Positions 1 through 64,000 of a stretch of DNA of 64,000 nucleotides are shown piece after piece. Source of the DNA: Clostridia bacterium. Its GTDB lineage: Bacteria > Bacillota > Clostridia > UBA1381 > UBA9506. The translations under genes and the position numbers were made by a program. Numbering within the stretch: the stretch's first letter is position 1; every line of letters starts with the position of its first letter. Where the stretch lies: positions 62,001 through 126,000 of the forward strand of contig JAFQAZ010000002.1 of assembly GCA_017416855.1 (NCBI GenBank), in the 5' to 3' direction. The notes beneath the pieces were generated by a model that was not told the origin of the DNA, did no database searches, and saw only the letters and a list, made by a program, of their open reading frames with translations.

Positions 1-1005
1 TGAATACTGTTCCAAGTCAGAAAACGTTTTATTCTGGGCAACCGGCTGATTACTTTCAGCTTTCCCTGCATCCTCAGGTATTTTAATCGCTGAGGATACG
101 CTGCCAACAGAACTGTTTGAACCATAACTATTATTTGGATAAAGTGGTGTATTAATTGCTAGTGTAACGGCATCATTAAACGCTAAAGCAAAAGCAGAAC
201 TACTTTGATAGTTTTTCCCAACCAAAGTTTTATAAACCTGATCTTTTTGCAAGCTGTTTAAAGCGTTAAAAGAACTCATATATGGTGTCAATTCTAAAAT
301 TACAGAATAGTTTGTAACAACATCTTCTATAACACCCCAGGGGCCTGCCGTTACTCTGCTTAACTGCACCAATGCGTCAAATGTATTCTTGATTTCAGTT
401 GCATTTGCATATGTCTTGTTGCATAAGCCATTAATAACCTGTGTTTTTCCTTCTGCAGATAATTGACCATATGCACTGTCGGCTCCAACAGATAATTGAT
501 ATACATCATTATATTTTTCGATATTAGATAAAATTGTGCTGCCATCGGCAATCTGATTCATTGCAGTGACAGTTTCAGACACACTTGCGATATGGATCAT
601 ATCGGTATAAGTTATGTTTTCGGATGACAAACGCAAAGTATAATCACCCGCAACTGCTCCTCCTGGCAAGGTAAAACTTACAAACGTAAAGCTTTTATCC
701 CCTGAGAGTGTTGTTTCATCAACATGCACACCTACAGTAGCAAACGTTGCTGTGCCACTGATTAATTTTTGTAAATTCGTATCACCAACGCCTGTATCCG
801 GTTTTAAAAGCATTAAACGAACCGGTTCACTTAAATTAATCGCAAACGGAGCTTCGCCGCTGATTGCTACCGTGCCATTGACGCGGTCATAATCAACAAC
901 CACATTTTCAAAAGAAGGTGTCACAGGTATTGTTTCTGCAAAAGCACTTAAGGAAACCACACACAGAAGTACAGCTAAACATAAGGACAATAGTCGTTTT
1001 TTCAT
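1..1005 (-). CDS. secreted SLH-domain protein, C-terminus off the window edge
   Basis: The reading frame is open from an ATG at 1005 to the left edge (335 codons seen), with GGGAG 9 nt upstream of the start. It begins with a signal peptide (MKKRLLSLCLAVLLCVVSLSAFA). The next stretch is a beta-rich domain of about 100 residues, then a helical region with no family I recognise. The last visible residues, FSDLEQYS, match the start of an SLH repeat (F-x-D-[..]-W-A), so an SLH anchor probably follows outside the window; this is inference from eight residues. It is the last visible gene of the minus-strand operon that starts at 13166, and only 19 bp separate it from the SLH gene upstream. It is probably a wall-anchored member of the same surface system. 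Confidence 0.8.
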   Translation of the reverse strand, partial: MKKRLLSLCLAVLLCVVSLSAFAETIPVTPSFENVVVDYDRVNGTVAISGEAPFAINLSEPVRLMLLKPDTGVGDTNLQKLISGTATFATVGVHVDETTLSGDKSFTFVSFTLPGGAVAGDYTLRLSSENITYTDMIHIASVSETVTAMNQIADGSTILSNIEKYNDVYQLSVGADSAYGQLSAEGKTQVINGLCNKTYANATEIKNTFDALVQLSRVTAGPWGVIEDVVTNYSVILELTPYMSSFNALNSLQKDQVYKTLVGKNYQSSSAFALAFNDAVTLAINTPLYPNNSYGSNSSVGSVSSAIKIPEDAGKAESNQPVAQNKTFSDLEQYS

Positions 1006-1024
1006 AATTTGCTGCTCCCTCCCC

Positions 1025-4000
1025 TTAGTCTAAAATAATACATTCACGGAAAAGACCAGAATCTGCTGTAACGATTACATGGGAGGCTTCTAATGTACCT
1101 ACTGTTGCTTCATCCAGTACATCTGTATCTTTTCCAAGCATAATCTTTTCGTTTTCGCTATCATATCGATAAATATTCTCAAGCGAGGATAGTCTGACGA
1201 CTAAATGAGGATAGCTTGTGCCCTCTTCGCCTGTTGTGCCACTGAAACTTACAATCATAATGCCATTTTTCTTTGCCGTAACAGTTCCGTAACCCATAAA
1301 TCCACCGCCGAGAATACCACGAACATTTCGTGCCGCCTGACACTCTGATGCTGCTGCTGATATAGAATACTCAGGTGCGTCATTGGGTTTTGTTGTCGGA
1401 AAGAATTTTATTTCATAATCAGAAATCTCACTGCCTTTAAACGCAAGTGACATAACAGTTCCCTGTGTAAAATCACTTGCAGAAAAAGAAGCATCTTCAT
1501 TAATGAAGTATTCAACTTCTTCCCCGCCATAAAGACCGGACACTTTATAAGAAACACCTTCATCATCATTAACTGCTTGTTTTAAATCATTTACAAGAAA
1601 GAGTTTTTCGGAATCGCCAGCATCAGAACTTGCACCACCTGTAAATACAAGCATTTTCGCTATTTTCTCGTCGCTAACATCATAAGCCATTACCTTATAG
1701 TAGCTTGACTTTTTCAGATCGGCAGATGTTAAAAGAGCATATCCCTTTTCAGAAGCCAGTTCATTTCCAGGAGGCAACTCAACCATTACGGTATCTTCAT
1801 CGTACGCAAAAGCTGAATCAAAGGTTTCTGCAACACTCAGATAATATCCAGCCATATCAGATGCAATGGGTGGCGTACCGATACCATTGACAGGATCATA
1901 ATTCAACACTAACGCACCATTCGTTGTCTCCATTGAAGTAACTAAACCAGAGGCATTAATGGTATAATAAATAGCTTGTCCGGCTGTACCGGCCATACCG
2001 GTAGCCTCAAGTTGTCCCTTTACAGCCGATTTATCCGTTACCAAGGCACCATTTAAAGTAAATTTATCTGAAGCCGTTAAGGTTTCAAAAATTCCTTTGT
2101 GTGTAAATACTCTAAACTGGAGTTTTCTATCTAAACCTTCATTGGGATAGTTTACACCGCGCAAGAAGCCATAACAAGCCCCGGGAGTGGAATCACCATT
2201 AAATGCTGCAACCTTTCCAACGGCATCTAAATAGTAAAAACCTTTAGCTCCAAGTTCAACAGAAGACACTACAAAATTATCTGCGATACCAAATTTTCTG
2301 CCTGCAATGATGAGATAATCGTTTCCCTTTTCTTCTAACTGTCCGCGAACAAATTCATCAGATACAATTACCTGATAGCATTTCTGGCCTTCTGTGTTCA
2401 CACTCTCCATAACTGACAAAACATTCCATTCCTGCAAGTTCTCAAGAGTTACGGGAGCACCGGTAGCCTTATGGATGATGCTGACATTGCTCTTCTCCAT
2501 ATCCAAAGGCAAGCTACCAGCGGCATCTTTGGTGTATACTGTATTTTTGTTTAAATTCACGAAGTTGACAATATAATTTTTAATATCTAAAACGATATAT
2601 ACATCATATGTCAAATCACCATTGTTGTCAATTAATGTCACCTGTCCGCTGGATGGCAACAGATCATCATAATCATAAATACGTAAAGCAACACCATTAT
2701 AAATTACATCCATGTTTTCAGAAAGACGCGCTTTTTGTTCTTTTTCCATATCGTAAAGTAATGTATTATTCTTAATATCTAAAAGTTCAGAGGCGTCAAT
2801 CGTTAAGGATGTGTTTCTGTTTGTGACAACAAGTGCAACAACATTAGGAATATCCGCTACATTATTATCATAATAGTATTCTACCTCATAGCCAAGGTAT
2901 CTATCCAATCCCGGAATAGCAGATACATATTGTGTGCCATTAATTTCTAAATAGTCGTCAGTTTCTCTGTGATTAACATTGGTTAAAGAGGTCCCTCTTA
3001 CACCTGTTACAATACCCTTTGCTTTATTTAAGTGAAGATACTCTGTTAAAACAGTTTGACCTTTATAGGCTGTACCGGTGATATATTTACCTGTTCCCAT
3101 AACCTGCATAATATCACATTCTAAAGCATTATATACAAGCAAGGCAATTTCACCACGGTTAATATCTTCACCCTGTTGTAATGTAATATTATCATATAAA
3201 CCAAGCTTACCAGCCATTTGCTGGTATCCTTCCGGATATCCACCCGTTCTTTCTGCCACATCGCTATATCCTAGGGCAGAAACAAGCATTTTGATGACCT
3301 GCGGTTTGGTTACCTTGCTATCCGGTGCAAACAAACCTTCATCAACACCGTTGACAATCCCCATACCGGCAACTGTTTCAATAGCATTATACGCCCAATG
3401 CTCCGGTTTCACATCTACAAAACTCCGTGTTCCGGCAGAAAGTTCTCCGCCCAACATTCTGGCAATTACAGTAGAAAACTCAGCACGGGTAATAGAATCA
3501 TAGGGTAAAAAGTCACCATCAGGATACCCTCTCATTAAATTAAGAGCAGACAAAAGCTGAACTGCTTTTTCGTAGGAAGTACCGATAACATCAGCAGGTA
3601 AAATGTAACGTCCTGCTTCATCTGTTGACGGGATTTGCCCCGTGAGCGAAACTGCCTCAGCTCCCTGTGCGATTTCCGCTTTTTTCACAAGAACGCGAAA
3701 TTCTCCTATAGATAATGCAGCTGCGTCTGTTTTTTCGATTCTAACAAACCGGAATTTATCCTTTTTGTTAACCTCTACAGAGAATAATTCTCCATAATCC
3801 TCAGTAACAACCGCAAGTTCTACACTTTGGCTAAAATCTGCGTTGTTTGATGCTAAAATGCGAAAATTCTTTCGTTCAATAGCACTGCCTCCTACTCGTG
3901 AAGCTACTTCAACGCTGCAAATCTTATGCGCAATTCCCAAGTCAACCTGCCACCAAACGGACACATCATCGCTTTTGTTCATCCACCAAGTATAGGTTTC

Positions 4001-4174
4001 ATTATCATTAATGCCGTCATTAGCAAACTCTGCAGAATGAGCATCATCTACAAACGAAGATGCAGTTGCCGGTTGATACAATGCAACATTGACAGTTCCT
4101 TCATCTGCATAAATGGTCATGGTACTTAAGCAAAATAAAGCCATGACAAATAGCAAAAACAATCTTCTTTTCAA
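1025..4174 (-). CDS. secreted protein with discoidin (F5/8 type C) and SLH domains
   Basis: I place the start at a TTG (4174). It has GGAGGG 7 nt upstream, and the in-frame TTG at 4192 lies upstream of that ribosome site. The roughly 1049-aa product has a signal peptide (LKRRLFLLFVMALFCL...), then a discoidin/F5/8C-like domain at about residues 25-165 (WWQVDLG and FRFVRIEKTD are typical core motifs). Three SLH-type repeats follow at about 195-350, for example GYPDGDFLPYDSITRAEF and FVDVKPEHWAYNAIETVAGM. The last 700 residues are beta-rich and I do not recognise them. SLH repeats bind pyruvylated wall polysaccharide, so the protein should be wall-bound and could present a glycan-binding domain outward. 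It sits tightly between two other secreted-protein genes in the transporter operon. The substrate is unknown. Confidence 0.88.
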   Translation of the reverse strand: MKRRLFLLFVMALFCLSTMTIYADEGTVNVALYQPATASSFVDDAHSAEFANDGINDNETYTWWMNKSDDVSVWWQVDLGIAHKICSVEVASRVGGSAIERKNFRILASNNADFSQSVELAVVTEDYGELFSVEVNKKDKFRFVRIEKTDAAALSIGEFRVLVKKAEIAQGAEAVSLTGQIPSTDEAGRYILPADVIGTSYEKAVQLLSALNLMRGYPDGDFLPYDSITRAEFSTVIARMLGGELSAGTRSFVDVKPEHWAYNAIETVAGMGIVNGVDEGLFAPDSKVTKPQVIKMLVSALGYSDVAERTGGYPEGYQQMAGKLGLYDNITLQQGEDINRGEIALLVYNALECDIMQVMGTGKYITGTAYKGQTVLTEYLHLNKAKGIVTGVRGTSLTNVNHRETDDYLEINGTQYVSAIPGLDRYLGYEVEYYYDNNVADIPNVVALVVTNRNTSLTIDASELLDIKNNTLLYDMEKEQKARLSENMDVIYNGVALRIYDYDDLLPSSGQVTLIDNNGDLTYDVYIVLDIKNYIVNFVNLNKNTVYTKDAAGSLPLDMEKSNVSIIHKATGAPVTLENLQEWNVLSVMESVNTEGQKCYQVIVSDEFVRGQLEEKGNDYLIIAGRKFGIADNFVVSSVELGAKGFYYLDAVGKVAAFNGDSTPGACYGFLRGVNYPNEGLDRKLQFRVFTHKGIFETLTASDKFTLNGALVTDKSAVKGQLEATGMAGTAGQAIYYTINASGLVTSMETTNGALVLNYDPVNGIGTPPIASDMAGYYLSVAETFDSAFAYDEDTVMVELPPGNELASEKGYALLTSADLKKSSYYKVMAYDVSDEKIAKMLVFTGGASSDAGDSEKLFLVNDLKQAVNDDEGVSYKVSGLYGGEEVEYFINEDASFSASDFTQGTVMSLAFKGSEISDYEIKFFPTTKPNDAPEYSISAAASECQAARNVRGILGGGFMGYGTVTAKKNGIMIVSFSGTTGEEGTSYPHLVVRLSSLENIYRYDSENEKIMLGKDTDVLDEATVGTLEASHVIVTADSGLFRECIILD

Positions 4175-4198
4175 AATAGTCCCTCCATTCAATAAACT

Positions 4199-7100
4199 TT
4201 ATTTTGCACCTAACACTACTGCTGAGCCGGGCGCCACGGTACCAAAATAACCTGGATTGGTAATCGCACCTTCGTAATTATCCACGAAGTCAATCACGGT
4301 TTCCCCATTAATGGTAACAATGATTCTGACACCGCCTGCTTCATTGCGTGTAGTCAGCTGAATATCATTTTCTTCATCAAACTTAAATACATCTGTTTTT
4401 AAGCTTCCACCAAATATGGTTTTGGCACTTTCAACAGGACCCCAGAACTGGGTACGAACACCCTGATTAAAGCGATGTAATTCAATGGCTCCCGGATTAA
4501 AGCAGAGAATATAGGCCTGATTTGCCATATCATCAAAGCTCTTATCATAACTTTCAGAACGGAAGACAAGGCTCGGCCAGTCATAGGTATCACGAGAGGC
4601 GACTTTCATTGTAAAGGACAGGTTTACGTTGCCGTAAATATCGCCTGTATAACAGCTATTGTTATACAACCCAAAACTATTCCAACCTTCTGTATCATCC
4701 AATGCCGACTTCAAACTATGTGCATGTTCACTATCAATAGGCGTTGGCTTAACCGCACGTACAATATATGTTTTAGCTGAGGTTCCATCTAACGTTTTCA
4801 AGGTATATTTAACATCACGACTAAAGTTCTGTGGCAAGGAGGGATCCGGTGAGATTGTGACACCATCTTTGCGATATCCAATTACCGGAACTAAATCCTG
4901 AAGATCCGCAGAATATTGTACCGGCACTTCAACAATGCCGTTTTCGTGGTCAATTTTAACTCCTATTGATTGATTCAACAAAGAGAAAGAAGAGATTCTC
5001 AGATCAATTTTGGATTCTCTGAAAAATTGTAAATACTGTTCTAAATACAAATGCATTTCCTCATCATCTGTATCCTTTTTATAGGTCTCTAAAATATTTT
5101 TCAGCTTGTTGTAGCAATCCTTATTAATCATACCCAAGCCTGTTCCTACCGTTGTCTTCTTCAATTCGGATTCAGCTTCTTGAATCAGACGTTCCGGTGT
5201 ATAGCTGATACGGCTTGCTTTAAAAGCTTCTACTTCTTTGATTAATTCCAAACGTGTTGCCACTACTTTATCCCTATTAATGGGGTTCATTTTCAATGCA
5301 GCAGCTGCCGTTTCAATCGCATTTGAAAAAGCCTCTATAGCTTCCTTAGGGTACTGCCCCACTTCGCTTCCTGTTTCCGCCAAAGACAGCCACATACGGC
5401 AGTCGGCAATATAATAACGAAGTACATAAACCAAAAGGTTATTATCAATCATAAAGACAGGGTCATAACGGAGATTATTAAATTGGCTTTCTATTGTCCG
5501 AGGCCACCAGTTTTTTCCTGCCTTTTCTGTAATATGCTTATATTGGTCCTCCAATCCCGCGTTAACAATAATCTCCATAGCATCCACAGGTGGATTACCG
5601 GGGATAAAATAGGTTGGATCTTCAATATATTGATTAGGTGTTGTATCGATCATATCCTTGGTAGCCGTTGTCCAGTTATCTTCCCAACGGGTACCCTGAC
5701 CGTTTTCAGCACATAAAGCAAAAATATTCACATCTTCAATCACATTATTGATATAACTATAAAATGAAGTTGAATTATCACCATAAAGAGCACCATAAGG
5801 ATTCGGCATGTTCTTAATATAGTTACCAATCTGTGTAGAGTTTGGCTGAGAACCCAATGTATAGATACCACCACCATCAACAGAAACCTGCATTACCTTT
5901 TCGAGATGGTTATAGTTGATACTGTTGTCTCTGCCGTCTACAGCATCAGCATAATGACCCCAACCCCATCCGCAACATAAACCGGAATAAGGGACGTCAT
6001 ACACTGTATTATGACTCATATCCAAGCCTCTTGTATAATAAGCCTGAATACCTGGTGCACCAGTATTAATCAAACCAATTCTGGTAATATAGTTATTACG
6101 AATCAGATTATCTGCGCACTGGTCGGTTCCTGGTGCATATTCTTCATCTTCATTAATAACACGCACTTCAGCCAGATATAAATATGATACATCCGTTTTT
6201 CTGATACGCACATAACGGAATTCTTCTTCGCTCTCTACATAATAGGTTGCTGTAGAATGATGAGCATAAGGTTCTGCACCCTGTTTTCCCAAAATTGTAT
6301 AGGTACTAAAATTAGGGTCATTAGAGCCTAAAATTTCAAAATTACTGCGGGCAACCTTATTATCAACATCAATTCTATCATCAATTTCAATACGATGAAT
6401 ACGCCAGGATTCTCCTAAATCTACCTGCCACCAATGTGGCCCTAAGCCCTCTGCAGAATAACCGGTTTTTACATTACCGTCTATTGCTGCTGTTGATATG
6501 TACGTCTGTTTGTGCGTCCAATCTTTTGCAGCGGATGCAAACTTTCCATGTGCCAGGTCTCTTCCTTCATAAACCTTATCCTGATAAGGCTGATCCATGG
6601 TACCGACAGTCATTGCACTATCCGCAATATCACAGAATACATTGCCCACAAACTGACAGTTATACACACCTTCTACCAAGCCGATGCCAACAGCTCCCAT
6701 ATTCCGAATAATATTGTTGGTAAAGAAAATTTTTTCAGCACGGTCTAATACGATGTTAGCCGGAACTTGATAATAGCCGGGATTTTTCTTTACATCATCC
6801 TCATGGGGTGTATACCACTGTGCCTGGTCACCCACAATGCTGTGAGAAGCACCACGATTCCAAATAGTATGTGCAAAAGTTAATGAATCGAAGGCGATAT
6901 TTTTAACTTTATTGCCGGAATGTTCCCCGCTGATAGAAAGGAGTGTCTGTATCACAGGCACTTCAACTTCTGCCGTTGACATGTCCTCATCTTCACGGGG
7001 CATATAATACAACATAGCGGTTTTTCTGTTATAATAAAATTCGCCAGGTGTATCCAATTCTTCAAAGGCATTAATCAGAATGAAACGATTGCCTGGATTT

Positions 7101-7819
7101 ACATAATGTGTGGGACCGGGGGTTGTAGCCTCTTCAAAGAAAGGCTGTTCCATATAAAAACGGCAGTTATCCCCAGTCGCTTCTATCTTTTCAACATTCA
7201 GCAAAAAAGCTTTCCATGCACGGCTGAAAAACAGTTGAATATCCTCGGCATTTGTATAAGAAGCATATTTTGCGCCGCCTTTGGTCACAATTCCGTCACT
7301 TTTGTAACCGGAATCTTTAACCGCAAAAAGCTCATCTAAAGGAACCATTTCTTCTGTCTGAGCACGTCGCCCTGCTCTGCCATTAACATCTAATGTGCGA
7401 ACATATTCAACACCTTCAACCGGTGCACTCCAAATATTGCCGTTTGTTTTTTTCCAGCCGGTAACCGGTTTGCCACCGGAAACAGTTACAGTTTCTCCCG
7501 GATATGACATATATCGCACATAGTAACCATTTGAGCCACTATCCTCCGGCTCAAATGTCAGGGTTTCAGACTGTCTGTAAACACCACTGCGAAGATATAC
7601 ACAGATATCCCCTTTCATATCCTGATTGAATTTTCTTACTTCTTCCCGTGCTCTGTCGATTGTTAAAAACGGATCGCTTTCAGTACCGGTTCCATTATCA
7701 TTACCAGTTGTCGATACATAAATCGTTTTCCATGGCGTGTTTGCACCATTGTATGCAAAACACGGAAGTGACGAAATTAACAATATTGTTCCAAGTAAAA
7801 GTGATAATATTTTTTTCAT
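4199..7819 (-). CDS. secreted right-handed parallel beta-helix protein with internal discoidin domain
   Basis: A 1206-aa protein with a signal peptide (MKKILSLLLGTILLISSLPCFA) and a start supported by GGGAGG. The opening IYVSTTGNDNGTGTESDPFLTIDRAREEV is typical of pectate-lyase-fold (parallel beta-helix) carbohydrate-active enzymes. Helix coils continue with turns such as NNIIRNMGAVGIGL and NYITRIGLINTGAPGIQAYY. At about residues 420-558 the helix is interrupted by a discoidin/F5/8C domain (HWWQVDLGESWRIHRIEIDD, FRYVRIRKTDVSYLYLAEVRV), after which helix coils resume. The C-terminus (about 1000-1206) looks like a cadherin-like beta domain followed by a concanavalin-like domain. Related beta-helix families include glycosidases and lyases (GH120/GH141-like), but I cannot assign an activity. 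It is the only obvious catalytic candidate for glycan cleavage in its operon. Confidence 0.85.
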   Translation of the reverse strand: MKKILSLLLGTILLISSLPCFAYNGANTPWKTIYVSTTGNDNGTGTESDPFLTIDRAREEVRKFNQDMKGDICVYLRSGVYRQSETLTFEPEDSGSNGYYVRYMSYPGETVTVSGGKPVTGWKKTNGNIWSAPVEGVEYVRTLDVNGRAGRRAQTEEMVPLDELFAVKDSGYKSDGIVTKGGAKYASYTNAEDIQLFFSRAWKAFLLNVEKIEATGDNCRFYMEQPFFEEATTPGPTHYVNPGNRFILINAFEELDTPGEFYYNRKTAMLYYMPREDEDMSTAEVEVPVIQTLLSISGEHSGNKVKNIAFDSLTFAHTIWNRGASHSIVGDQAQWYTPHEDDVKKNPGYYQVPANIVLDRAEKIFFTNNIIRNMGAVGIGLVEGVYNCQFVGNVFCDIADSAMTVGTMDQPYQDKVYEGRDLAHGKFASAAKDWTHKQTYISTAAIDGNVKTGYSAEGLGPHWWQVDLGESWRIHRIEIDDRIDVDNKVARSNFEILGSNDPNFSTYTILGKQGAEPYAHHSTATYYVESEEEFRYVRIRKTDVSYLYLAEVRVINEDEEYAPGTDQCADNLIRNNYITRIGLINTGAPGIQAYYTRGLDMSHNTVYDVPYSGLCCGWGWGHYADAVDGRDNSINYNHLEKVMQVSVDGGGIYTLGSQPNSTQIGNYIKNMPNPYGALYGDNSTSFYSYINNVIEDVNIFALCAENGQGTRWEDNWTTATKDMIDTTPNQYIEDPTYFIPGNPPVDAMEIIVNAGLEDQYKHITEKAGKNWWPRTIESQFNNLRYDPVFMIDNNLLVYVLRYYIADCRMWLSLAETGSEVGQYPKEAIEAFSNAIETAAAALKMNPINRDKVVATRLELIKEVEAFKASRISYTPERLIQEAESELKKTTVGTGLGMINKDCYNKLKNILETYKKDTDDEEMHLYLEQYLQFFRESKIDLRISSFSLLNQSIGVKIDHENGIVEVPVQYSADLQDLVPVIGYRKDGVTISPDPSLPQNFSRDVKYTLKTLDGTSAKTYIVRAVKPTPIDSEHAHSLKSALDDTEGWNSFGLYNNSCYTGDIYGNVNLSFTMKVASRDTYDWPSLVFRSESYDKSFDDMANQAYILCFNPGAIELHRFNQGVRTQFWGPVESAKTIFGGSLKTDVFKFDEENDIQLTTRNEAGGVRIIVTINGETVIDFVDNYEGAITNPGYFGTVAPGSAVVLGAK

Positions 7820-7860
7820 AAAAGCCTCCCTCTGTAGAGTGACCGCTTACATCCCTTCCA

Positions 7861-9438
7861 TTAATTTGAAAGAGTTTGTTTGAGCGTCCACGGCTTCATT
7901 AAATCATAGTCTTTCCAAATAAACACTGCCATTGTGCAACCGGTTGTATCAGCCGGCAATGTAAACCCAGCTTTTAGCGGTGTTGGGTCACTACCGGGCA
8001 AAAGTGTTGATCTTGCTTCATCTGCACGAATAAGTGTATTATTAGCATCATACAAAACTGTTAAAAGAATAACCGTTTCTGTTTTTGCGGGCTGATTGTT
8101 AGTAAATGTAACACTTGCAGCTGCAGAAGCATTGCCGCTTAAGCTATGTATTTCAGTGCTTGTTTCAAGTTTTCCGTTTAAGAATTTAAAATCCTGCATT
8201 TCAACAGCCGCAGGTGCAAAATGTGTTGCTGTCGCTGCATCTACTGCTATGCCATAGCTATTTGTCACTGTTACAGGAATTTCTGCTGTAATGGTAGAAC
8301 CATAATACATAGCATCCAAGGTAAACTGAGCTGTATAATTATCCAGAACAGTTGGAGTAATCGTTTTTGCTTCACCATCTACTTTAACAACGATATTGCC
8401 AAATGTAGATGTATCCATTTTATCAGAAAAACGAATCGTTAGTGTTTGTCCGGAATATTCAGAATATGCAAACGCAGGCTTTACAACATAAGCTTTAAAC
8501 TCAGCGATTGCTAAGGCCTTTCTGGCTGCTTTTGAAAGCACAACATACCGATAGCTTCCTTCTTCAATCATAAAAGTTTCTGATGGATTGCTGATACCGT
8601 TTGAAGAAAGTAACAGAGTTGATGTAGGTGTTCCTTCTGTGCTGGGTTTGCCGGCTTCTTCTGTAGCACCATAAATGTCAAACGCCGTGTAATCAGGGTC
8701 TACAAACGGATCTGCCTGATACATTTCCAACAAAGAAAGAGGACAATCTTTGCCTAAATCCATTACCAGATTAACAGGACTTGTGTGAGAAACGTCTGTA
8801 AGACGCCATGCAGACCATAAATAGCCGTCTACAACATTTGTCGGCGGCAGCACATCTAATGAGTTACTTGTGACTGTTGCCTCTACATCTGCTTCTCTTG
8901 AAACCTCTATTGCCTGAACATTGGCAAATACTTCTAATTCACTAAAATTATAGCTACCTGCAGCGATCTTTCTAACGCGAACAAATCGGCAAACTGTCCC
9001 TGACTCTGCCGAAGCTGTAAAGGCATCACTATCTGTAAGAGTTTCACTACTTCTGTCTCCTTGGCTTGCTAAAGTGGTGAAATTCATACCATCATTGCTG
9101 ATTTCCAATGCAACATTTGAAAGATCCGCCCCCACCGTTGCACTACTTGTAACCGGCCATAATTTAATTTCTGTTATTGTTGCATATCTTTTCAGGTCAA
9201 TGGTAAAGGTTTCGTCCGCCGCAGCTGTTCCGGCCACCGCACCATTATAAAGTCCATCTGCCAATTTAGCAGCGTCGGTATGACCGACGCTGCTAACAAC
9301 AGCTTTATTTCTTGCCAAATTAATATTTTTAGTCACAGCAGGTACTTCCGTTGCTGCAAAGACTACCTGAAAAGCACATAAGGAAAACAACAACACTGCC
9401 ACAATTGAAATCGTTGTAAGTCTTTTTATTATCTTCAT
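7861..9438 (-). CDS. secreted protein with two discoidin-like domains
   Basis: A 525-aa protein with a signal peptide (MKIIKRLTTISIVAVLLFSLCAFQVVFA). Two F5/8C-like domains follow, about residues 35-175 (CRFVRVRKIAAGSYNFSELEVFA) and 176-325 (VMDLGKDCPLSLLEMYQAD, YRYVVLSKAARKALAIAEFKAYV). An Ig-like/SwmB-type domain lies at about 326-410. The C-terminal domain ends in VFIWKDYDLMKPW and resembles the end of the phosphoesterase at 13382-17311 (FFLWEHETLKPLFE). It has no lipobox, SLH repeat or catalytic motif, so it is probably a secreted glycan-binding protein. It lies between the solute-binding protein and the beta-helix gene, with gaps of 27 and 41 bp. Confidence 0.83.
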   Translation of the reverse strand: MKIIKRLTTISIVAVLLFSLCAFQVVFAATEVPAVTKNINLARNKAVVSSVGHTDAAKLADGLYNGAVAGTAAADETFTIDLKRYATITEIKLWPVTSSATVGADLSNVALEISNDGMNFTTLASQGDRSSETLTDSDAFTASAESGTVCRFVRVRKIAAGSYNFSELEVFANVQAIEVSREADVEATVTSNSLDVLPPTNVVDGYLWSAWRLTDVSHTSPVNLVMDLGKDCPLSLLEMYQADPFVDPDYTAFDIYGATEEAGKPSTEGTPTSTLLLSSNGISNPSETFMIEEGSYRYVVLSKAARKALAIAEFKAYVVKPAFAYSEYSGQTLTIRFSDKMDTSTFGNIVVKVDGEAKTITPTVLDNYTAQFTLDAMYYGSTITAEIPVTVTNSYGIAVDAATATHFAPAAVEMQDFKFLNGKLETSTEIHSLSGNASAAASVTFTNNQPAKTETVILLTVLYDANNTLIRADEARSTLLPGSDPTPLKAGFTLPADTTGCTMAVFIWKDYDLMKPWTLKQTLSN

Positions 9439-9465
9439 AGTTTCCCTCTTTTCACTTAATCTACT

Positions 9466-11268
9466 TTATTGCTGCAAGCTTCTGGCGATTTCTGTCATTT
9501 CTTTCGCCATTTTTTCTAAATCTGTTGATTTCTTAAGATTTTCAACCGCACTATTCCATTTTTCTTCGAACTCTTCGTCAGATTCTGCTGCTAAAACCAG
9601 CTTAAAGGGTTCCTCCCACTGAGAGCGTGAGGACCAGAATTCAGAAACTGTCTCCAGTTCAGCATATTCAGCAGCCCAAGCATCAAACGGGGGAGCTTCT
9701 ACCGCTTTCACACGCAAGGGACTATCGGCTGAAAGTCGACCGCCAGCACTTGGTACCAACGCAAAGGTGCGAACATCATTATAACCTTTCGGCTCAAATT
9801 TGCTGGTTACCATGAAGGACATAGAGAACAGTCCTGCATTGCCATACAATCCGTAACAATCTGCTTCATCTAAGGTATTTGCTTCACCGCGAATATATTT
9901 TTTGTTAAACTCGTCATTGATAAATTCACGGGTTCCATCTTCATTATCCTTATACAGTCCGGCTTCCTTGGGACCCCAATACTTAACTTCTTCCCATTCA
10001 TCTGTAAACTGAACATTCATCCAGTTTAAAATCTGCGGTAAATCAGCTTCTTTAACTGTCTTTAAAATGCCAACTGCCGAGCCCCAGGAGGTCGGTGTTT
10101 TCACAGGACCATAACCTTCCATAGCGGGCACATTGGTGTAAAGAGGTCTGTAACGATAAGGCTTACCTGCTTTAGCAAGCATATCGTTAATAAATGGCGG
10201 ATGGTCAACTGAAGATAATACAGCTATTGCATATTCACCATTTAATAATTTTTCTTTAAACTGTGCAGTAGGTATAACCAAGCTTTCAGGGTCAAATACC
10301 TTTTCTCTGATCAGTCTATTCTGAGTCAAAGCTACTTCTTTAATTGTATCGCCTAACAAGGGTAACACAATTTCTCTTTTTTCTGTATCCCATGTAGTAA
10401 TGTAATTTCGGCCGACATAACCAGCCATATGCGCACCAAGCTGTGCATAAGGCACCCAACAGTCCACACTGGAATAACCAAAAGAATATACAGGACGTTC
10501 TCCAACCTTTAAATCAAGCGCCTTAATATCTCTGAAAAGTTTTATTAATTCTTCTGTGCTTTCAATGGGAACATCATATATTTCATCGCCTATTGGTTCA
10601 TTCTTTTCATTCAAAAGTGCAACCAGTTCGTCCCAGGTTTTAGCATCGGGATACAACATTTTTAAAATGTCGTCACGAATCCAAAGGTCTGTACCAACAC
10701 TAACTGCTTCGCTCATTGCAGCATCTTCTCGTTGATAAGCAGAAAGATGATCTGCATATTCTTCGTCAGCACTTAAAGGGAAATTATATGGAATACCATA
10801 AATTTTGCCGTTTACTTTAATGCGTTCCCACATTACGTCAGGAACTTTTTCCCAAATATCAGGTGCATACTTCTGTAGCATTTCCGGTGTTAATTCCCAA
10901 ATTTTATCAGCCTCAGCAATTTTACCAAAGTGAACAGGACCCTGACCGCCGCCACAGGCAACCAATTCAGGGAAATTATCACCAGCAATCAAACGTGCCA
11001 GCACACTTTCCCACTGACCGCCACCATTACCGTATGCGTTTTTAATACGCACATTCGTCTTGTCAATCAACCAATTCTCTACTAAATTTTCTTTTGCTGT
11101 AACAGGTGCAACAAAGTCGCTGCCCTGAGTACTCCATACGGTGAGTTCCAATTTTTTAGAAAAATCTCCCTCGCCTGTCGTTGTAGCTTTTTCTGCACAA
11201 CCGGAAAGCACAACAACCATCATACAAGCTAACATAACAACCGCTGTCAGTTTTTTCAGCATTTTCAT
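9466..11268 (-). CDS. ABC transporter solute-binding lipoprotein (family 1, LplA-like)
   Basis: A 600-aa lipoprotein with the signal MKMLKKLTAVVMLACMMVVVLSGC; the lipobox is LSGC. The fold is that of extracellular solute-binding protein family 1 (LELTVWSTQGSDF near the N-terminus, NKKYIRGEANTLDEADCYGLYG later). At about 600 aa it belongs to the large LplA type that works with LplB/LplC permeases, most members of which import oligosaccharides. The ribosome site is GGAGGAG. The operon encodes no ATPase, so a shared MsmK-like ATPase elsewhere is presumably used (known for this class, inferred here). The ligand cannot be named from sequence. Confidence 0.9.
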   Translation of the reverse strand: MKMLKKLTAVVMLACMMVVVLSGCAEKATTTGEGDFSKKLELTVWSTQGSDFVAPVTAKENLVENWLIDKTNVRIKNAYGNGGGQWESVLARLIAGDNFPELVACGGGQGPVHFGKIAEADKIWELTPEMLQKYAPDIWEKVPDVMWERIKVNGKIYGIPYNFPLSADEEYADHLSAYQREDAAMSEAVSVGTDLWIRDDILKMLYPDAKTWDELVALLNEKNEPIGDEIYDVPIESTEELIKLFRDIKALDLKVGERPVYSFGYSSVDCWVPYAQLGAHMAGYVGRNYITTWDTEKREIVLPLLGDTIKEVALTQNRLIREKVFDPESLVIPTAQFKEKLLNGEYAIAVLSSVDHPPFINDMLAKAGKPYRYRPLYTNVPAMEGYGPVKTPTSWGSAVGILKTVKEADLPQILNWMNVQFTDEWEEVKYWGPKEAGLYKDNEDGTREFINDEFNKKYIRGEANTLDEADCYGLYGNAGLFSMSFMVTSKFEPKGYNDVRTFALVPSAGGRLSADSPLRVKAVEAPPFDAWAAEYAELETVSEFWSSRSQWEEPFKLVLAAESDEEFEEKWNSAVENLKKSTDLEKMAKEMTEIARSLQQ

Positions 11269-11301
11269 TTTTACTCCTCCTCAAATCTTTTATATTAAAA
11301 A

Positions 11302-12192
11302 TTAATCTTTAACTGCACCAATGGTAACACCTTGAACAAAATATCTCTGCAAGAAGGGATAACTCAAAATAATAGGCAACGTCGAACAGATAATAGCTGC
11401 TGATTTAATAGCTTCAGAGGTTGGCTTTACATGAGTCATATCTGTTCCCGTCATCATAGCCTCCGTGGTCATTTTACTAATGGCTTCGCTTTGTTTAATC
11501 AACTGCATAACCACATATTGCAAAGTATATAAATTGCTGTCGTTAACATAATAAAGAGTTGGTGTCCAGCTATTCCACGCTGCCACAACAGACCATAAAG
11601 CAATCGTAGCCAAAATAGGCTTACAAAGTGGCAGGATAATCTTATACAGAATTTGAATCTCGTTAGCCCCTTCAATATAGGCAGCCTCTTCCAACGCCGT
11701 TGGCAATGAGCTTAAATATGTACGAATAATAATTGTGTTATAAAAGACAAACGCACCAGGCAAAACATATACCCACCAACTGTTTAAAAGATGAAGATAG
11801 CGATATAAAATAAATGTTGGTATAATACCTGCAGAAATATAACTGGGAATCATTAAAAACCAGATAAAGAAGCTTCTCAGCGGCATCTGCTTTTTTGTCA
11901 TGGCATACGCAGCCCCAACACATGTCACCAAAATTAAAACTGTGGAACAAATGGCACTGGCAGCTGTAACACCTGCAGCCTTCCAAATAGACTTACTGGT
12001 AAGAATCGCCTCAAAATTAACCCATGTAAGTTTTCTGGGATAGATTGTGATACCACCCATCATCGTATCCGTACCATCATTTAAGGCAATTGCCAGCTGA
12101 TTGATGTAAGGGTAAATCATAATAACACACAGAAAAACCATTAGCAAAACATTAAAAACATCAAAAACTTTTTCTCCAAGACTTTTCTTCAT
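11302..12192 (-). CDS. carbohydrate ABC transporter permease (LplC-like)
   Basis: A 296-aa inner-membrane permease of the MalG/LplC class with six predicted membrane segments and the EAA loop EEAAYIEGANEIQILYKIILPLCKP, which contacts the ATPase. I place the start at the ATG at 12192, which has AAGGAGG 9 nt upstream. An in-frame ATG at 12213 lies before that ribosome site and inside the end of lplB. The conserved C-terminus GVTIGAVKD is typical of the family. It pairs with the LplB-like permease encoded just upstream and with the 600-aa lipoprotein to form an importer for an unidentified oligosaccharide. Confidence 0.92.
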   Translation of the reverse strand: MKKSLGEKVFDVFNVLLMVFLCVIMIYPYINQLAIALNDGTDTMMGGITIYPRKLTWVNFEAILTSKSIWKAAGVTAASAICSTVLILVTCVGAAYAMTKKQMPLRSFFIWFLMIPSYISAGIIPTFILYRYLHLLNSWWVYVLPGAFVFYNTIIIRTYLSSLPTALEEAAYIEGANEIQILYKIILPLCKPILATIALWSVVAAWNSWTPTLYYVNDSNLYTLQYVVMQLIKQSEAISKMTTEAMMTGTDMTHVKPTSEAIKSAAIICSTLPIILSYPFLQRYFVQGVTIGAVKD

Positions 12193-12206
12193 ATTGCTCC
12201 ACCTCC

Positions 12207-13166
12207 TTACCATATCCCCATGCCGGTTCCCTTTTTAACCACCGCATTAGAAACAACCACCAATAAAAACGACACAACCCCCTGCATCATACCAAAGGCA
12301 GTTGCCATAGAATAATCACCATTTAAAATACCCTGACGATATGTTAACGTATTAATAACCTCTGTTGCTTCTTGTGTATACACATTCTGAAAACCATAAA
12401 CCTGCTCAAAGTTAGAATTAACAAGACTTGACATACCCATAATAAAGCAAATAACAATGGTGGGCATGATGCTGGGAATTGTTATATAAAACACCTGTTT
12501 TAAACGGTTGCATCCATCTACCTTTGCTGCTTCATACATTGTTGGGTCAATGCCTGCAATAGCCGCTAAATAAACAACGGAGTTCCAACCAATATTTTTC
12601 CATTGTCCTGACCAGAAAATGATGCTCAAGAAACTATCCGGGTCGCATAAAATATTTTTTCTTTCATAACCGGAGCCAAAAATTGCTGCCATAATATCAT
12701 TAAAGGTTCCATTAATAGAAAACATAGCGTAAAACATACCAATAACAGAAATCCAGGAAATAAAATGTGGCAAATAGCTAACCGTTTGTACAATCTTTTT
12801 CAGTTTCTGTTGCTTGAGTTCATTAAACAAAATTGCCAAAGCAATTGGAAACGGCGTGCCCAGGAAAATGGTAACACTACTGTACACCAATGTATTTTTA
12901 ATCGCACCTAAGAACTTAGGCATACTTAAAATTTCTTTAAAGTTTGCAAGACCAGTAAACGGACTCTTTCCAATCCCGCCTATGATATCATAATCCTGAA
13001 AGGCCATAATTAAACCGCCCATAGGTAAATACTGAAAAATCAGTGCGCATAAAACTGCCGGCAGAATTAAAACGTACATAAATTTGTATCGTGAAAATCG
13101 CCTGCCCAGATCCTTCCAATATGTTCCGTGTGTGGGCTGATCCAATTTCTTAGCTAAATTGTTCAA
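12207..13166 (-). CDS. carbohydrate ABC transporter permease (LplB-like)
   Basis: A 319-aa permease of the LplB/MalF class (VLILPAVLCALIFQYLPMGGLIMAFQDYD; EAA loop YEAAKVDGCNRLKQVFYITIPSIMP). The start is a TTG at 13166 with AGGAG 8 nt upstream; no ATG fits. It is the first gene of the surface-protein operon and follows promoter P1, which carries the shared 27-bp box. Its stop overlaps the ribosome site of the LplC gene, suggesting translational coupling. Confidence 0.92.
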   Translation of the reverse strand: MNNLAKKLDQPTHGTYWKDLGRRFSRYKFMYVLILPAVLCALIFQYLPMGGLIMAFQDYDIIGGIGKSPFTGLANFKEILSMPKFLGAIKNTLVYSSVTIFLGTPFPIALAILFNELKQQKLKKIVQTVSYLPHFISWISVIGMFYAMFSINGTFNDIMAAIFGSGYERKNILCDPDSFLSIIFWSGQWKNIGWNSVVYLAAIAGIDPTMYEAAKVDGCNRLKQVFYITIPSIMPTIVICFIMGMSSLVNSNFEQVYGFQNVYTQEATEVINTLTYRQGILNGDYSMATAFGMMQGVVSFLLVVVSNAVVKKGTGMGIW

Positions 13167-13181
13167 ACGAATCGCTCCTAA

Positions 13182-13279
13182 CCTTAAGTGTTTGCAGGGC
13201 AGAACAAGACAAAACCCTGCATAATCATCTTACCACAATATACCCTCAAAAAAAACTACACAATTTATAAAAAATATCG
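13182..13279 (-). promoter_or_regulatory. promoter P1 with shared 27-bp box, plus 5'-end hairpin
   Basis: Read on the minus strand, the box (CGATATTTTTTATAAATTG then TGTAGTTT) lies at 13279-13253. GTAG is followed by 23 nt and an extended -10, TGG-TAAGAT (TAAGAT at 13232-13227). The -35 position holds only T-rich sequence, which fits an activator-dependent promoter. The mRNA would start near 13220. GCAGGG/CCCTGC (13194-13199 and 13215-13220) could then form a hairpin at the very 5' end of the operon mRNA. Confidence 0.7.
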
Positions 13280-13340
13280 TTATTTAGTCAACTTTTTATT
13301 TATTTGTAACAAAAATACTTTTTTCTCTTTGACTTGTGAC

Positions 13341-13371
13341 AAAGGGCTGTGACGATATGTCACAGCCCTGT
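13341..13371 (-). terminator. hairpin terminator of the phosphoesterase gene
   Basis: A perfect 10-bp stem, GGGCTGTGAC/GTCACAGCCC with a 5-nt loop (13344-13368), starts 13 bp after the stop codon of the minus-strand gene. The run of U after it is short (TTTG), so it may be a weak terminator. Confidence 0.55.
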
Positions 13372-13381
13372 TGTATTAAGT

Positions 13382-16300
13382 TTACTCTGCCGCAGCCGTT
13401 ACCGGCGCTGTATAACTTTCAAAAAGCGGTTTAAGCGTTTCGTGTTCCCAGAGGAAGAAGGAAAGCTTTTCCCCGGCCTTCGGTGTAACATTTGCAACAG
13501 ATACCTGTGCTTTCACACCAGCTGTAACCTCCACAGGTTCACTGGGGATGCAGTTGATAAGCACTCCCTTATCAGTCTTAACCGCTACATAGAGCACAAC
13601 AGAAGCATCAGCTTCAGGAATGAAATTAGCAATAATATCGCAGGCTGTATTGCCCACAGGATTGGTTACTGCAGAATCATTCTGTTCAATGGTAAAGATG
13701 TTAGCTTTAATAGAAAGTGTCTTATCTGCCGCCATTTCAATTCCATTCTGATTTCTCACCTTGGAACTGATGGTCAGCTTGTCACCATTTACAATGGTTC
13801 CATTATAATCAAAGGTAACATCATAGCCACCATCCCAACCACCTGCTACAACAGGGTTGGAAAGGGTTATGCCATCAATGCTGAAATTGTTGGCAACCAA
13901 AGTTGTAATTTCCATTTTGTCAGTAAAGCTGATGGTTATGGTGTTATCACCGTTCGCCACCGCACTGTAAGCAACCGGATTTACAACAAAGGCTTTAAAT
14001 TCTGCCAAGCCACATGCCTTATTCTTTGCCTTAGAAAGCACCAAATAGCGATAAGTACCTGGTGTAAAATCAAAATATTGAGAAACCACACTGGAACTGA
14101 AACCAGTCGATGAAGTAAACAGTTTAGTTGCCGCAGTCGTAGGTTCACCGGTAGTTGCAGGTTTACCTGCCGCTGTCTTATAGCCATATGCATCAAAAGC
14201 CGTGTACTCATTATAATAATTTGACAAATTACTTTGTCTATATAATTGAGCCATTTCTACCGGGTACTCATCATTCAAATCTACAACCAGATTGTTAATG
14301 AAGGTATTGACACCATTTACTCGCCAATATGTGCTGGTATCACCATCAACCGCCTTAGAGGCACCAGTATTATAATATTCTCCAACCTCAGCCGTCTTAT
14401 TTCTTGCTACATCAGTAATTGTCACATCGGCAAGCACTTCGATTTCGCTGTAGATATGATAAGAGGCTGCTGTTTTTCTAAGTCTGATATATCGATAGGC
14501 ACCGCCATCACCATTAAAGGCAACTGCTGTGGCACCGTCGACTGTTGTATCATTAGCTTTTACTTCGCCAAGGGGAACACAATTTGCAAAGGTTTCATCA
14601 TTAGAAGCTTCAATTACAAAGCCCCAATAGTTGGCTGCCGGCTTATCGGCGACAGGATGAACAATAACCTCAGAAACTGCATATCGTCTGCCCAAATCAA
14701 TCATATACCAGTCATTGGCAGAAGATGTAGATGGGTCAGCCTGAGCACCGGATGGCAAGTTAATCTTATCCTGATTATAAGCATCAGGAGGACACACAAA
14801 TCCTGTAGTGGTACCGCCATCAACCAACTTAGATGCAGCATAGGTACCAGTTGTCGGACAACCTGTATTGCTTGCAATGATGGTTTTGTTAAGCGCTACG
14901 TTTACATCTTCTCTTGTCTTACTGTAGCTTTTATTAATGGTCAGTGCTTTACCCGCAATCGGCACGCTCAATTCATCAACAAAAATTGCACCGTCTGCCG
15001 ATCCTACACTACCGGCTATTTTCAAAGTTATCCCGCTTGCAGGAAGAGCATTGGCAAAGGTGAGTGTGGCATCATAGCCGCCATCCCATTCCTCAGCACC
15101 TGTCAGCGTTACGTTAGAGGGGTTAATAACAGTACCATCATCCTGGACTACAGTCATTGCACCGGAAGCAGTCAGGCTGGCTTCATCCATTTTATGTGCA
15201 AAGGATACGCTAATGGCGTTATCATTGACACGGACAGCATTCATAACCTTCGGGCCGATTAAGTCTTCAGCGGTTTTAACAGCAGCATAAACTTCTAATT
15301 CACCAATGGTAAAATAAGTATTTTTCGTTTTTGCCAATCTGACATAACGCCATGCATTACTGTCACCGGCAAAAACTTGCGGCGTTGTATTGTTTACATC
15401 CTCTGCAAAGCTACCAAGAGTCACTTTGCTTGAGAAATCTTCCACATTAGATACCTGAACTGCAAAGTCCATCATATAACCGTTACTTGCGGCTGAGCTG
15501 GGCCAAACTTTGATCTGTGACAAGTTATAGCGTCTGCCAAGGTCAATCATAAACCAGTCTTCGCCCTGGTTTGCCGCCCCGGCAATTGTTGCACCGGACG
15601 GAAGCGTTACCACGCTATCAGCAGCATAAGTACCCGGTGTTACCTTATCACTCTTCTTACCATTAACCAAGTTCCCTTTACTGTCACTTGAAGAGGCCGC
15701 AGTATAAACTGTTTTATTTAACGCAACATTGATACCGCCATTGGCCTCAATAGATGCTTTTTCAGAATCTGTTAATTCTGCCGCAGTTGTAAAGGTATAG
15801 CTAACAGGTTTTACACCTTTGGCATCTAACGCACTTACAGAAAGATCCGCGGTCAACGGTGTTAAGGCATAAACTAAAGCTTCGTAATTTGTACCAAGAT
15901 TCAAAGCGTTAGAGAATGATACAGTATAACTCGTAGCGTGAGAACTCTCCGGTTCATAAATATCACCAAACACCTTAAAGTTCTGCTCTATAACATCCTT
16001 ATCTTTGTTCCTCAGCGCCACCCGATAAGCATGCACATAAGCATCCTGAAGCCATTCGACATCATCGCCCGGCGTAACAGATACATCGGTTGTGTTATAC
16101 TTAAATGCAAAAGCCTGACGGCTATCTCTGATCACTGTAATTTCAGCTTCATTACTGAAGTTTGCGATAGAAACATCGGCATTATAACGAGCTTCTGTAT
16201 ATTTAAAGGTTTCATTTGCCGGTTCGGAATTATCCGATGTTCCGTCAATGGTAAATGTAAACGGTGTGCCAATGACCTGACCGGTTAAGAGATTTAAACG

Positions 16301-17311
16301 GTAAACAGATACATCTGTTGCATCAGCCTTTTCGGTCATATCCAGCATAATGCACTGTGAGCCGGTATTGGCTGCTCCCATAGAATTCTTAGCGCTGCCG
16401 CCGGAAACGCTGCCGCCACCAATTTGCGAGGTCGCAATTGCTGTAAACCCGTCCTGCCAGATGCTTCTTGGGTCTTCGATAATAGCGTGGCTATGTCCAC
16501 TGAAAACAACAACGCGGGGATGTGCTTTTAAGAAATTTTTAAATTCTTCTGTGTTATCCTTATCTGTAGAAGTCGAAGACGGACTTTCGATAACCGTTCC
16601 GAAAATTGCTTCGTGCTGCAGATAGAAAATAGGTTTGTTCGTTCCGTCTTTTTCAGCTTCTAAAATCTGCTCCATTACAAAATCTTCTGCCGTGGTTTTA
16701 TAATCGAGAAGATAATCAGCCGGCTCACCAACAATAAATGTGTAACCATTTATTTTCATCACATGGCTCGGTTGTCTGCCGGTTTCTGTAGCAAAGCGTT
16801 CTTTGGATTCAGTAACTAATGTACTTGCTGTTGAAACAGATGCATTCAGAGGAAATTCATGGTTACCCATAGAATAAATGATAGGCTTTTTACCACCTGT
16901 TGTATCAGCATCAAAAGTAACCTCGTCTGCATTCATTTCACCGGCAAGAGTAAAGGTTCCGTTTGTTTCAATAAAACCTTTTAAAGCGCTGTACAAATTG
17001 GAAGGTACTGCTCCCGATGGTGCATACACCATGTCACCGTTCATAGCAAGAGCATCTACACCTAACGTTTGCATTGTTTGCAATGCCAGCGTCATGTTCT
17101 TTGCTGTGAGCTTTGTTTCTGCAACTTCCGGATCAAGGTGAGAGTCTGAGATAACACCCAAACGGAAGGTTGCACCTGCAGTTTCTTTTGTTGGAATCTG
17201 AGAGGTAAAATCATCTGCCGTTACACCTGCAACGGGCAAGCTTGTCAGCATCATTCCCAAAACCATAATAAGAGAAAGAAGTCTGACTGTTCGTTTACTT
17301 TTCATTACCAT
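13382..17311 (-). CDS. secreted calcineurin-like metallophosphoesterase with three discoidin-like domains
   Basis: A 1309-aa secreted protein (signal MKSKRTVRLLSLIMVLGMMLTSLPVAGV). The phosphoesterase domain at about 45-350 keeps the full metal-binding set: DSH at 56-58, GD at 92-93, GNHE at 149-152, H233 and GHSH at 272-275. Discoidin/F5/8C-like domains lie at about 528-685, 825-975 and 980-1115, separated by Ig-like/SwmB-type domains (for example VSFAHKMDEASLTA). The last 90 residues share the C-terminal domain of the 525-aa protein at 7861-9438. The start is either the ATG at 17311 or that at 17305; GGGTG precedes both and spacing favours 17305. It has no SLH repeats, so it is released or held by its discoidin domains. 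It has its own promoter with the shared box. The phosphate-ester substrate is unknown. Confidence 0.9.
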   Translation of the reverse strand: MVMKSKRTVRLLSLIMVLGMMLTSLPVAGVTADDFTSQIPTKETAGATFRLGVISDSHLDPEVAETKLTAKNMTLALQTMQTLGVDALAMNGDMVYAPSGAVPSNLYSALKGFIETNGTFTLAGEMNADEVTFDADTTGGKKPIIYSMGNHEFPLNASVSTASTLVTESKERFATETGRQPSHVMKINGYTFIVGEPADYLLDYKTTAEDFVMEQILEAEKDGTNKPIFYLQHEAIFGTVIESPSSTSTDKDNTEEFKNFLKAHPRVVVFSGHSHAIIEDPRSIWQDGFTAIATSQIGGGSVSGGSAKNSMGAANTGSQCIMLDMTEKADATDVSVYRLNLLTGQVIGTPFTFTIDGTSDNSEPANETFKYTEARYNADVSIANFSNEAEITVIRDSRQAFAFKYNTTDVSVTPGDDVEWLQDAYVHAYRVALRNKDKDVIEQNFKVFGDIYEPESSHATSYTVSFSNALNLGTNYEALVYALTPLTADLSVSALDAKGVKPVSYTFTTAAELTDSEKASIEANGGINVALNKTVYTAASSSDSKGNLVNGKKSDKVTPGTYAADSVVTLPSGATIAGAANQGEDWFMIDLGRRYNLSQIKVWPSSAASNGYMMDFAVQVSNVEDFSSKVTLGSFAEDVNNTTPQVFAGDSNAWRYVRLAKTKNTYFTIGELEVYAAVKTAEDLIGPKVMNAVRVNDNAISVSFAHKMDEASLTASGAMTVVQDDGTVINPSNVTLTGAEEWDGGYDATLTFANALPASGITLKIAGSVGSADGAIFVDELSVPIAGKALTINKSYSKTREDVNVALNKTIIASNTGCPTTGTYAASKLVDGGTTTGFVCPPDAYNQDKINLPSGAQADPSTSSANDWYMIDLGRRYAVSEVIVHPVADKPAANYWGFVIEASNDETFANCVPLGEVKANDTTVDGATAVAFNGDGGAYRYIRLRKTAASYHIYSEIEVLADVTITDVARNKTAEVGEYYNTGASKAVDGDTSTYWRVNGVNTFINNLVVDLNDEYPVEMAQLYRQSNLSNYYNEYTAFDAYGYKTAAGKPATTGEPTTAATKLFTSSTGFSSSVVSQYFDFTPGTYRYLVLSKAKNKACGLAEFKAFVVNPVAYSAVANGDNTITISFTDKMEITTLVANNFSIDGITLSNPVVAGGWDGGYDVTFDYNGTIVNGDKLTISSKVRNQNGIEMAADKTLSIKANIFTIEQNDSAVTNPVGNTACDIIANFIPEADASVVLYVAVKTDKGVLINCIPSEPVEVTAGVKAQVSVANVTPKAGEKLSFFLWEHETLKPLFESYTAPVTAAAE

Positions 17312-17709
17312 TTCACCCTTTCAAAATTAAAATTCTTAAACACAAACATTTTTTGTTTTATCATCGTAACATAAAAATTTATAAAAAAAAACTACACAAT
17401 TTATAAAAAATATCGCTTTTTGATTATTTTTTATAAAAATGTAGCCCTTTTACCATCAGTTTTAATCAATAACTTATAAATTTTTACTAATTTTACAACT
17501 AAAAATACGGGATTAATCTATCAAAATCTCATGGTATATAATGTAAAGAATCACTTATAATAATCATTTTCTAAATTATAAGAAAAGAAAGGCAGTATAC
17601 ATAATTAAATTAAAAAACGATATTTTTTATAAATTGTGTAGTTTCTTTATGATTTTAATTGTGCTATAATATGCCAATGTTACAATAATTTAATAAGGAG
17701 TATTTACAT
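17312..17709. promoter_or_regulatory. 398-bp divergent regulatory region with two copies of the shared box
   Basis: A very AT-rich gene-free stretch. P2, on the minus strand for the phosphoesterase gene, has the box at 17415-17389, 23 nt, then extended -10 TGT-TACGAT (TACGAT at 17368-17363). P3, on the plus strand for the EamA gene, has the identical box at 17618-17644; from GTAG there are 23 nt to TGC-TATAAT (TATAAT at 17665-17670). A degenerate box copy in opposite orientation (TATTTTTTATAAAAATGTAG, within 17421-17444) abuts the P2 box. Together they make a long imperfect inverted repeat centred near 17418. I see nothing gene-like in the rest. Confidence 0.75.
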
Positions 17710-18582
17710 ATGAAAACTAAAGCATTTATATATATTGTCATTGCAGGCATTCTATGGGGAACAGCAGGGCTTTTTGTTCATTATTTAACCCCATTCGGAT
17801 TTTCCTCTTTACAATTGACAGCAATACGTGGCAGCGTTGCCGCAATGGCTATGACAGTATATTTGTTTTTCTTCAATCGACAGGCCTTTAAAGTGACACT
17901 AAAAGATGTGCTGCTCTTTGCATGTAGCGGTTTTTTTCTGTTCGGTACCTCCAGCTGTTATTATATCGCCATGCAGGCATCCTCCGTTTCTACAGCTGTT
18001 ATACTGATGTATACCTCCCCTGTTGTTGTCATGGCTTTTTCAGTAGCCTTTTTCAATGAAAAAATGACCACCTTAAAAACTCTTTCCGTGGTTTGTATGT
18101 TAGCAGGCTGCTGTCTTGTTTCAGGCATCGTTGGCGGTATGGAATTTAATTTTATGGGAGTGATTATGGGTTTAGCCGCCAGTTTCTCTTATAGTGCCTA
18201 TAATGTTTTCACAAAAATACAAATGCGTCGATTCTGTAATCCAAAATCAGCTACGCTATTTTGCCTTATTTTCATGGCTCTTGTAGCACTAAGCTTCTCA
18301 AATCCGCCGGAGATTGTATCCATCATAGCACAAAAACCATCCGCTATTTTACCTTTAAGTATTGGTCTCGGCATCTGCACCTGTGTGTTGCCATACTTTT
18401 TATACACCATGGCTTTAAAAGACTTACCTGTAGGTATCGCTGCTTCTTTGGGGATCGTTGAACCAATGTCTGCCACACTCTTTAGTGTGCTGCTTCTTGG
18501 AGAGCCTTTATCGTTCCCTACACTTTGTGGCATTATACTAATCCTGATAGCAGTTTTAATTCTAAGTCGCAGCAAAGATTGA
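17710..18582 (+). CDS. EamA/DMT-superfamily transporter
   Basis: A 290-aa integral membrane protein with about ten hydrophobic segments in two EamA repeats. The first starts GILWGTAGLFVHYLTPFGFSSLQLTAIRGS. The second ends with the conserved EPMSATLFSVLLLGEPLSFPTLCGIILILIAV. The family exports or imports metabolites such as amino acids or sugars; the substrate cannot be told from sequence. The ATG has AAGGAG 9 nt upstream. The gene is divergent from the phosphoesterase gene and its promoter carries the same 27-bp box, so it is probably regulated with the surface-protein operon. A strong terminator follows. Confidence 0.9.
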   Translation: MKTKAFIYIVIAGILWGTAGLFVHYLTPFGFSSLQLTAIRGSVAAMAMTVYLFFFNRQAFKVTLKDVLLFACSGFFLFGTSSCYYIAMQASSVSTAVILMYTSPVVVMAFSVAFFNEKMTTLKTLSVVCMLAGCCLVSGIVGGMEFNFMGVIMGLAASFSYSAYNVFTKIQMRRFCNPKSATLFCLIFMALVALSFSNPPEIVSIIAQKPSAILPLSIGLGICTCVLPYFLYTMALKDLPVGIAASLGIVEPMSATLFSVLLLGEPLSFPTLCGIILILIAVLILSRSKD

Positions 18583-18679
18583 TTGTTTCAACACTTTCAA
18601 AGTCTAAGTGAAGCGACCTTCAAAAAGTCATCAATACAAATACAGTACTATTGGAGCTTCAAATCTTCTTGGGGACGCC

Positions 18680-18718
18680 AAAGCCGTCAAAAACAATAAA
18701 GTTTTTGACGGCTTTTTT
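18680..18718 (+). terminator. rho-independent terminator
   Basis: A 15-bp perfect stem (AAAGCCGTCAAAAAC, loop AATAAA, complement) ends in a run of T. It terminates the EamA-type gene; the sequence between the stop codon and the hairpin (18583-18679) shows nothing gene-like. Confidence 0.9.
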
Positions 18719-18776
18719 ACTTTATCTTTCTTTTTTTGAATTAGTTTGATATAATATAATAAAAACAGGAGGTTTT

Positions 18777-19187
18777 ATGATGTTTGATTTAGAAAAAGAA
18801 AAGGAAAAATTAAATTATATAATTGAAAGAAGAGACGAAATTCTTGCCGACATCAAAGAATGCTATCGCCTTGACGAAGAACAGTACGAAACCCTGGAAG
18901 ATATTGATGCTGCTATTGCTTGTGAAGAGCTGTGTCTTATATTTTGTGACCTTCGTGATATTGAGTACATAAATACACTCTATTATAAGCAAAGACAACT
19001 GATAAAAGTTTTGGAATGCTTGTCGAAGCCGGATGAAGAATCGAAAAAAACCGGAAAAGAAGCTTTGCATAAATTGATAGAAGAGGCCACTCGTGCAAGG
19101 AGATGCCTACAAATTGATATAAAAAAGGCAGAAAGAAACATGGAAGAACTGGATGAAATTCTGAAAACATGCAACAAGATACAGTAA
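18777..19187 (+). CDS. small coiled-coil protein of unknown function
   Basis: A 135-136-aa, highly charged, almost wholly helical protein, predicted to form coiled coils (heptad-like MMFDLEKEKEKLNYIIERR at the N-terminus, RNMEELDEILKTCNKI at the C-terminus). It has no signal peptide or membrane segment and I recognise no family. GGAGG stands 4 nt from the ATG at 18777 and 7 nt from a second ATG at 18780, so 18780 may be used. An AT-rich TATAAT element lies about 20 bp upstream. It is monocistronic, flanked by two strong terminators. Ribosome site, length and terminator make it a likely real gene. Confidence 0.7.
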   Translation: MMFDLEKEKEKLNYIIERRDEILADIKECYRLDEEQYETLEDIDAAIACEELCLIFCDLRDIEYINTLYYKQRQLIKVLECLSKPDEESKKTGKEALHKLIEEATRARRCLQIDIKKAERNMEELDEILKTCNKIQ

Positions 19188-19204
19188 ATTGCTTTAGCAT
19201 CTAT

Positions 19205-19242
19205 AAAGGGACTGTAAAAAACTAGTTTTTTACAGTCCCTTT
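19205..19242. terminator. bidirectional terminator
   Basis: A perfect 38-bp palindrome, AAAGGGACTGTAAAAAAC and its complement centred on ACTAGT, lies between the convergent coiled-coil gene and ABC-exporter gene. T-rich runs on both strands suit termination in both directions. Confidence 0.88.
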
Positions 19243-19246
19243 CATT

Positions 19247-21034
19247 TTACTCCTGAAGTTTTTTCAATTCATAGAAAGCGCCTTTTTTTGCCATCAGTTC
19301 ATCATGAGAACCGACCTCAACAATATGCCCTTTATCCAGCACCACAATTCTGTCCACATTACGAACAGTAGAAAGACGATGTGCTACCATAAAGGTTGTG
19401 CACTGCTTCATCATATTATCAACTGCTGCCTGCACCTTCTTTTCAGAAGCAGTATCCAAAGCCGAGGTTGCTTCATCAAAAATGATGATTTTTGGTTTTC
19501 TGAGCAAGGCTCTGGCTATAGAAACGCGCTGACGCTGACCGCCGGACAGCTTGCCGCCGTGTTCACCCAACTGGGTGTTCATACCGTTAGGCAGCAAGTC
19601 CAAAAGGTCGTCAAGGCCCACACTTTTAATCACGCTGTTCACTTCTTCATCTGAAACATGGTCAAGACCGTAAGTGATATTATCGCGAATCGTACCGGAA
19701 AACAAAATGGTATTCTGTGGTACCACAGCAATTTGATTACGGTATTCTGTCATATCCAGATTCAGCATATTCACCCGGTCAATCAGAATCTGCCCTTCCT
19801 GGGGATTGTCAAAACCAATCAACAGGTCTAAAATAGTGGATTTACCGGCACCGGAGGAACCTACAAAAGCAATACTTTCACCGGGTTTCACCGACAAGGT
19901 GAAGTCCTCTAAAGTCCAGCGGTCGCTCCCTGCATAACGGTAATGAACATTTGAAAACTCAACCTGCCCCTTCATATCTGAAAGAGGGATAATGGCGTTA
20001 TCAGTTTCCACCCGTTCTTCATAAAGAATTTCACCAATGGAATTAACCGATTCAATACCCTTTGTCAGTTGCGGATATAAACTGAACAAGGTATTCACAC
20101 AGCTGACAAGCTGGCCAAAATACGTTTGGTATAAAACCACCTCGCCAATGGAAATTTTTCCGTTAAATGCGAGAATACCGGTAAACACAAGGCAAGCAAG
20201 ACGAGCACTTTCCATCAGCACATAGCTGCTGGCACCAAACAGACTGTTGGTTTTATCAAGGGAATAACCGGCACTCATAACATGTCCCAACCGGTTATCC
20301 ATTCTCCGCATTTCCCGTTGCTGCAAGCCATGAGCGCGGGTAACGGGAATCAGTTCAATCATTTCAGAAACATTAGACTGTGTTTTTTCCATTTCCTTTC
20401 GGAAAATCGTATTTCTGGTGGTAATTTTGCTTCTTAAAATCCGTAATAAAAGCACTTCCAGCGGCACAATTAACACAAAGAACAGTACCACGATGGGGCT
20501 GTTCATAACCGTTACCGTAATAGACACAGTAATGCTAATGGCAATAATCAGAATGTGTCTGTAAGCAGAAGCCAAGAGCACCTCAATGCTCTCACAGTCA
20601 CGCATTATTTTAGACTGCAGCTTACCGGAATTGACATTTTTATGATAAGACATGGAAAGTTGCTGCAATTTCTGAATAATACTGCTTCTGAGCATAAATT
20701 CTATTTTTCTTGTGAGTCTATCATAGAATTTAGAAACACTGTATGTGCTATATGCATTTTGCAGAATTGTCACCGCTGCAATGGCTGCATTAATCAAAAT
20801 ATCAGGGATTTTGTGTCCGGCAGGGCTGGTGGCTATGTTAATAATATTCGATGTTGCCACAGGCACAACCCAAACCGGCAAATTCTGAAGAATCAAAAAG
20901 AAGGTACTGGTTAAAAGAGTCTTCATTTCACCCTTGTAAAATCCCAACAGAATTTTAATTGGATGACCTTTATTCTCCGTAAAATTCTTAATACACTCAT
21001 AAATGGAATCGCAGGAATTCTTTTTCTTCATCAT
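19247..21034 (-). CDS. ABC-type exporter, fused permease and ATPase
   Basis: A 595-aa half-transporter of the MsbA/LmrA class. The N-terminal membrane domain (about 30-330) has six predicted membrane segments. The C-terminal ATPase has Walker A GSSGAGKST, signature LSGGQRQR, Walker B IIIFDEATSALD and H-loop AHRLST, so all catalytic motifs are intact. It would act as a homodimer or with a partner encoded elsewhere; the substrate (lipid, peptide or drug) is unknown. AAGGGG precedes two consecutive ATG codons (21034, 21031). A consensus promoter lies upstream at 21117-21090. Confidence 0.93.
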   Translation of the reverse strand: MMKKKNSCDSIYECIKNFTENKGHPIKILLGFYKGEMKTLLTSTFFLILQNLPVWVVPVATSNIINIATSPAGHKIPDILINAAIAAVTILQNAYSTYSVSKFYDRLTRKIEFMLRSSIIQKLQQLSMSYHKNVNSGKLQSKIMRDCESIEVLLASAYRHILIIAISITVSITVTVMNSPIVVLFFVLIVPLEVLLLRILRSKITTRNTIFRKEMEKTQSNVSEMIELIPVTRAHGLQQREMRRMDNRLGHVMSAGYSLDKTNSLFGASSYVLMESARLACLVFTGILAFNGKISIGEVVLYQTYFGQLVSCVNTLFSLYPQLTKGIESVNSIGEILYEERVETDNAIIPLSDMKGQVEFSNVHYRYAGSDRWTLEDFTLSVKPGESIAFVGSSGAGKSTILDLLIGFDNPQEGQILIDRVNMLNLDMTEYRNQIAVVPQNTILFSGTIRDNITYGLDHVSDEEVNSVIKSVGLDDLLDLLPNGMNTQLGEHGGKLSGGQRQRVSIARALLRKPKIIIFDEATSALDTASEKKVQAAVDNMMKQCTTFMVAHRLSTVRNVDRIVVLDKGHIVEVGSHDELMAKKGAFYELKKLQE

Positions 21035-21089
21035 AATACCCCTTTCAAGGTTTATTCTTTAGCTGAACAAAAACTCCTTCTTGCCCCCT

Positions 21090-21117
21090 ATTATACACGA
21101 ACCGGTAGGTTTGTCAA
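21090..21117 (-). promoter_or_regulatory. sigma-A promoter of the ABC exporter gene
   Basis: On the minus strand TTGACA (21117-21112), 16 bp, then TATAAT (21095-21090). The spacer holds AACCTACCGGTT, with outer AACC/GGTT symmetry that could be an operator. Confidence 0.75.
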
Positions 21118-21241
21118 CCCTTTTTTATCATTTTTTTCAGATGTAAATATTTTGTAATAAACAAACAGTTAAACAAAAAAAATAAAATTTAAAAAAACGC
21201 ATAGAATAATACTATAAAATCAAATAAAAAGGATGGATTAT

Positions 21242-22084
21242 ATGAAAAAATTTTTTTGTCTCTTTCTTCTTTTAATCATCTTGTTAAGCGGTTGTTCCGG
21301 CGACGGCAATCCTTTTCGTACAGAAATTTCTATGGAGCCCACACATCCTGTCAGCGTCACCATGGCCGATGTTCAGGAAAATTATGAACAATATCCCAAT
21401 ACTATGTATGGTTGGGGACTTAAGAAAAACGTAAATGCGCCACCGGAAATTCCCTCCACCATTCAAAACATGATGAATACATATCACGCCATTTATTTAG
21501 ATTCTACACCCCGTTCTCTCTATCTCACCTTTGATGAAGGATATGAAAACGGCTACACTGGCCAGATTCTGGATGTTTTAAAAGAAAACAATGTAAAAGC
21601 GGCTTTTTTCGTCACCGGTCCTTATCTTGAAAAGGAAGAAGAGCTGGTAAAACGCATGTTTGATGAGGGGCATATTGTGGGGAATCATACCGTCAACCAC
21701 CCCAGTCTACCACAGCTTGCAAGCACTAAACAAGTGGCTGAGGAAATCACCGCTTTGCAAAATCTTTGCAAAGAAAAATATGGTCAGGAAATGACTTACT
21801 TCCGCCCGCCGCGAGGTGAATATTCAGAAAGGACCTTAAAAATTGCCGAAGATCTTGGCTATACCAATGTCTTTTGGAGTTTTGCCTATAAAGACTGGGA
21901 TGTGAAAGCGCAAAAAGGCACCGATTATGCCTATAATCAGATAAAAAAAGGTGTACACGATGGTGCCGTTTTACTGCTGCACGCTGTGTCGAAGGATAAC
22001 GCTGATGTTTTGGATAAAATTATCAAAGACTTAAAAAGTGAAGGCTATCGTTTTAAATCATTAGACGAATTTGGAACGCCTTAA
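21242..22084 (+). CDS. polysaccharide deacetylase lipoprotein, PdaA-like
   Basis: A 280-aa protein with a lipoprotein signal (MKKFFCLFLLLIILLSGC). The NodB domain carries TFDEGYENGYT (motif 1), HTVNHP (motif 2), RPPRGEYS (motif 3) and LLLHAVS (last motif). The extended motif 1 and the N-terminal YGWGLKKN segment are typical of PdaA, the N-acetylmuramic acid deacetylase needed to make muramic delta-lactam in the spore cortex. I prefer the ATG at 21242 because the ATG at 21233 touches the AAAAAGG ribosome site. Its place just before spoIVB supports a sporulation role. B. subtilis PdaA is not a classical lipoprotein, so membrane anchoring here is a point of difference. Confidence 0.88.
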   Translation: MKKFFCLFLLLIILLSGCSGDGNPFRTEISMEPTHPVSVTMADVQENYEQYPNTMYGWGLKKNVNAPPEIPSTIQNMMNTYHAIYLDSTPRSLYLTFDEGYENGYTGQILDVLKENNVKAAFFVTGPYLEKEEELVKRMFDEGHIVGNHTVNHPSLPQLASTKQVAEEITALQNLCKEKYGQEMTYFRPPRGEYSERTLKIAEDLGYTNVFWSFAYKDWDVKAQKGTDYAYNQIKKGVHDGAVLLLHAVSKDNADVLDKIIKDLKSEGYRFKSLDEFGTP

Positions 22085-22104
22085 CCATTGCCAAAAACGA
22101 CCTA

Positions 22105-22160
22105 GGATATTCTCCACTCTCCGGGTCAATCTAAAAGAGAACGATTAAAAACGGAGAGTG
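22105..22160 (+). promoter_or_regulatory. candidate forespore (sigma-G/F) promoter and RBS-hiding hairpin for spoIVB
   Basis: GGATA (22105-22109), 17 bp, CAATCTA (22127-22133) resembles the sigma-G/sigma-F consensus. CACTCTCCG (22115-22123) is perfectly complementary to CGGAGAGTG (22152-22160), which contains the spoIVB ribosome site GGAG. In mRNA reading through from pdaA, the hairpin would hide that site; mRNA starting near 22140 lacks the left arm and would be free for translation. Confidence 0.5.
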
Positions 22161-22166
22161 AAACCT

Positions 22167-23408
22167 ATGAAACGAAGCCTTACAAACAGAAACAGAATTC
22201 GCTTATTTAGCGCTCTTTTTGCTTTGGTTACGGCTTCTATGATATTAGCCTGTCAAATTCAGTACCCAGCGCATATCACCATTTTTGAAGGTGAAAATCT
22301 CACACTAACCTCACCCACTGCCTACTCGATGAGTGCACCGGCCGCCATGGGCGGTATGCTGACAGAAGATGGCACTTTAGAAACAGATGTTTTCCAAAAA
22401 TCAGCAAATAACGAATGTCATATGACTGTCAAGTTATTTGGTCTGGTCCCCGTGCGCACTGTAACCGTTCACATTGAGCCAAAAACAGAACTGATAGCTT
22501 GCGGTAATACCGTAGGGATTAAAATTTTCAGCAAAGGGTTGGTTTGTGTCGGTACACAGGAAATTGTGGCCACAGACGGTAGCCGGCAAAACCTTGGTCG
22601 CACAGCTGATATACGACCGGGAGATATCCTTCTTTCGGCCAACGATGTGACTTTAACTGATACAGAAGAGCTAAGTCATTTAATTGCAAACAGCAACGGT
22701 TCTACAATTCATTTTACCATTTCCCGCAGTGGTCAGCAGATTGAAAAAAAGCTGACACCATTGCAAACAAAAGATGGATATAAACTAGGAATCTGGCTTC
22801 GTGACAGCACCGCCGGCATTGGCACACTCACCTTTTACAATCCTGATACAAAGGCATTCGGTGCCTTGGGGCACCCCATTGCCGACAGAGACACCGGCAC
22901 CACAATTCCCGTACTGGAAGGCTCGCTCCTCCCTGCCGGTGTGATTGGCATTACCAAGGGTGCCAAAGGGGAGCCAGGAGAATTAAAGGGCATATTCAAA
23001 ACCGGTCAGAAACCATTAGGTGTGATTAGTAAAAACACTGACCAAGGCGTTTTCGGCACTTTACACCACGAAATGAATGTAACTCATTTTTATCCCGTGG
23101 CCTCCTCTGCTCAGATTAAAGAAGGGCCTGCCACCATTCTTTCCAACATAAATGGTGACATGGTAGAAGAATTTGATATTGAAATCCAGAAAGCCTCCCC
23201 TTTTTATACCGGTGAGCAAAAAGATATGATTCTCCATGTAACCGATCCAAAGCTTCTTGAAAAAACCGGTGGTATAGTGCAGGGGATGTCGGGTTCACCT
23301 GTGCTGCAAAATGGTAAAATTGTGGGAGCTGTAACACACGTTTTTGTGAATGATCCAACCCGTGGATATGGAATATTTATTGAGAATATGTTAAAAGAAG
23401 TAGGATAA
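22167..23408 (+). CDS. spoIVB: SpoIVB serine peptidase (S55 family)
   Basis: A 413-aa protein from the ATG at 22167 (GGAG 10 nt upstream). It has an N-terminal membrane anchor (LFSALFALVTASMILACQI), a PDZ domain at about 100-195 (ADIRPGDILLSANDVTL) and the S55 peptidase domain with His in GALGHPIAD (H236) and nucleophile Ser in GMSGSP (S375). SpoIVB is secreted by the forespore into the intermembrane space, where it triggers pro-sigma-K processing. The 3' end of this gene, from the Ser codon onward, is duplicated at 27352-27477. The gene is intact here, but its last 40 codons may have been supplied by the inserted cassette downstream. Confidence 0.96.
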   Translation: MKRSLTNRNRIRLFSALFALVTASMILACQIQYPAHITIFEGENLTLTSPTAYSMSAPAAMGGMLTEDGTLETDVFQKSANNECHMTVKLFGLVPVRTVTVHIEPKTELIACGNTVGIKIFSKGLVCVGTQEIVATDGSRQNLGRTADIRPGDILLSANDVTLTDTEELSHLIANSNGSTIHFTISRSGQQIEKKLTPLQTKDGYKLGIWLRDSTAGIGTLTFYNPDTKAFGALGHPIADRDTGTTIPVLEGSLLPAGVIGITKGAKGEPGELKGIFKTGQKPLGVISKNTDQGVFGTLHHEMNVTHFYPVASSAQIKEGPATILSNINGDMVEEFDIEIQKASPFYTGEQKDMILHVTDPKLLEKTGGIVQGMSGSPVLQNGKIVGAVTHVFVNDPTRGYGIFIENMLKEVG

Positions 23409-23420
23409 AATAAAATATCA

Positions 23421-23451
23421 AAGCTCGGCTATTTTATAGCCGAGCTTTTTT
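23421..23451. terminator. bidirectional terminator overlapping the araC-type stop codon
   Basis: A 12-bp stem AAGCTCGGCTAT/ATAGCCGAGCTT with a TTT loop, then TTTTTT on the plus strand. It ends spoIVB, and on the minus strand it encodes the last codons and the TAG of the AraC-type gene. Confidence 0.87.
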
Positions 23452-24238
23452 GAATAATTAATTTTTTTTTGAATTCTCTTGGTGTAACACCAACCTGTTT
23501 TCTAAATTGGCGTGTAAAATGCTCCACATTTTTATAGCCGCACATTTGCGCAATTTCATATATTTTATTATTGCCATATAGCAAAAGTTTTTTTGCTAAG
23601 CTTATTCGTGCACAAATTAAATCTTTTTGGAAGGTAGTCTTAAAAAATTGCTTATATAAGCTTTGAAAATAAAATCTGCTTAGAAATAATTTATTTGCTG
23701 CATATTCAATTGACCAATCGAAAGCCGGTTTTTTATAAATATCATCTCGCAAACGATAAAAGACTGCATATTGGCTATACCGACTGTTGTTTTCAACCGA
23801 TAAATCATTTATCTCTTCGCCAGCCTTATATAAAAAGGCAAGTCCAAGTGATGATAAAATGTCCTGTGCATTGTGTGACGGAAGGTATTTCTCTTGCTCT
23901 ATCAGTGATATTATGCTGGTTATATATGCTGAGTTAACATGAAATATTGGCTTGCCTAATGGGATGTTCGAAAAAACGATTTTTTCAATATCGTTGCTCA
24001 AATCAAAGAAGACATAATCGTGATTAAATTCTGTTTCATCACAGCCGTAATAACTTTGAAACTGGTTTTTATCATAAAAAACCCCTGTTCCGGCTTGCAC
24101 CAGAATATATTCGCCATCTACATAAAGCATAGTTTTTGAGCGAAAAAGAACATAGAGATAATGTCCTCTACCATTGGGGAAATGAACGCTAAAGTTATTA
24201 TATCCTACAGAATTTGAAGCAGCTGATCTTATTATCAT
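23429..24238 (-). CDS. AraC-family transcriptional regulator
   Basis: About 269 aa from the ATG at 24238, which has AGAGG 7 nt upstream; the longer frame from 24292 has no ribosome site and runs through the operator. The N-terminal half is a cupin-like sensing domain (LYVDGEYILVQAGTGVFYDKNQFQ). The C-terminal 100 residues hold the two HTH motifs of AraC regulators (YAANKLFLSRFYFQSLYKQFF and KIYEIAQMCGYKNVEHFTRQF, ending GVTPREFKKK). It is divergent from the glycyl radical enzyme gene, with a tandem-repeat operator between them, so it most likely activates that gene in response to its substrate (inference). It is part of the cassette lying between the spoIVB repeats. Confidence 0.93.
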   Translation of the reverse strand: MIIRSAASNSVGYNNFSVHFPNGRGHYLYVLFRSKTMLYVDGEYILVQAGTGVFYDKNQFQSYYGCDETEFNHDYVFFDLSNDIEKIVFSNIPLGKPIFHVNSAYITSIISLIEQEKYLPSHNAQDILSSLGLAFLYKAGEEINDLSVENNSRYSQYAVFYRLRDDIYKKPAFDWSIEYAANKLFLSRFYFQSLYKQFFKTTFQKDLICARISLAKKLLLYGNNKIYEIAQMCGYKNVEHFTRQFRKQVGVTPREFKKKLIIQKSSAIK

Positions 24239-24258
24239 AATGGCACCTCTGTAAATAG

Positions 24259-24320
24259 CATTATATATCAATTTATTAACATTATATATCATTGTTTTTA
24301 CAATTGCAATAGCTTACAAT
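24259..24320 (+). promoter_or_regulatory. tandem 12-bp operator and promoter of the glycyl radical gene
   Basis: CATTATATATCA occurs twice in direct orientation (24259-24270 and 24280-24291), a 21-bp period or two helical turns. The second copy touches the -35 TTGTTT (24292-24297), followed by 17 bp and TACAAT (24315-24320). This is the usual geometry for AraC-type class II activation. The repeats also overlap the likely promoter of the regulator gene on the other strand. Confidence 0.7.
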
Positions 24321-24354
24321 ATTCTCGAAAAACACTTTAAGGAGGATTTAAACA

Positions 24355-26523
24355 ATGCCATATAGTGAACGAATTTCAAAAATAAGAGCATTTTCACAAG
24401 CGTTAGCGAAAAACGAGCCTGAAAACACATATTATTATGATCTCCATCGATTTGCAAAAAATCAATTTCACAGTCTTGATCGTTCGGAAAAAATTGCCCG
24501 AAGCACCGCATCAGCAATCAAAAATCAAAAAATATATATTGAACCCTTTGACAATATTATCGGCAGAGTTTTCCTTTTTAATCATAAGTCGGTTGATATG
24601 GAAGACCCGGACTTTGACCATATCACCGAAGCTCGCGAACGAATTTTCGCCGAAATAGAAGACTACGCCGACTTCGCCCAGTTCCCGTTTGTCGTTGGTG
24701 ATACTCATTATTCTTTCGGTCATATGAGCTGGAATTGGAACGCCATTTTAAAATATGGTACTTCGGGACTAAAAAAGAGATGTGAGGATGCCATGTCCAG
24801 AACCGATGACATCACAAGCCACGAATATTACAAAGGCGTTATCATTCTTCTTACTGCATTGGAGGACTGGAATGATTTACACGTAAAAAAATTGCTTGAA
24901 ATGGGTATGGAGAAGCAGGCGAAAATATGTGAAAAAGTTCCACGCTACCCTGCTGAAACCTTCCACGAAGCTATTCAGGCATTTTTCATGCAGTACATTG
25001 TTGTTATGCGTGAAAATCCGGGCGGTGGCAACAGCCCGGGTCGTCTTGACTATTATCTGTGGCCATATCTTGAAAGAGACCTGGCAAATAACACCTGCAC
25101 GATGGAAGACGCAAGAGAGCTTATAGAGGAGCTTTTTATCAGAATAAACGAACGCGTTTGGGATAAAGACGGGTGGACCGAAACCATTGTTGTCGGCGGA
25201 ACCAATCCAAGCGGTAGTTCAGCAGTAAATCCGCTTTCATATTTGATGATAGAGGCGTTTATGGAACTTGAAATCATCCACCCTGCGCTTTATGCCCGAA
25301 TTCCCGAAAACAGCCCTAATGAATGGATCGATTTCTGCGCAGATTTTCTCGTCAACGGAAAAAACCGTGCGCAACTGTTATATGATAAAACTATTATTGA
25401 GGCATTGTGCAAAAATGGTGTTCCTTATGAAGATGCGGTTGAGTATTACTGTGGCGGCTGTATGGAAATTGGTATTCAAGGCAAAACAAACAATTATCTT
25501 TTTAACACCTGGCATAATATGCCAAAAATGGTTGAGTTTGCAGTTACAAAAGGACTTTCTCTGTCGGACGGTAAAGTTATAAAGTCATATCGCAGCAAGG
25601 GCCTTGAGAACTACGATACCTTCGATGAGTTTTATTCAGATTTTATAAAAGAAGTAAAACGTATATTATATATGTTCTTTAAGGCTCAGGATATTTACAG
25701 CGAGGTTGCTGACAAAGCGTACCCACGATATCTTCTCACCTCTATGATTGATGATTGCATAAAACTCGGTAAAGGCATGCATTCAGGCGGAGTTCGTTAT
25801 CCTGACTACGGTTCGTTGCCAATTGGGCTTCCTGATGCTGCTGATTACCTATTCGCTATCAAAAAAGCAGTATACGACGACAAAGTCTGCACAGCATCTG
25901 AGCTTGTAGATGCCTTGAAGGCAAACTTTGAAGGCTATGAATTATTACGCAAACAGCTTATTGCTATTCCGAAATATGGTCAGGATAACAGTGAAGCAGA
26001 TAGCTTTGCAAACAAGTATTTTAGCGACGTAAGTGATATTTATACATCTTATGTAACTCGTTTTGGTGGTAAGGGTAAAATGGTTATTTTCACATTTACC
26101 TGGGCTGCTGATGCAGGTATGGATATGGGCGCTACTGCATCAGGTAAGCTTGCGCACACGCCTGTTGCACACGGAGTTACGCCACATAGCTCTTCTATGA
26201 CAGAAGGCATAACTGCTGCAATTAACTCGTGTACTGCTTTGGATTTTACAAAATTTAACGGTGGCGCATCTACCATGTGGGACTTAGACAGTTCTTGGGT
26301 AAATCCAACTCTTGTAAAGAGTCTGTTTATGACATTTTTCAAAAATGGAGGGCAAATCTTCCAAGGCAACACAACTGATGTTAAAGAGCTTATAGCTGCT
26401 CAACAAAATCCTGAAAACTTCCCAAATCTTATGGTAAGAGTCGGCGGATTCTCAGCACGTTTTGTTACTCTTAAAAAGCATGTACAGGACGAAATTATAG
26501 GCCGTATTCGCCACAACTGTTAA
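24355..26523 (+). CDS. glycyl radical enzyme (eliminase type), substrate unknown
   Basis: A 722-aa member of the pyruvate formate-lyase superfamily. The active-site loop YYCGGCMEIG gives Cys369 followed by Glu371 (G-C-x-E), the pattern of the C-O/C-N/C-S eliminases and dehydratases (CutC, glycerol, propanediol, hydroxyproline and isethionate enzymes). Pyruvate formate-lyase itself has adjacent Cys-Cys. The glycyl radical loop is VRVGGFSARF near the C-terminus, with the radical Gly at 698; it has Phe where many families have Tyr. Other superfamily landmarks are GRLDYYLWPYLERDL and GGVRYPDYGSLPIGLPDAADYLFAIKKAV. It is shorter than most members (760-850 aa), mainly at the N-terminus. GGAGG precedes the ATG and the activase gene follows after 22 bp. 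I cannot assign it to a characterised family. Confidence 0.95.
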   Translation: MPYSERISKIRAFSQALAKNEPENTYYYDLHRFAKNQFHSLDRSEKIARSTASAIKNQKIYIEPFDNIIGRVFLFNHKSVDMEDPDFDHITEARERIFAEIEDYADFAQFPFVVGDTHYSFGHMSWNWNAILKYGTSGLKKRCEDAMSRTDDITSHEYYKGVIILLTALEDWNDLHVKKLLEMGMEKQAKICEKVPRYPAETFHEAIQAFFMQYIVVMRENPGGGNSPGRLDYYLWPYLERDLANNTCTMEDARELIEELFIRINERVWDKDGWTETIVVGGTNPSGSSAVNPLSYLMIEAFMELEIIHPALYARIPENSPNEWIDFCADFLVNGKNRAQLLYDKTIIEALCKNGVPYEDAVEYYCGGCMEIGIQGKTNNYLFNTWHNMPKMVEFAVTKGLSLSDGKVIKSYRSKGLENYDTFDEFYSDFIKEVKRILYMFFKAQDIYSEVADKAYPRYLLTSMIDDCIKLGKGMHSGGVRYPDYGSLPIGLPDAADYLFAIKKAVYDDKVCTASELVDALKANFEGYELLRKQLIAIPKYGQDNSEADSFANKYFSDVSDIYTSYVTRFGGKGKMVIFTFTWAADAGMDMGATASGKLAHTPVAHGVTPHSSSMTEGITAAINSCTALDFTKFNGGASTMWDLDSSWVNPTLVKSLFMTFFKNGGQIFQGNTTDVKELIAAQQNPENFPNLMVRVGGFSARFVTLKKHVQDEIIGRIRHNC

Positions 26524-26545
26524 ATTGCTTTTGGAGGACACTAAA

Positions 26546-27343
26546 ATGAAAGGCCTGATTTTTAATATTCAAAGATTTTGTATACATGATGGCCCCGGAA
26601 TCAGAACAACGGTATTTTTTAAAGGTTGTAACCTAAGCTGTGCTTGGTGCCATAATCCTGAAAGTCAATCTCCCTATAAAGAGACAATGTTTTATGAGGA
26701 CAAATGCATAGGTTGCGGAAGATGCAAAAACACATCTGATTTTATTTGTCCCAGTGGCGCGCGTGAGCTTTGTGGAAAGGAATACAGTGTTAATGAGGTT
26801 CTTGCAGAAGTCGTAAAAGACAAGTCTTTTTACGAAAATTCGGGTGGAGGTGTAACCTTTTCGGGTGGAGAGTGTATGCTGCAAATTGATTTTCTTTTGG
26901 AAATTCTTAAAAAGTGCAAAAAAAACGGTATACATATCACAGTTGATACAGCTGGACATATTCCCTGGACAGACTTTGAAAAAATAATGCTGTATACGGA
27001 TTTGTTTTTATATGATATAAAGTCGATGGACTCCAATACCCATAAAAAGTATGTCGGTGTGGGGAATGAACTTATTCTGGATAATCTTGCAAGGCTATTA
27101 AAGTCAAAGGCTGCGGTTCGTGTAAGAGTTCCTGTTATTCCATCTGTAAACGATGCAGAGGAAGAAATGCAAAAAATCAAATTGTTTTTTGATGAAAACG
27201 GGCATCCGACCGAAATTGAACTGCTGCCATATCATAGGATGGGTGAGCACAAATACGAGTCTCTCGGAAAATCTACACAAAAATTTGATATTCCAAGCAA
27301 AGAGAAAATCGAAATACTAAAACATATCGTTGTCCCCTATTGA
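26546..27343 (+). CDS. glycyl radical enzyme activating enzyme (radical SAM)
   Basis: A 265-aa protein starting at the ATG at 26546 (GGAGG 8 nt upstream). The radical-SAM motif is CNLSCAWC, preceded by [16 protein letters not shown], the hallmark of PFL-activase-type enzymes. An inserted ferredoxin-like segment has [15 protein letters not shown], enough for about one extra [4Fe-4S] cluster; the second cluster seen in many eliminase activases is missing or degenerate. [12 protein letters not shown] is the SAM-binding glycine motif. It would generate the glycyl radical on Gly698 of the enzyme encoded just upstream. Its stop lies only 8 bp before the point where spoIVB similarity resumes. Confidence 0.95.
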
Positions 27344-27351
27344 CAACAGTC

Positions 27352-27477
27352 GTGTCGGGTTCACCCATCCTGCAAAATGGCCGAATTGTGGGAGCTGTGA
27401 CACACGTATTTGTGAATGATCCAACCCGTGGGTATGGGATATTTATTGAGAATATGTTAGCGGAAGCAGAGAAATAA
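27352..27477 (+). pseudogene. spoIVB 3'-end fragment (41 codons)
   Basis: In frame, this encodes [20 protein letters not shown] and on to ENMLAEAEK-stop, parallel to the end of spoIVB (23286-23408). By eye the DNA is close to 88-90% identical, and most differences are silent or conservative (V/I, K/R). Similarity begins abruptly at TGTCGGGTTCACC (27353), with no match before it. It has no ribosome site or start of its own and is not an active gene. It is the displaced or donor 3' end of spoIVB and marks the right junction of the 23.29-27.35 kb cassette. Confidence 0.9.
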
Positions 27478-27483
27478 GACAAA

Positions 27484-27516
27484 AAGGCAGTAATACATTT
27501 CGTATTACTGCCTTTT
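27484..27516. terminator. bidirectional terminator
   Basis: A 13-bp stem AAGGCAGTAATAC/GTATTACTGCCTT with a 5-nt loop, flanked by A5 and T4. It serves the plus-strand spoIVB fragment or activase transcript and the convergent amidase gene. It is probably the ancestral spoIVB terminator. Confidence 0.88.
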
Positions 27517-27519
27517 GCA

Positions 27520-29280
27520 TTATATATCCATTTCCTCAAAAGCCTGGAGCACACCGTCACAAACGGCCTGTGCCAGTTTTTGGCGATACTCTTCCGTCAT
27601 CATCTTCTCACATTCTTCAGCATTGGAAATGAAACCAATTTCGATGAGTGTTGCCGGCATCTTAGTGGAATTAATAACCGCTAAGCTCTTTCCTTCTTTT
27701 ACGCCACGGCTGTAAGCGCCAGTTTGTTCAATCAAATTATCCAAAAGAATCTGCGACAACCGTTCCCCGGTCATACCGTTGGACACACTCCCCGCCTCCA
27801 AATAACCAAAGGTTTCTATGCCATTGGGCGTTTCCATGGTTGCAGAGTTTGTATGTATACTCACAAAAAGCGAGGTTCCGGCATCGTTAGCAATGCTGCC
27901 CACACGAAGGAAGTCGACATATACATCCTCTGTACGAATCATATGCACTTCAACACCTTCAGCCTCCAACAGTTTTTGAGCACGCAAAGCAACATCTAAG
28001 TTAAAGTCTTTTTCCTTGGCCTTAATCGTGCCATCTTCATTATAGGCCACCGCGCCTGCATCCTGACCGCCGTGACCGGCATCCAGCATGACTGACCGGG
28101 GCAATGCTTTATGTACGGATTTTAAGCGAATTTCGTTGCCCTGTACATACATTTCTGCCTCCGAGGATTTTAATTCTATGGTAATGATACCGTTTTCATC
28201 GTCAGAACCAGGGGTATATGTCATTTTCCTGCCAAAGAAACCAATCACATTAGTTTCTGCAGTTTCTTCCGGTAACAGGCCTTTAATGGGCACCGTAATG
28301 ACACTTCCCTGTTTTTTCGGCGTACCCATTTCCACATCAAATCTGATATAGTCGCGGCCACCTTCATAACCATATGTCACTTCTTTGAAAATATCTGAAA
28401 TTCTCGGCTTGGCATCGGGGTCAATCGCAATGGAAACCAAAATGTTCTTTCCCTGCACTTTTGCTTCGTATCCTAAGTTTTCTGTTAAATCAATAACTGT
28501 CCTCGCCGCTGTTTCCTGCTGACCAAACCGAATCTGTGTTACATTGCCTGTATCCATCGTAATGGGAGATGGTTTATTGACAAACATACCGCCCTCAACA
28601 TCCACAACCAACCTGGTGGGATTTTCCAGAACAAAAGCTGAATAATCTGGATTGCGCGTATCTGTAGCAATCGTCAACAAACCCTCGGTTTCATCCTTGA
28701 GCTGATAGGTCACCTTGTTCACCATAACATCACCCTGTATCGTTGTTCCGGGTGATGCAGAAGGTTTAGCCGATGGCTTTGGCGTCGGTGTAGCCACCGG
28801 TGTCTTTGGTTTTTCCTTTATGATAACGGTATCTGTTTTACTGTCAAACTCCACATCCATACCCAAATGCTCTGCCACAAAACGCGCCGGTATCATTGTG
28901 TAATCATTGATAATTTTCGGCGCAATGGGCATAGTGTACCATTGCCCGGTTACATTCACCAGCGTTTTATCAATCGTCATCAGCAACCGTTTCGTCCCCA
29001 TCTTAACCGTTACCTGACGGCTATCAGCATCCCATTCCACAGTTGCACCCAGGCCATCCTGAAAGACCGCACGGGCCGGTACCACAGAATAATCATTAAA
29101 CACAATAGGTGGCATGGGCGGATTTAACAGTTTTCCGTTTACTTCCAGTTTAAAAATATTCCCTTTATATTCATGGTAAGCACCGTCATAAAAGAATTCT
29201 ACTGCGGCGGTGGATACTGTCATTCCAAGGAGTAACAATGCTGTCATAAAAAATATGGTCAATCTCTTTTTTATGCTCAA
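27520..29280 (-). CDS. N-acetylmuramoyl-L-alanine amidase with CuAO_N1 and AMIN domains
   Basis: 586 aa with a signal peptide and a TTG start at 29280 (GGAGGGG upstream). A copper-amine-oxidase N1-like stalk domain lies at about 35-155 (two related motifs, YSVVPARAVFQDGLGATVEWD and YTMIPARFVAEHLGMDVEFD). A Pro/Thr/Ser linker (160-180) and an AMIN domain (about 185-290) follow. The C-terminal amidase_3 domain has zinc ligands His in DAGHGGQDAG, Glu in AKEKDFN and His in SIHTN, and catalytic Glu in LIEIGFISN. It cleaves the amide bond between muramic acid and the stem peptide outside the cell. Its start overlaps the ruvX stop by 4 bp. Confidence 0.93.
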   Translation of the reverse strand: MSIKKRLTIFFMTALLLLGMTVSTAAVEFFYDGAYHEYKGNIFKLEVNGKLLNPPMPPIVFNDYSVVPARAVFQDGLGATVEWDADSRQVTVKMGTKRLLMTIDKTLVNVTGQWYTMPIAPKIINDYTMIPARFVAEHLGMDVEFDSKTDTVIIKEKPKTPVATPTPKPSAKPSASPGTTIQGDVMVNKVTYQLKDETEGLLTIATDTRNPDYSAFVLENPTRLVVDVEGGMFVNKPSPITMDTGNVTQIRFGQQETAARTVIDLTENLGYEAKVQGKNILVSIAIDPDAKPRISDIFKEVTYGYEGGRDYIRFDVEMGTPKKQGSVITVPIKGLLPEETAETNVIGFFGRKMTYTPGSDDENGIITIELKSSEAEMYVQGNEIRLKSVHKALPRSVMLDAGHGGQDAGAVAYNEDGTIKAKEKDFNLDVALRAQKLLEAEGVEVHMIRTEDVYVDFLRVGSIANDAGTSLFVSIHTNSATMETPNGIETFGYLEAGSVSNGMTGERLSQILLDNLIEQTGAYSRGVKEGKSLAVINSTKMPATLIEIGFISNAEECEKMMTEEYRQKLAQAVCDGVLQAFEEMDI

Positions 29281-29699
29281 ATTTGCCCCTCCGTTCGTTT
29301 TAAAAACTGCATATACCCTTCTAAAATAAGAGTTGCGGCCACGGTATCTACAATTGCTTTCCGCTTTTTACCGCGAACATCCAGTTCACTTAAATAGCCA
29401 TGAGCAGCCACCGTGGTCAGCCGCTCATCCCAGAACACAATATCAATATCGACCAGTGTCTGCAATTGTGCTGCAAAGGCTCTTGCCTTTTCAGCGCTGG
29501 CACCTTCTGTATTATCCATATTTTTAGGAAGTCCCACAACAATCCTGCCGACTCCCTGTTCTTTGGCCAGTTCTGCTATCTGTGTGGCGGCAGTTTCCGA
29601 TTGTTTCACATTGCCCCATCCCTGTGCCATAATGCACAAAGGATCAGACATTGCAACGCCAATGCGCGCGTCGCCATAATCAATTCCCATCAACTTCAT
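29277..29699 (-). CDS. ruvX: RuvX/YqgF, putative Holliday junction resolvase
   Basis: 140 aa from the ATG at 29699, where AAGGTGG has proper spacing (the ATG at 29708 is too close). RNase H-like fold: MGIDYGDARIGVA (first catalytic Asp), GLPKNMDNTEG, WDERLTT and DTVAATLIL (last Asp). YqgF proteins act in pre-16S rRNA processing and/or junction resolution. It is the middle gene of csaB-like / ruvX / amidase. Confidence 0.94.
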   Translation of the reverse strand: MKLMGIDYGDARIGVAMSDPLCIMAQGWGNVKQSETAATQIAELAKEQGVGRIVVGLPKNMDNTEGASAEKARAFAAQLQTLVDIDIVFWDERLTTVAAHGYLSELDVRGKKRKAIVDTVAATLILEGYMQFLKRTEGQI

Positions 29700-29722
29700 T
29701 GCTGCCATCCACCTTTCTGATT

Positions 29723-31966
29723 TTACAATCCAAACTGTAACCGGCGGATTAGCTCGCCGGCAATGTGTGCGTTTTCCTTCGCTTTATCGCACAATAAAAC
29801 GTGTTTTTCCTTCAGCGCCTGTTGTATATCATCCCGATTATCCAAAACCGCATAAACTGCATTAATGGCTTTATCAACTGAAAACTCCTCCACTGAAATT
29901 CCGGTTCCAATGCCGATATATTCCATAAACGCATCTACTTTTGTATCATAGGATAAGCCAACCGTCGGCACAAAGGCATTAACGGCATAAATCAGCGAAT
30001 GCAGTCGTTCTGCCAGCATTGCATCCATTCGACTCACAAGACCAATCAATTCTTCTGCCGGACGGCTCCTGCCGATAATATAACACTTATCACTCAGCAA
30101 ATTTGCAATACTTTGTGAAAAATCAAAGTCTAAGGGATATTGCATAGGAACGAACACCGGAACCAATTGACGTTCTTTGCAAACCGTATCAATCACTTCC
30201 GCCAATTTTGCTATAAAGTCCTTATCGCTTTCCTTCCATTGACGAACAGAAATACCAAGAAGCTTTTCTTCAGGAGAAATTCCTTCTTCAAGAAGAACTT
30301 CATCAATCCGTTCCTTAGAAGCAGGTTGAATAGAAAGGGCCGGATCTGCTGTCACCGTCACTTTTTCTGCCGGAATACCCAATTGCTTTAATTCTTCTTT
30401 GGAGGTTTCCTCACGCAAAGTGATCACATCAACAGCATTCAATGCTTTTTGTACTGCCAGCCGGTTTGCTTCTTTATTCACAGGGCCAATACCATTAGCA
30501 TAGAGCATAACTGCTGCTCCGGCACTTTTAGCCAACTTGATTAAGGATAAATAATATTTGATAGAACGGCTGGATGTAACATCCTGCAACAAGCTGCCGC
30601 CGCCGCTGATGAACAGCTTTGTTTTCTTAAACATTTTTTTAATTTTAAAATAGCGATATCGATTAACGGATTCAACTCCGTAAACTGCTGCAGTTTCCTT
30701 AGGGTTTTTAGACAGAACGCAGATGTTGGCTTCAGGCATTTCTTCACGCAAATGGCAAAGCATTGCAGATAAAAGCGCTTCATCACCGGAATTTCCGTAA
30801 CCGTAATAGCCTGAAATGACTACATCCCATGGCTTTTTATCAATAGCCGCGCAATACATTCTGGCATTATCCTCTGCCATTTTAGAAACGGAATAATTTT
30901 CACAGATGACCTTTCTGGAATAGGCGCCCCAAGCTTCCTGCTGCTCTTTTGAAGCTGACAAAACCTTTTTAACATCCTCTAAAAGCAGCTCTTTTGTAGA
31001 CTCTGCAAGACCACGGCAGCAGAAATTCGTGTCAATGCCAACCTGAAGTTTGTCCTCTTCAAAAATACCAAGATACCCCTCATTACCAGCCACAATCACC
31101 GGCTTTGCACAGGCCATAGCCTCCAGCGCTGAGCGGGATACACCGATAAACAAATCAGACATTGCCGCAAACTGATCAATATCTGTACGGCCACCTGTTA
31201 AGGTGATCATCTTTCTACCAATTTTACCATTGATTTCGTCTGTTAAGGCTTTTAGCTTGTCAAAGACATTCCCACCGCCAACAATGACAATATCTGTACC
31301 CGGAAAGGCATTTTCAATCTCAGGCGCAATTTCAGCCAGATGAAAGGCCACCAGAGCTCTGTCTTCATCCATACGGCTGATATAGACAATTTTTTTGCTC
31401 TCTTCAGGCAGAGAGAACTCTGCAAGAGCTTTAGAATAATCTGCTTCAGGAGAAAACTTATTGGTATCAATTCCATTAATGGTTACAGAAATATCTTTAG
31501 GATTCGTACCATAATTATCCATTAAGTAAGTTTTAATGTCTTCACTAACGGCCATCACTTTTTCGCCCCAATTGGTCATTTGTTTAAACCAAAAACTGGT
31601 GCGGAACACCCAATGAGCTGTTGTCACAAAGGTAAAATCCATCATTTTATGCAGAATGCCGCACAAAAATGCCGGAATACGGCCGTGAGCATGAACAATA
31701 TCAATCTGTTCATCGCGGATAATCTTTTTAAGCATTCGTAATGATTCTGCCATTCTGGCCGGATGCTTGGTATACATTGGCACAGTATAATGCGGAATGC
31801 CCGCCGCCTTTAAATGCTCTTCATACACACCGCCACCGGAAGCAACAACAATATCAAAGCCCATTCGTGCCAGTTCTAAGCTCAGCTCCAGCACATGGGT
31901 TTCAGCACCGCCGATTTCAAGACGCATCAGTGTCATTAAAATTTTCTTTTTTCTGATATCTGCCAT
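29723..31966 (-). CDS. csaB: fusion of GT4 glycosyltransferase and CsaB pyruvyl transferase
   Basis: A 747-aa two-domain protein. Residues 1-375 are a GT-B glycosyltransferase of family 4 (LMRLEIGGAETHVLELSLELARMG, HAHGRIPAFL, EAMACAKPVIVAG). Residues about 378-747 are a polysaccharide pyruvyl transferase of the CsaB type (VISGYYGYGNSGDEALLSAML, FISGGGSLLQDVTS, AERLHSLIYAVN). CsaB adds ketal-linked pyruvate to the secondary wall polymer, which is what SLH domains bind. That links it to the SLH proteins at 1-4174, although the genes are 25 kb apart. The fusion suggests coupled transfer of a sugar and its pyruvylation. No signal peptide or membrane helix, so it acts on the cytoplasmic side. AAGGAG is 8 nt from the ATG. 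Confidence 0.93.
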   Translation of the reverse strand: MADIRKKKILMTLMRLEIGGAETHVLELSLELARMGFDIVVASGGGVYEEHLKAAGIPHYTVPMYTKHPARMAESLRMLKKIIRDEQIDIVHAHGRIPAFLCGILHKMMDFTFVTTAHWVFRTSFWFKQMTNWGEKVMAVSEDIKTYLMDNYGTNPKDISVTINGIDTNKFSPEADYSKALAEFSLPEESKKIVYISRMDEDRALVAFHLAEIAPEIENAFPGTDIVIVGGGNVFDKLKALTDEINGKIGRKMITLTGGRTDIDQFAAMSDLFIGVSRSALEAMACAKPVIVAGNEGYLGIFEEDKLQVGIDTNFCCRGLAESTKELLLEDVKKVLSASKEQQEAWGAYSRKVICENYSVSKMAEDNARMYCAAIDKKPWDVVISGYYGYGNSGDEALLSAMLCHLREEMPEANICVLSKNPKETAAVYGVESVNRYRYFKIKKMFKKTKLFISGGGSLLQDVTSSRSIKYYLSLIKLAKSAGAAVMLYANGIGPVNKEANRLAVQKALNAVDVITLREETSKEELKQLGIPAEKVTVTADPALSIQPASKERIDEVLLEEGISPEEKLLGISVRQWKESDKDFIAKLAEVIDTVCKERQLVPVFVPMQYPLDFDFSQSIANLLSDKCYIIGRSRPAEELIGLVSRMDAMLAERLHSLIYAVNAFVPTVGLSYDTKVDAFMEYIGIGTGISVEEFSVDKAINAVYAVLDNRDDIQQALKEKHVLLCDKAKENAHIAGELIRRLQFGL

Positions 31967-32028
31967 CTAAAGCACTCCTTCCGGTAACATTACATAAGGA
32001 TTTTTCTGTTCAGATCGATAGAATTAAA

Positions 32029-33108
32029 TTATTTCGCTGCAATTTCCTTAATAATCTGCATCATTTCGTCCATTTTTGCTTCCATATCCGCAACCAGTTT
32101 CAGTTGTGTTCTGGCGCGGTCAAGATTCTGTTCAGGATAATGAACTTTAAAATATACATCACCATTTAAGTAATCTGCCAAGAAACGGATGCCGCATTCA
32201 TATGTCATCAGTTTGGCAGAAAAAGGCAACAATTCCAGTTCCTTTTCGGTGATAACTTCTTTCATTTCTTCGATATATCCTTTAGAGAAAGACTTAAACA
32301 ACTCCAAATCGAACCAAACCTTTGAAAGGTCTTTTTCGTCTTCATCTGCCGTGGATGCACCAAAACGGAGAGCATCACCGTAATCATATAGCATTGAGCC
32401 GGGCATAACCGTATCAAGGTCTACCACACAAATGGGCTCATTGGAATCAATATCAAACATAACATTATTAAGCTTGGTATCATTATGGGTTACACGCAAA
32501 GGCACCAGGCCTTCTGCCATTGCCTTTAAAACAGCATCCATCTCCTCTACCCGTGCCAGAGCAAAATCGATTTCTTCCTTCACGCTTGCCGCTCTTTTTG
32601 CCGCATCATTTTGGATAGCCTCGCGAAGCTGATTCACACGGTTAGGTGTATTGTGAAACTCCGGAATAGTTTCATACAGCTTTTCCGCCGGAAAATCTGC
32701 AAGCATATTCTGAAATTTACCAAAAGCTCTTGCCACATTGTAAAACTGTTCCGCCGATTCCACTTTGTTGTAAGATACGGCGTTTTCAATAAATTTATAC
32801 ACACGGAAAACACGACCGGGTTCCGGTTCGACATATGTTTTGCCATCAACGGTTTTAACAAGCGTTAATGTTTCTCTGTCCGGATCACCGCCTGCCGCTG
32901 TAATCTTTTTACGAAGGTGTTCTGTAACATTTTCAATGTTCTCCATTACTTCACCGGGTTTTTTAAAAATATCCGTATTCACCCGTTGCAGAAGATATGG
33001 CTGATTTTTTATGCGGTAGGTTTCATTAATATGTCCATCGCCATATTCATCCATATTTGCCTCAATGTTAAACTGCTTTAATACATTCTGAAAATAGCTC
33101 TCCATCAT
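32029..33108 (-). CDS. N-acetylhexosamine 1-kinase-like APH-fold kinase
   Basis: About 359 aa from the ATG at 33108 (or 33105); a TTG at 33120 is also in frame. No start has a strong ribosome site. The fold is that of aminoglycoside phosphotransferases: nucleotide-loop region INETYRI...YLLQRVN, catalytic loop VTHNDTKLNNVMFD, metal-binding VVDLDTVMPG. Length and the HNDTKLNNV signature match the NahK group, which phosphorylates GlcNAc/GalNAc at C1 in mucin-sugar salvage; the exact substrate is inferred. Only 62 bp without a clear terminator separate it from the GT4-CsaB gene, so the genes may be co-transcribed. Confidence 0.78.
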   Translation of the reverse strand: MMESYFQNVLKQFNIEANMDEYGDGHINETYRIKNQPYLLQRVNTDIFKKPGEVMENIENVTEHLRKKITAAGGDPDRETLTLVKTVDGKTYVEPEPGRVFRVYKFIENAVSYNKVESAEQFYNVARAFGKFQNMLADFPAEKLYETIPEFHNTPNRVNQLREAIQNDAAKRAASVKEEIDFALARVEEMDAVLKAMAEGLVPLRVTHNDTKLNNVMFDIDSNEPICVVDLDTVMPGSMLYDYGDALRFGASTADEDEKDLSKVWFDLELFKSFSKGYIEEMKEVITEKELELLPFSAKLMTYECGIRFLADYLNGDVYFKVHYPEQNLDRARTQLKLVADMEAKMDEMMQIIKEIAAK

Positions 33109-33253
33109 ACACACATCCAATCACATTATTATATCGTGTATAAATACATTTTTACTATTTTAGTATATAATACTTTACTTCTTTTTTCAATTGTTTCGGC
33201 TTCATTGTAACAAAATCTTAAATTTGCCGTCAAAAAAACGAAACTTTTGTCAT

Positions 33254-33288
33254 AAAAAAAGGGCTGTCGCTTGTTGCGACAACCCTTT
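33254..33288 (-). terminator. terminator of serC-serA
   Basis: On the minus strand AAAGGGTTGTCGC pairs with GCGACAGCCCTTT (one G-U pair), then a run of T. It lies 11 bp after the serA stop codon. The remaining 33109-33253 carries only the likely promoter of the kinase gene (TATAAT about 20 bp upstream). Confidence 0.88.
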
Positions 33289-33299
33289 CACTCCTTGTC

Positions 33300-34466
33300 T
33301 TACCGTAAAACACGAACTCTTAAAACGCCTTCAATTTTCTGCAGTTTTTCTTCAATATCATCATCTACTGCACCGGAAATATCCATAATCGTGTAGGCAG
33401 TTTCCTTTTTGTTTTTATTCATCATATTCAGGATATTCAGTTGCTTTTCAGCAAACAGAGCCGAGAACTGACTGAGCATAGTGGGCACATTCTGATGAAG
33501 AATGGTCACACGTACATCACCTTCACGGTCAACAGAACAGCTGGGGAAGTTCACAGAATTAGTAATGTTACCATTTTCTAAATAATCCACCAGTTCCTGC
33601 GCTGCCATTTCTGCACAGTTTTCTTCAGATTCCGGTGTGGAAGCACCCAAGTGCGGAATAGCAATGACATTATCCATTGTGAGAACTGTTTCATCCGGGA
33701 AGTCAGTTACATAACATGCAACCTTCTTCTCTTCGATAGCTGTTGCCAGATGAGAAGCATTCACCAGACCGCCGCGGGAGAAGTTTAAGATTCTCACACC
33801 ATCTTTCATGGTCTTTAATGTATCAGAATTAATCATATTCTTAGTAGAATCATTCAGAGGCACATGCAGAGTGATATAATCACAGGTTGCAAAAATTTCG
33901 TTCATATCCTTTGCCTTGATGATGCTGCGGGATAAGTGCCAAGCAGAATCTATGGTGAGGTACGGATCATAGCCGATAACATCCATGCCCAGGTTGTGAG
34001 CTGTGTTTGCCACCATAACACCAATGGCACCCAGACCAATAACACCCAGTTTTTTCCCTTTTAATTCAGGACCTACAAACTGACCCTTACCTTTTTCAAC
34101 CAGTTTCGGCACTTCTGCACCTTTGCCGATTAAGGTTTTTGCCCATTCAATACCGCCGGTGATATTACGGCTGGCTAATAAAAGACCCGCAATCACCAGT
34201 TCTTTAACAGCATTTGCATTCGCACCGGGAGTGTTAAACACAACGATACCCTTTTCTGTGCAGGCATCAATAGGAATATTGTTTACGCCTGCACCAGCAC
34301 GGGCAACAGCCTTTAAATTGGCGGGCAGTTCCATATCGTGCATGGAAAAGCTGCGCAGAATGATACCATCAGGATTTTCGCAGGTATCCGTTACGGTATA
34401 TTTTTCAGCGCTGAACTTATCCAGGCCCTGAGGGGCAATTTTATTTAAGGTTAAAACGTCAAACAT
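33300..34466 (-). CDS. serA: D-3-phosphoglycerate dehydrogenase with C-terminal ACT domain
   Basis: 388 aa from the ATG at 34466; a GTG at 34475 is less likely. NAD-binding motif LGVIGLGAIGVMVAN; catalytic Arg in NFSRGGLV, Glu in the DFPDETVLT region and His in IPHLGASTPESEENCAEMA. An ACT domain (about 315-388, VRVTILHQNVPTMLSQFSALFAE) would sense serine or a related amino acid. First committed step of serine synthesis, in an operon with serC 15 bp upstream. Phosphoserine phosphatase is not in the window. Confidence 0.95.
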   Translation of the reverse strand: MFDVLTLNKIAPQGLDKFSAEKYTVTDTCENPDGIILRSFSMHDMELPANLKAVARAGAGVNNIPIDACTEKGIVVFNTPGANANAVKELVIAGLLLASRNITGGIEWAKTLIGKGAEVPKLVEKGKGQFVGPELKGKKLGVIGLGAIGVMVANTAHNLGMDVIGYDPYLTIDSAWHLSRSIIKAKDMNEIFATCDYITLHVPLNDSTKNMINSDTLKTMKDGVRILNFSRGGLVNASHLATAIEEKKVACYVTDFPDETVLTMDNVIAIPHLGASTPESEENCAEMAAQELVDYLENGNITNSVNFPSCSVDREGDVRVTILHQNVPTMLSQFSALFAEKQLNILNMMNKNKKETAYTIMDISGAVDDDIEEKLQKIEGVLRVRVLR

Positions 34467-34481
34467 TAAAATCACTCACTT

Positions 34482-35558
34482 TTAGTTATTTTTTTCAAAT
34501 TCTTTCATGAAAGCAACCAATGCTTCTACACCTTCAACAGGCATAGCATTGTAAATGCTGGCACGCATACCGCCAACGGTACGATGACCCTTCAGGTTAA
34601 CAAAACCGGCTGCCTTTGCTTCTTTAATGAATTTAGCATTCAGTTCATCAGAGTCAGTTACAAAGGGAACGTTCATCAGAGAACGGTCTTCTTTTACAAC
34701 AGTACCGCGGAACATTTTGGAAGAATCCAGAAAATCATATAAAATAGCAGCTTTCTTTTTGTTAATCTCATGCATAGCGTCAATGCCGCCTAATTCTTTC
34801 AGCCATTCCAATACCATTTTCAGAATGTAAATAGCATAAGTCGGCGGTGTGTTATACATAGAACCGTTATCAGCATGAATCTGATAGTCAAACATGGTGG
34901 GAGTGCCTTCTTTTGCATGACCGATTAAATCCTCACGGATAATCACAACGGTCACGCCGGCAGGGCCCATATTTTTCTGTGCACCGGCATAAAGCATACC
35001 GAACTTAGAGACATCAATGGGTTCGGAAAGCGCATTAGAAGAAATATCAGCAACAATCGGCACATTACCAGTGTCAGGCAGTTTGGTGTAACGAGTACCG
35101 TAAATTGTATTGTTAAAGGTAATGTGGAAATAATCTGCCTCAGGATCAAAAGTAGCAGGATCCAGTTTCGGAATATAAGAAAATGTTTTGTCAGCAGAAC
35201 TTGCCACACGGTTTACTGTACCATATTTTTCTGCTTCCTGAGCAGCCTTTTTAGACCACTGACCGGTAATAACATAATCTGCTTTGCCGGTTTTTAACAA
35301 ATTCAAAGGAATCATAGCAAACTGGCTGGAAGCACCACCCTGCAGAAACAGAACTTTATAATTATCGGGAATGTTCATCAATTCACGAAGAAGCGCTTCT
35401 GCGCCATTAATAATAGCCTCGTACTCAGGTGTACGATGACTCATTTCCATAACAGACATACCACATCCGTTATAATCCAGCATATCTGCAGCTGCTTTCT
35501 TCAGAACTGCCTCCGGCAACATGGAGGGACCGGCTGAAAAATTAAAAACTCTACCCAT
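34482..35558 (-). CDS. serC: phosphoserine aminotransferase
   Basis: 358 aa starting at the ATG at 35558 (GGAGG 8 nt upstream; a longer frame lacks this spacing). Class V PLP aminotransferase: FNFSAGPSMLPEAVL at the N-terminus, LQGGASSQF for cofactor phosphate, VADISSNALSEPIDVSKF and Lys in AGAQKNMGPAG for the Schiff base. It makes 3-phosphoserine from 3-phosphohydroxypyruvate. Together with serA it forms a two-gene operon behind a consensus promoter and an 18-bp palindrome. Confidence 0.96.
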   Translation of the reverse strand: MGRVFNFSAGPSMLPEAVLKKAAADMLDYNGCGMSVMEMSHRTPEYEAIINGAEALLRELMNIPDNYKVLFLQGGASSQFAMIPLNLLKTGKADYVITGQWSKKAAQEAEKYGTVNRVASSADKTFSYIPKLDPATFDPEADYFHITFNNTIYGTRYTKLPDTGNVPIVADISSNALSEPIDVSKFGMLYAGAQKNMGPAGVTVVIIREDLIGHAKEGTPTMFDYQIHADNGSMYNTPPTYAIYILKMVLEWLKELGGIDAMHEINKKKAAILYDFLDSSKMFRGTVVKEDRSLMNVPFVTDSDELNAKFIKEAKAAGFVNLKGHRTVGGMRASIYNAMPVEGVEALVAFMKEFEKNN

Positions 35559-35583
35559 TGTAAAGACCTCCAATAAATAATTT

Positions 35584-35639
35584 TTGTTATAAATATAACA
35601 ATATTCTTTAATTATACATTATAATAAGTCATCCGTCAA
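35584..35639 (-). promoter_or_regulatory. serC promoter with 18-bp palindromic operator
   Basis: Minus strand: TTGACG (35639-35634), 17 bp, TATAAT (35616-35611). Just past the expected start (near 35604) lies a perfect palindrome, TTGTTATA-AA-TATAACAA (35584-35601). A repressor bound there would block the serCA transcript. The regulator is not identifiable here. Confidence 0.7.
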
Positions 35640-35828
35640 TAGTTTTTTCATGTAAAACAAGCGTTTCTTCACCATTTTCGACAATTTGCAAGTATTATAA
35701 AAAATTTTTTAAAATATACTTCCCTTTTCTGATAAATTGTGTTACAATGTATTTGTTAGTATCCTTACTGACGCTTAATTTGCCGTTATTCCGGCAATGA
35801 TGTTACAGAACTTAAGGAGGTGTAACGA

Positions 35829-35996
35829 ATGGCTTATAAAATTACAGACGAATGCATCGGCTGCGGCGCTTGCGAAGCTGAATGCCCCGTATCCTGTATC
35901 AGCGCAGGCGATATCTACGCTATCGACGCTGACAGCTGCATCGATTGCGGTAACTGCGCAAACGTTTGCCCTGTAGGTGCGCCTCAGGCAGAATAA
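35829..35996 (+). CDS. 2[4Fe-4S] ferredoxin
   Basis: A 55-aa clostridial-type ferredoxin: MAYKITDECIGCGACEAECP and later CIDCGNCANVCPVGAPQAE. Both CxxCxxCxxxCP cluster motifs are complete. AAGGAGGTG stands ideally before the ATG. An extended -10 (TGT-TACAAT, about 35741-35749) and a small hairpin GCCG/CGGC lie in the leader. It is monocistronic with its own terminator and is probably a general low-potential electron carrier. Confidence 0.95.
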   Translation: MAYKITDECIGCGACEAECPVSCISAGDIYAIDADSCIDCGNCANVCPVGAPQAE

Positions 35997-36028
35997 TTTC
36001 TGCAACGTATACGTACATAACATGTTTG

Positions 36029-36068
36029 GAATCCGGAAAGGTTTTATCCTTTCCGGATTCTTCTTTTT
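36029..36068 (+). terminator. ferredoxin gene terminator
   Basis: A 13-bp perfect stem GAATCCGGAAAGG/CCTTTCCGGATTC with a 6-nt loop, followed by TTCTTTTT. Confidence 0.9.
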
Positions 36069-36154
36069 CATCCAGGACTTCCCTACTTTTCCGTTAATTT
36101 TGCATTGCCTCTTGCCGTTATTTTCTTGTATAATATATACAGGAGTTGATTGTT

Positions 36155-36385
36155 ATGAAGAAACATTTTTCTGCTGCCGTTCAGTCTATGCACTGGGCCG
36201 CAAGGCTGACTATAAAATCCGGTACAACCCTAGCTCTTTTGGTTCTTTTCACCGGTTATTTCTTTCCCCGCTTTTCATTTTTGGCCATTGCCTCTTGCGA
36301 AACTGCTGTTTATCTGTTTGCTCTCGCCCTTTGCGGTGGCTTTTTGATGGATGTCATTGCGGAGCGCACCGGTTTGCGGGAGTAA
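36155..36385 (+). CDS. small membrane protein, unknown function
   Basis: 76 aa from the ATG at 36155 (AGGAG 9 nt upstream), with a TATAAT promoter just before it (-35 TTGCCT, 18-bp spacer). Two hydrophobic stretches (TTLALLVLFTGYFF and FLAIASCETAVYLFALALCGGFL) are likely membrane helices joined by a short loop. No family recognised. The next gene, uxaB, has its own upstream TATAAT element. Confidence 0.65.
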   Translation: MKKHFSAAVQSMHWAARLTIKSGTTLALLVLFTGYFFPRFSFLAIASCETAVYLFALALCGGFLMDVIAERTGLRE

Positions 36386-36503
36386 ATTTCAAAAATTCTG
36401 TAAAACAGACCCATTTTAACCAATAAAGCGGTATATTTTACTTGATTTTTGTGTTATAATGATTTATGTTATATTATACACAACATCAAGGAGTTGATTT
36501 ATT

Positions 36504-37823
36504 TTGACAAACATTCAGGAATTATATCAAAAATCTGTTGGCCCCGAACGCGTTGTACAGTTCGGCGAAGGCGGATTTTTGCGCGGTTTTGTAGATTGGA
36601 TGTTTCAGAAATTATCTGATGCCGGCAAATTCGACGGCAACATTGTGATTGTTCAGCCCATCGAAAAAGGTATGTGTGATGCTCTCTCCGCTCAGAATTG
36701 TCTCTATACCCATGTCATGCGTGGCTTGGATAACGGCGTACCTACCGTGAACAAGGATGTTGTTCGCATTGTATCCCGCTGTGTAAAACCCTATGACGAT
36801 TTTGATGCCTATCTGGCACTGGCTGAAAACCCTGATCTCCGTTTTGTGGTTTCCAACACCACAGAAGCCGGCATTGCCTACCACGAAGGTGATAAACTTA
36901 CTGACCGTCCGGCAGTTTCTTATCCGGCTAAATTAACACAGTTTTTATACCACCGTTTTGAAAAAGGCTTAGGTGGTTTGATCCTTTTGCCCTGTGAACT
37001 GATTGACAGAAACGGTGACAAATTAAAAGAACTTGTTCTCCGTTATGCCACAGAATGGAATTTGGGCGCAGGCTTTTCAAGCTGGATTCAGAGCGAAAAC
37101 CACTTCTGTTGCACTTTGGTTGACCGTATTGTAACCGGGTTTCCGAAAGATGAAGATTTGGCCTTGGGCTACGATGATACTATGCGCAACACCTCTGAAC
37201 TGTTCCATTTATGGGTAATTGAGGGTGACTCTTGTGTGGAAAAAGAACTGCCTTTAAAGGAAATCGGCCTGAATGTTGTCTTTACTGATAATTTAGAGCT
37301 TTATCGCACCAGAAAAGTCCGCATTTTAAACGGTGCTCACACCTCTTTGGTGCCCTATGCCATGCTCCGTGGCTTCCAGACGGTTGGCGATTGTATGAAC
37401 AATAAGGATATGCGCGCTTATCTTGAAAAATGTGTCTATGAAGAAATTATACCTACCCTGGATTTAACCAAGGAAGAATTAACTGAATATGCCGATGGTG
37501 TGTTTGAGCGTTTTGCTAATCCCTACATTCGCCATATGCTCTCTTCCATTGTTTTAAATTCCGTCAGCAAATTCAAAGTGCGTGTTCTGCCTTCTATTTT
37601 AGAATATAAAAAACGGTTCGGCACTTATCCCGAAACCCTGTTAAAAGGATTCGCCGCTCTTCTGGATTTATATAAAACAGATATGGCTAATGACGATGCT
37701 GAAATTATGACATTTTTAAAGACAGCCACCTTAGATGAAGCCTTAGCCCGCGAAGACTATTGGGGTATGGATTTATCTGTCTTGAAAGAGGAGGTCGTGA
37801 AATATGCAAATTCATCCCATTGA
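36504..37823 (+). CDS. uxaB: tagaturonate reductase / altronate oxidoreductase
   Basis: 439 aa with a TTG start (36504) behind AAGGAG. Mannitol-dehydrogenase superfamily: N-terminal NAD-binding region VVQFGEGGFLRGFVDW, and the conserved KVRILNGAHTSLVPYAML and SKFKVRVLPSIL around the catalytic Lys/His. UxaB reduces D-tagaturonate to D-altronate in galacturonate breakdown. It overlaps uxaA by 20 bp. The isomerase (uxaC) and the KDG kinase/aldolase are not in the window. Confidence 0.93.
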   Translation: MTNIQELYQKSVGPERVVQFGEGGFLRGFVDWMFQKLSDAGKFDGNIVIVQPIEKGMCDALSAQNCLYTHVMRGLDNGVPTVNKDVVRIVSRCVKPYDDFDAYLALAENPDLRFVVSNTTEAGIAYHEGDKLTDRPAVSYPAKLTQFLYHRFEKGLGGLILLPCELIDRNGDKLKELVLRYATEWNLGAGFSSWIQSENHFCCTLVDRIVTGFPKDEDLALGYDDTMRNTSELFHLWVIEGDSCVEKELPLKEIGLNVVFTDNLELYRTRKVRILNGAHTSLVPYAMLRGFQTVGDCMNNKDMRAYLEKCVYEEIIPTLDLTKEELTEYADGVFERFANPYIRHMLSSIVLNSVSKFKVRVLPSILEYKKRFGTYPETLLKGFAALLDLYKTDMANDDAEIMTFLKTATLDEALAREDYWGMDLSVLKEEVVKYANSSH

Positions 37824-39183
37824 TAATGTTGAGGTCAACATTGAAAACGGTCATAAATTTGCACTTAGCGACATTAGAAAAGGTGAATCCGTTATAAAAT
37901 ACGGTTTTCCCATTGGTGTGGCGACTGAAGATATCAAAAAGGGTGACCATGTACATACTCATAATGTAAAAACCGGCTTAGGCGAGTTGTTAACCTATAC
38001 TTACGCCCCCCACTTTAATGACCCCGCGAAGGAAACTGAAATTCCTACCTTTATGGGGTATCGCCGTCCTGACGGCAAGGTGGGTATCCGTAACGACATC
38101 TGGATTATCAACACCGTAGGTTGTGTGAACAAAACGGCTGAGCGCATTGCAACTGCCACCGGCAGCTTGTGTCTGCCTCATCCCTTTGGTTGCTCGCAAC
38201 TTGGTGGCGATCAGGAGATTACCCAAAAAACTTTACGTGGTCTCGTTAATCACCCTAACGCAGGCGGTGTGCTGGTGCTGGGGCTTGGTTGCGAAAATAA
38301 CCATATTGCTCTTTTTAAAGAAGTGCTGGGTGAATATAACCCCGATCGTGTGAAGTTCCTAAACGCTCAGGATGTGGAAGACGAACACGCAGAAGGCATC
38401 CGCCTGGTTGAAGAATTAAAGGCCTATGCTGCAACCTTTAAACGAGAACCCATCCCTGTTTCTGAGTTAAAGGTCGGTTTAAAATGTGGCGGCAGCGATG
38501 GCTACAGTGGAATTACTGCCAATCCGTTGGTGGGACGTTTTTCTGATAAACTCATTGCCTGCGGCGGTACCAGTGTTCTTACTGAAGTGCCGGAAATGTT
38601 CGGTGCCGAAACCCTGCTGATGGATCGTTGCGAAAGCCGTGAAGTCTTTGACAAAACTGTGCTATTGATTAATAATTTTAAAGAATATTTCACCCGTCAC
38701 AATCAGGTGATTTATGAAAACCCCTCCCCCGGCAACAAAGCTGGCGGTATCACCACATTAGAGGAAAAATCCTTAGGCTGTGTGCAAAAGGGTGGCTCTT
38801 CCCGGGTGGTTGACGTTTTGGATTACGGAGATTTCTTAGAAAAACCGGGGCTTAACCTGTTAAACGGACCGGGTAATGATATGGTAGCGGTCACCAATTT
38901 AACTGCCGCCGGTGCTCACATTATTCTCTTTACAACTGGCCGTGGTACGCCGTTGGGAGCCCCTGTCCCCACTATTAAGCTTGCCACCAACTCGGCACTT
39001 GCCAAAAAGAAAGCCGGCTGGATTGACTTTGATGCCGGTCGCCTGCTCTCCGGCACCTCTATGGATGAACTGACAGAGGATTTATTCCGCTATGTCATCT
39101 CAGTTGCTGAAGGTGAAGAAACCAAAAATGAGAAAAACGGTTACCGTGAAATTTCTATTTTTAAAGATGGTGTAACTTTATAA
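37804..39183 (+). CDS. uxaA: altronate dehydratase
   Basis: 459 aa, beginning inside the end of uxaB with its own GAGGAGG site. N-terminal SAF-like domain at about 1-90 (PIGVATEDIKKGDHVHTHNV), then the UxaA/GarD catalytic domain (GIRNDIWIINTVGCVN, PHPFGCSQLGGDQEIT, LGLGCENN, KCGGSDGYSGITANPLVG, TTGRGTPLGAPVPTIKLATNS). It converts D-altronate to 2-keto-3-deoxygluconate in an iron-dependent reaction. Together with uxaB it gives a two-gene galacturonate module, fitting pectin use. Confidence 0.94.
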   Translation: MQIHPIDNVEVNIENGHKFALSDIRKGESVIKYGFPIGVATEDIKKGDHVHTHNVKTGLGELLTYTYAPHFNDPAKETEIPTFMGYRRPDGKVGIRNDIWIINTVGCVNKTAERIATATGSLCLPHPFGCSQLGGDQEITQKTLRGLVNHPNAGGVLVLGLGCENNHIALFKEVLGEYNPDRVKFLNAQDVEDEHAEGIRLVEELKAYAATFKREPIPVSELKVGLKCGGSDGYSGITANPLVGRFSDKLIACGGTSVLTEVPEMFGAETLLMDRCESREVFDKTVLLINNFKEYFTRHNQVIYENPSPGNKAGGITTLEEKSLGCVQKGGSSRVVDVLDYGDFLEKPGLNLLNGPGNDMVAVTNLTAAGAHIILFTTGRGTPLGAPVPTIKLATNSALAKKKAGWIDFDAGRLLSGTSMDELTEDLFRYVISVAEGEETKNEKNGYREISIFKDGVTL

Positions 39184-39190
39184 AGCAAAT

Positions 39191-39225
39191 AACAGCGCGG
39201 CTTTCTCAATGGATGCCGCGCTGTT
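39191..39225 (+). terminator. hairpin after uxaA
   Basis: An 11-bp stem AACAGCGCGGC/GCCGCGCTGTT with a 13-nt loop, 8 bp after the uxaA stop. The following sequence is A-rich rather than T-rich, so it may mainly protect the mRNA 3' end. Confidence 0.55.
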
Positions 39226-39303
39226 CTAAAATTAAAAATATATTTTTTATGAGTCTGGTTTTTTTCTGTCGCTTGCGGTAGAACTGCCTTTTTCGACAGT
39301 CTG

Positions 39304-39334
39304 AAAGAAGGATGCAACCGCATCCTTCTTTTTT
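39304..39334. terminator. terminator between uxaA and apgM
   Basis: A 12-bp stem AAAGAAGGATGC/GCATCCTTCTTT with an AACC loop, then T-rich on the plus strand. It also follows the apgM stop directly on the minus strand, where the T run is short. Confidence 0.82.
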
Positions 39335-40541
39335 ATTTACCAAGCAGCATATTCATCAACTCGCTACCCTTTTCCACAAATAAGCCCGTGCTTTCTGCAT
39401 TTTTTTCTGTATAAGAAAGACCGGAGCCTTCGCCCTGTCCCTTTTTATAGAGAACAAAAGGAACCGGGTTTTTCACATGGGTTAACAGTTCTAACGGTGT
39501 TGGATGGTCAGGCGTTAAAAGTACACTATAGTCCTCTCCGCTTGCTTCTAAGTATTCCAGAACCGGACCAACAATTTTTTCATCAATAAGTTCAATGGCT
39601 TTTATTTTCAAATCGTGCTGACCGTGATGACCACATTCATCCGGCGCTTCCACATGGATATATACAAAATCCTGACCGGATGAAAGCGCTTTGATAGCAG
39701 CTTCTGCTTTACCATCAAAATTGGTATCAATATTACCGGTTACATCAGCCACTTCCGCCACCTGCATTCCCGTACCTACAGCAATTCCCTTTAACAGGTC
39801 AACTGCTGAAATCATGGTGCCTTTCACACCGAATTTTTCATAGAAGGAATCCAGCGCCGGTTTGGTACCTTCGCCCCAAATCCACAAGGAGTTGGCAGGA
39901 TTAAGTCCCCGTTTGATTCTATCCTGATTAATAGGATGACCTGTCAGTAATTCGTGGCTCTTTTGCATAATGCCTAAAAGCAGTTCACCAAACTCTCCGC
40001 CTGGCAGATACTCTGTTACCTTGCGGCCAGAAATATCGTGCGGCGGTGTGAGGTTCACATCTGTTGTACCTTTATCCCAAACCAGCAAATGGCGATAACT
40101 GATGCCGCTATACAAAGCAAAATTCTCAACCACCAGATTCTCCTGCAGGTATTCAATCAAAGCGGTCGATTCAGCCGTCGTAATTTCGCCGGAGCTATAA
40201 TCCACCATCGTTTTTTCACTATACTCTGCTTCATCAGAGAGAGTGACCAGATTGGCACGAAAGGTTACATCTGTCTCCTTCAGTTCCACACCAATAGAAA
40301 GTGCTTCCAAGGGTGAGCGGCCGCTATAGTACTGCAGGGGGTCATAGCCTAGAACACTTAAGTTTGCCACATCACTACCGGGACTTAAGGAATCATCCAC
40401 CGTTTTGGCAAGGCCCATAGCACCTGCTTTTGCCAGTTTATCCATATTCGGCTTTTCAGCCAGTTCAAGAGGCGTTTTGCCGGACAGTTCCTTATTTGGA
40501 AAATCCGCCATACCATCTCCTAAAAATACAACATATTTCAT
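39333..40541 (-). CDS. apgM: cofactor-independent phosphoglycerate mutase, archaeal (ApgM) type
   Basis: 402 aa of the alkaline-phosphatase superfamily. MKYVVFLGDGMADFP holds the first metal Asp, SLSPGSDVANLSVLGYDP the catalytic Ser, and HVEAPDECGHHGQHDLKIKAIE and LTPDHPTPLELLTH the remaining ligands. It interconverts 3- and 2-phosphoglycerate. The related homoserine kinase and phosphonopyruvate families are less likely given these motifs. GGAGG is 7 nt from the ATG. Confidence 0.9.
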   Translation of the reverse strand: MKYVVFLGDGMADFPNKELSGKTPLELAEKPNMDKLAKAGAMGLAKTVDDSLSPGSDVANLSVLGYDPLQYYSGRSPLEALSIGVELKETDVTFRANLVTLSDEAEYSEKTMVDYSSGEITTAESTALIEYLQENLVVENFALYSGISYRHLLVWDKGTTDVNLTPPHDISGRKVTEYLPGGEFGELLLGIMQKSHELLTGHPINQDRIKRGLNPANSLWIWGEGTKPALDSFYEKFGVKGTMISAVDLLKGIAVGTGMQVAEVADVTGNIDTNFDGKAEAAIKALSSGQDFVYIHVEAPDECGHHGQHDLKIKAIELIDEKIVGPVLEYLEASGEDYSVLLTPDHPTPLELLTHVKNPVPFVLYKKGQGEGSGLSYTEKNAESTGLFVEKGSELMNMLLGK

Positions 40542-40594
40542 TCTGTTACCTCCAGACCTGTCACAATGTTACGTATCGTTTTTTTCTTTCTTAT

Positions 40595-40623
40595 ATTATA
40601 GCTTTTTCCGATATAAAAGTCAA
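40595..40623 (-). promoter_or_regulatory. sigma-A promoter of apgM
   Basis: Minus strand TTGACT (40623-40618), 17 bp, TATAAT (40600-40595). Confidence 0.8.
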
Positions 40624-40653
40624 GAATAAGCCGTTTGTATTTTTTATAAAACA

Positions 40654-40683
40654 TTGACAACGGCAGACGATTTATGATATACT
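40654..40683 (+). promoter_or_regulatory. sigma-A promoter of nadK-argR-recN
   Basis: TTGACA (40654-40659), 18 bp, TATACT (40678-40683). It overlaps the in-frame ATG at 40674, which therefore cannot be the nadK start. Confidence 0.78.
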
Positions 40684-40730
40684 CAATAATGAGAAAAAAT
40701 GTAAATTTTCAATCCGTTAGGATGATGATT

Positions 40731-41585
40731 ATGAAGAAAATTTTAATCGTTCCCAATCCGGAACGGGACCCCGATTTAATCTATACAAAGGAAACTGTTA
40801 ACTGCCTTAACAATATGGAGCTCTACGCTGTCGAAGAGGTTGCAGACAGCATTGGAAGCGGTGTTATCCCCCTTCCCCATAGTCAATTATATCAAAGCAT
40901 TGATCTGGTTATTGCTTTGGGTGGTGACGGCACACTACTTTCTTCTGCCCGGGATGCCGCTGTTTATAATGTACCGGTGCTGGGCATTAACTTAGGGCAT
41001 TTGGGATTTTTGTCTGAGATCGAAAAACAGGACATTAAAGAAAGTCTCGCTCGTCTGGAACAGGGGCAGTTTACAATTGAAAACCGTATGATGCTGAAGG
41101 CTTCCCTTTCACATCCGGGTGGTGAAATTGTCACATTTCACGCTTTGAACGATATTGTTGTCAGCCGGTGCGAAAGTTCAAGGCTCATCAATGTGAATGT
41201 GTGTGTTGACGGGCAGTTTGTTGATGATTATAAAGCCGATGGCATGATCATTGCCACACCCACCGGTTCAACAGCCTATTCTATGTCGGCAGGCGGCCCC
41301 ATTCTGGATCCTATCCTTGAAAGCTTTGTCATAACGCCTATCTGTCCGCACAAGTTATATACCAAGAGCATTGTTGTGCCGGACAGTCGCAAAATTACAA
41401 TGACCATCAGCAACCAAAACCCCCGTCCGGCCATGGTAAATTCAGACGGTCTGGGAGATGCTGTGTTTTCACAAGGGGATGTACTGACCATATCCCGCTC
41501 TGATTATACTGCGCGTCTGATTAAAATTAACGGTGATCGTTTTTATAGTGTACTCCGCAACAAACTGTTGGGAAAGGAAAGCTGA
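40731..41585 (+). CDS. nadK: NAD kinase
   Basis: 284 aa from the ATG at 40731 (AGGA 8 nt upstream; earlier in-frame starts fall at or before the promoter). Motifs LVIALGGDGTLLSSAR (catalytic GGDGT), GINLGHLGFLSEI, ALNDIVVSR and DGMIIATPTGSTAYSMSAGGPILDP are those of NAD kinases. It phosphorylates NAD to NADP in the cytoplasm. The order nadK-argR-recN is common in Clostridia. Confidence 0.96.
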   Translation: MKKILIVPNPERDPDLIYTKETVNCLNNMELYAVEEVADSIGSGVIPLPHSQLYQSIDLVIALGGDGTLLSSARDAAVYNVPVLGINLGHLGFLSEIEKQDIKESLARLEQGQFTIENRMMLKASLSHPGGEIVTFHALNDIVVSRCESSRLINVNVCVDGQFVDDYKADGMIIATPTGSTAYSMSAGGPILDPILESFVITPICPHKLYTKSIVVPDSRKITMTISNQNPRPAMVNSDGLGDAVFSQGDVLTISRSDYTARLIKINGDRFYSVLRNKLLGKES

Positions 41586-41586
41586 C

Positions 41587-42030
41587 ATGAAACAAAAGAG
41601 ACATGCTGCAATTTTGAATTTAATTGCAAATCACGAAATTACTACGCAGGAAGAACTGGCAACCCGCCTTTGTGAAATGGGGTTCCGGGTTACCCAGGCT
41701 ACTGTTTCCCGTGATATTAAAGAATTACGGTTAACCAAAATTCCGCTTTCCGGCGGTCTATATAAATATACACAACCCGCCGTAAATGACAGCGCCTGGG
41801 GTCAGCAGATGCTTATTTTATCCAAAGCAGTCTGTAGTGTTTGTCACGCTCAAAACATTGTTGTCATTAAAACACAGGCAGGCATGGCGCAGGCTGCCGC
41901 TGCGGTGCTTGATTCCTTGCTGATTGAAGAAATTGTTGGTTCATTAGCCGGTGATGATACTATTTTTTGTGTCACTCAGGACAACGATTCTGCCATCAGA
42001 CTCACCCAACAGGTAAAAAGCTTTTTGTAA
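41587..42030 (+). CDS. argR: arginine repressor
   Basis: 147 aa from the ATG at 41587, one base after the nadK stop, with AGGA upstream. N-terminal winged helix (AAILNLIANHEITTQEELATRL, TQATVSRDIKELRLTKI), and a C-terminal arginine-binding/hexamerisation domain (NIVVIKTQAGMAQAAAAVLDSL, IVGSLAGDDTIFCV). It represses arginine synthesis and activates catabolism when arginine is bound. No arginine genes are nearby. Confidence 0.96.
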   Translation: MKQKRHAAILNLIANHEITTQEELATRLCEMGFRVTQATVSRDIKELRLTKIPLSGGLYKYTQPAVNDSAWGQQMLILSKAVCSVCHAQNIVVIKTQAGMAQAAAAVLDSLLIEEIVGSLAGDDTIFCVTQDNDSAIRLTQQVKSFL

Positions 42031-42048
42031 AAATTAGGGGGAACCGAT

Positions 42049-43731
42049 ATGCTGTTTAACCTGCATATTAAAAACATTGCCTTGTTAGACGATGTTGAAA
42101 TTGAATTTCATAATGGTTTAAATGTGCTGACGGGCGAAACCGGTGCCGGTAAATCTATCCTCATCGGTTCCATTAACCTTTTGTTAGGCGACCGTGCTAA
42201 CCGAGAACTGATTCGCCACGGTGCCGACCGTGCCGAAGTCAGCGGTTTGTTTTATATAGAAAATGAAGAGTTAAAAAATCAGTTGATTGAAGCAGGTTAT
42301 GAAATAGATGATGAGAATTCTATTTCTCTTTCCCGACAACTTTTGAAAGATGGCAAAAATCTTTGTCGCATTGGAGGACGGCCTGCCACGTTAGCAGAAC
42401 TTAAGGAAGTCAGTCAATTATTGGTTAACATACACGGCCAGCACGATAATCAGGCTTTGTTGAATCCTACCCGTCATATTCATTTTTTAGATAGTTTTTT
42501 AAAAAAAGACGGAAACGATGCACGACTTGCCTATCAAACCGATTATAATCTTTGGCGTTCTTTAGTGCAGGAAGCGGAAGCTCTGCAAATAGATGAAGCT
42601 GATCGTTTGAGAAAAATTGATTTGCTTACCTTTGAGCGTGATGAAATTCGCGCAGCCAATCTTTCTCCTGATGAGGAGGAGGACTTAAAACAAAAACGGG
42701 ATATTATACGTCACCGCGTACTATTGGAACAAAGTATCGGTCAGGCACTTTCTGCACTTTGCGATGGCAACGAAGAAGCTGATGCACGACAGGCTCTAGC
42801 CGTCACAGCCAAGGCGCTGGATGAAGCATCAGGACTGGATAGCCAATTAGAACCTTTTAGTAATGCTATATATGCCATTTTGGAAGACACAGAAGAACTG
42901 GCCCGGAATCTGCGCAGTTATTATGACAGTTTATCGGATATTGAACTGCCGCTGGATGAAATTGAGAATCGTCTGGATGTTATTTATCACTTAAAAAGAA
43001 AATACGGTGGAACTGTAGAAGCGGTTTTAGATCATCTTGAAACTTGCGAAAGCGAGCTTTCTGCTTTAGAAAACGCTGAAGAAAAGAAAGAACATATGGA
43101 ACAGTTGTTGAGTGATGCTGAAAACAAAGTAAAACTTTCTGGCAAAACACTAACACAGCTTCGCCAAAAAGCAATTCCAGTTATTCAGAAGGCAATTGAT
43201 GACAGTCTGCATTTTTTAAATATGCCCGATGCAGAGTTTAAAATTGATTTAACACCTGCACCTCTCCACCGTTACGGTGCTGACCAGGTTAATTTTTTAA
43301 TTAAAACCAACGCCGGTGAAGATCATCGTCCCTTGACTAAAATCATTTCCGGTGGTGAGCTATCCCGCATAATGCTGGCAATTAAATCTATCCTTACAGA
43401 TGGAGATAGTGCTGAAACTCTGATTTTCGATGAAATTGATACCGGTGTCAGCGGCTCCGCGGCACAGAAAATCGGTTTGAAGATGAAATCTCTTGCCAAA
43501 AGTCGTCAGGTTCTGTGTGTAACCCACCTGGCACAAATTGCTGCTATGGCAAATACACATTTTTACATCAGTAAAACCACAGAAGATGGACGGACGAAAA
43601 CAGATGTTTCGCCTCTTGACTACGATAGCCGCATCAGCGAACTGGCGCGAATTATCGGCGGTGACTCCGTAACCGAAACCACATTGAAGCAAGCTGAAGA
43701 ATTGATTGCTTTTGGAGAAAACAATGATTAA
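42049..43731 (+). CDS. recN: DNA repair ATPase RecN
   Basis: 560 aa, SMC-like. N-terminal Walker A GLNVLTGETGAGKSILIGSI, the INIHGQHDNQALL-like segment (LVNIHGQHDNQALLNP), a central coiled coil (about 155-370), and the C-terminal signature ISGGELSRIMLAIKSIL with Walker B LIFDEIDTGVSG. It acts in double-strand-break repair. AGGGGG precedes the ATG. It overlaps the next gene by 8 bp. Confidence 0.96.
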   Translation: MLFNLHIKNIALLDDVEIEFHNGLNVLTGETGAGKSILIGSINLLLGDRANRELIRHGADRAEVSGLFYIENEELKNQLIEAGYEIDDENSISLSRQLLKDGKNLCRIGGRPATLAELKEVSQLLVNIHGQHDNQALLNPTRHIHFLDSFLKKDGNDARLAYQTDYNLWRSLVQEAEALQIDEADRLRKIDLLTFERDEIRAANLSPDEEEDLKQKRDIIRHRVLLEQSIGQALSALCDGNEEADARQALAVTAKALDEASGLDSQLEPFSNAIYAILEDTEELARNLRSYYDSLSDIELPLDEIENRLDVIYHLKRKYGGTVEAVLDHLETCESELSALENAEEKKEHMEQLLSDAENKVKLSGKTLTQLRQKAIPVIQKAIDDSLHFLNMPDAEFKIDLTPAPLHRYGADQVNFLIKTNAGEDHRPLTKIISGGELSRIMLAIKSILTDGDSAETLIFDEIDTGVSGSAAQKIGLKMKSLAKSRQVLCVTHLAQIAAMANTHFYISKTTEDGRTKTDVSPLDYDSRISELARIIGGDSVTETTLKQAEELIAFGENND

Positions 43732-44401
43732 CGAATTAACTAATTTACTAATGCAGGAGGGGGCGGCAGAAGTCGGTTTTTCATGGGTTACCCCGCCACC
43801 TGAATATGCTAATCTGACCAATGCTGTAACGATTGCCGTCCGTCTGTCCGACGCCGTCATCGACACAGTTTCAAAAGGCCCGACACATACCTATTTTCAT
43901 CATTACCGCACAGTAAATGCTTTTTTGGACCGTTTATCCTTAACAGCCGGTCTGTTTTTACAAAAACACGGCGGACAGTATGTATGCGTGCCCGCCTCAC
44001 AAAGCATTGAAGGATTTTCAGGTTTATTCTCTCATAAAGAGGCTGCTGTTAAAGCCGGTTTAGGCACCATTGGCCGTAGTGCCTTATATTTATCTGACAA
44101 CTTCGGCCCCCGTGTTCGTCTGGCAACTGTGCTGACCGATCTGGATCTTTCCGCCGGATTTAGACCGCTATCCGAAAACAACCCATGCGATGGTTGCTCT
44201 GCCTGTGTAACCGCCTGCCCTGCCATGGCGATTTCCGGCCATAGCTTTTCTGAAAAGGGCATACATATTTTAGACAGAAGCGCCTGCAGCACACATATGA
44301 AGCAGGCTTACCAGAAAATCGGTCGTGGAGTTGTTTGTGGCATTTGTGTCAGCATTTGTCCCGCAGGAAAGATAAATAAGCAAAAAACTATTGCAAGATA
44401 A
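43724..44401 (+). CDS. epoxyqueuosine reductase-like 4Fe-4S protein
   Basis: 225 aa from the ATG at 43724 (GGAG upstream, overlapping recN by 8 bp). It resembles the COG1600/QueG family: SHKEAAVKAGLGTIGRSALYLSDNFGPRVRLATVLTDLDL, then two ferredoxin-type cluster motifs, CDGCSACVTACP and CGICVSICP. It is shorter than true QueG (about 300-380 aa), lacking C-terminal HEAT repeats and part of the N-terminus. Queuosine reduction is therefore doubtful and its reaction is open. Confidence 0.8.
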   Translation: MINELTNLLMQEGAAEVGFSWVTPPPEYANLTNAVTIAVRLSDAVIDTVSKGPTHTYFHHYRTVNAFLDRLSLTAGLFLQKHGGQYVCVPASQSIEGFSGLFSHKEAAVKAGLGTIGRSALYLSDNFGPRVRLATVLTDLDLSAGFRPLSENNPCDGCSACVTACPAMAISGHSFSEKGIHILDRSACSTHMKQAYQKIGRGVVCGICVSICPAGKINKQKTIAR

Positions 44402-44488
44402 CAAAAAGTTATGTATAATGAAAATATATACAAATTTTGTATAATTATTTTCATTTGATAGAATATATAAATCAAGGAGGAGATTCCT

Positions 44489-45499
44489 TTGTTTAAATTC
44501 GGACAAGACATCGGTATAGATTTGGGAACAGCAACTATATTAGTATATGTTAAAGGTAAGGGTGTTGTGTTAAAGGAGCCCAGCGTTGTTGCCATTGATA
44601 CTGATACCGGAAAAGTACTTAAGGTTGGTTCCGAAGCACAAAATATGATTGGTCGTACCCCTGGTAACATTGTTGCTATCCGACCTTTAAAAGATGGTGT
44701 GATTTCAGATTATGACACCACAGAAAAAATGATTCGTTATTTTCTGCGCAAGGTTTGTAAAAACCGCTTCTTTAAGCCCAGGGTTATGATTTGTGTTCCC
44801 AGTCAGGCTACTGAAGTGGAAGAAAAAGCAGTCAACGATGCTGCCATTTCTGCTGGTGCAGGCAAAACCTTTATCATTGAAGAACCTATTGCCGCTGCCA
44901 TTGGTGCCGGCATTGATATTTCAAAACCTTATGGTAATATGATCGTAGATATCGGTGGTGGTACCGCAGATGTTGCTGTTATTTCCTTAGGCGAAATTGT
45001 TGTCAGCAATTCCATTAAAGTTGCCGGCGATAAGTTTGATGAAGCCGTTGTTCGTTACATCCGTAAAAAACATAATATGATGATTGGTGACAGAACTGCT
45101 GAAGAATTAAAAATTCAGTTAGGCTGTGTGTATCCCCGTCCTGAAGTACTGTCAATGGAAATTAAAGGCCGCTGTTTGGTCTCCGGCCTGCCTAAGGTTG
45201 TGACTGTTACCTCAGAAGAAATGCTGGAGGCTTTTGAAGAATGTGCCGCACAGATTGTAGATGCTGTACACACCGTTTTAGAAAAAACGCCACCAGAACT
45301 GGTTGGCGATATCAGCACAGGCGGTATCCTCTTAACCGGCGGTGGAAGCCTGATTTATGGTCTGGACAAGCTTCTGCACCGTGAAACCGGTCTGGATGTT
45401 TATATCGCAGAAGATGCTGTGTACTGTGTAGCTAAGGGAACTGGTATGTCACTTGACTATATGGACAATATGAAGCAAGGTCCACGCTATCGCAATTAA
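44489..45499 (+). CDS. mreB: MreB/Mbl rod-shape actin homologue
   Basis: 336 aa with a TTG start at 44489 behind GGAGGAG. Actin-fold ATPase motifs: IGIDLGTATILVYVKGKGVVLKEPSVVAID (phosphate 1), NMIVDIGGGTADVAVISLG (phosphate 2), ILLTGGGSLIYGLDKLL (adenosine). It polymerises under the membrane and guides wall synthesis. It stands alone, without mreC/mreD, so it may be the Mbl or MreBH paralogue rather than the main MreB. Confidence 0.93.
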   Translation: MFKFGQDIGIDLGTATILVYVKGKGVVLKEPSVVAIDTDTGKVLKVGSEAQNMIGRTPGNIVAIRPLKDGVISDYDTTEKMIRYFLRKVCKNRFFKPRVMICVPSQATEVEEKAVNDAAISAGAGKTFIIEEPIAAAIGAGIDISKPYGNMIVDIGGGTADVAVISLGEIVVSNSIKVAGDKFDEAVVRYIRKKHNMMIGDRTAEELKIQLGCVYPRPEVLSMEIKGRCLVSGLPKVVTVTSEEMLEAFEECAAQIVDAVHTVLEKTPPELVGDISTGGILLTGGGSLIYGLDKLLHRETGLDVYIAEDAVYCVAKGTGMSLDYMDNMKQGPRYRN

Positions 45500-45518
45500 T
45501 TGAAAATCTACAACAAAT

Positions 45519-45552
45519 AAAAGCACTTTACAAACGAATGTAAAGTGCTTTT
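45519..45552. terminator. bidirectional terminator (mreB and minus-strand RNA)
   Basis: A 14-bp stem AAAAGCACTTTACA/TGTAAAGTGCTTTT with a 6-nt loop. On the plus strand TTTTTTCTCTTTT follows, ending mreB; on the minus strand TTTTATTTG follows, ending the structured RNA. Confidence 0.9.
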
Positions 45553-45753
45553 TTCTCTTTTGTAAGCCCCGCCGTGCCGTGTATAGGATTAATTTTTACC
45601 TGCATATGCAGGTGGGTATCCTCCCGCTCGCTTTATATGTCCCCTGGCCGATTATTCGGGGGGCGTATACGCCGCAAACGAAGCCGGATTCCCTTATAAA
45701 AAGTGTTGGTAAAATAAAAATCACTAATCACGCACACCGCAGGGTGAATTTCT
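45519..45753 (-). ncRNA. structured non-coding RNA, candidate 6S RNA
   Basis: The 436-bp gap between mreB and spoIVA holds no ORF but has a near-perfect minus-strand promoter, TTGATA (45788-45783), 17 bp, TATAAT (45765-45760), predicting a start near 45753. The RNA would begin AGAAAUUCACCCUGCGGUGUG. Its 5' segment CCCUGCGGUGUGCGUG can pair with 3' CACGGCACGGCGGGG (near 45567-45585), closing a roughly 190-nt rod. Inside are GGGAAUCC/GGAUACCC, GGCGUAUACGCC and CCCCCCGA...UCGGCCAGGGG helices. A hairpin ACCUGCAUAUGCAGGU lies on the 3' side of an internal bubble. Size, rod shape and bubble hairpin resemble Firmicute 6S RNA, but I recognise no diagnostic primary sequence. The RNA gene is well supported; its identity is tentative. 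Confidence 0.62.
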
Positions 45754-45759
45754 GTTTAT

Positions 45760-45788
45760 ATTATAACACCATATTAAATAAATATCAA
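45760..45788 (-). promoter_or_regulatory. sigma-A promoter of the structured RNA
   Basis: TTGATA-17-TATAAT on the minus strand, pointing away from spoIVA into a region with no protein-coding gene. The remaining 45789-45935 is AT-rich leader of spoIVA. Confidence 0.72.
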
Positions 45789-45935
45789 TATGTTAATTCA
45801 AAAAAAGCGTTTTTTTCCTCATCCAAATCCTTCCTTGTTTTTTTTATTACGTTTTTTCCCTGTTTAGTAATAAAAAAAGTAAAATGACAATATATTTGTA
45901 GTAACCTGTACCATTTGTCTGAAGGAGGAACACAC

Positions 45936-47414
45936 ATGGAAAGCTATAACATATACCGGGATATTGCCACCCGCACAAACGGTGATATTTATGTGGGTGT
46001 GGTGGGACCGGTTCGCACCGGTAAATCCACTTTCATTAAGAAATTTATGGATCTCCTGGTCATTCCAAACATCGAAAATACATACAGTCAGGAACGAGCT
46101 AAAGATGAACTGCCACAAAGTGCTGCCGGCAAAACTATTATGACAACAGAGCCAAAGTTTATCCCCAACGAAGCAGTTGAAATTTCCCTGGGCTCAGAAT
46201 CAAAAATGAAGGTGCGCATGATTGATTGTGTTGGTTACATCGTGAATGGTGCTCAGGGGCACTTGGAAAACGATGCACCGCGTATGGTCTCAACTCCCTG
46301 GTCAAAGGAACCCATTCCTTTTGGAGATGCCGCTGAGATAGGCACCAAAAAGGTCATCACGGAGCATTCCACCATAGGTCTTGTTATCACTACAGACGGT
46401 AGCGTGACCGATATTGATCGGGATGATTATGTAGAAGCAGAAGAGCGGGTTATTAACGAATTAAAAAGCATTAACAAGCCCTTCGTAGTATTGTTAAACA
46501 CTAAATACCCTGAAAAAGCAGAAACTGAAGAACTTCGCTCATATCTGGAAGAGCGGTATGCCGTACCGGTACTGGCTGTGAATTGTGCCACAGCTACCGA
46601 AGAAGAAATCAATGCTATTATGCAGAAAATTCTGTTTCAATTCCCTGTTAATGAAATCAGAATCAATCTGCCAAGGTGGATTGATGTTTTAGACGATAAC
46701 CATTGGTTAAAGCAAGGCATCGAAAGTTGTATTCTGCAGTCAGTTGCTGATGTGTGGCGACTCGACAACATAAGTCACTTAACCAATCAATTGACAGAAT
46801 ACGAACACATTCTCTCTGCAGATATTAGCGAAATCAACTTAGGCACAGGTACTGTTACAATCTCACTCACAGTATCGGAGGGATTATTCTACCAAATTGT
46901 TAAAGAGCTCTCCGGATTTGATATTGGCGGTGAGGATAAACTAATCTCCCTGCTTGTCGAAATGGCGCAAATGAAAAAAGAATACGACAAAATATCATAT
47001 GCTTTGCACGAGGTTCAACAAAAAGGCTATGGCATAGTGACACCAACGATTGACGAGCTGCGCTTAGAAGAGCCGGAAATTGTGAAACAAGGTAGCCGAT
47101 TTGGCGTTAAACTCAAGGCCTCTGCCCCATCCATTCACATGATTGCGGCGAACATTGAAACAGAAGTCTCCCCCATCGTTGGCACAGAAAAGCAGTCTGA
47201 AGAATTGGTACATTATTTGTTGGAAGAATTTGAAACCGACCCAAAAAAAATTTGGGAATCCAATATTTTTGGCAAATCTCTGCATGAATTAGTTAATGAA
47301 GGCTTGCACAACAAGCTTTACCGCATGCCGGACGAAGCACAGATGAAGCTACAAGAAACTTTGTCAAAAATCATCAACGAAGGCTCCGGCGGCCTGATTT
47401 GTATTATTTTATAA
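45936..47414 (+). CDS. spoIVA: stage IV sporulation protein A
   Basis: 492 aa from the ATG at 45936 (AAGGAGG 7 nt upstream), the same length as B. subtilis SpoIVA. N-terminal TRAFAC-type ATPase: Walker A VGPVRTGKSTFIKKF, MIDCVGYIVNGAQGH, and ITTDGSVTDIDRDDY. The C-terminal region ends in the conserved GLICIIL that docks on the forespore through SpoVM. It polymerises, using ATP, into the base of the spore coat. Monocistronic, with a strong terminator. Confidence 0.98.
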   Translation: MESYNIYRDIATRTNGDIYVGVVGPVRTGKSTFIKKFMDLLVIPNIENTYSQERAKDELPQSAAGKTIMTTEPKFIPNEAVEISLGSESKMKVRMIDCVGYIVNGAQGHLENDAPRMVSTPWSKEPIPFGDAAEIGTKKVITEHSTIGLVITTDGSVTDIDRDDYVEAEERVINELKSINKPFVVLLNTKYPEKAETEELRSYLEERYAVPVLAVNCATATEEEINAIMQKILFQFPVNEIRINLPRWIDVLDDNHWLKQGIESCILQSVADVWRLDNISHLTNQLTEYEHILSADISEINLGTGTVTISLTVSEGLFYQIVKELSGFDIGGEDKLISLLVEMAQMKKEYDKISYALHEVQQKGYGIVTPTIDELRLEEPEIVKQGSRFGVKLKASAPSIHMIAANIETEVSPIVGTEKQSEELVHYLLEEFETDPKKIWESNIFGKSLHELVNEGLHNKLYRMPDEAQMKLQETLSKIINEGSGGLICIIL

Positions 47415-47417
47415 CAA

Positions 47418-47455
47418 AATAAGCGGTGTAAAACCAAGGTTTTACACCGCTTATT
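47418..47455. terminator. bidirectional terminator
   Basis: An 18-bp inverted repeat, AATAAGCGGTGTAAAACC and complement, around an AA centre. It lies 3 bp after the spoIVA stop and 13 bp from the convergent rpsR stop. Confidence 0.88.
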
Positions 47456-47468
47456 ATTTAAATCAATT

Positions 47469-47708
47469 TTATTCAGCACTGAAGGGTAAAAGCGCAATAT
47501 GTCTTGCACGCTTGATAGCTTCAGTCAGCTGTCTCTGATGTTTAGCGCAGGTGCCGGTAATTCTTCTGGGAAGAATTTTAGCACGCTCGGACACAAAACG
47601 TCTGAGCTTTGCTACGTCCTTATAATCAATATAATCGATTTTATCCTGACAAAAGGCACAAACTTTTTTCTTTGCCTTTCTTGTTCTGTTCATCGGTCTT
47701 TCAGCCAC
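47469..47708 (-). CDS. rpsR: 30S ribosomal protein S18
   Basis: 79 aa with a GTG start (47708) behind GGAGG at 9 nt. [46 protein letters not shown] is the S18 core, with paired Cys typical of the zinc-type (C+) form. Last gene of rpsF-ssb-rpsR. Confidence 0.98.
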
Positions 47709-47729
47709 GTGAAAACGCCTCCTTTCAAA

Positions 47730-48167
47730 TTAAAAGGGCAAATCCTCTTCTTCAACAGGCATAAATCCGTCAATATCTGCAGACGGAGCCTGCGGTGCTG
47801 CAGGATCAGAATAAGCCGGAGCCTGATAACCGCCATTGCCGCCTGCCTCATTTTTGCTCTGAGCAAATTCAACATCTTCGGCAATTACTTCAGTAATATA
47901 ACGTTTATTACCGTTCTGATCATCATATGTCCGGGTTTGAATGCGGCCATCTAAAGCAATGCGCATACCCTTTGTGAAATAACGGCTGACAAATTCAGCA
48001 GTTTTATTCCAGGCAACACAGCTAATGAAATCAGCCTGACGTTCCTCGCCCTGTCTTGCAAAGCGACGGTCACAAGCAACAGTAAAGCTAACAACCGGTG
48101 TGCCGGATTGAGTGGTTCTCAGTTCAGGGTCACGTGCCAAACGGCCAACTAAAATAACCTTATTCAT
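47730..48167 (-). CDS. ssb: single-stranded DNA-binding protein
   Basis: 145 aa. N-terminal OB fold (MNKVILVGRLARDPELRTTQ, FTVACDRRF, FISCVAWNKTAEFVSRYFTKG), Gly/Ala/Pro-rich linker, and the acidic partner-binding tip EEEDLPF. It is the replication-associated SSB, placed as usual between rpsF and rpsR. Confidence 0.98.
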   Translation of the reverse strand: MNKVILVGRLARDPELRTTQSGTPVVSFTVACDRRFARQGEERQADFISCVAWNKTAEFVSRYFTKGMRIALDGRIQTRTYDDQNGNKRYITEVIAEDVEFAQSKNEAGGNGGYQAPAYSDPAAPQAPSADIDGFMPVEEEDLPF

Positions 48168-48200
48168 ACAATCTCATCCCTTCGCAGCAAAAACCCTTTG

Positions 48201-48515
48201 TTATTTGCTGATCTTTCTCTTTTCTTCTTTTTTGATCACGATATCGCGCAGGATACCATCTGTGATACGGTAGATTCTTTCCAGCTCCTGCGGAAAATCC
48301 GGCTTAGCGCTGAAATTAATCAACACATAGTAGCCTTCGTTCATGTCATTGATAGGATACGCCAATCTGCGTTTACCCCACTCGTCTACGGATTCAATTT
48401 CACCCGCACCGGAAATCAATGATTTGAACTTTTCAACTAAAGCCTGGATTTTTTCTTCTTCTAAAGAAGCATCAATCACGAAAATGGTTTCGTACTTGTT
48501 GATTACATCAATCAT
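48201..48515 (-). CDS. rpsF: 30S ribosomal protein S6
   Basis: 104 aa from the ATG at 48515; the in-frame GTG at 48524 lies inside the ribosome site AAGGAGGTGA. KYETIFVIDASLEEEKIQALVEKF, and DEWGKRRLAYPINDMNEGYYVLINF are S6 signatures. Its leader carries two hairpins and a consensus promoter. Confidence 0.98.
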   Translation of the reverse strand: MIDVINKYETIFVIDASLEEEKIQALVEKFKSLISGAGEIESVDEWGKRRLAYPINDMNEGYYVLINFSAKPDFPQELERIYRITDGILRDIVIKKEEKRKISK

Positions 48516-48540
48516 CTTTTTCACCTCCTTCTGGACTTTG

Positions 48541-48626
48541 GCTCTCTGCTTAAAGCAAAGAGCAAGGATTTATATCACATTATGATATAACATTATAATT
48601 ATACCCAATGTTTTTGGATTTGTCAA
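48541..48626 (-). promoter_or_regulatory. rpsF operon promoter and leader hairpins
   Basis: Minus strand TTGACA (48626-48621), 17 bp, TATAAT (48603-48598). The transcript starts near 48591, where a perfect inverted repeat TTATATCA-N5-TGATATAA (48570-48590) begins. A second hairpin follows, GCTCTTTGCT/AGCAGAGAGC (about 48541-48563), just before the S6 ribosome site. S6:S18 autoregulation of this operon is known in other bacteria, but I do not see the usual CCG motif. Confidence 0.65.
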
Positions 48627-48655
48627 GCATAATTTTTTACTTATTTTTCCGTTTC

Positions 48656-49180
48656 TTATCGTAACGATAAATATTTCCCGTTTTTTACCAGGTAATCAAC
48701 ACCGGATACAATGGTGAGCACAGCTGCCAGCCAGATGCAAATATCAATACATAAATTCTTGCCGATTAAAAGAGCAAGAGTGAGTGCGATAAATTGCCAC
48801 ATCGTTTTAGCCTTGCCCCACATACTGGCCGCAATAACATTGCCTTCTGATGCGGCAGAAATGCGGATACCGGAAACAATAAATTCGCGAGCTAAAATAA
48901 TAATAGTCACCCAGGCTGAAATAACGCCGCTTACATTCAGGCAAATCAAAGCGGCCGTAACAAGCAATTTATCTGCCAAAGGATCCATAATTTTACCAAA
49001 GTTAGTCACCTGGTTGTTCTTACGCGCCAGATAGCCATCCAGCCAGTCGGTACAAAAAGCCAGAACAAAAATCACGGTACTGATAATATTTGCATACGGC
49101 AATCCTTCTAGCAACATAAATACCATAAATACCGGTACCAACAAAAATCTTAAAATTGTTAGCGCATTAGGTAAATTCAT
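48656..49180 (-). CDS. pgsA: CDP-diacylglycerol-glycerol-3-phosphate 3-phosphatidyltransferase
   Basis: 174 aa, four to five membrane segments. The CDP-alcohol phosphotransferase motif is complete: DWLDGYLARKNNQVTNFGKIMDPLADK (D-x2-DG-x2-AR-x8-G-x3-D-x3-D). It makes phosphatidylglycerophosphate for acidic phospholipids. It overlaps rimO by 4 bp (ATGA) and is the last gene of the mnmG operon. Confidence 0.96.
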   Translation of the reverse strand: MNLPNALTILRFLLVPVFMVFMLLEGLPYANIISTVIFVLAFCTDWLDGYLARKNNQVTNFGKIMDPLADKLLVTAALICLNVSGVISAWVTIIILAREFIVSGIRISAASEGNVIAASMWGKAKTMWQFIALTLALLIGKNLCIDICIWLAAVLTIVSGVDYLVKNGKYLSLR

Positions 49181-50511
49181 TCGTAATCATCCTCCAAAAT
49201 AGCCTGACCAACCAGTTCATAAGCATCGGCATTTAAAATTTCAACCATTACAAACTCCCCTATTGTCAGTTCATCCTCAGCCACAAAGTAAACGGTGTTA
49301 TCCACCTCGGGGGCATCCCCTGCTGTACGGCCGAAATACATCAGACTTTCTTCATCATAACCTTCTACCAGACATTCAGCTATCGTGCCGATTTTAGCAT
49401 TTTGTAAAGACAGAGAAATCTCTGCCTGTGCCTCTAAAATTTTAGCGGCTCGTTCCGCTTTTACCTCCTCCGGTAGTTGATCAGGCAGCTTAGCTGCCGG
49501 AGTATCCTCTTCCTGAGAATAAGCAAACGCGCCCAAACGATCAAACTGCATATCTTGTACAAAAGACAGCAATTCTTCAAACTGTTCTTCTGTTTCCCCG
49601 GGAAAACCGGCAATGACCGTTGTGCGAAGCACAATACCGGGCACTCTGCTTCTTAGCTTGTCAATCAGAACATTGAGCTGCTCGTGAGTCAAATGACGCC
49701 CCATTCTTTTGAGCACACTGTCATTGGCATGCTGAATAGGAATATCCATATATTTAACTATTTTATCTTCACTTGCAAAGGTATCTATCAATTCATCTGT
49801 AATGGCTTCGGGATAGAGATACAACACTCTGACCCAATGAATGCCCCGGATGGCACAAAGTGCCTTTAACAGCTCCGGCAATCTGCTTTCACCATATAAA
49901 TCCACACCATAGCGGGATGTATCCTGAGCAATGACCACCAGTTCACGAACACCGTCTGCCGCCAGTTCCTCTGCTTCGTGCACAATATCTTCCATCTGGC
50001 GGCTTCTGTAATGTCCACGGAGTTTGGGTATGATACAATAGGTGCAGCAGTTATCACAACCGTCGGCAATTTTTAAGTAAGCCATATAGCACGGTGTGGA
50101 AAGAACGCGGTTTTCTTCGGGCAAATCATCATTCATATGCCCGTATAACACCACTTTTTCACCGTCAAACGCCCGATTAATAACCTCTGCAATTTTGGTA
50201 TAATCTCCGGTGCCCACAACAGCATCCACTTCCGGTAATTCAGTTATAATATCATTGTGATAGCGCTCTGCCATACAGCCGCACACAACGAGCAAACGAC
50301 AACGGTCCTTTTTATACTCTGCCATTTCCAGCACAGTCTGAATTGATTCTTCCTTGGCTGAATCAATAAAAGCACAGGTGTTGACAATAATCACATCTGC
50401 TTCTTGTGGGTCTGAAACAATCTGCCAACCCTCCTGGCCTAAGATACCCAGCATGACCTCTGTATCCACCAGGTTTTTGGCACAGCCAAGAGATACGATT
50501 CCAATATTCAA
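49177..50511 (-). CDS. rimO: ribosomal protein S12 methylthiotransferase
   Basis: 444 aa. I prefer the TTG at 50511 (AGGGTGA upstream), giving LNIGIVSLGCAKNLVDTEVML, the usual RimO start; an ATG at 50532 lies inside rpoZ without a ribosome site. UPF0004 domain with cluster Cys in SLGCAKN, NTCAF and CGCMAERY; radical SAM motif CDNCCTYC; C-terminal TRAM domain. It methylthiolates Asp in ribosomal protein S12. Confidence 0.96.
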   Translation of the reverse strand: MNIGIVSLGCAKNLVDTEVMLGILGQEGWQIVSDPQEADVIIVNTCAFIDSAKEESIQTVLEMAEYKKDRCRLLVVCGCMAERYHNDIITELPEVDAVVGTGDYTKIAEVINRAFDGEKVVLYGHMNDDLPEENRVLSTPCYMAYLKIADGCDNCCTYCIIPKLRGHYRSRQMEDIVHEAEELAADGVRELVVIAQDTSRYGVDLYGESRLPELLKALCAIRGIHWVRVLYLYPEAITDELIDTFASEDKIVKYMDIPIQHANDSVLKRMGRHLTHEQLNVLIDKLRSRVPGIVLRTTVIAGFPGETEEQFEELLSFVQDMQFDRLGAFAYSQEEDTPAAKLPDQLPEEVKAERAAKILEAQAEISLSLQNAKIGTIAECLVEGYDEESLMYFGRTAGDAPEVDNTVYFVAEDELTIGEFVMVEILNADAYELVGQAILEDDYE

Positions 50512-50521
50512 AGAAATCACC

Positions 50522-50842
50522 CTATTCTGCATCTGCTTCAGCGGCTTCAGCTTCCTCTGCTTCAGTTTCTAAAGCATGTTCTGCTGCTTCTAAAGCATCA
50601 ACCTTTGCCTGATATTCAGCTTCACGTTCCAGCTCCTGTTCGCGGGTTTCATTCACAACCAGAATATCACCTGCTGCAATTTCTTCAACTGCGCGGGTGA
50701 TGCTTCTTGCACCGTCAATGCTCTCTTCGCCTTCTTTTGAAGAATCTAAAATGGTGCGGGCACGCTTAGAAGCCGCAATCACCAGAGAATAACGGTTACC
50801 TGCTTTCTTCATCAAGTCCATAATTGAGGGATATAACATCAT
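50522..50842 (-). CDS. rpoZ: RNA polymerase omega subunit
   Basis: 106 aa. [28 protein letters not shown] and KSITRAVEEIAAG-type core (SITRAVEEIAAGDI) are diagnostic. The last 35 residues are an acidic Ala/Glu-rich tail longer than usual. It overlaps gmk by 4 bp, as in many Firmicutes. Confidence 0.95.
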   Translation of the reverse strand: MMLYPSIMDLMKKAGNRYSLVIAASKRARTILDSSKEGEESIDGARSITRAVEEIAAGDILVVNETREQELEREAEYQAKVDALEAAEHALETEAEEAEAAEADAE

Positions 50843-51468
50843 TGTAAATCAATCCTTTCTTTTGCTTTTAATGCTTCCTGAATCACATCGGCGTTGCGCT
50901 CTGTCCTCTGTTTTTCAGCATCAATAATGCTGATTAAGCGGTCAACCGCACCGTCAACTTCATCATTTAATAATATGTAATTATATTTTTCCATATTCGA
51001 ATATTCCCAAAGGGCAGTTTTCAGCCGCTCTTTGATGACCTCCGGTGCTTCTGTGCCCCGGCCGGACAAGCGCCGCTCCAGTTCCTCTACAGAAGGCGCC
51101 ATCACAAACACAAACACCGCTTCGGGGAACTTACTCCGCACCTGCATTGCACCCTGCACTTCAATTTCAAGAATCACATCATGGCCGGCCGCAAGCTGTT
51201 CCTCTACTTTATCCCGGGGAGTTCCGTAATAATTCTGACAGAAGCAGGCCCATTCAATAAAGCCTTTTTCTTCTATCATTGACTTAAACTTTTCTTCTGA
51301 TAAAAAATAATAATTAACGCCATCTGTTTCACCGGGACGTGGTTTTCTCGTCGTTGCAGAAACTGAAAGATGAATATCCGGCCGTTTCTGAAGCAATGCC
51401 TGACAAACGGTTCCTTTCCCTGTACCGGAAGGACCGGAAACAACAATCAAAAGGCCTCGTTTATTCAT
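50839..51468 (-). CDS. gmk: guanylate kinase
   Basis: 209 aa from the ATG at 51468. P-loop [20 protein letters not shown]-binding [46 protein letters not shown]. It makes GDP from GMP. The GA-rich sequence encoding the acidic tail of remA also supplies the AGGAGG ribosome site; the genes overlap by 8 bp. Confidence 0.97.
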
Positions 51469-51739
51469 CCTCCTCTTCCTCCTCTTCATACACCATTACC
51501 TCACCATTTTCATTCAAACGGTTGGCCACGGTGGTGGGCTGTACTGCAGATAAAACGATGTGATCACTATCCATAATAATCACAGCACGGGTACGTCTTC
51601 CATAGGTTGCATCAATAAGCATACTTCTGTCCCGCGCTTCCTGAATCATACGTTTAATCGGCGCCGATTCAGGGGATACAACTGCTACCAAACGCTCAGA
51701 TGACACAATATTGCCAAAACCAATGTTAATCAGTTTCAT
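51461..51739 (-). CDS. remA: RemA-family DNA-binding regulator (DUF370)
   Basis: 92 aa: [38 protein letters not shown] and [28 protein letters not shown] are RemA signatures. In B. subtilis RemA activates matrix and osmoprotection genes. The tail EEEEEEDE is encoded by the ribosome site of gmk. The order yicC-remA-gmk-rpoZ is conserved in Firmicutes. Confidence 0.96.
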
Positions 51740-51754
51740 TTCAAAATCCTTCCT

Positions 51755-52639
51755 TTATTCAATATTTTGAATCTGTTCTCTTAATTTTTCGATTTCAGCT
51801 TTCATATTCACAACACACTTGGCAATGTTCAGGTCATTTGCCTTAGAGCCTATGGTGTTAACCTCGCGGTTCATTTCCTGCACCAGGAAATCCAGCTTAC
51901 GGCCAATGCCTTCAGCTTCGCCCAGAATATTTTCAAGCTCTTCAAAATGGCTCTTTAAACGAACAATTTCTTCATTAACACATAGCTTATCAGCCATTAA
52001 TGCCACTTCGGTCATAAATCTGGGTTCATCTACCGGTGTATCGGCCAGGAATTCTTTCATCCGTTCGCGAAGACGAGCTGCATATTCCTCTGAAAGCTTC
52101 GGTGCCATTTCTTCTACCTTGGCAAGCTCAGCAAGAACATTTTGTGCTTTTTCGCGCAGGTCAGCCGCCATACGGGCACCTTCACGCTCACGCATTGCCT
52201 CAAAATCATCCACCGCCTTTTCCAGAGCTTCTGCAATCACGGCCCAAATAGCATCCTGATCCTGCTCTTCCTGGCGTGTGATGAAAATATCGCTGAACCG
52301 TGTTAAATCAGACAAACCAATTTTGCTGTCTAAATTGCACTCAGTCTGAATTTCTGACAGCACCTCATAATAGTTCTTTAAAAGGCCTTTATCTAAAGAA
52401 ACCGCCTTATTCTGGCAAACATAGCTTTCAAAATAAACTGATACATCAATTTTTCCACGATGCACCCGTTTACCTACATAATCTTTGATTTTATCTTCCA
52501 GATAACCGTACATTCTGGAGATTTTAACATTGATATCGCAATAGCGATGATTCACACTTCGTAAATCAATAACAATTTTCTTTTCTGCATCTACACTTTC
52601 ATACCGGCCATATCCGGTCATACTTTTAATTGTACTCAT
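51755..52639 (-). CDS. YicC-family endoribonuclease
   Basis: 294 aa. MSTIKSMTGYGRYE at the N-terminus and the C-terminal DUF1732-type end (GRKLDFLVQEMNREVNTIGSKANDLNIAKCVVNMKAEIEKLREQIQNIE) define the YicC/YloC family, shown in other bacteria to be an endoribonuclease. It follows mnmG by 20 bp in the same operon. Confidence 0.95.
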   Translation of the reverse strand: MSTIKSMTGYGRYESVDAEKKIVIDLRSVNHRYCDINVKISRMYGYLEDKIKDYVGKRVHRGKIDVSVYFESYVCQNKAVSLDKGLLKNYYEVLSEIQTECNLDSKIGLSDLTRFSDIFITRQEEQDQDAIWAVIAEALEKAVDDFEAMREREGARMAADLREKAQNVLAELAKVEEMAPKLSEEYAARLRERMKEFLADTPVDEPRFMTEVALMADKLCVNEEIVRLKSHFEELENILGEAEGIGRKLDFLVQEMNREVNTIGSKANDLNIAKCVVNMKAEIEKLREQIQNIE

Positions 52640-52659
52640 CTTTTAAACCTCTTTATTCT

Positions 52660-54576
52660 CTAAGACTCTTTTGTGCCTTTTTGTTGCTCTAAATAAATCA
52701 TCAGCACCGAAACATCCGCCGGGCTCACGCCGGAAATGCGGCTGGCCTGTCCCAAGGAACGGGGACGGATTTTGCTGAGCTTTTGTCTTGCCTCTATGCG
52801 CAATCCATCAATGGACATATAATCAATATCTTCCGAAAGGAGTTTATCCTCCATTTTGCGGAAGGCCGAAACCTGTCTGAGCTGTCGGTTAATATAGCCC
52901 TCATACTTAACCTGAATTTCCACCTGTTCTGCTTCTGCCTTGGAAAGAGACGGTCTGCCGCTATCCAGCTCTGCCAGCATTTCATAGGTAAACTCAGGAC
53001 GTCTTAACAACTCACATAACCGGATGCCTGTAGAAATATCAGCTGAATTGTGCTGTTTTAAAAATTCACGGACTTCTTTAGAAGGCGGAATCACCACCCC
53101 AGAAAGACGCTCAATTTCTTTTTCTATATTTTCTTTTTTCTGTAAAAACTGTTCATATCGTTCTTGGCTGATTAGGCCAATCCGATACCCTGTCGGTGTC
53201 AGGCGTAAATCAGCATTATCCTGCCTTAGCAACAATCTGTATTCTGAACGGGAGGTCATCATGCGGTATGGCTCCGGTGTACCTTTGGTCACCAGATCAT
53301 CAATCAATGTACCAATATAGCTTTCCGAGCGGTCTAACACAAGAGGTTCTTTTCCCTGTACAGAGCGTGCTGCATTAATACCGGCAATGAGACCCTGTGC
53401 CGCCGCTTCTTCGTATCCTGAACTGCCGTTAAACTGTCCGGCACCATAAAGACCGCTGATTTTCTTAAACTCCAGCGTAGGTAACAGTTCCGTAGGGTCA
53501 ACACAATCATATTCAATGGCATAGGCCGTTCGCATCATTTTCACATTTTCCAGACCGCTGATGGTGCGGATCATGGCAATCTGCACATCCTCAGGCAAAC
53601 TGCTGGAAAGCCCCTGCACATACATTTCTTCCGTTTGTGCGCCCATAGGCTCGATAAAAATCTGATGCCGATTTTTATCAGCAAAGCGAACCACTTTATC
53701 TTCAATAGACGGACAGTAACGAGGACCAATGCCCTCAATTTTTCCACCAAACAAAGGGGAACGGTGAAGATTGTCGCGAATCACCTGATGAGTATTTTCA
53801 TTTGTATATGTAAGATAACAGCTGACCGTGTTTTCACCGGGATCTTCTGTTTCAAAGGAAAAAGGTGTAATGATATCATCGCCTTTTTGCTCTTCCATTT
53901 TCGAAAAATCAACACTGCTCCGACTGACTCTGGCAGGCGTTCCTGTTTTAAAGCGTCGTAGCATAATGCCCTGCTCCTGCAGACTGTCAGACAAGCGATT
54001 AGCAGGAAAGAGACCATCTGGACCACCGCTGTAAGAAACATCACCAATAATGATTTTGCCCTTCAAAAAGGTACCGGTTGCCAAAATAACCTTTTCTGCT
54101 CTGAAATAAGCACCGGTGTGAGTCACTACTCCGCAAACCTTGCCTTCTTCGCAATGGATGGCAATAATTTCAGCCTGTTTAACATCTAAGTTTTCCGTTT
54201 GTTCCAAACGGTGTTTCATTTCAATCTGATAGGCTCTGCGATCAGACTGCACTCTTAAAGAGTAAACAGCCGGACCTTTCCCTTTATTCAGAATACGGGA
54301 CTGTAAAAAGGTTTTATCCGCCACCTTGCCCATTTCACCACCCAAGGCATCAATTTCGCGGACAAGATGACCTTTAGCCGTTCCGCCAATTGACGGATTA
54401 CAGGGCATATTTGCCACAGAATCCAGATTGATGGCAAATATGACGGTTGCTATACCAAGACGGGCGCTGGCTAAGGCTGCTTCGCAACCTGCATGACCAC
54501 CGCCTATCACTACTGTTCCATAATCGCCGGCATAATATGAAGCACATTCCGGCAAGTGAATGTTATGTTCTTCCAT
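52660..54576 (-). CDS. mnmG: tRNA uridine-5-carboxymethylaminomethyl modification enzyme
   Basis: 638 aa; the ATG at 54576 has better spacing to AAGGG than that at 54582. FAD-binding [46 protein letters not shown], and [16 protein letters not shown] are GidA/MnmG signatures; the C-terminal helical domain ends [20 protein letters not shown]. With MnmE it modifies wobble uridines. Unusually, mnmE and rsmG are not neighbours; it heads the yicC-remA-gmk-rpoZ-rimO-pgsA operon instead. Confidence 0.97.
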
Positions 54577-54621
54577 GATCATTAACCCTTCTGTTTCATA
54601 TACCTATAGACATACTCTTGT

Positions 54622-54650
54622 ATTATACCATTTTTTCTCTGTTAGTGCAA
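54622..54650 (-). promoter_or_regulatory. promoter of the mnmG operon
   Basis: Minus strand TTGCAC (54650-54645), 17 bp, extended -10 TGG-TATAAT (TATAAT 54627-54622). Confidence 0.75.
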
Positions 54651-54740
54651 TCTTTTTTTTGTTTTTTTCTACCTTTTTATAATATTTAACATAATAAGCA
54701 AGAAAAATCATTACAATTTAGTTAAAATTAAAGATTTTAG

Positions 54741-54769
54741 TTGACTATTTGGAAAATAATATATATAAT
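54741..54769 (+). promoter_or_regulatory. promoter of secD-secF
   Basis: TTGACT (54741-54746), 17 bp, TATAAT (54764-54769). Confidence 0.8.
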
Positions 54770-54804
54770 AACCTTATGTGACTTTACGAAGGAGGAAATT
54801 TAAA

Positions 54805-56106
54805 ATGGGCAAAAGTATCACCAAGCTTGTAGTTGCTGTTATTGCCATTGTGCTGTGCGTTTACATCGCTCTTTTTGGCTTTAATCTTCAAATTTCAAGC
54901 TTGCATATCAGTTATCCTTCCGCTCTGGATGCAGATAACGGTATCAGACAAGGTTTGGACTTGGTAGGCGGTTCTGTTATCACCTATGAAGCTCAGGCCG
55001 AAACTGCAACAGATGAAGAAATGGAATCTGTTAAAAACGTATTGAGAAAGCGTCTTGACGCTTTAGGTTACAGTGAAGCAACTGTTTCCCGTCAGGGTGA
55101 CAAAAAGGTTCGCGTTGAAATCCCGGCTATTCAGGATCCTGAAGAAGCAGTACAGACTCTGGGACAGACCGCGAAGTTATACTTTAAAGACAGTGCGGAA
55201 AACGTTGTTTTAGAAAGCACCGATGTTGAAGGTGCAAGCGCACGTTTTGGTCCTATCAACGAAACCGGCGGCAGCGTACATTATGTTGAACTGAGATTAA
55301 ACGACAGCGGCGTTGATAAGTTTGCCGCAGCAACTGCAGCTGCTGCAGCAAAAGCAGAAGGTGAAAATTACATTGCCATTATGCTGGATGAAAACGTTAT
55401 CAGCCAACCTCGCGTACAGGAAGCAATCAATTCTAAAACCTGTGTGATTTCCGGCGGTTTTGCAGATTCTTCCGAAACCAACGAACTGGCAACCTTAATC
55501 AATTCCGGTAATCTGCCCTTCTCTATCAAAGACGTTGAGTTGAGAAGCGTTGGTCCTACTTTGGGTGAAAAGGCTCTGGAAACAAGCCTGATGGCAGCTG
55601 CTATCGGTATCTTATTAATCTTAATATTTATGCTTGTTTGCTACCGTCTGCCCGGTCTGGTAGCTGACATTTCATTACTGGCTTACATTGCCATTGTGGC
55701 TTACATTATGGCACAGTTCAGAATCAACTTAAGCCTGCCCGGTATTGCCGGTATCATCTTATCAGTTGGTATGGCTGTTGACGCAAACGTTGTTATCTTT
55801 GCCAGAATGAAGGAAGAGTTGAGCTTAGGCAAAACCATTCGTACCTCTGTTGAATCCGGTTTCGACCGTGCATTCATTGCCATTTTAGATGCCAACATCA
55901 CCACATTGATTGCGGCTGTTGTTCTGTACTACTTTGGTACCGGTCCGATTCAGGGCTTTGCCATTACATTAGGTATTGGTACAATCGTCAGCATGTTCTC
56001 GGCAATTGTTATTACCAAGTTCTTACTGAAGCAGATTGTTAACCTGAAAATCACCAACCCTGCACTCTATGGCGTAGCAAGAAAAGGAGGAGAAGACCGT
56101 GTTTAA
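54805..56106 (+). CDS. secD: protein translocase subunit SecD
   Basis: 433 aa from the ATG at 54805 (GGAGG 9 nt upstream). One N-terminal membrane helix, DNGIRQGLDLVGGSVITYEAQ, then the periplasmic-type P1 domain, and a C-terminal block of five helices with SVGMAVDANVVIFARMKEE (the RND-type motif). It works with SecF and SecYEG in proton-driven export. Confidence 0.96.
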   Translation: MGKSITKLVVAVIAIVLCVYIALFGFNLQISSLHISYPSALDADNGIRQGLDLVGGSVITYEAQAETATDEEMESVKNVLRKRLDALGYSEATVSRQGDKKVRVEIPAIQDPEEAVQTLGQTAKLYFKDSAENVVLESTDVEGASARFGPINETGGSVHYVELRLNDSGVDKFAAATAAAAAKAEGENYIAIMLDENVISQPRVQEAINSKTCVISGGFADSSETNELATLINSGNLPFSIKDVELRSVGPTLGEKALETSLMAAAIGILLILIFMLVCYRLPGLVADISLLAYIAIVAYIMAQFRINLSLPGIAGIILSVGMAVDANVVIFARMKEELSLGKTIRTSVESGFDRAFIAILDANITTLIAAVVLYYFGTGPIQGFAITLGIGTIVSMFSAIVITKFLLKQIVNLKITNPALYGVARKGGEDRV

Positions 56107-56995
56107 AATCGTTGAAAAGTTTAAGTTTTTTGTAATTGCTCCTCTCGTAATTGTTTTAATCGGCGCTATTATGTTCGGTGTTTGCGGCGGTTTTGCACAG
56201 GATGTTGACTTTGCCGGCGGTATGACCATGTATGTTGAAATGGGCAAAGATATCAATCTGGACGAGCTGAACAAACTGGTTATTGAAGCAACTCCGGACG
56301 GCGTTAATCCCACTTCTCAGAAATCTGACGGTACACAGGTTGTTATTAAAACAACCCCCATCAGCACAGAAGAACGTGAAGCTCTGCAGAATGCCATCCT
56401 CGAAAAATACGAATTAGAAGATAGCGCTATTCTGCAGGTAGATAATGTTGATGCAACTGTTGGTAATGAGTTAAAAGCACAGGCATTAAAAGCAACTTTA
56501 ATTGCTGCCGTATTAATGCTCATTTACATTACCATCCGTTTCGAAATGAGAACCGGTTTGGCTGCTGTAATCTGCTTACTGCACGATATTCTGATTATGC
56601 TGTCTGTGTATGTTATTTTCCGCATTCCTGTTAACAGTAACTTTATCGCAGCCATCTTAACCATTGTGGGTTATTCAATCAACAATACAATCATCGTATT
56701 TGACCGTGTTCGCGAAAACTATTCGAAAAACAAACGGGCACCTTTTGCTGATACTGTGAATATGAGCATTAAGCAAACTGTAACCCGTTCTATCAACACA
56801 ACTATCACCACATTATTACCGGTTGTTATGCTGTTTATCTTCGGCGTAACCTCCATCCGCCAGTTCACCATCCCTCTGATGGTTGGCCTTTTAGCCGGTA
56901 CCTATTCTTCTGTATTTATTGCCGGCCCCATTTGGGTATTCTTAAAGCAGGCTCAGGCTAACAGAAAGAAAAAAAGAATTCACAAAGGAAAATAA
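56099..56995 (+). CDS. secF: protein translocase subunit SecF
   Basis: 298 aa with a GTG start (56099) overlapping secD by 8 bp; GGAGGAG is upstream. Six membrane segments; DVDFAGGMTMYVEM after the first, and TIVGYSINNTIIVFDRVREN plus SINTTITTLLPVVMLFIFG in the C-terminal half are SecF motifs. Separate secD and secF are seen here, unlike the fused SecDF of Bacillus. Confidence 0.96.
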   Translation: MFKIVEKFKFFVIAPLVIVLIGAIMFGVCGGFAQDVDFAGGMTMYVEMGKDINLDELNKLVIEATPDGVNPTSQKSDGTQVVIKTTPISTEEREALQNAILEKYELEDSAILQVDNVDATVGNELKAQALKATLIAAVLMLIYITIRFEMRTGLAAVICLLHDILIMLSVYVIFRIPVNSNFIAAILTIVGYSINNTIIVFDRVRENYSKNKRAPFADTVNMSIKQTVTRSINTTITTLLPVVMLFIFGVTSIRQFTIPLMVGLLAGTYSSVFIAGPIWVFLKQAQANRKKKRIHKGK

Positions 56996-57014
56996 CTAAA
57001 ACTAAATTAAAGAT

Positions 57015-57050
57015 ACCGCGATAAAGCCGTTTTATCGCGGTTCTTTTATT
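57015..57050 (+). terminator. secF terminator
   Basis: An 11-bp stem ACCGCGATAAA/TTTATCGCGGT with a 5-nt loop, then TCTTTTATT. Confidence 0.85.
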
Positions 57051-57086
57051 CACATCATGCGCTCGTACAAGAAAGGAGCTTTAACT

Positions 57087-57620
57087 ATGTCTAATATCTG
57101 GCATGATATTTCCCCGAAGCGAATTAATGCTGAGGATTTTATCTGTGTAATCGAAATTTCCAAAGGTTCCAAGAAAAAATATGAGTTGGATAAAGAAACC
57201 GGTTATTTAATACTTGACCGTATTCTCTATACCTCCACTCACTATCCGGCAAACTACGGCTTTATCCCCCGTACATACGGTGATGATAACGACCCATTAG
57301 ATGTACTGCTGGTATGTTCTGAACAGGTAGAACCTATGACCTTGGTCCGTGCCTACCCCATTGGTGTTATTTCAATGATTGATAACGGCCGTAACGATGA
57401 AAAAATCATCGCCATTCCCTTTAACGATCCTAACTATAATATGTATAAGGATATTAATGAACTACCCGGCCATGTTTTTGATGAAATGAGGCACTTTTTC
57501 TCCGTATATAAAAACCTGGAGAATAAAGAAACCGCTGTCAACGAAGTCAGCGGTCGCGAAGATTCCATCAAAATTATTAATAACGCTATTGATAACTATA
57601 TTGAAAATTTCTGTAAATGA
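57087..57620 (+). CDS. ppa: inorganic pyrophosphatase (family I)
   Basis: 177 aa from the ATG at 57087 (AAAGGAG 8 nt upstream). Soluble family I: KKYELDKETGYLILDRILYTSTHYPANYGFIPRTYGDDNDPLDVLLV has the substrate and metal residues (Lys, Glu, Tyr, DNDPLD). Hydrolyses pyrophosphate in the cytoplasm. Confidence 0.95.
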   Translation: MSNIWHDISPKRINAEDFICVIEISKGSKKKYELDKETGYLILDRILYTSTHYPANYGFIPRTYGDDNDPLDVLLVCSEQVEPMTLVRAYPIGVISMIDNGRNDEKIIAIPFNDPNYNMYKDINELPGHVFDEMRHFFSVYKNLENKETAVNEVSGREDSIKIINNAIDNYIENFCK

Positions 57621-57722
57621 GTCAAAAACTCCTTTACATTCCGGTGAATTTGTAGTATCATATATTGGTATAGATATTCGCCGGTTTCAGTTAGTTATGC
57701 CGGCAGAAAGGCAATGAACCAA

Positions 57723-58334
57723 ATGGTAATAAATTTTGACAGAACCGCCGCATACCGTTGTCCCAGTTGTGGCGAAATTGCATATGGGGACTTTTCCATT
57801 TTTGAATTATCCGGTACAAAAGCAGTCAGTATTCAGTGTGCTTGCGGCCAGTCTAATATGATTATCGCTCCGGAAAATAAAAATAACTTTTCCGTATCGC
57901 TGCAATGCATCGTCTGCGATGAAGTGCATAAGTTTTCAATGCCCTTTCAATTACTGACCAAAAAGGATTGTATTGAATTTGCCTGCCCCAATGTAGTCGT
58001 GGGATTGGTCTTTATCGGCAGAAACGAAGCCGTCCGCAATTCTGTTTTGCGTAACGAGCAATATGTTGAAGAAGTGATTGCCGCCTGCGGTTTAGAGCAC
58101 ACCGGCAAAAACGGCGTTACCATGCTGAAAGCTCTTGATAAAATTCAGGACTTATCTGATAATGAGAATCTTTACTGCGAATGCGGCTCCAATATGATTG
58201 ATGTGGAAGTGAGAGAAAATGATTTGGTGCTGGAATGCTGCCAGTGCGGCACATCCATTACTCTCTCAGCAGATGCCATACGCAATAGTGATTTTTCTCA
58301 TTTGGAAAAACTGATTTTAAAGCGAAAAAAATAA
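57723..58334 (+). CDS. CpXC-like zinc-ribbon protein, unknown function
   Basis: 203 aa; the ATG at 57723 has better spacing to AAAGG than the one at 57714. The cysteine pattern suggests several zinc ribbons: CPSC near residue 13, CAC, CIVC at about 64, then CECGS and CCQCG near the C-terminus (about 155-180). Between them is a mixed alpha/beta region with no motif I know. Gene neighbours are housekeeping. I do not assign a function. Confidence 0.72.
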   Translation: MVINFDRTAAYRCPSCGEIAYGDFSIFELSGTKAVSIQCACGQSNMIIAPENKNNFSVSLQCIVCDEVHKFSMPFQLLTKKDCIEFACPNVVVGLVFIGRNEAVRNSVLRNEQYVEEVIAACGLEHTGKNGVTMLKALDKIQDLSDNENLYCECGSNMIDVEVRENDLVLECCQCGTSITLSADAIRNSDFSHLEKLILKRKK

Positions 58335-58340
58335 TTTTAA

Positions 58341-58380
58341 AAAAAATAATGGTTGTCCTGATAGACAACCATTATTTTTT
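58341..58380. terminator. bidirectional terminator
   Basis: A 17-bp stem AAAAAATAATGGTTGTC and complement, 6-nt loop, with A- and T-runs at either end; it lies between the convergent zinc-ribbon and M42 peptidase genes. Confidence 0.9.
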
Positions 58381-59372
58381 TATTCTATACCTTCTTCAAT
58401 TAACAACTTGGCTAACTCACCGGCATTCTGCAGATCTTTAGCCGATATCATTTCACCCGGTGTGTGCACATAACGCACCGGAATGGAAATACAACCGGAG
58501 GGCACGCCGCCACAGGTTAGATGGATGGCACCAGCATCAGTTCCGCCCATTTCCAACACTTCCAACTGGTGAGGAATGGAATGTTTTTCACACAACTCCA
58601 CCATTCTGTCTTTGATGATCGGATGAGCAATAAATGAGCGATCCATAATCTTAACCGCTACACCTTCTCCTAATGATACAGCACGCTTGTTCGTGGAAGA
58701 AACATCTCCGGTGGGGGTTACATCCAGCGCCACCGCATAATCAGGTGCAATGCTGACTGCCGCTGCTTTCGCGCCTCGCAACCCCAGCTCTTCACTTACG
58801 GTGAACACATAATATAAATCATTCACATTCCTTTTTGCCTGCTGTAAGCCATAAATTAGAGCCGCACATCCGCTACGGTTGTCCAATGCCTTGGAAATAA
58901 CACAATCCCCCTGAAGGGCAAAACAACCGCCAAAAACGCCGGTTTCACCTAAAGCCACTTTAGCTTTGGCATCTTCCTCATTTTTAGCTCCCAAATCCAC
59001 ATACATTTTCTGCAGGGACAGATTTTTTGCAATATCATCAAGCTTTCCATCCGGCACCAGAACACCTTCTGCGCCGCCGGAAAACCGAACTCTTTGATAA
59101 AGAGCTGTCTGAGGTGTTACGCCGCCTAAAGCCGCAACATATACCTGCCCTTTTTCACCATAGCAGGTGGCCACCAACCCGATTTCATCCATATGTGCCG
59201 CAAACATCAGCTTTTTGCCGGTACCTTTTTTATGGGCTATTAAATTGCCAAGGGCATCTGTGTATACTTCATCCACATAGGGCCGCACTTCTTCGGCAAT
59301 CAGTTTTGCAATCGCTCCTTCATTGCCGGGAGCTGCCGATGTTTCACATAATGTTTTCAATATTGTCAGCAT
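58380..59372 (-). CDS. M42-family metallo-aminopeptidase (paralogue 3 of 3)
   Basis: 330 aa. Zinc site: His in FAAHMDEIGLV, bridging Asp in KALDNRSGCAAL, catalytic and metal Glu pair in TVSEELGLRGAKAA, Asp in ALDVTPTGD, His in VRYVHTPGEMI; all present. Family members form tetrahedral 12-mers that trim peptides (some are deblocking enzymes or glycyl/glutamyl-specific). The ATG has GGAGG upstream and lies 29 bp inside the previous gene. Third of three tandem paralogues after murD. Confidence 0.93.
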   Translation of the reverse strand: MLTILKTLCETSAAPGNEGAIAKLIAEEVRPYVDEVYTDALGNLIAHKKGTGKKLMFAAHMDEIGLVATCYGEKGQVYVAALGGVTPQTALYQRVRFSGGAEGVLVPDGKLDDIAKNLSLQKMYVDLGAKNEEDAKAKVALGETGVFGGCFALQGDCVISKALDNRSGCAALIYGLQQAKRNVNDLYYVFTVSEELGLRGAKAAAVSIAPDYAVALDVTPTGDVSSTNKRAVSLGEGVAVKIMDRSFIAHPIIKDRMVELCEKHSIPHQLEVLEMGGTDAGAIHLTCGGVPSGCISIPVRYVHTPGEMISAKDLQNAGELAKLLIEEGIE

Positions 59373-60381
59373 AGTCTACCTCCTGCATCAACACTTTGGT
59401 TAAGTCTTTAACTGCTTTATAATCCTGCAGCGATATTACGCTTGACGGCGAATGAATATATCGTGCCGGCACAGAAATGCTAATCACTAAAATACCACCG
59501 GCAGAAACATGAATAATCCCTGCATCATTGCCGCCTGTGGCCGTTTGTTTATATTGCACCGGAATCTGATTCTCTTCCCCTAATCGGTAGAGCCAGGAAA
59601 CCAACTGCCGGTTAAAGCTTGTGGTACCATCCACAAAAGAAATGGCCGCACCGCCACCCAATCGAGTGGAAACCATATTGGAGTTAGTTCCGGGAATATC
59701 GGAGCAAGTAGTTCCTTCCAGAACAACTGCCAAATCAGGCTTTACTCGTCTTGCACAGAGTCGCGCACCGCGCAAGCCTGTTTCCTCCTGAACGGTAAAG
59801 GCAAAGCAAATATCCCACGTGCAGGGCTCTTGCGCCAGTTCCATAAGTGCACCGCAACCAACACGATCATCTAATGCTTTGGTCTTCACCAGGCTATCAC
59901 CAAACTCTCGATAGGCACTGTCAAACACAATGTAATCACCTACCGTCACATATTTTTCCGCTTCTTTTTTATTTTTCGCTCCAAAATCTACATAGAGTTC
60001 TTTCACCTTTGGAGCTTTTTTCCGTTCCTCAGGGGTTAAGAGATGAATAGCCTTTCGACCGATAACACCAGGAAGACCCTCTTCACCAATCAACACCCGT
60101 TTGGATACCAACACGCGGGGGTCAATACCACCAACGGTTTTAAATTTTAAAAAGCCTTCTTCCGTAATCCGGCTCACGATAAGTCCCACTTCATCCATAT
60201 GAGCGCAGAGCATCAAGGTTTTCCCTGTGTTGCCCGTTCCCTTTTTAAAGCACATCATATTGCCCATGGAATCAATTTCTATCCGGTCACACAAAGGCTC
60301 CATCCGTTTTTTTATATATGCCCGCACGGCATTTTCGTTTCCCGAAACGCCGGGCAAAGCCGTTAATTCTGAAAGGTACAT
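59344..60381 (-). CDS. M42-family metallo-aminopeptidase (paralogue 2 of 3)
   Basis: 345 aa. His in LCAHMDEVGLIV, Asp in KALDDRVGCGAL, Glu pair in TVQEETGLRGARLC, and ARYIHSPSSVI; the fourth ligand position reads VVLEGTTCSD, with Glu in place of Asp as in FrvX/YsdC-like members. GGAGG precedes the ATG, which lies 19 bp inside the previous gene. Confidence 0.93.
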   Translation of the reverse strand: MYLSELTALPGVSGNENAVRAYIKKRMEPLCDRIEIDSMGNMMCFKKGTGNTGKTLMLCAHMDEVGLIVSRITEEGFLKFKTVGGIDPRVLVSKRVLIGEEGLPGVIGRKAIHLLTPEERKKAPKVKELYVDFGAKNKKEAEKYVTVGDYIVFDSAYREFGDSLVKTKALDDRVGCGALMELAQEPCTWDICFAFTVQEETGLRGARLCARRVKPDLAVVLEGTTCSDIPGTNSNMVSTRLGGGAAISFVDGTTSFNRQLVSWLYRLGEENQIPVQYKQTATGGNDAGIIHVSAGGILVISISVPARYIHSPSSVISLQDYKAVKDLTKVLMQEVDYADNIENIM

Positions 60382-61406
60382 CCGAGCGCCTCCAAATCCA
60401 GATTCAAAAGCATAGCAGAAAGCAAGTCGCCAACTGCCTTCACATCGTCAAAATGCAGGGTTTCCACCGTTGTGTGCATATAGCGAAGGGGAATGGATAA
60501 CAACAGAACAGGAATGCCCATTCCTGCCACCTGCACAGCCCAGGCATCGGTACCTGTGTCGCCCCCATCAGCATCATAGCTGACTTTAATTTTCTCCTTC
60601 TTGGCAACAGTTTTCGCCAAAGAAGACAAATAGGGATGGATATTGGGGCCAAAGCTGATGACGGCTCCGCTCCCCAGCTTAAAAATACTTTCCGAGCCGC
60701 CGTCCGGTGTATCTCCGTGACAAACATCCACCACAAAGGCGCAATCCGGTGCCAGCCGTTCACTGACCATTGCCGCACCGCGAAGACCAACCTCTTCCTG
60801 CACCGCCGCTACAACATATAAATGAAAGGGCAGCTTTTTTCCTTTTAATGCTTTCAGGCATAAAAGCAGAGAAATCAGACCCGCACGGTCATCAAAGCTT
60901 TTACCGGAGAGAACTTTGCCTGATAAAGCTTTAACAGACTCAGCAAAACAGACCATGTCTCCCACCTTAACTTTATTCCGCACCTCTTCACCGGAAAGTC
61001 CCACATCAATCACCAATTCGTCAATAGGCACCGCCGCATCACGGCCACTGGTTTGCAGATGAGGCGGTTTCATACCAATAACACCAAACAACTGCTCATT
61101 GCCATAAACCCACACCTCAGCGCCGGGTAAAACGGCGCTATCGACACCGCCAACAGGAACAAAGGACAAAAAGCCTTCCTCGCTGATGCCGGATACCATC
61201 AAGCCAATGCCATCAATATGCGCTTCTAACATAACACTTTTCGCCGTTGGATTTTCAGAAGGAATATGGCCAATCACATTGCCCATTGTATCTGCTTCTA
61301 CAGAATCACAATAAGGCTTCATTAACTTTTTCACTGCCTCTGTCAGGGAAAATTCAAAGCCGGAAATACCGTCTGCCGCTGCCAGATGAATCAGTTCTTT
61401 TTTCAT
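60363..61406 (-). CDS. M42-family metallo-aminopeptidase (paralogue 1 of 3)
   Basis: 347 aa, overlapping murD by 4 bp. Zinc-site motifs are LEAHIDGIGLMV, KSFDDRAGLISL, AVQEEVGLRGAAMV, FVVDVCHGDT and LRYMHTTVETL. The first motif has Gly where paralogues have Glu (AHIDG versus AHMDE), a change beside the metal site. It is the most divergent of the three and may have different specificity or partner with the others in mixed complexes (inference). Confidence 0.9.
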   Translation of the reverse strand: MKKELIHLAAADGISGFEFSLTEAVKKLMKPYCDSVEADTMGNVIGHIPSENPTAKSVMLEAHIDGIGLMVSGISEEGFLSFVPVGGVDSAVLPGAEVWVYGNEQLFGVIGMKPPHLQTSGRDAAVPIDELVIDVGLSGEEVRNKVKVGDMVCFAESVKALSGKVLSGKSFDDRAGLISLLLCLKALKGKKLPFHLYVVAAVQEEVGLRGAAMVSERLAPDCAFVVDVCHGDTPDGGSESIFKLGSGAVISFGPNIHPYLSSLAKTVAKKEKIKVSYDADGGDTGTDAWAVQVAGMGIPVLLLSIPLRYMHTTVETLHFDDVKAVGDLLSAMLLNLDLEALGCTFQN

Positions 61407-62758
61407 AATTCCATCACCAGTTTCTTAAATAAGTTACCTCGTTCTTCAAAATTGTTAAACATGTCAAAGCTGGTGCTGGCATTGGAAAGCAGCACTATAT
61501 CACCTGAAGCCGCTTGTTCTTTAGCCTTAAGCACAGCCTGCTCATAGCTTTCCTCAAAAATTACCGGAATCTCCGGCGCCACTTTTTTGGCCACTTCAGC
61601 AATCACTTTTGCCGTGGGGCCTACTAAAACCATTGCTTTAACATGCTCTTTCAAGGCAGGTCCAAGATCATCATAAGGAATTCCCTTATCCTTACCGCCG
61701 GCAATCAGCACCACAGGCTCGGAAAAAACTCCCAAAGTATTCAAAGTTCTGTTAGGTGAAGAGTCGATGGAGCTGTTATAATAGCGCACGCCGTCCAATT
61801 CCCGCACAAATTCAATACGGTGCGCCACACCGCCAAACTCTTTTGCGCAACTGGTAATCATCTCAGCGCTGACGATGGGATAAACAGCCGCTATCGCTGT
61901 CATATAATTCTCCACATTGTGTTTACCGGGAATTTTAATGTCGTGAACATTCAGCACCGGCTCACCGCGAAACATAATCATATCCCCATCCAGGTACACA
62001 TCAGCAGATTCTGTGCGGGAAAAGGTGATGACCTTCCCCTTCGCCTCTCCTTTGGCACCACGGGTAACATCATTGCTTTCGTTCAGCACAAGAAGGCCGT
62101 TCTCCTTCTGAAAACAAAAAATATTCTTCTTAGCGTCTATATATTCATCATAGCTTTTGTGATAATCCAGATGATTGGGTGTTATGTTCGTAATCACCGC
62201 GACCTGCGGACTGGTTTTCATTGTCTGGAGTTGGAAACTGGACAGTTCAAGCACCACTCTGTCGGTCTCTTTAATTTTTTCTATTTCAGGCAGAAGCGGC
62301 GCACCAATGTTACCGCCAACGTGGGTAGTAAACCCCGCCATGGTGAGCAGTTTATAAATCAGAGTTGTGGTGGTTGTTTTGCCGTCACTACCGGTTACAG
62401 CTGTAATATGAGCAGGACAAAGCTGCATAAACAACTCCATTTCCGTTGTCACAGGAATACCTTTGGCCTGTGCCTCTAACAGTTCCGGCACATCCGGACG
62501 GAGACCGGGCGTTTTAAAAATTAAATCACCGGAAAGATGCTGTAAATACTCTTCTCCCAAAACTAAAGATACGCCTTTTCTCACAAGAGAATCGAATGTT
62601 GCGCCCAGCTGCTCCTTTGTTTTTCTGTCGCAGGCAGTAACCTCTGCACCGCAATCAAGTAAAAAATCAATCAGCGGTAAATGGCTGATGCCAATGCCCA
62701 CCACACATATTTTTTTACCTTTTATGTCTCGTTTAAATGTCAGCAGTTTCTCGTTCAA
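61403..62758 (-). CDS. murD: UDP-N-acetylmuramoyl-L-alanine-D-glutamate ligase
   Basis: 451 aa with a TTG start (62758) behind AGAGG. N-terminal UDP-binding KKICVVGIGISHLPLIDFLLDCG, ATP loop AVTGSDGKTTTTTLI, metal-site region LELSSFQLQTM and ITPNHLDYH, and C-terminal VRYYNSSIDSSPNRTLNTLG and IAGGKDKGIPYDDLG. It adds D-Glu in peptidoglycan precursor synthesis. Other mur genes are not adjacent; three M42 peptidase genes follow in the same transcript. Confidence 0.95.
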   Translation of the reverse strand: MNEKLLTFKRDIKGKKICVVGIGISHLPLIDFLLDCGAEVTACDRKTKEQLGATFDSLVRKGVSLVLGEEYLQHLSGDLIFKTPGLRPDVPELLEAQAKGIPVTTEMELFMQLCPAHITAVTGSDGKTTTTTLIYKLLTMAGFTTHVGGNIGAPLLPEIEKIKETDRVVLELSSFQLQTMKTSPQVAVITNITPNHLDYHKSYDEYIDAKKNIFCFQKENGLLVLNESNDVTRGAKGEAKGKVITFSRTESADVYLDGDMIMFRGEPVLNVHDIKIPGKHNVENYMTAIAAVYPIVSAEMITSCAKEFGGVAHRIEFVRELDGVRYYNSSIDSSPNRTLNTLGVFSEPVVLIAGGKDKGIPYDDLGPALKEHVKAMVLVGPTAKVIAEVAKKVAPEIPVIFEESYEQAVLKAKEQAASGDIVLLSNASTSFDMFNNFEERGNLFKKLVMEL

Positions 62759-62801
62759 TTGTTATGCCTCTTTTCTGTCAAATGACTGATTTTTTACTCA
62801 T

Positions 62802-62831
62802 TCTATTATATAACATTTTATTTCCAAAGTA
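62802..62831 (-). promoter_or_regulatory. promoter of murD operon
   Basis: Minus strand TTTACT followed by 17 bp and TATAAT just upstream of murD. Read by eye; the end positions may be off by a few bases. Confidence 0.55.
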
Positions 62832-62876
62832 AAGAAATTTATGCAAAATTGAACTTCTCTCTTTTCGCAAAAACAG

Positions 62877-62905
62877 TTGAAAATTGACGAAAAATACGAT
62901 ACAAT
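62877..62905 (+). promoter_or_regulatory. promoter of the WG-repeat gene
   Basis: TTGAAA (62877-62882), 17 bp, TACAAT (62900-62905), 30 bp before the ATG. Confidence 0.7.
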
Positions 62906-62935
62906 AAAAGAAGACTGAAACAAGGAGAAAAACAA

Positions 62936-64000
62936 ATGAAAAAAATCTGCTTTTTACTTGTGCTTATATTCATATTTTCCCTCCCGGTTAACGCCTCTGA
63001 AAGCTATCAGCTGGCATACCCGGTAAAGGATGGCTATGCCCGCATTGTCAAGGATTTAAAATGGGGCTTGGTCAATGACCGCTTAGAACCGGTTCTTACC
63101 CCAAAATGGGATTTTTTAGGCGACCTGACAGAAGGGTTCCGTCTGATTCGATCCGGAACCCTCTCAGGCTTTGCCGATCGTGAAGGCAAGCAGGTTATTG
63201 CACCCCAGTTTATTCAGGCCGAAAACTTTTCACAGGGGCTTTCAGCGGTGAAAAATGCCGAAGGAAAATGGGGGTTCATAAACACCACAGGGGAGCTTGT
63301 CATTCCTTATCAATACGATGAAGCTAATTCCTTTTCCGATGGATTGGCCCTCATCAGAACTGAAGGGCTGTACGGTTATATTGACAAAGAGAACAACGCC
63401 GTAATCCCCCCTACCTATACGGAGGCATATCCTTTTTCTGAAAACCTAGCCTGTATCAAGTCTGAAGGTGGATACGGCTACATTCATACCGACGGTTCCC
63501 TGGCCATTACGCCGCAATACGAGCTTGCATTTGACTTTTGCGAAGGCGTTGCTGTGATTAAAAACGGTCAATACGGATTGATTGATACATCCGGCAAAAC
63601 TTTGATTGTTCCCTCCTTTGACCGTCTTTTCCCCATGAGCAAAAACGGCTTGTTAAAAGCTGAAAAAGGCGGAAAAATGGCATTTGTAAACACTTCAGGC
63701 CAGCCAAAAACAGAGTTTCTCTATACAGATTTAGGGGATTTTTCTGAAGGCTTTTGTCCTGTGGGCACATCTGAAGGCTATGGTTACATTAACAGTTCTT
63801 TTGAGCTTGTTTTGTCCCCAACCTGGGAGCAAGCCGGTGATTTTTCAGATGGGCTCGCTCCGGTAAAAAAAGACGGATTGTGGGGATACATCGACACAGA
63901 AGGCAACCTTAAAACTGACTATTGCTTTACAGAAGCCAGTTCTTTTGCCTTTGGTTCTGCTGTTGTTTGCACCGAAGACGGCAGCTGGCAATTTGTTACA
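62936..64000 (+). CDS. secreted WG-repeat protein, cut by the right edge
   Basis: The frame is open for 355 codons from the ATG at 62936 (AAGGAG 8 nt upstream) to the window end. Signal peptide MKKICFLLVLIFIFSLPVNA. The rest is a chain of about eight WG (KWG) beta-leaflet repeats of 40-46 residues, such as GKWGFINTTGELVIPYQYDEA, GLYGYIDKENNAVIPP and GLWGYIDTEGNLKT. WG repeats are thought to be protein- or ligand-binding scaffolds; function here is unknown. More domains may lie beyond the edge. Confidence 0.9.
   Translation, partial: MKKICFLLVLIFIFSLPVNASESYQLAYPVKDGYARIVKDLKWGLVNDRLEPVLTPKWDFLGDLTEGFRLIRSGTLSGFADREGKQVIAPQFIQAENFSQGLSAVKNAEGKWGFINTTGELVIPYQYDEANSFSDGLALIRTEGLYGYIDKENNAVIPPTYTEAYPFSENLACIKSEGGYGYIHTDGSLAITPQYELAFDFCEGVAVIKNGQYGLIDTSGKTLIVPSFDRLFPMSKNGLLKAEKGGKMAFVNTSGQPKTEFLYTDLGDFSEGFCPVGTSEGYGYINSSFELVLSPTWEQAGDFSDGLAPVKKDGLWGYIDTEGNLKTDYCFTEASSFAFGSAVVCTEDGSWQFVT

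Follow-up and report, generated by a model that had tools for sequence, protein, structure and literature searches.

A 27-bp promoter box as candidate operator of a local YesN-type response regulator in a Clostridia importer region

Response regulators of the YesN type are common in gut and rumen Firmicutes. Local AraC-type two-component systems that control sugar importers have been established, including XydS/R (PMC3572039), BxgRS (PMC8579813) and TCS07 (PMC7075642, PMC11034029). The pneumococcal TCS07, labelled YesMN in PMC11034029, has a host-glycan regulon (PMC7075642); no clear repeat motif was found for the pneumococcal YesN, and the candidate RR07 motif is CTWWWWWWAG-N39-60-TSS (PMC11034029). 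Purified XydR binds upstream of its polysaccharide target genes, with no consensus fixed for the site (PMC3572039). Defined YesN operators are scarce; in the locus described here a candidate operator, its promoter geometry, four targets and a likely regulator can be read from the sequence, and the operator can be transferred to a second family.

Four copies of one box head four transcription units within 25 kb, and one of these units encodes an AraC-type two-component system. This box regulon very probably joins the established local AraC-type two-component glycan regulons (TCS07, XydRS, BxgRS), with an operator and a promoter geometry that appear particularly clear. The TCS07 regulon resembles the predicted one in content, holding an ABC importer (binding protein plus two permeases), glycosidases and a ROK protein, and in several species it clusters around its own system. 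The pneumococcal regulon differs in its genome-wide spread, in other genes and in the shorter candidate motif. XydS/R of Clostridium (Ruminiclostridium) cellulolyticum likewise has an AraC-type response regulator that activates neighbouring polysaccharide genes; however, no binding of XydR was found ahead of the genes that encode the system itself (PMC3572039), whereas the regulator genes described here lie within a boxed operon. Among the local two-component regulators of Caldicellulosiruptor bescii, BxgRS likewise controls a sugar ABC importer and has conserved sites built as tandem repeats, but it differs from the box regulon in its sites and genes, in its genus-level reconstruction and in its xylan substrates (PMC8579813).

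The window, by which we mean the whole stretch of 64,000 nucleotides analysed, belongs to a source genome of 2.37 Mb (G000). We compared it with a congener (G008) and with a member of another family (G087, 4.1 Mb); the genome sets were nine congeners for the box, 95 genomes of the order for its core pattern and 391 genomes of the class for the permease. Promoters P1 to P3 lie inside the window, and P4 denotes the fourth box, to its left (Table 1).

Table 1. Predicted promoter elements and genes of the box regulon (positions in the window unless a contig of G000 is given)
Feature	Position	Strand	Remarks
Box P1, candidate operator	13253-13279	-	Exact copy; 27/27 in G008; core at orthologous G087 promoter
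P1 extended -10	13227-13235	-	TGGTAAGAT; no -35
Box P2, candidate operator	17389-17415	-	Exact copy; 27/27 in G008
P2 extended -10	17363-17371	-	TGTTACGAT
Box P3, candidate operator	17618-17644	+	Exact copy; 25/27 in G008
P3 extended -10	17662-17670	+	TGCTATAAT
Box P4	G000:C1:55082-55108	-	Exact; 6.9 kb left of the window; equal spacing; extended -10 TGCTATAAT
P1 gene 1, ABC permease (BPD_transp_1)	12207-13166	-	PF00528; 67% identical ortholog in G087 behind shared core
P1 gene 2, ABC permease	11302-12213	-	Weak NCBIfam matches to sugar ABC permeases; 61% in G087
P1 gene 3, presumed extracellular solute-binding lipoprotein of the importer	9466-11268	-	Position beside two permeases; 57% in G087
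P1 gene 4, F5/8-type C (discoidin) secreted protein	7861-9438	-	PF00754
P1 gene 5, GH141-like beta-helix protein with discoidin domain	4199-7819	-	PF21231, PF00754
P1 gene 6, S-layer-homology and discoidin surface protein	1025-4192	-	PF00395, PF00754
P2 target, secreted metallophosphoesterase with discoidin domains	13382-17311	-	PF00149, PF00754, PF22633
P3 target, EamA-family transporter	17710-18582	+	PF00892; divergent from P2
P4 operon			In order: ceramidase-like hydrolase, two Gfo/Idh, xylose-isomerase-like, NagA + ROK kinase, 700-aa protein, isomerase-like, Gfo/Idh
YesN, receiver and AraC-type HTH domain	G000:C1:59870-61476		Just left of the window; PF00072 6.9e-20, PF12833 2.1e-19, PF00165 8.5e-13

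The first-pass annotation had reported an identical 27-bp box, CGATATTTTTTATAAATTGTGTAGTTT, at three promoters of the window. All three copies are exact, with none expected from dinucleotide shuffles. The genome-wide search that it proposed (2.37 Mb, up to three mismatches) returned four copies, all at promoters within one 25-kb region and none elsewhere, with zero matches for the reversed-pattern control. In a profile scan of G000, the four sites score 55-60 bits and the next match 15.5. The reported distance of 23 nt after GTAG is correct when counted to the TAnnAT hexamer, while to the TGn it is 20 nt, and all four promoters read GTAG-N20-TGnTAnnAT. The P4 copy (GTAG-N20-TGC-TATAAT) is new relative to the first-pass annotation, and its obedience to the spacing rule provides an independent check of that claim. 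The three extended -10 elements described earlier were found as stated, and the -35 is indeed poor, the best candidate at 16-18 bp spacing matching TTGACA at three of six positions. Flanking DNA, which had been called unrelated, mostly is so between promoters (mean identity 0.30-0.34), but not in the A-rich 10 nt directly upstream of the box (0.68); these are alike and partly kept in G008, which suggests an element slightly longer than 27 bp. A degenerate inverted copy that had been thought to form an extended dyad at P2 (17421-17444) found no support in shuffles, promoter distance or the congener. It can be read as TATTTTTTATAAA-AATGTAG, but 25 of 300 shuffles reach a match equal to the best one of this intergenic region; no promoter follows at the fixed distance, and the congener lacks a TGTAG copy there. 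A search of positions 12900-17900 against Rfam gave no matches, which speaks against a known structured RNA.

The earlier grouping of the importer/surface-protein operon, the metallophosphoesterase and the EamA transporter into one putative regulon gains from the genome search and from conservation in G008, and P4 adds a further unit. To the left of the window, the P1 unit continues with YesN, YesM and then a second beta-helix protein. Intergenic gaps from the first permease to YesN in G008 are 12-38 bp, consistent with one operon, and we regard the continuity of the P1 operon accordingly as a prediction consistent with gene order. The linked ABC importer has both permeases and a binding protein that is assigned by position only; the latter protein has an N-terminal signal with a lipobox-like Cys, as read from its sequence, and no match in Pfam, NCBIfam or PDB. 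The P4 box sits in the gap past the P1 operon, ahead of the catabolic operon. If the regulon is real, surface proteins, metallophosphoesterase, EamA transporter and NagA/ROK pathway belong together physiologically, and this link may help to reveal which glycan is used.

Two genes of the P4 operon deserve separate mention. The 700-aa protein (L009 4420-6522) has no match in Pfam, NCBIfam or PDB; it is conserved and may represent a new family of enzymes in the pathway. NagA and the ROK kinase form one 691-aa open frame left of the window (L009 6533-8608, G000:C1:48533-50608), while in G008 they are two adjacent genes, separated by a stop, a ribosome-binding site and a start. The single frame stems either from a recent natural fusion of the two genes or from faulty assembly.

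Among the nine congeners, only G008 carries the box, in four copies at the same four promoters. Its boxes agree with those of G000 at 105 of 108 positions (97%; 26/27, 27/27, 27/27 and 25/27 per promoter), the extended -10 elements at 33/36, the 17-nt spacers at 38/68 and the upstream flanks at 23-34 of 50. In all eight promoters of the two genomes, the box lies at about -59 to -33 relative to the predicted start. In G087, the importer/surface-protein/YesN/YesM cluster is syntenic (permeases 61-67%, binding protein 57%, YesN 41%, YesM 32% identical), and the DNA upstream of its first permease reads AAAAAAGTAAAATCACGATAT-AAAAAAGTAAAATTGTGTAGTTT-N17-TGTTACAAT, following the pattern CGATAT-N11-ATTGTGTAGTTT-N17-TGTTACAAT. 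The core occurs once in these 4.1 Mb, at this orthologous permease promoter. A profile built from G000 and G008 only ranks the G087 site first (E 0.0045, the sole match at or below 0.05 in 4.1 Mb); similar E-values also arise in other genomes, so that rank and place, not the E-value, carry the weight.

The pattern GTGTARTTT-N17-TGNTANNAT has 12 matches in the 95 genomes of the order, against one for the reversed control. Ten of the 12 are at these clusters; one of the others is intergenic without a fitting gene and one lies within a coding region. Permease homologs occur in 10 of the 391 genomes of the class (44-54% identical, besides the window's own) and mostly have no core ahead of the gene; so far as these genomes show, the code thus does not extend beyond the order. 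Across 84,980 species, a relaxed pattern matched only the congener SVJQ01000002.1 (Oscillospiraceae bacterium SIG439) and, apparently by chance, one Prochlorococcus. In another genome, G002, GTGTAATTT-N17-TGTTACAAT stands ahead of the permease, and the adjacent YesN is more distant. Directly upstream of that element (G002:C29, L035 ~7805-7840) there is a TGTGCAAAAT...TGTGCAGATA direct repeat at 21 bp, which suggests the two-half-site layout of another YesN.

YesN adjoins the kinase YesM (His_kinase PF06580, 2.9e-19; HATPase_c slightly under the cut-off). Within the family, this YesN and its ortholog (80%) are confined to G000 and G008, the two genomes with the box. The second HTH with its recognition helix hardly differs among G000, G008 and G087 (YxSKTYFxSLFREYxGK), and the promoter-proximal TTGTGTAG is likewise kept in all three; the first HTH varies more across genomes, and so does the promoter-distal half of the site. 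A second importer/YesN/YesM cluster is present in G000 (G000:C17:45998-53461, L038/L039; binding protein 40%, YesN 28%). No box was found at this paralogous cluster, and the region of the second HTH differs in its YesN. The G087 site contains a perfect direct repeat, 14/14 at 21 bp (0 of 500 shuffles), while the corresponding repeat in the G000 box (8/14, 493 of 500 shuffles) is too weak to claim; half-site spacing differs by 2 bp between the two lineages.

When AraC-type proteins act as class II activators, the promoter has this geometry: a site at about -59 to -33 and an extended -10 without a -35. The box has this arrangement, standing at a fixed distance from the -10 and adjoining or overlapping a weak -35. 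The proposal that it lies where AraC-type or response-regulator activators bind is strengthened by its conservation at congener and other-family promoters, and the local YesN belongs to both types. We consider it likely that the box is the operator of this YesN, which would co-activate the four neighbouring units. For the binding protein, for activation rather than repression, and for the signal and substrate, we infer the following scheme. YesM would sense a glycan-related signal, and phosphorylated YesN would bind the box, which lies directly upstream of the -35 position and overlaps it, and would compensate for the missing -35 by contacting RNA polymerase at the extended -10. P1 to P4, and no other promoters, would then fire together, providing four units for sugar-chain uptake and breakdown: the importer, surface binding proteins and YesNM from P1, the metallophosphoesterase from P2, the EamA transporter from P3, and from P4 the catabolic operon with its ceramidase-like hydrolase, Gfo/Idh and xylose-isomerase-like enzymes, NagA and ROK kinase. 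With the YesNM genes inside the P1 operon, this model would entail positive feedback.

Several observations count against assigning the box to YesN. Linkage and co-inheritance of one locus could by themselves yield the co-occurrence of box and YesN, the four sites are more alike than is usual for AraC-type operators, only one site was found in G087, and the direct-repeat layout expected for an AraC-type dimer is not significant within the G000 box. We also entertain, with considerable doubt, the stronger idea that this YesN-type regulator obeys an unusually rigid promoter code: a near-invariant operator, followed by exactly 17 nt to the extended -10, would be kept across families while YesN falls to 41% (perhaps 32%) identity and half-site spacing shifts by 2 bp. 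If true, this could make recognition readable across the YesN family, which is very large and for the most part motif-less.

That another regulator binds the box (a free AraC-type protein, a repressor or a global factor), with YesNM controlling something else or acting only indirectly, seems to us unlikely. Other AraC-type and YesN-type regulators are encoded in the genome, and the core overlaps the -35, where repressors bind too. However, all sites fall within the single 25-kb region where YesNM is encoded, an argument against a global factor. Across families the core accompanies the YesN-containing cluster, and the combination of poor -35 and extended -10 is what an activator would need. The other AraC gene of the window (23429-24292) was rejected as the regulator, having no ortholog in G008 or G002, both incomplete genomes, or in G087.

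Chance likeness of A+T-rich promoter DNA, or a structural effect (curved DNA or an UP-element) without a specific protein, is very improbable as the source of the box. Its left part is rich in T, and many genomes give profile matches to that part at background level. Nevertheless, the zero expectation by shuffling counts as a refutation of chance, and against a structural effect the most conserved part is not an A/T tract but the mixed-sequence, promoter-proximal TTGTGTAG; in G087 the middle tract has changed, while CGATAT and ATTGTGTAGTTT are kept. Least probable of all, and hardly credible, is an origin of the copies as relics of a small element, mobile or repeated: P2 and P3 do form a MITE-like 41-nt inverted repeat (93% complementary) around 182 nt, but P1 and P4 are unpaired single copies, every copy is at a promoter with one spacing and none elsewhere in the genome, the four are orthologous in G008 with diverged flanks and a P2-P3 distance of 128 nt against 202 nt in G000, and core matches on viral contigs show no further similarity to the box. 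Those thirty viral matches look like chance, their upstream agreement averaging 4.2/16.

Elsewhere in the window, positions 23287-23403 and 27353-27469 form a 117-nt direct repeat (88% identical), in which the end of a SpoIVB-like gene recurs between the radical-SAM activase and amidase genes. It is probably a fragment remaining from a duplication.
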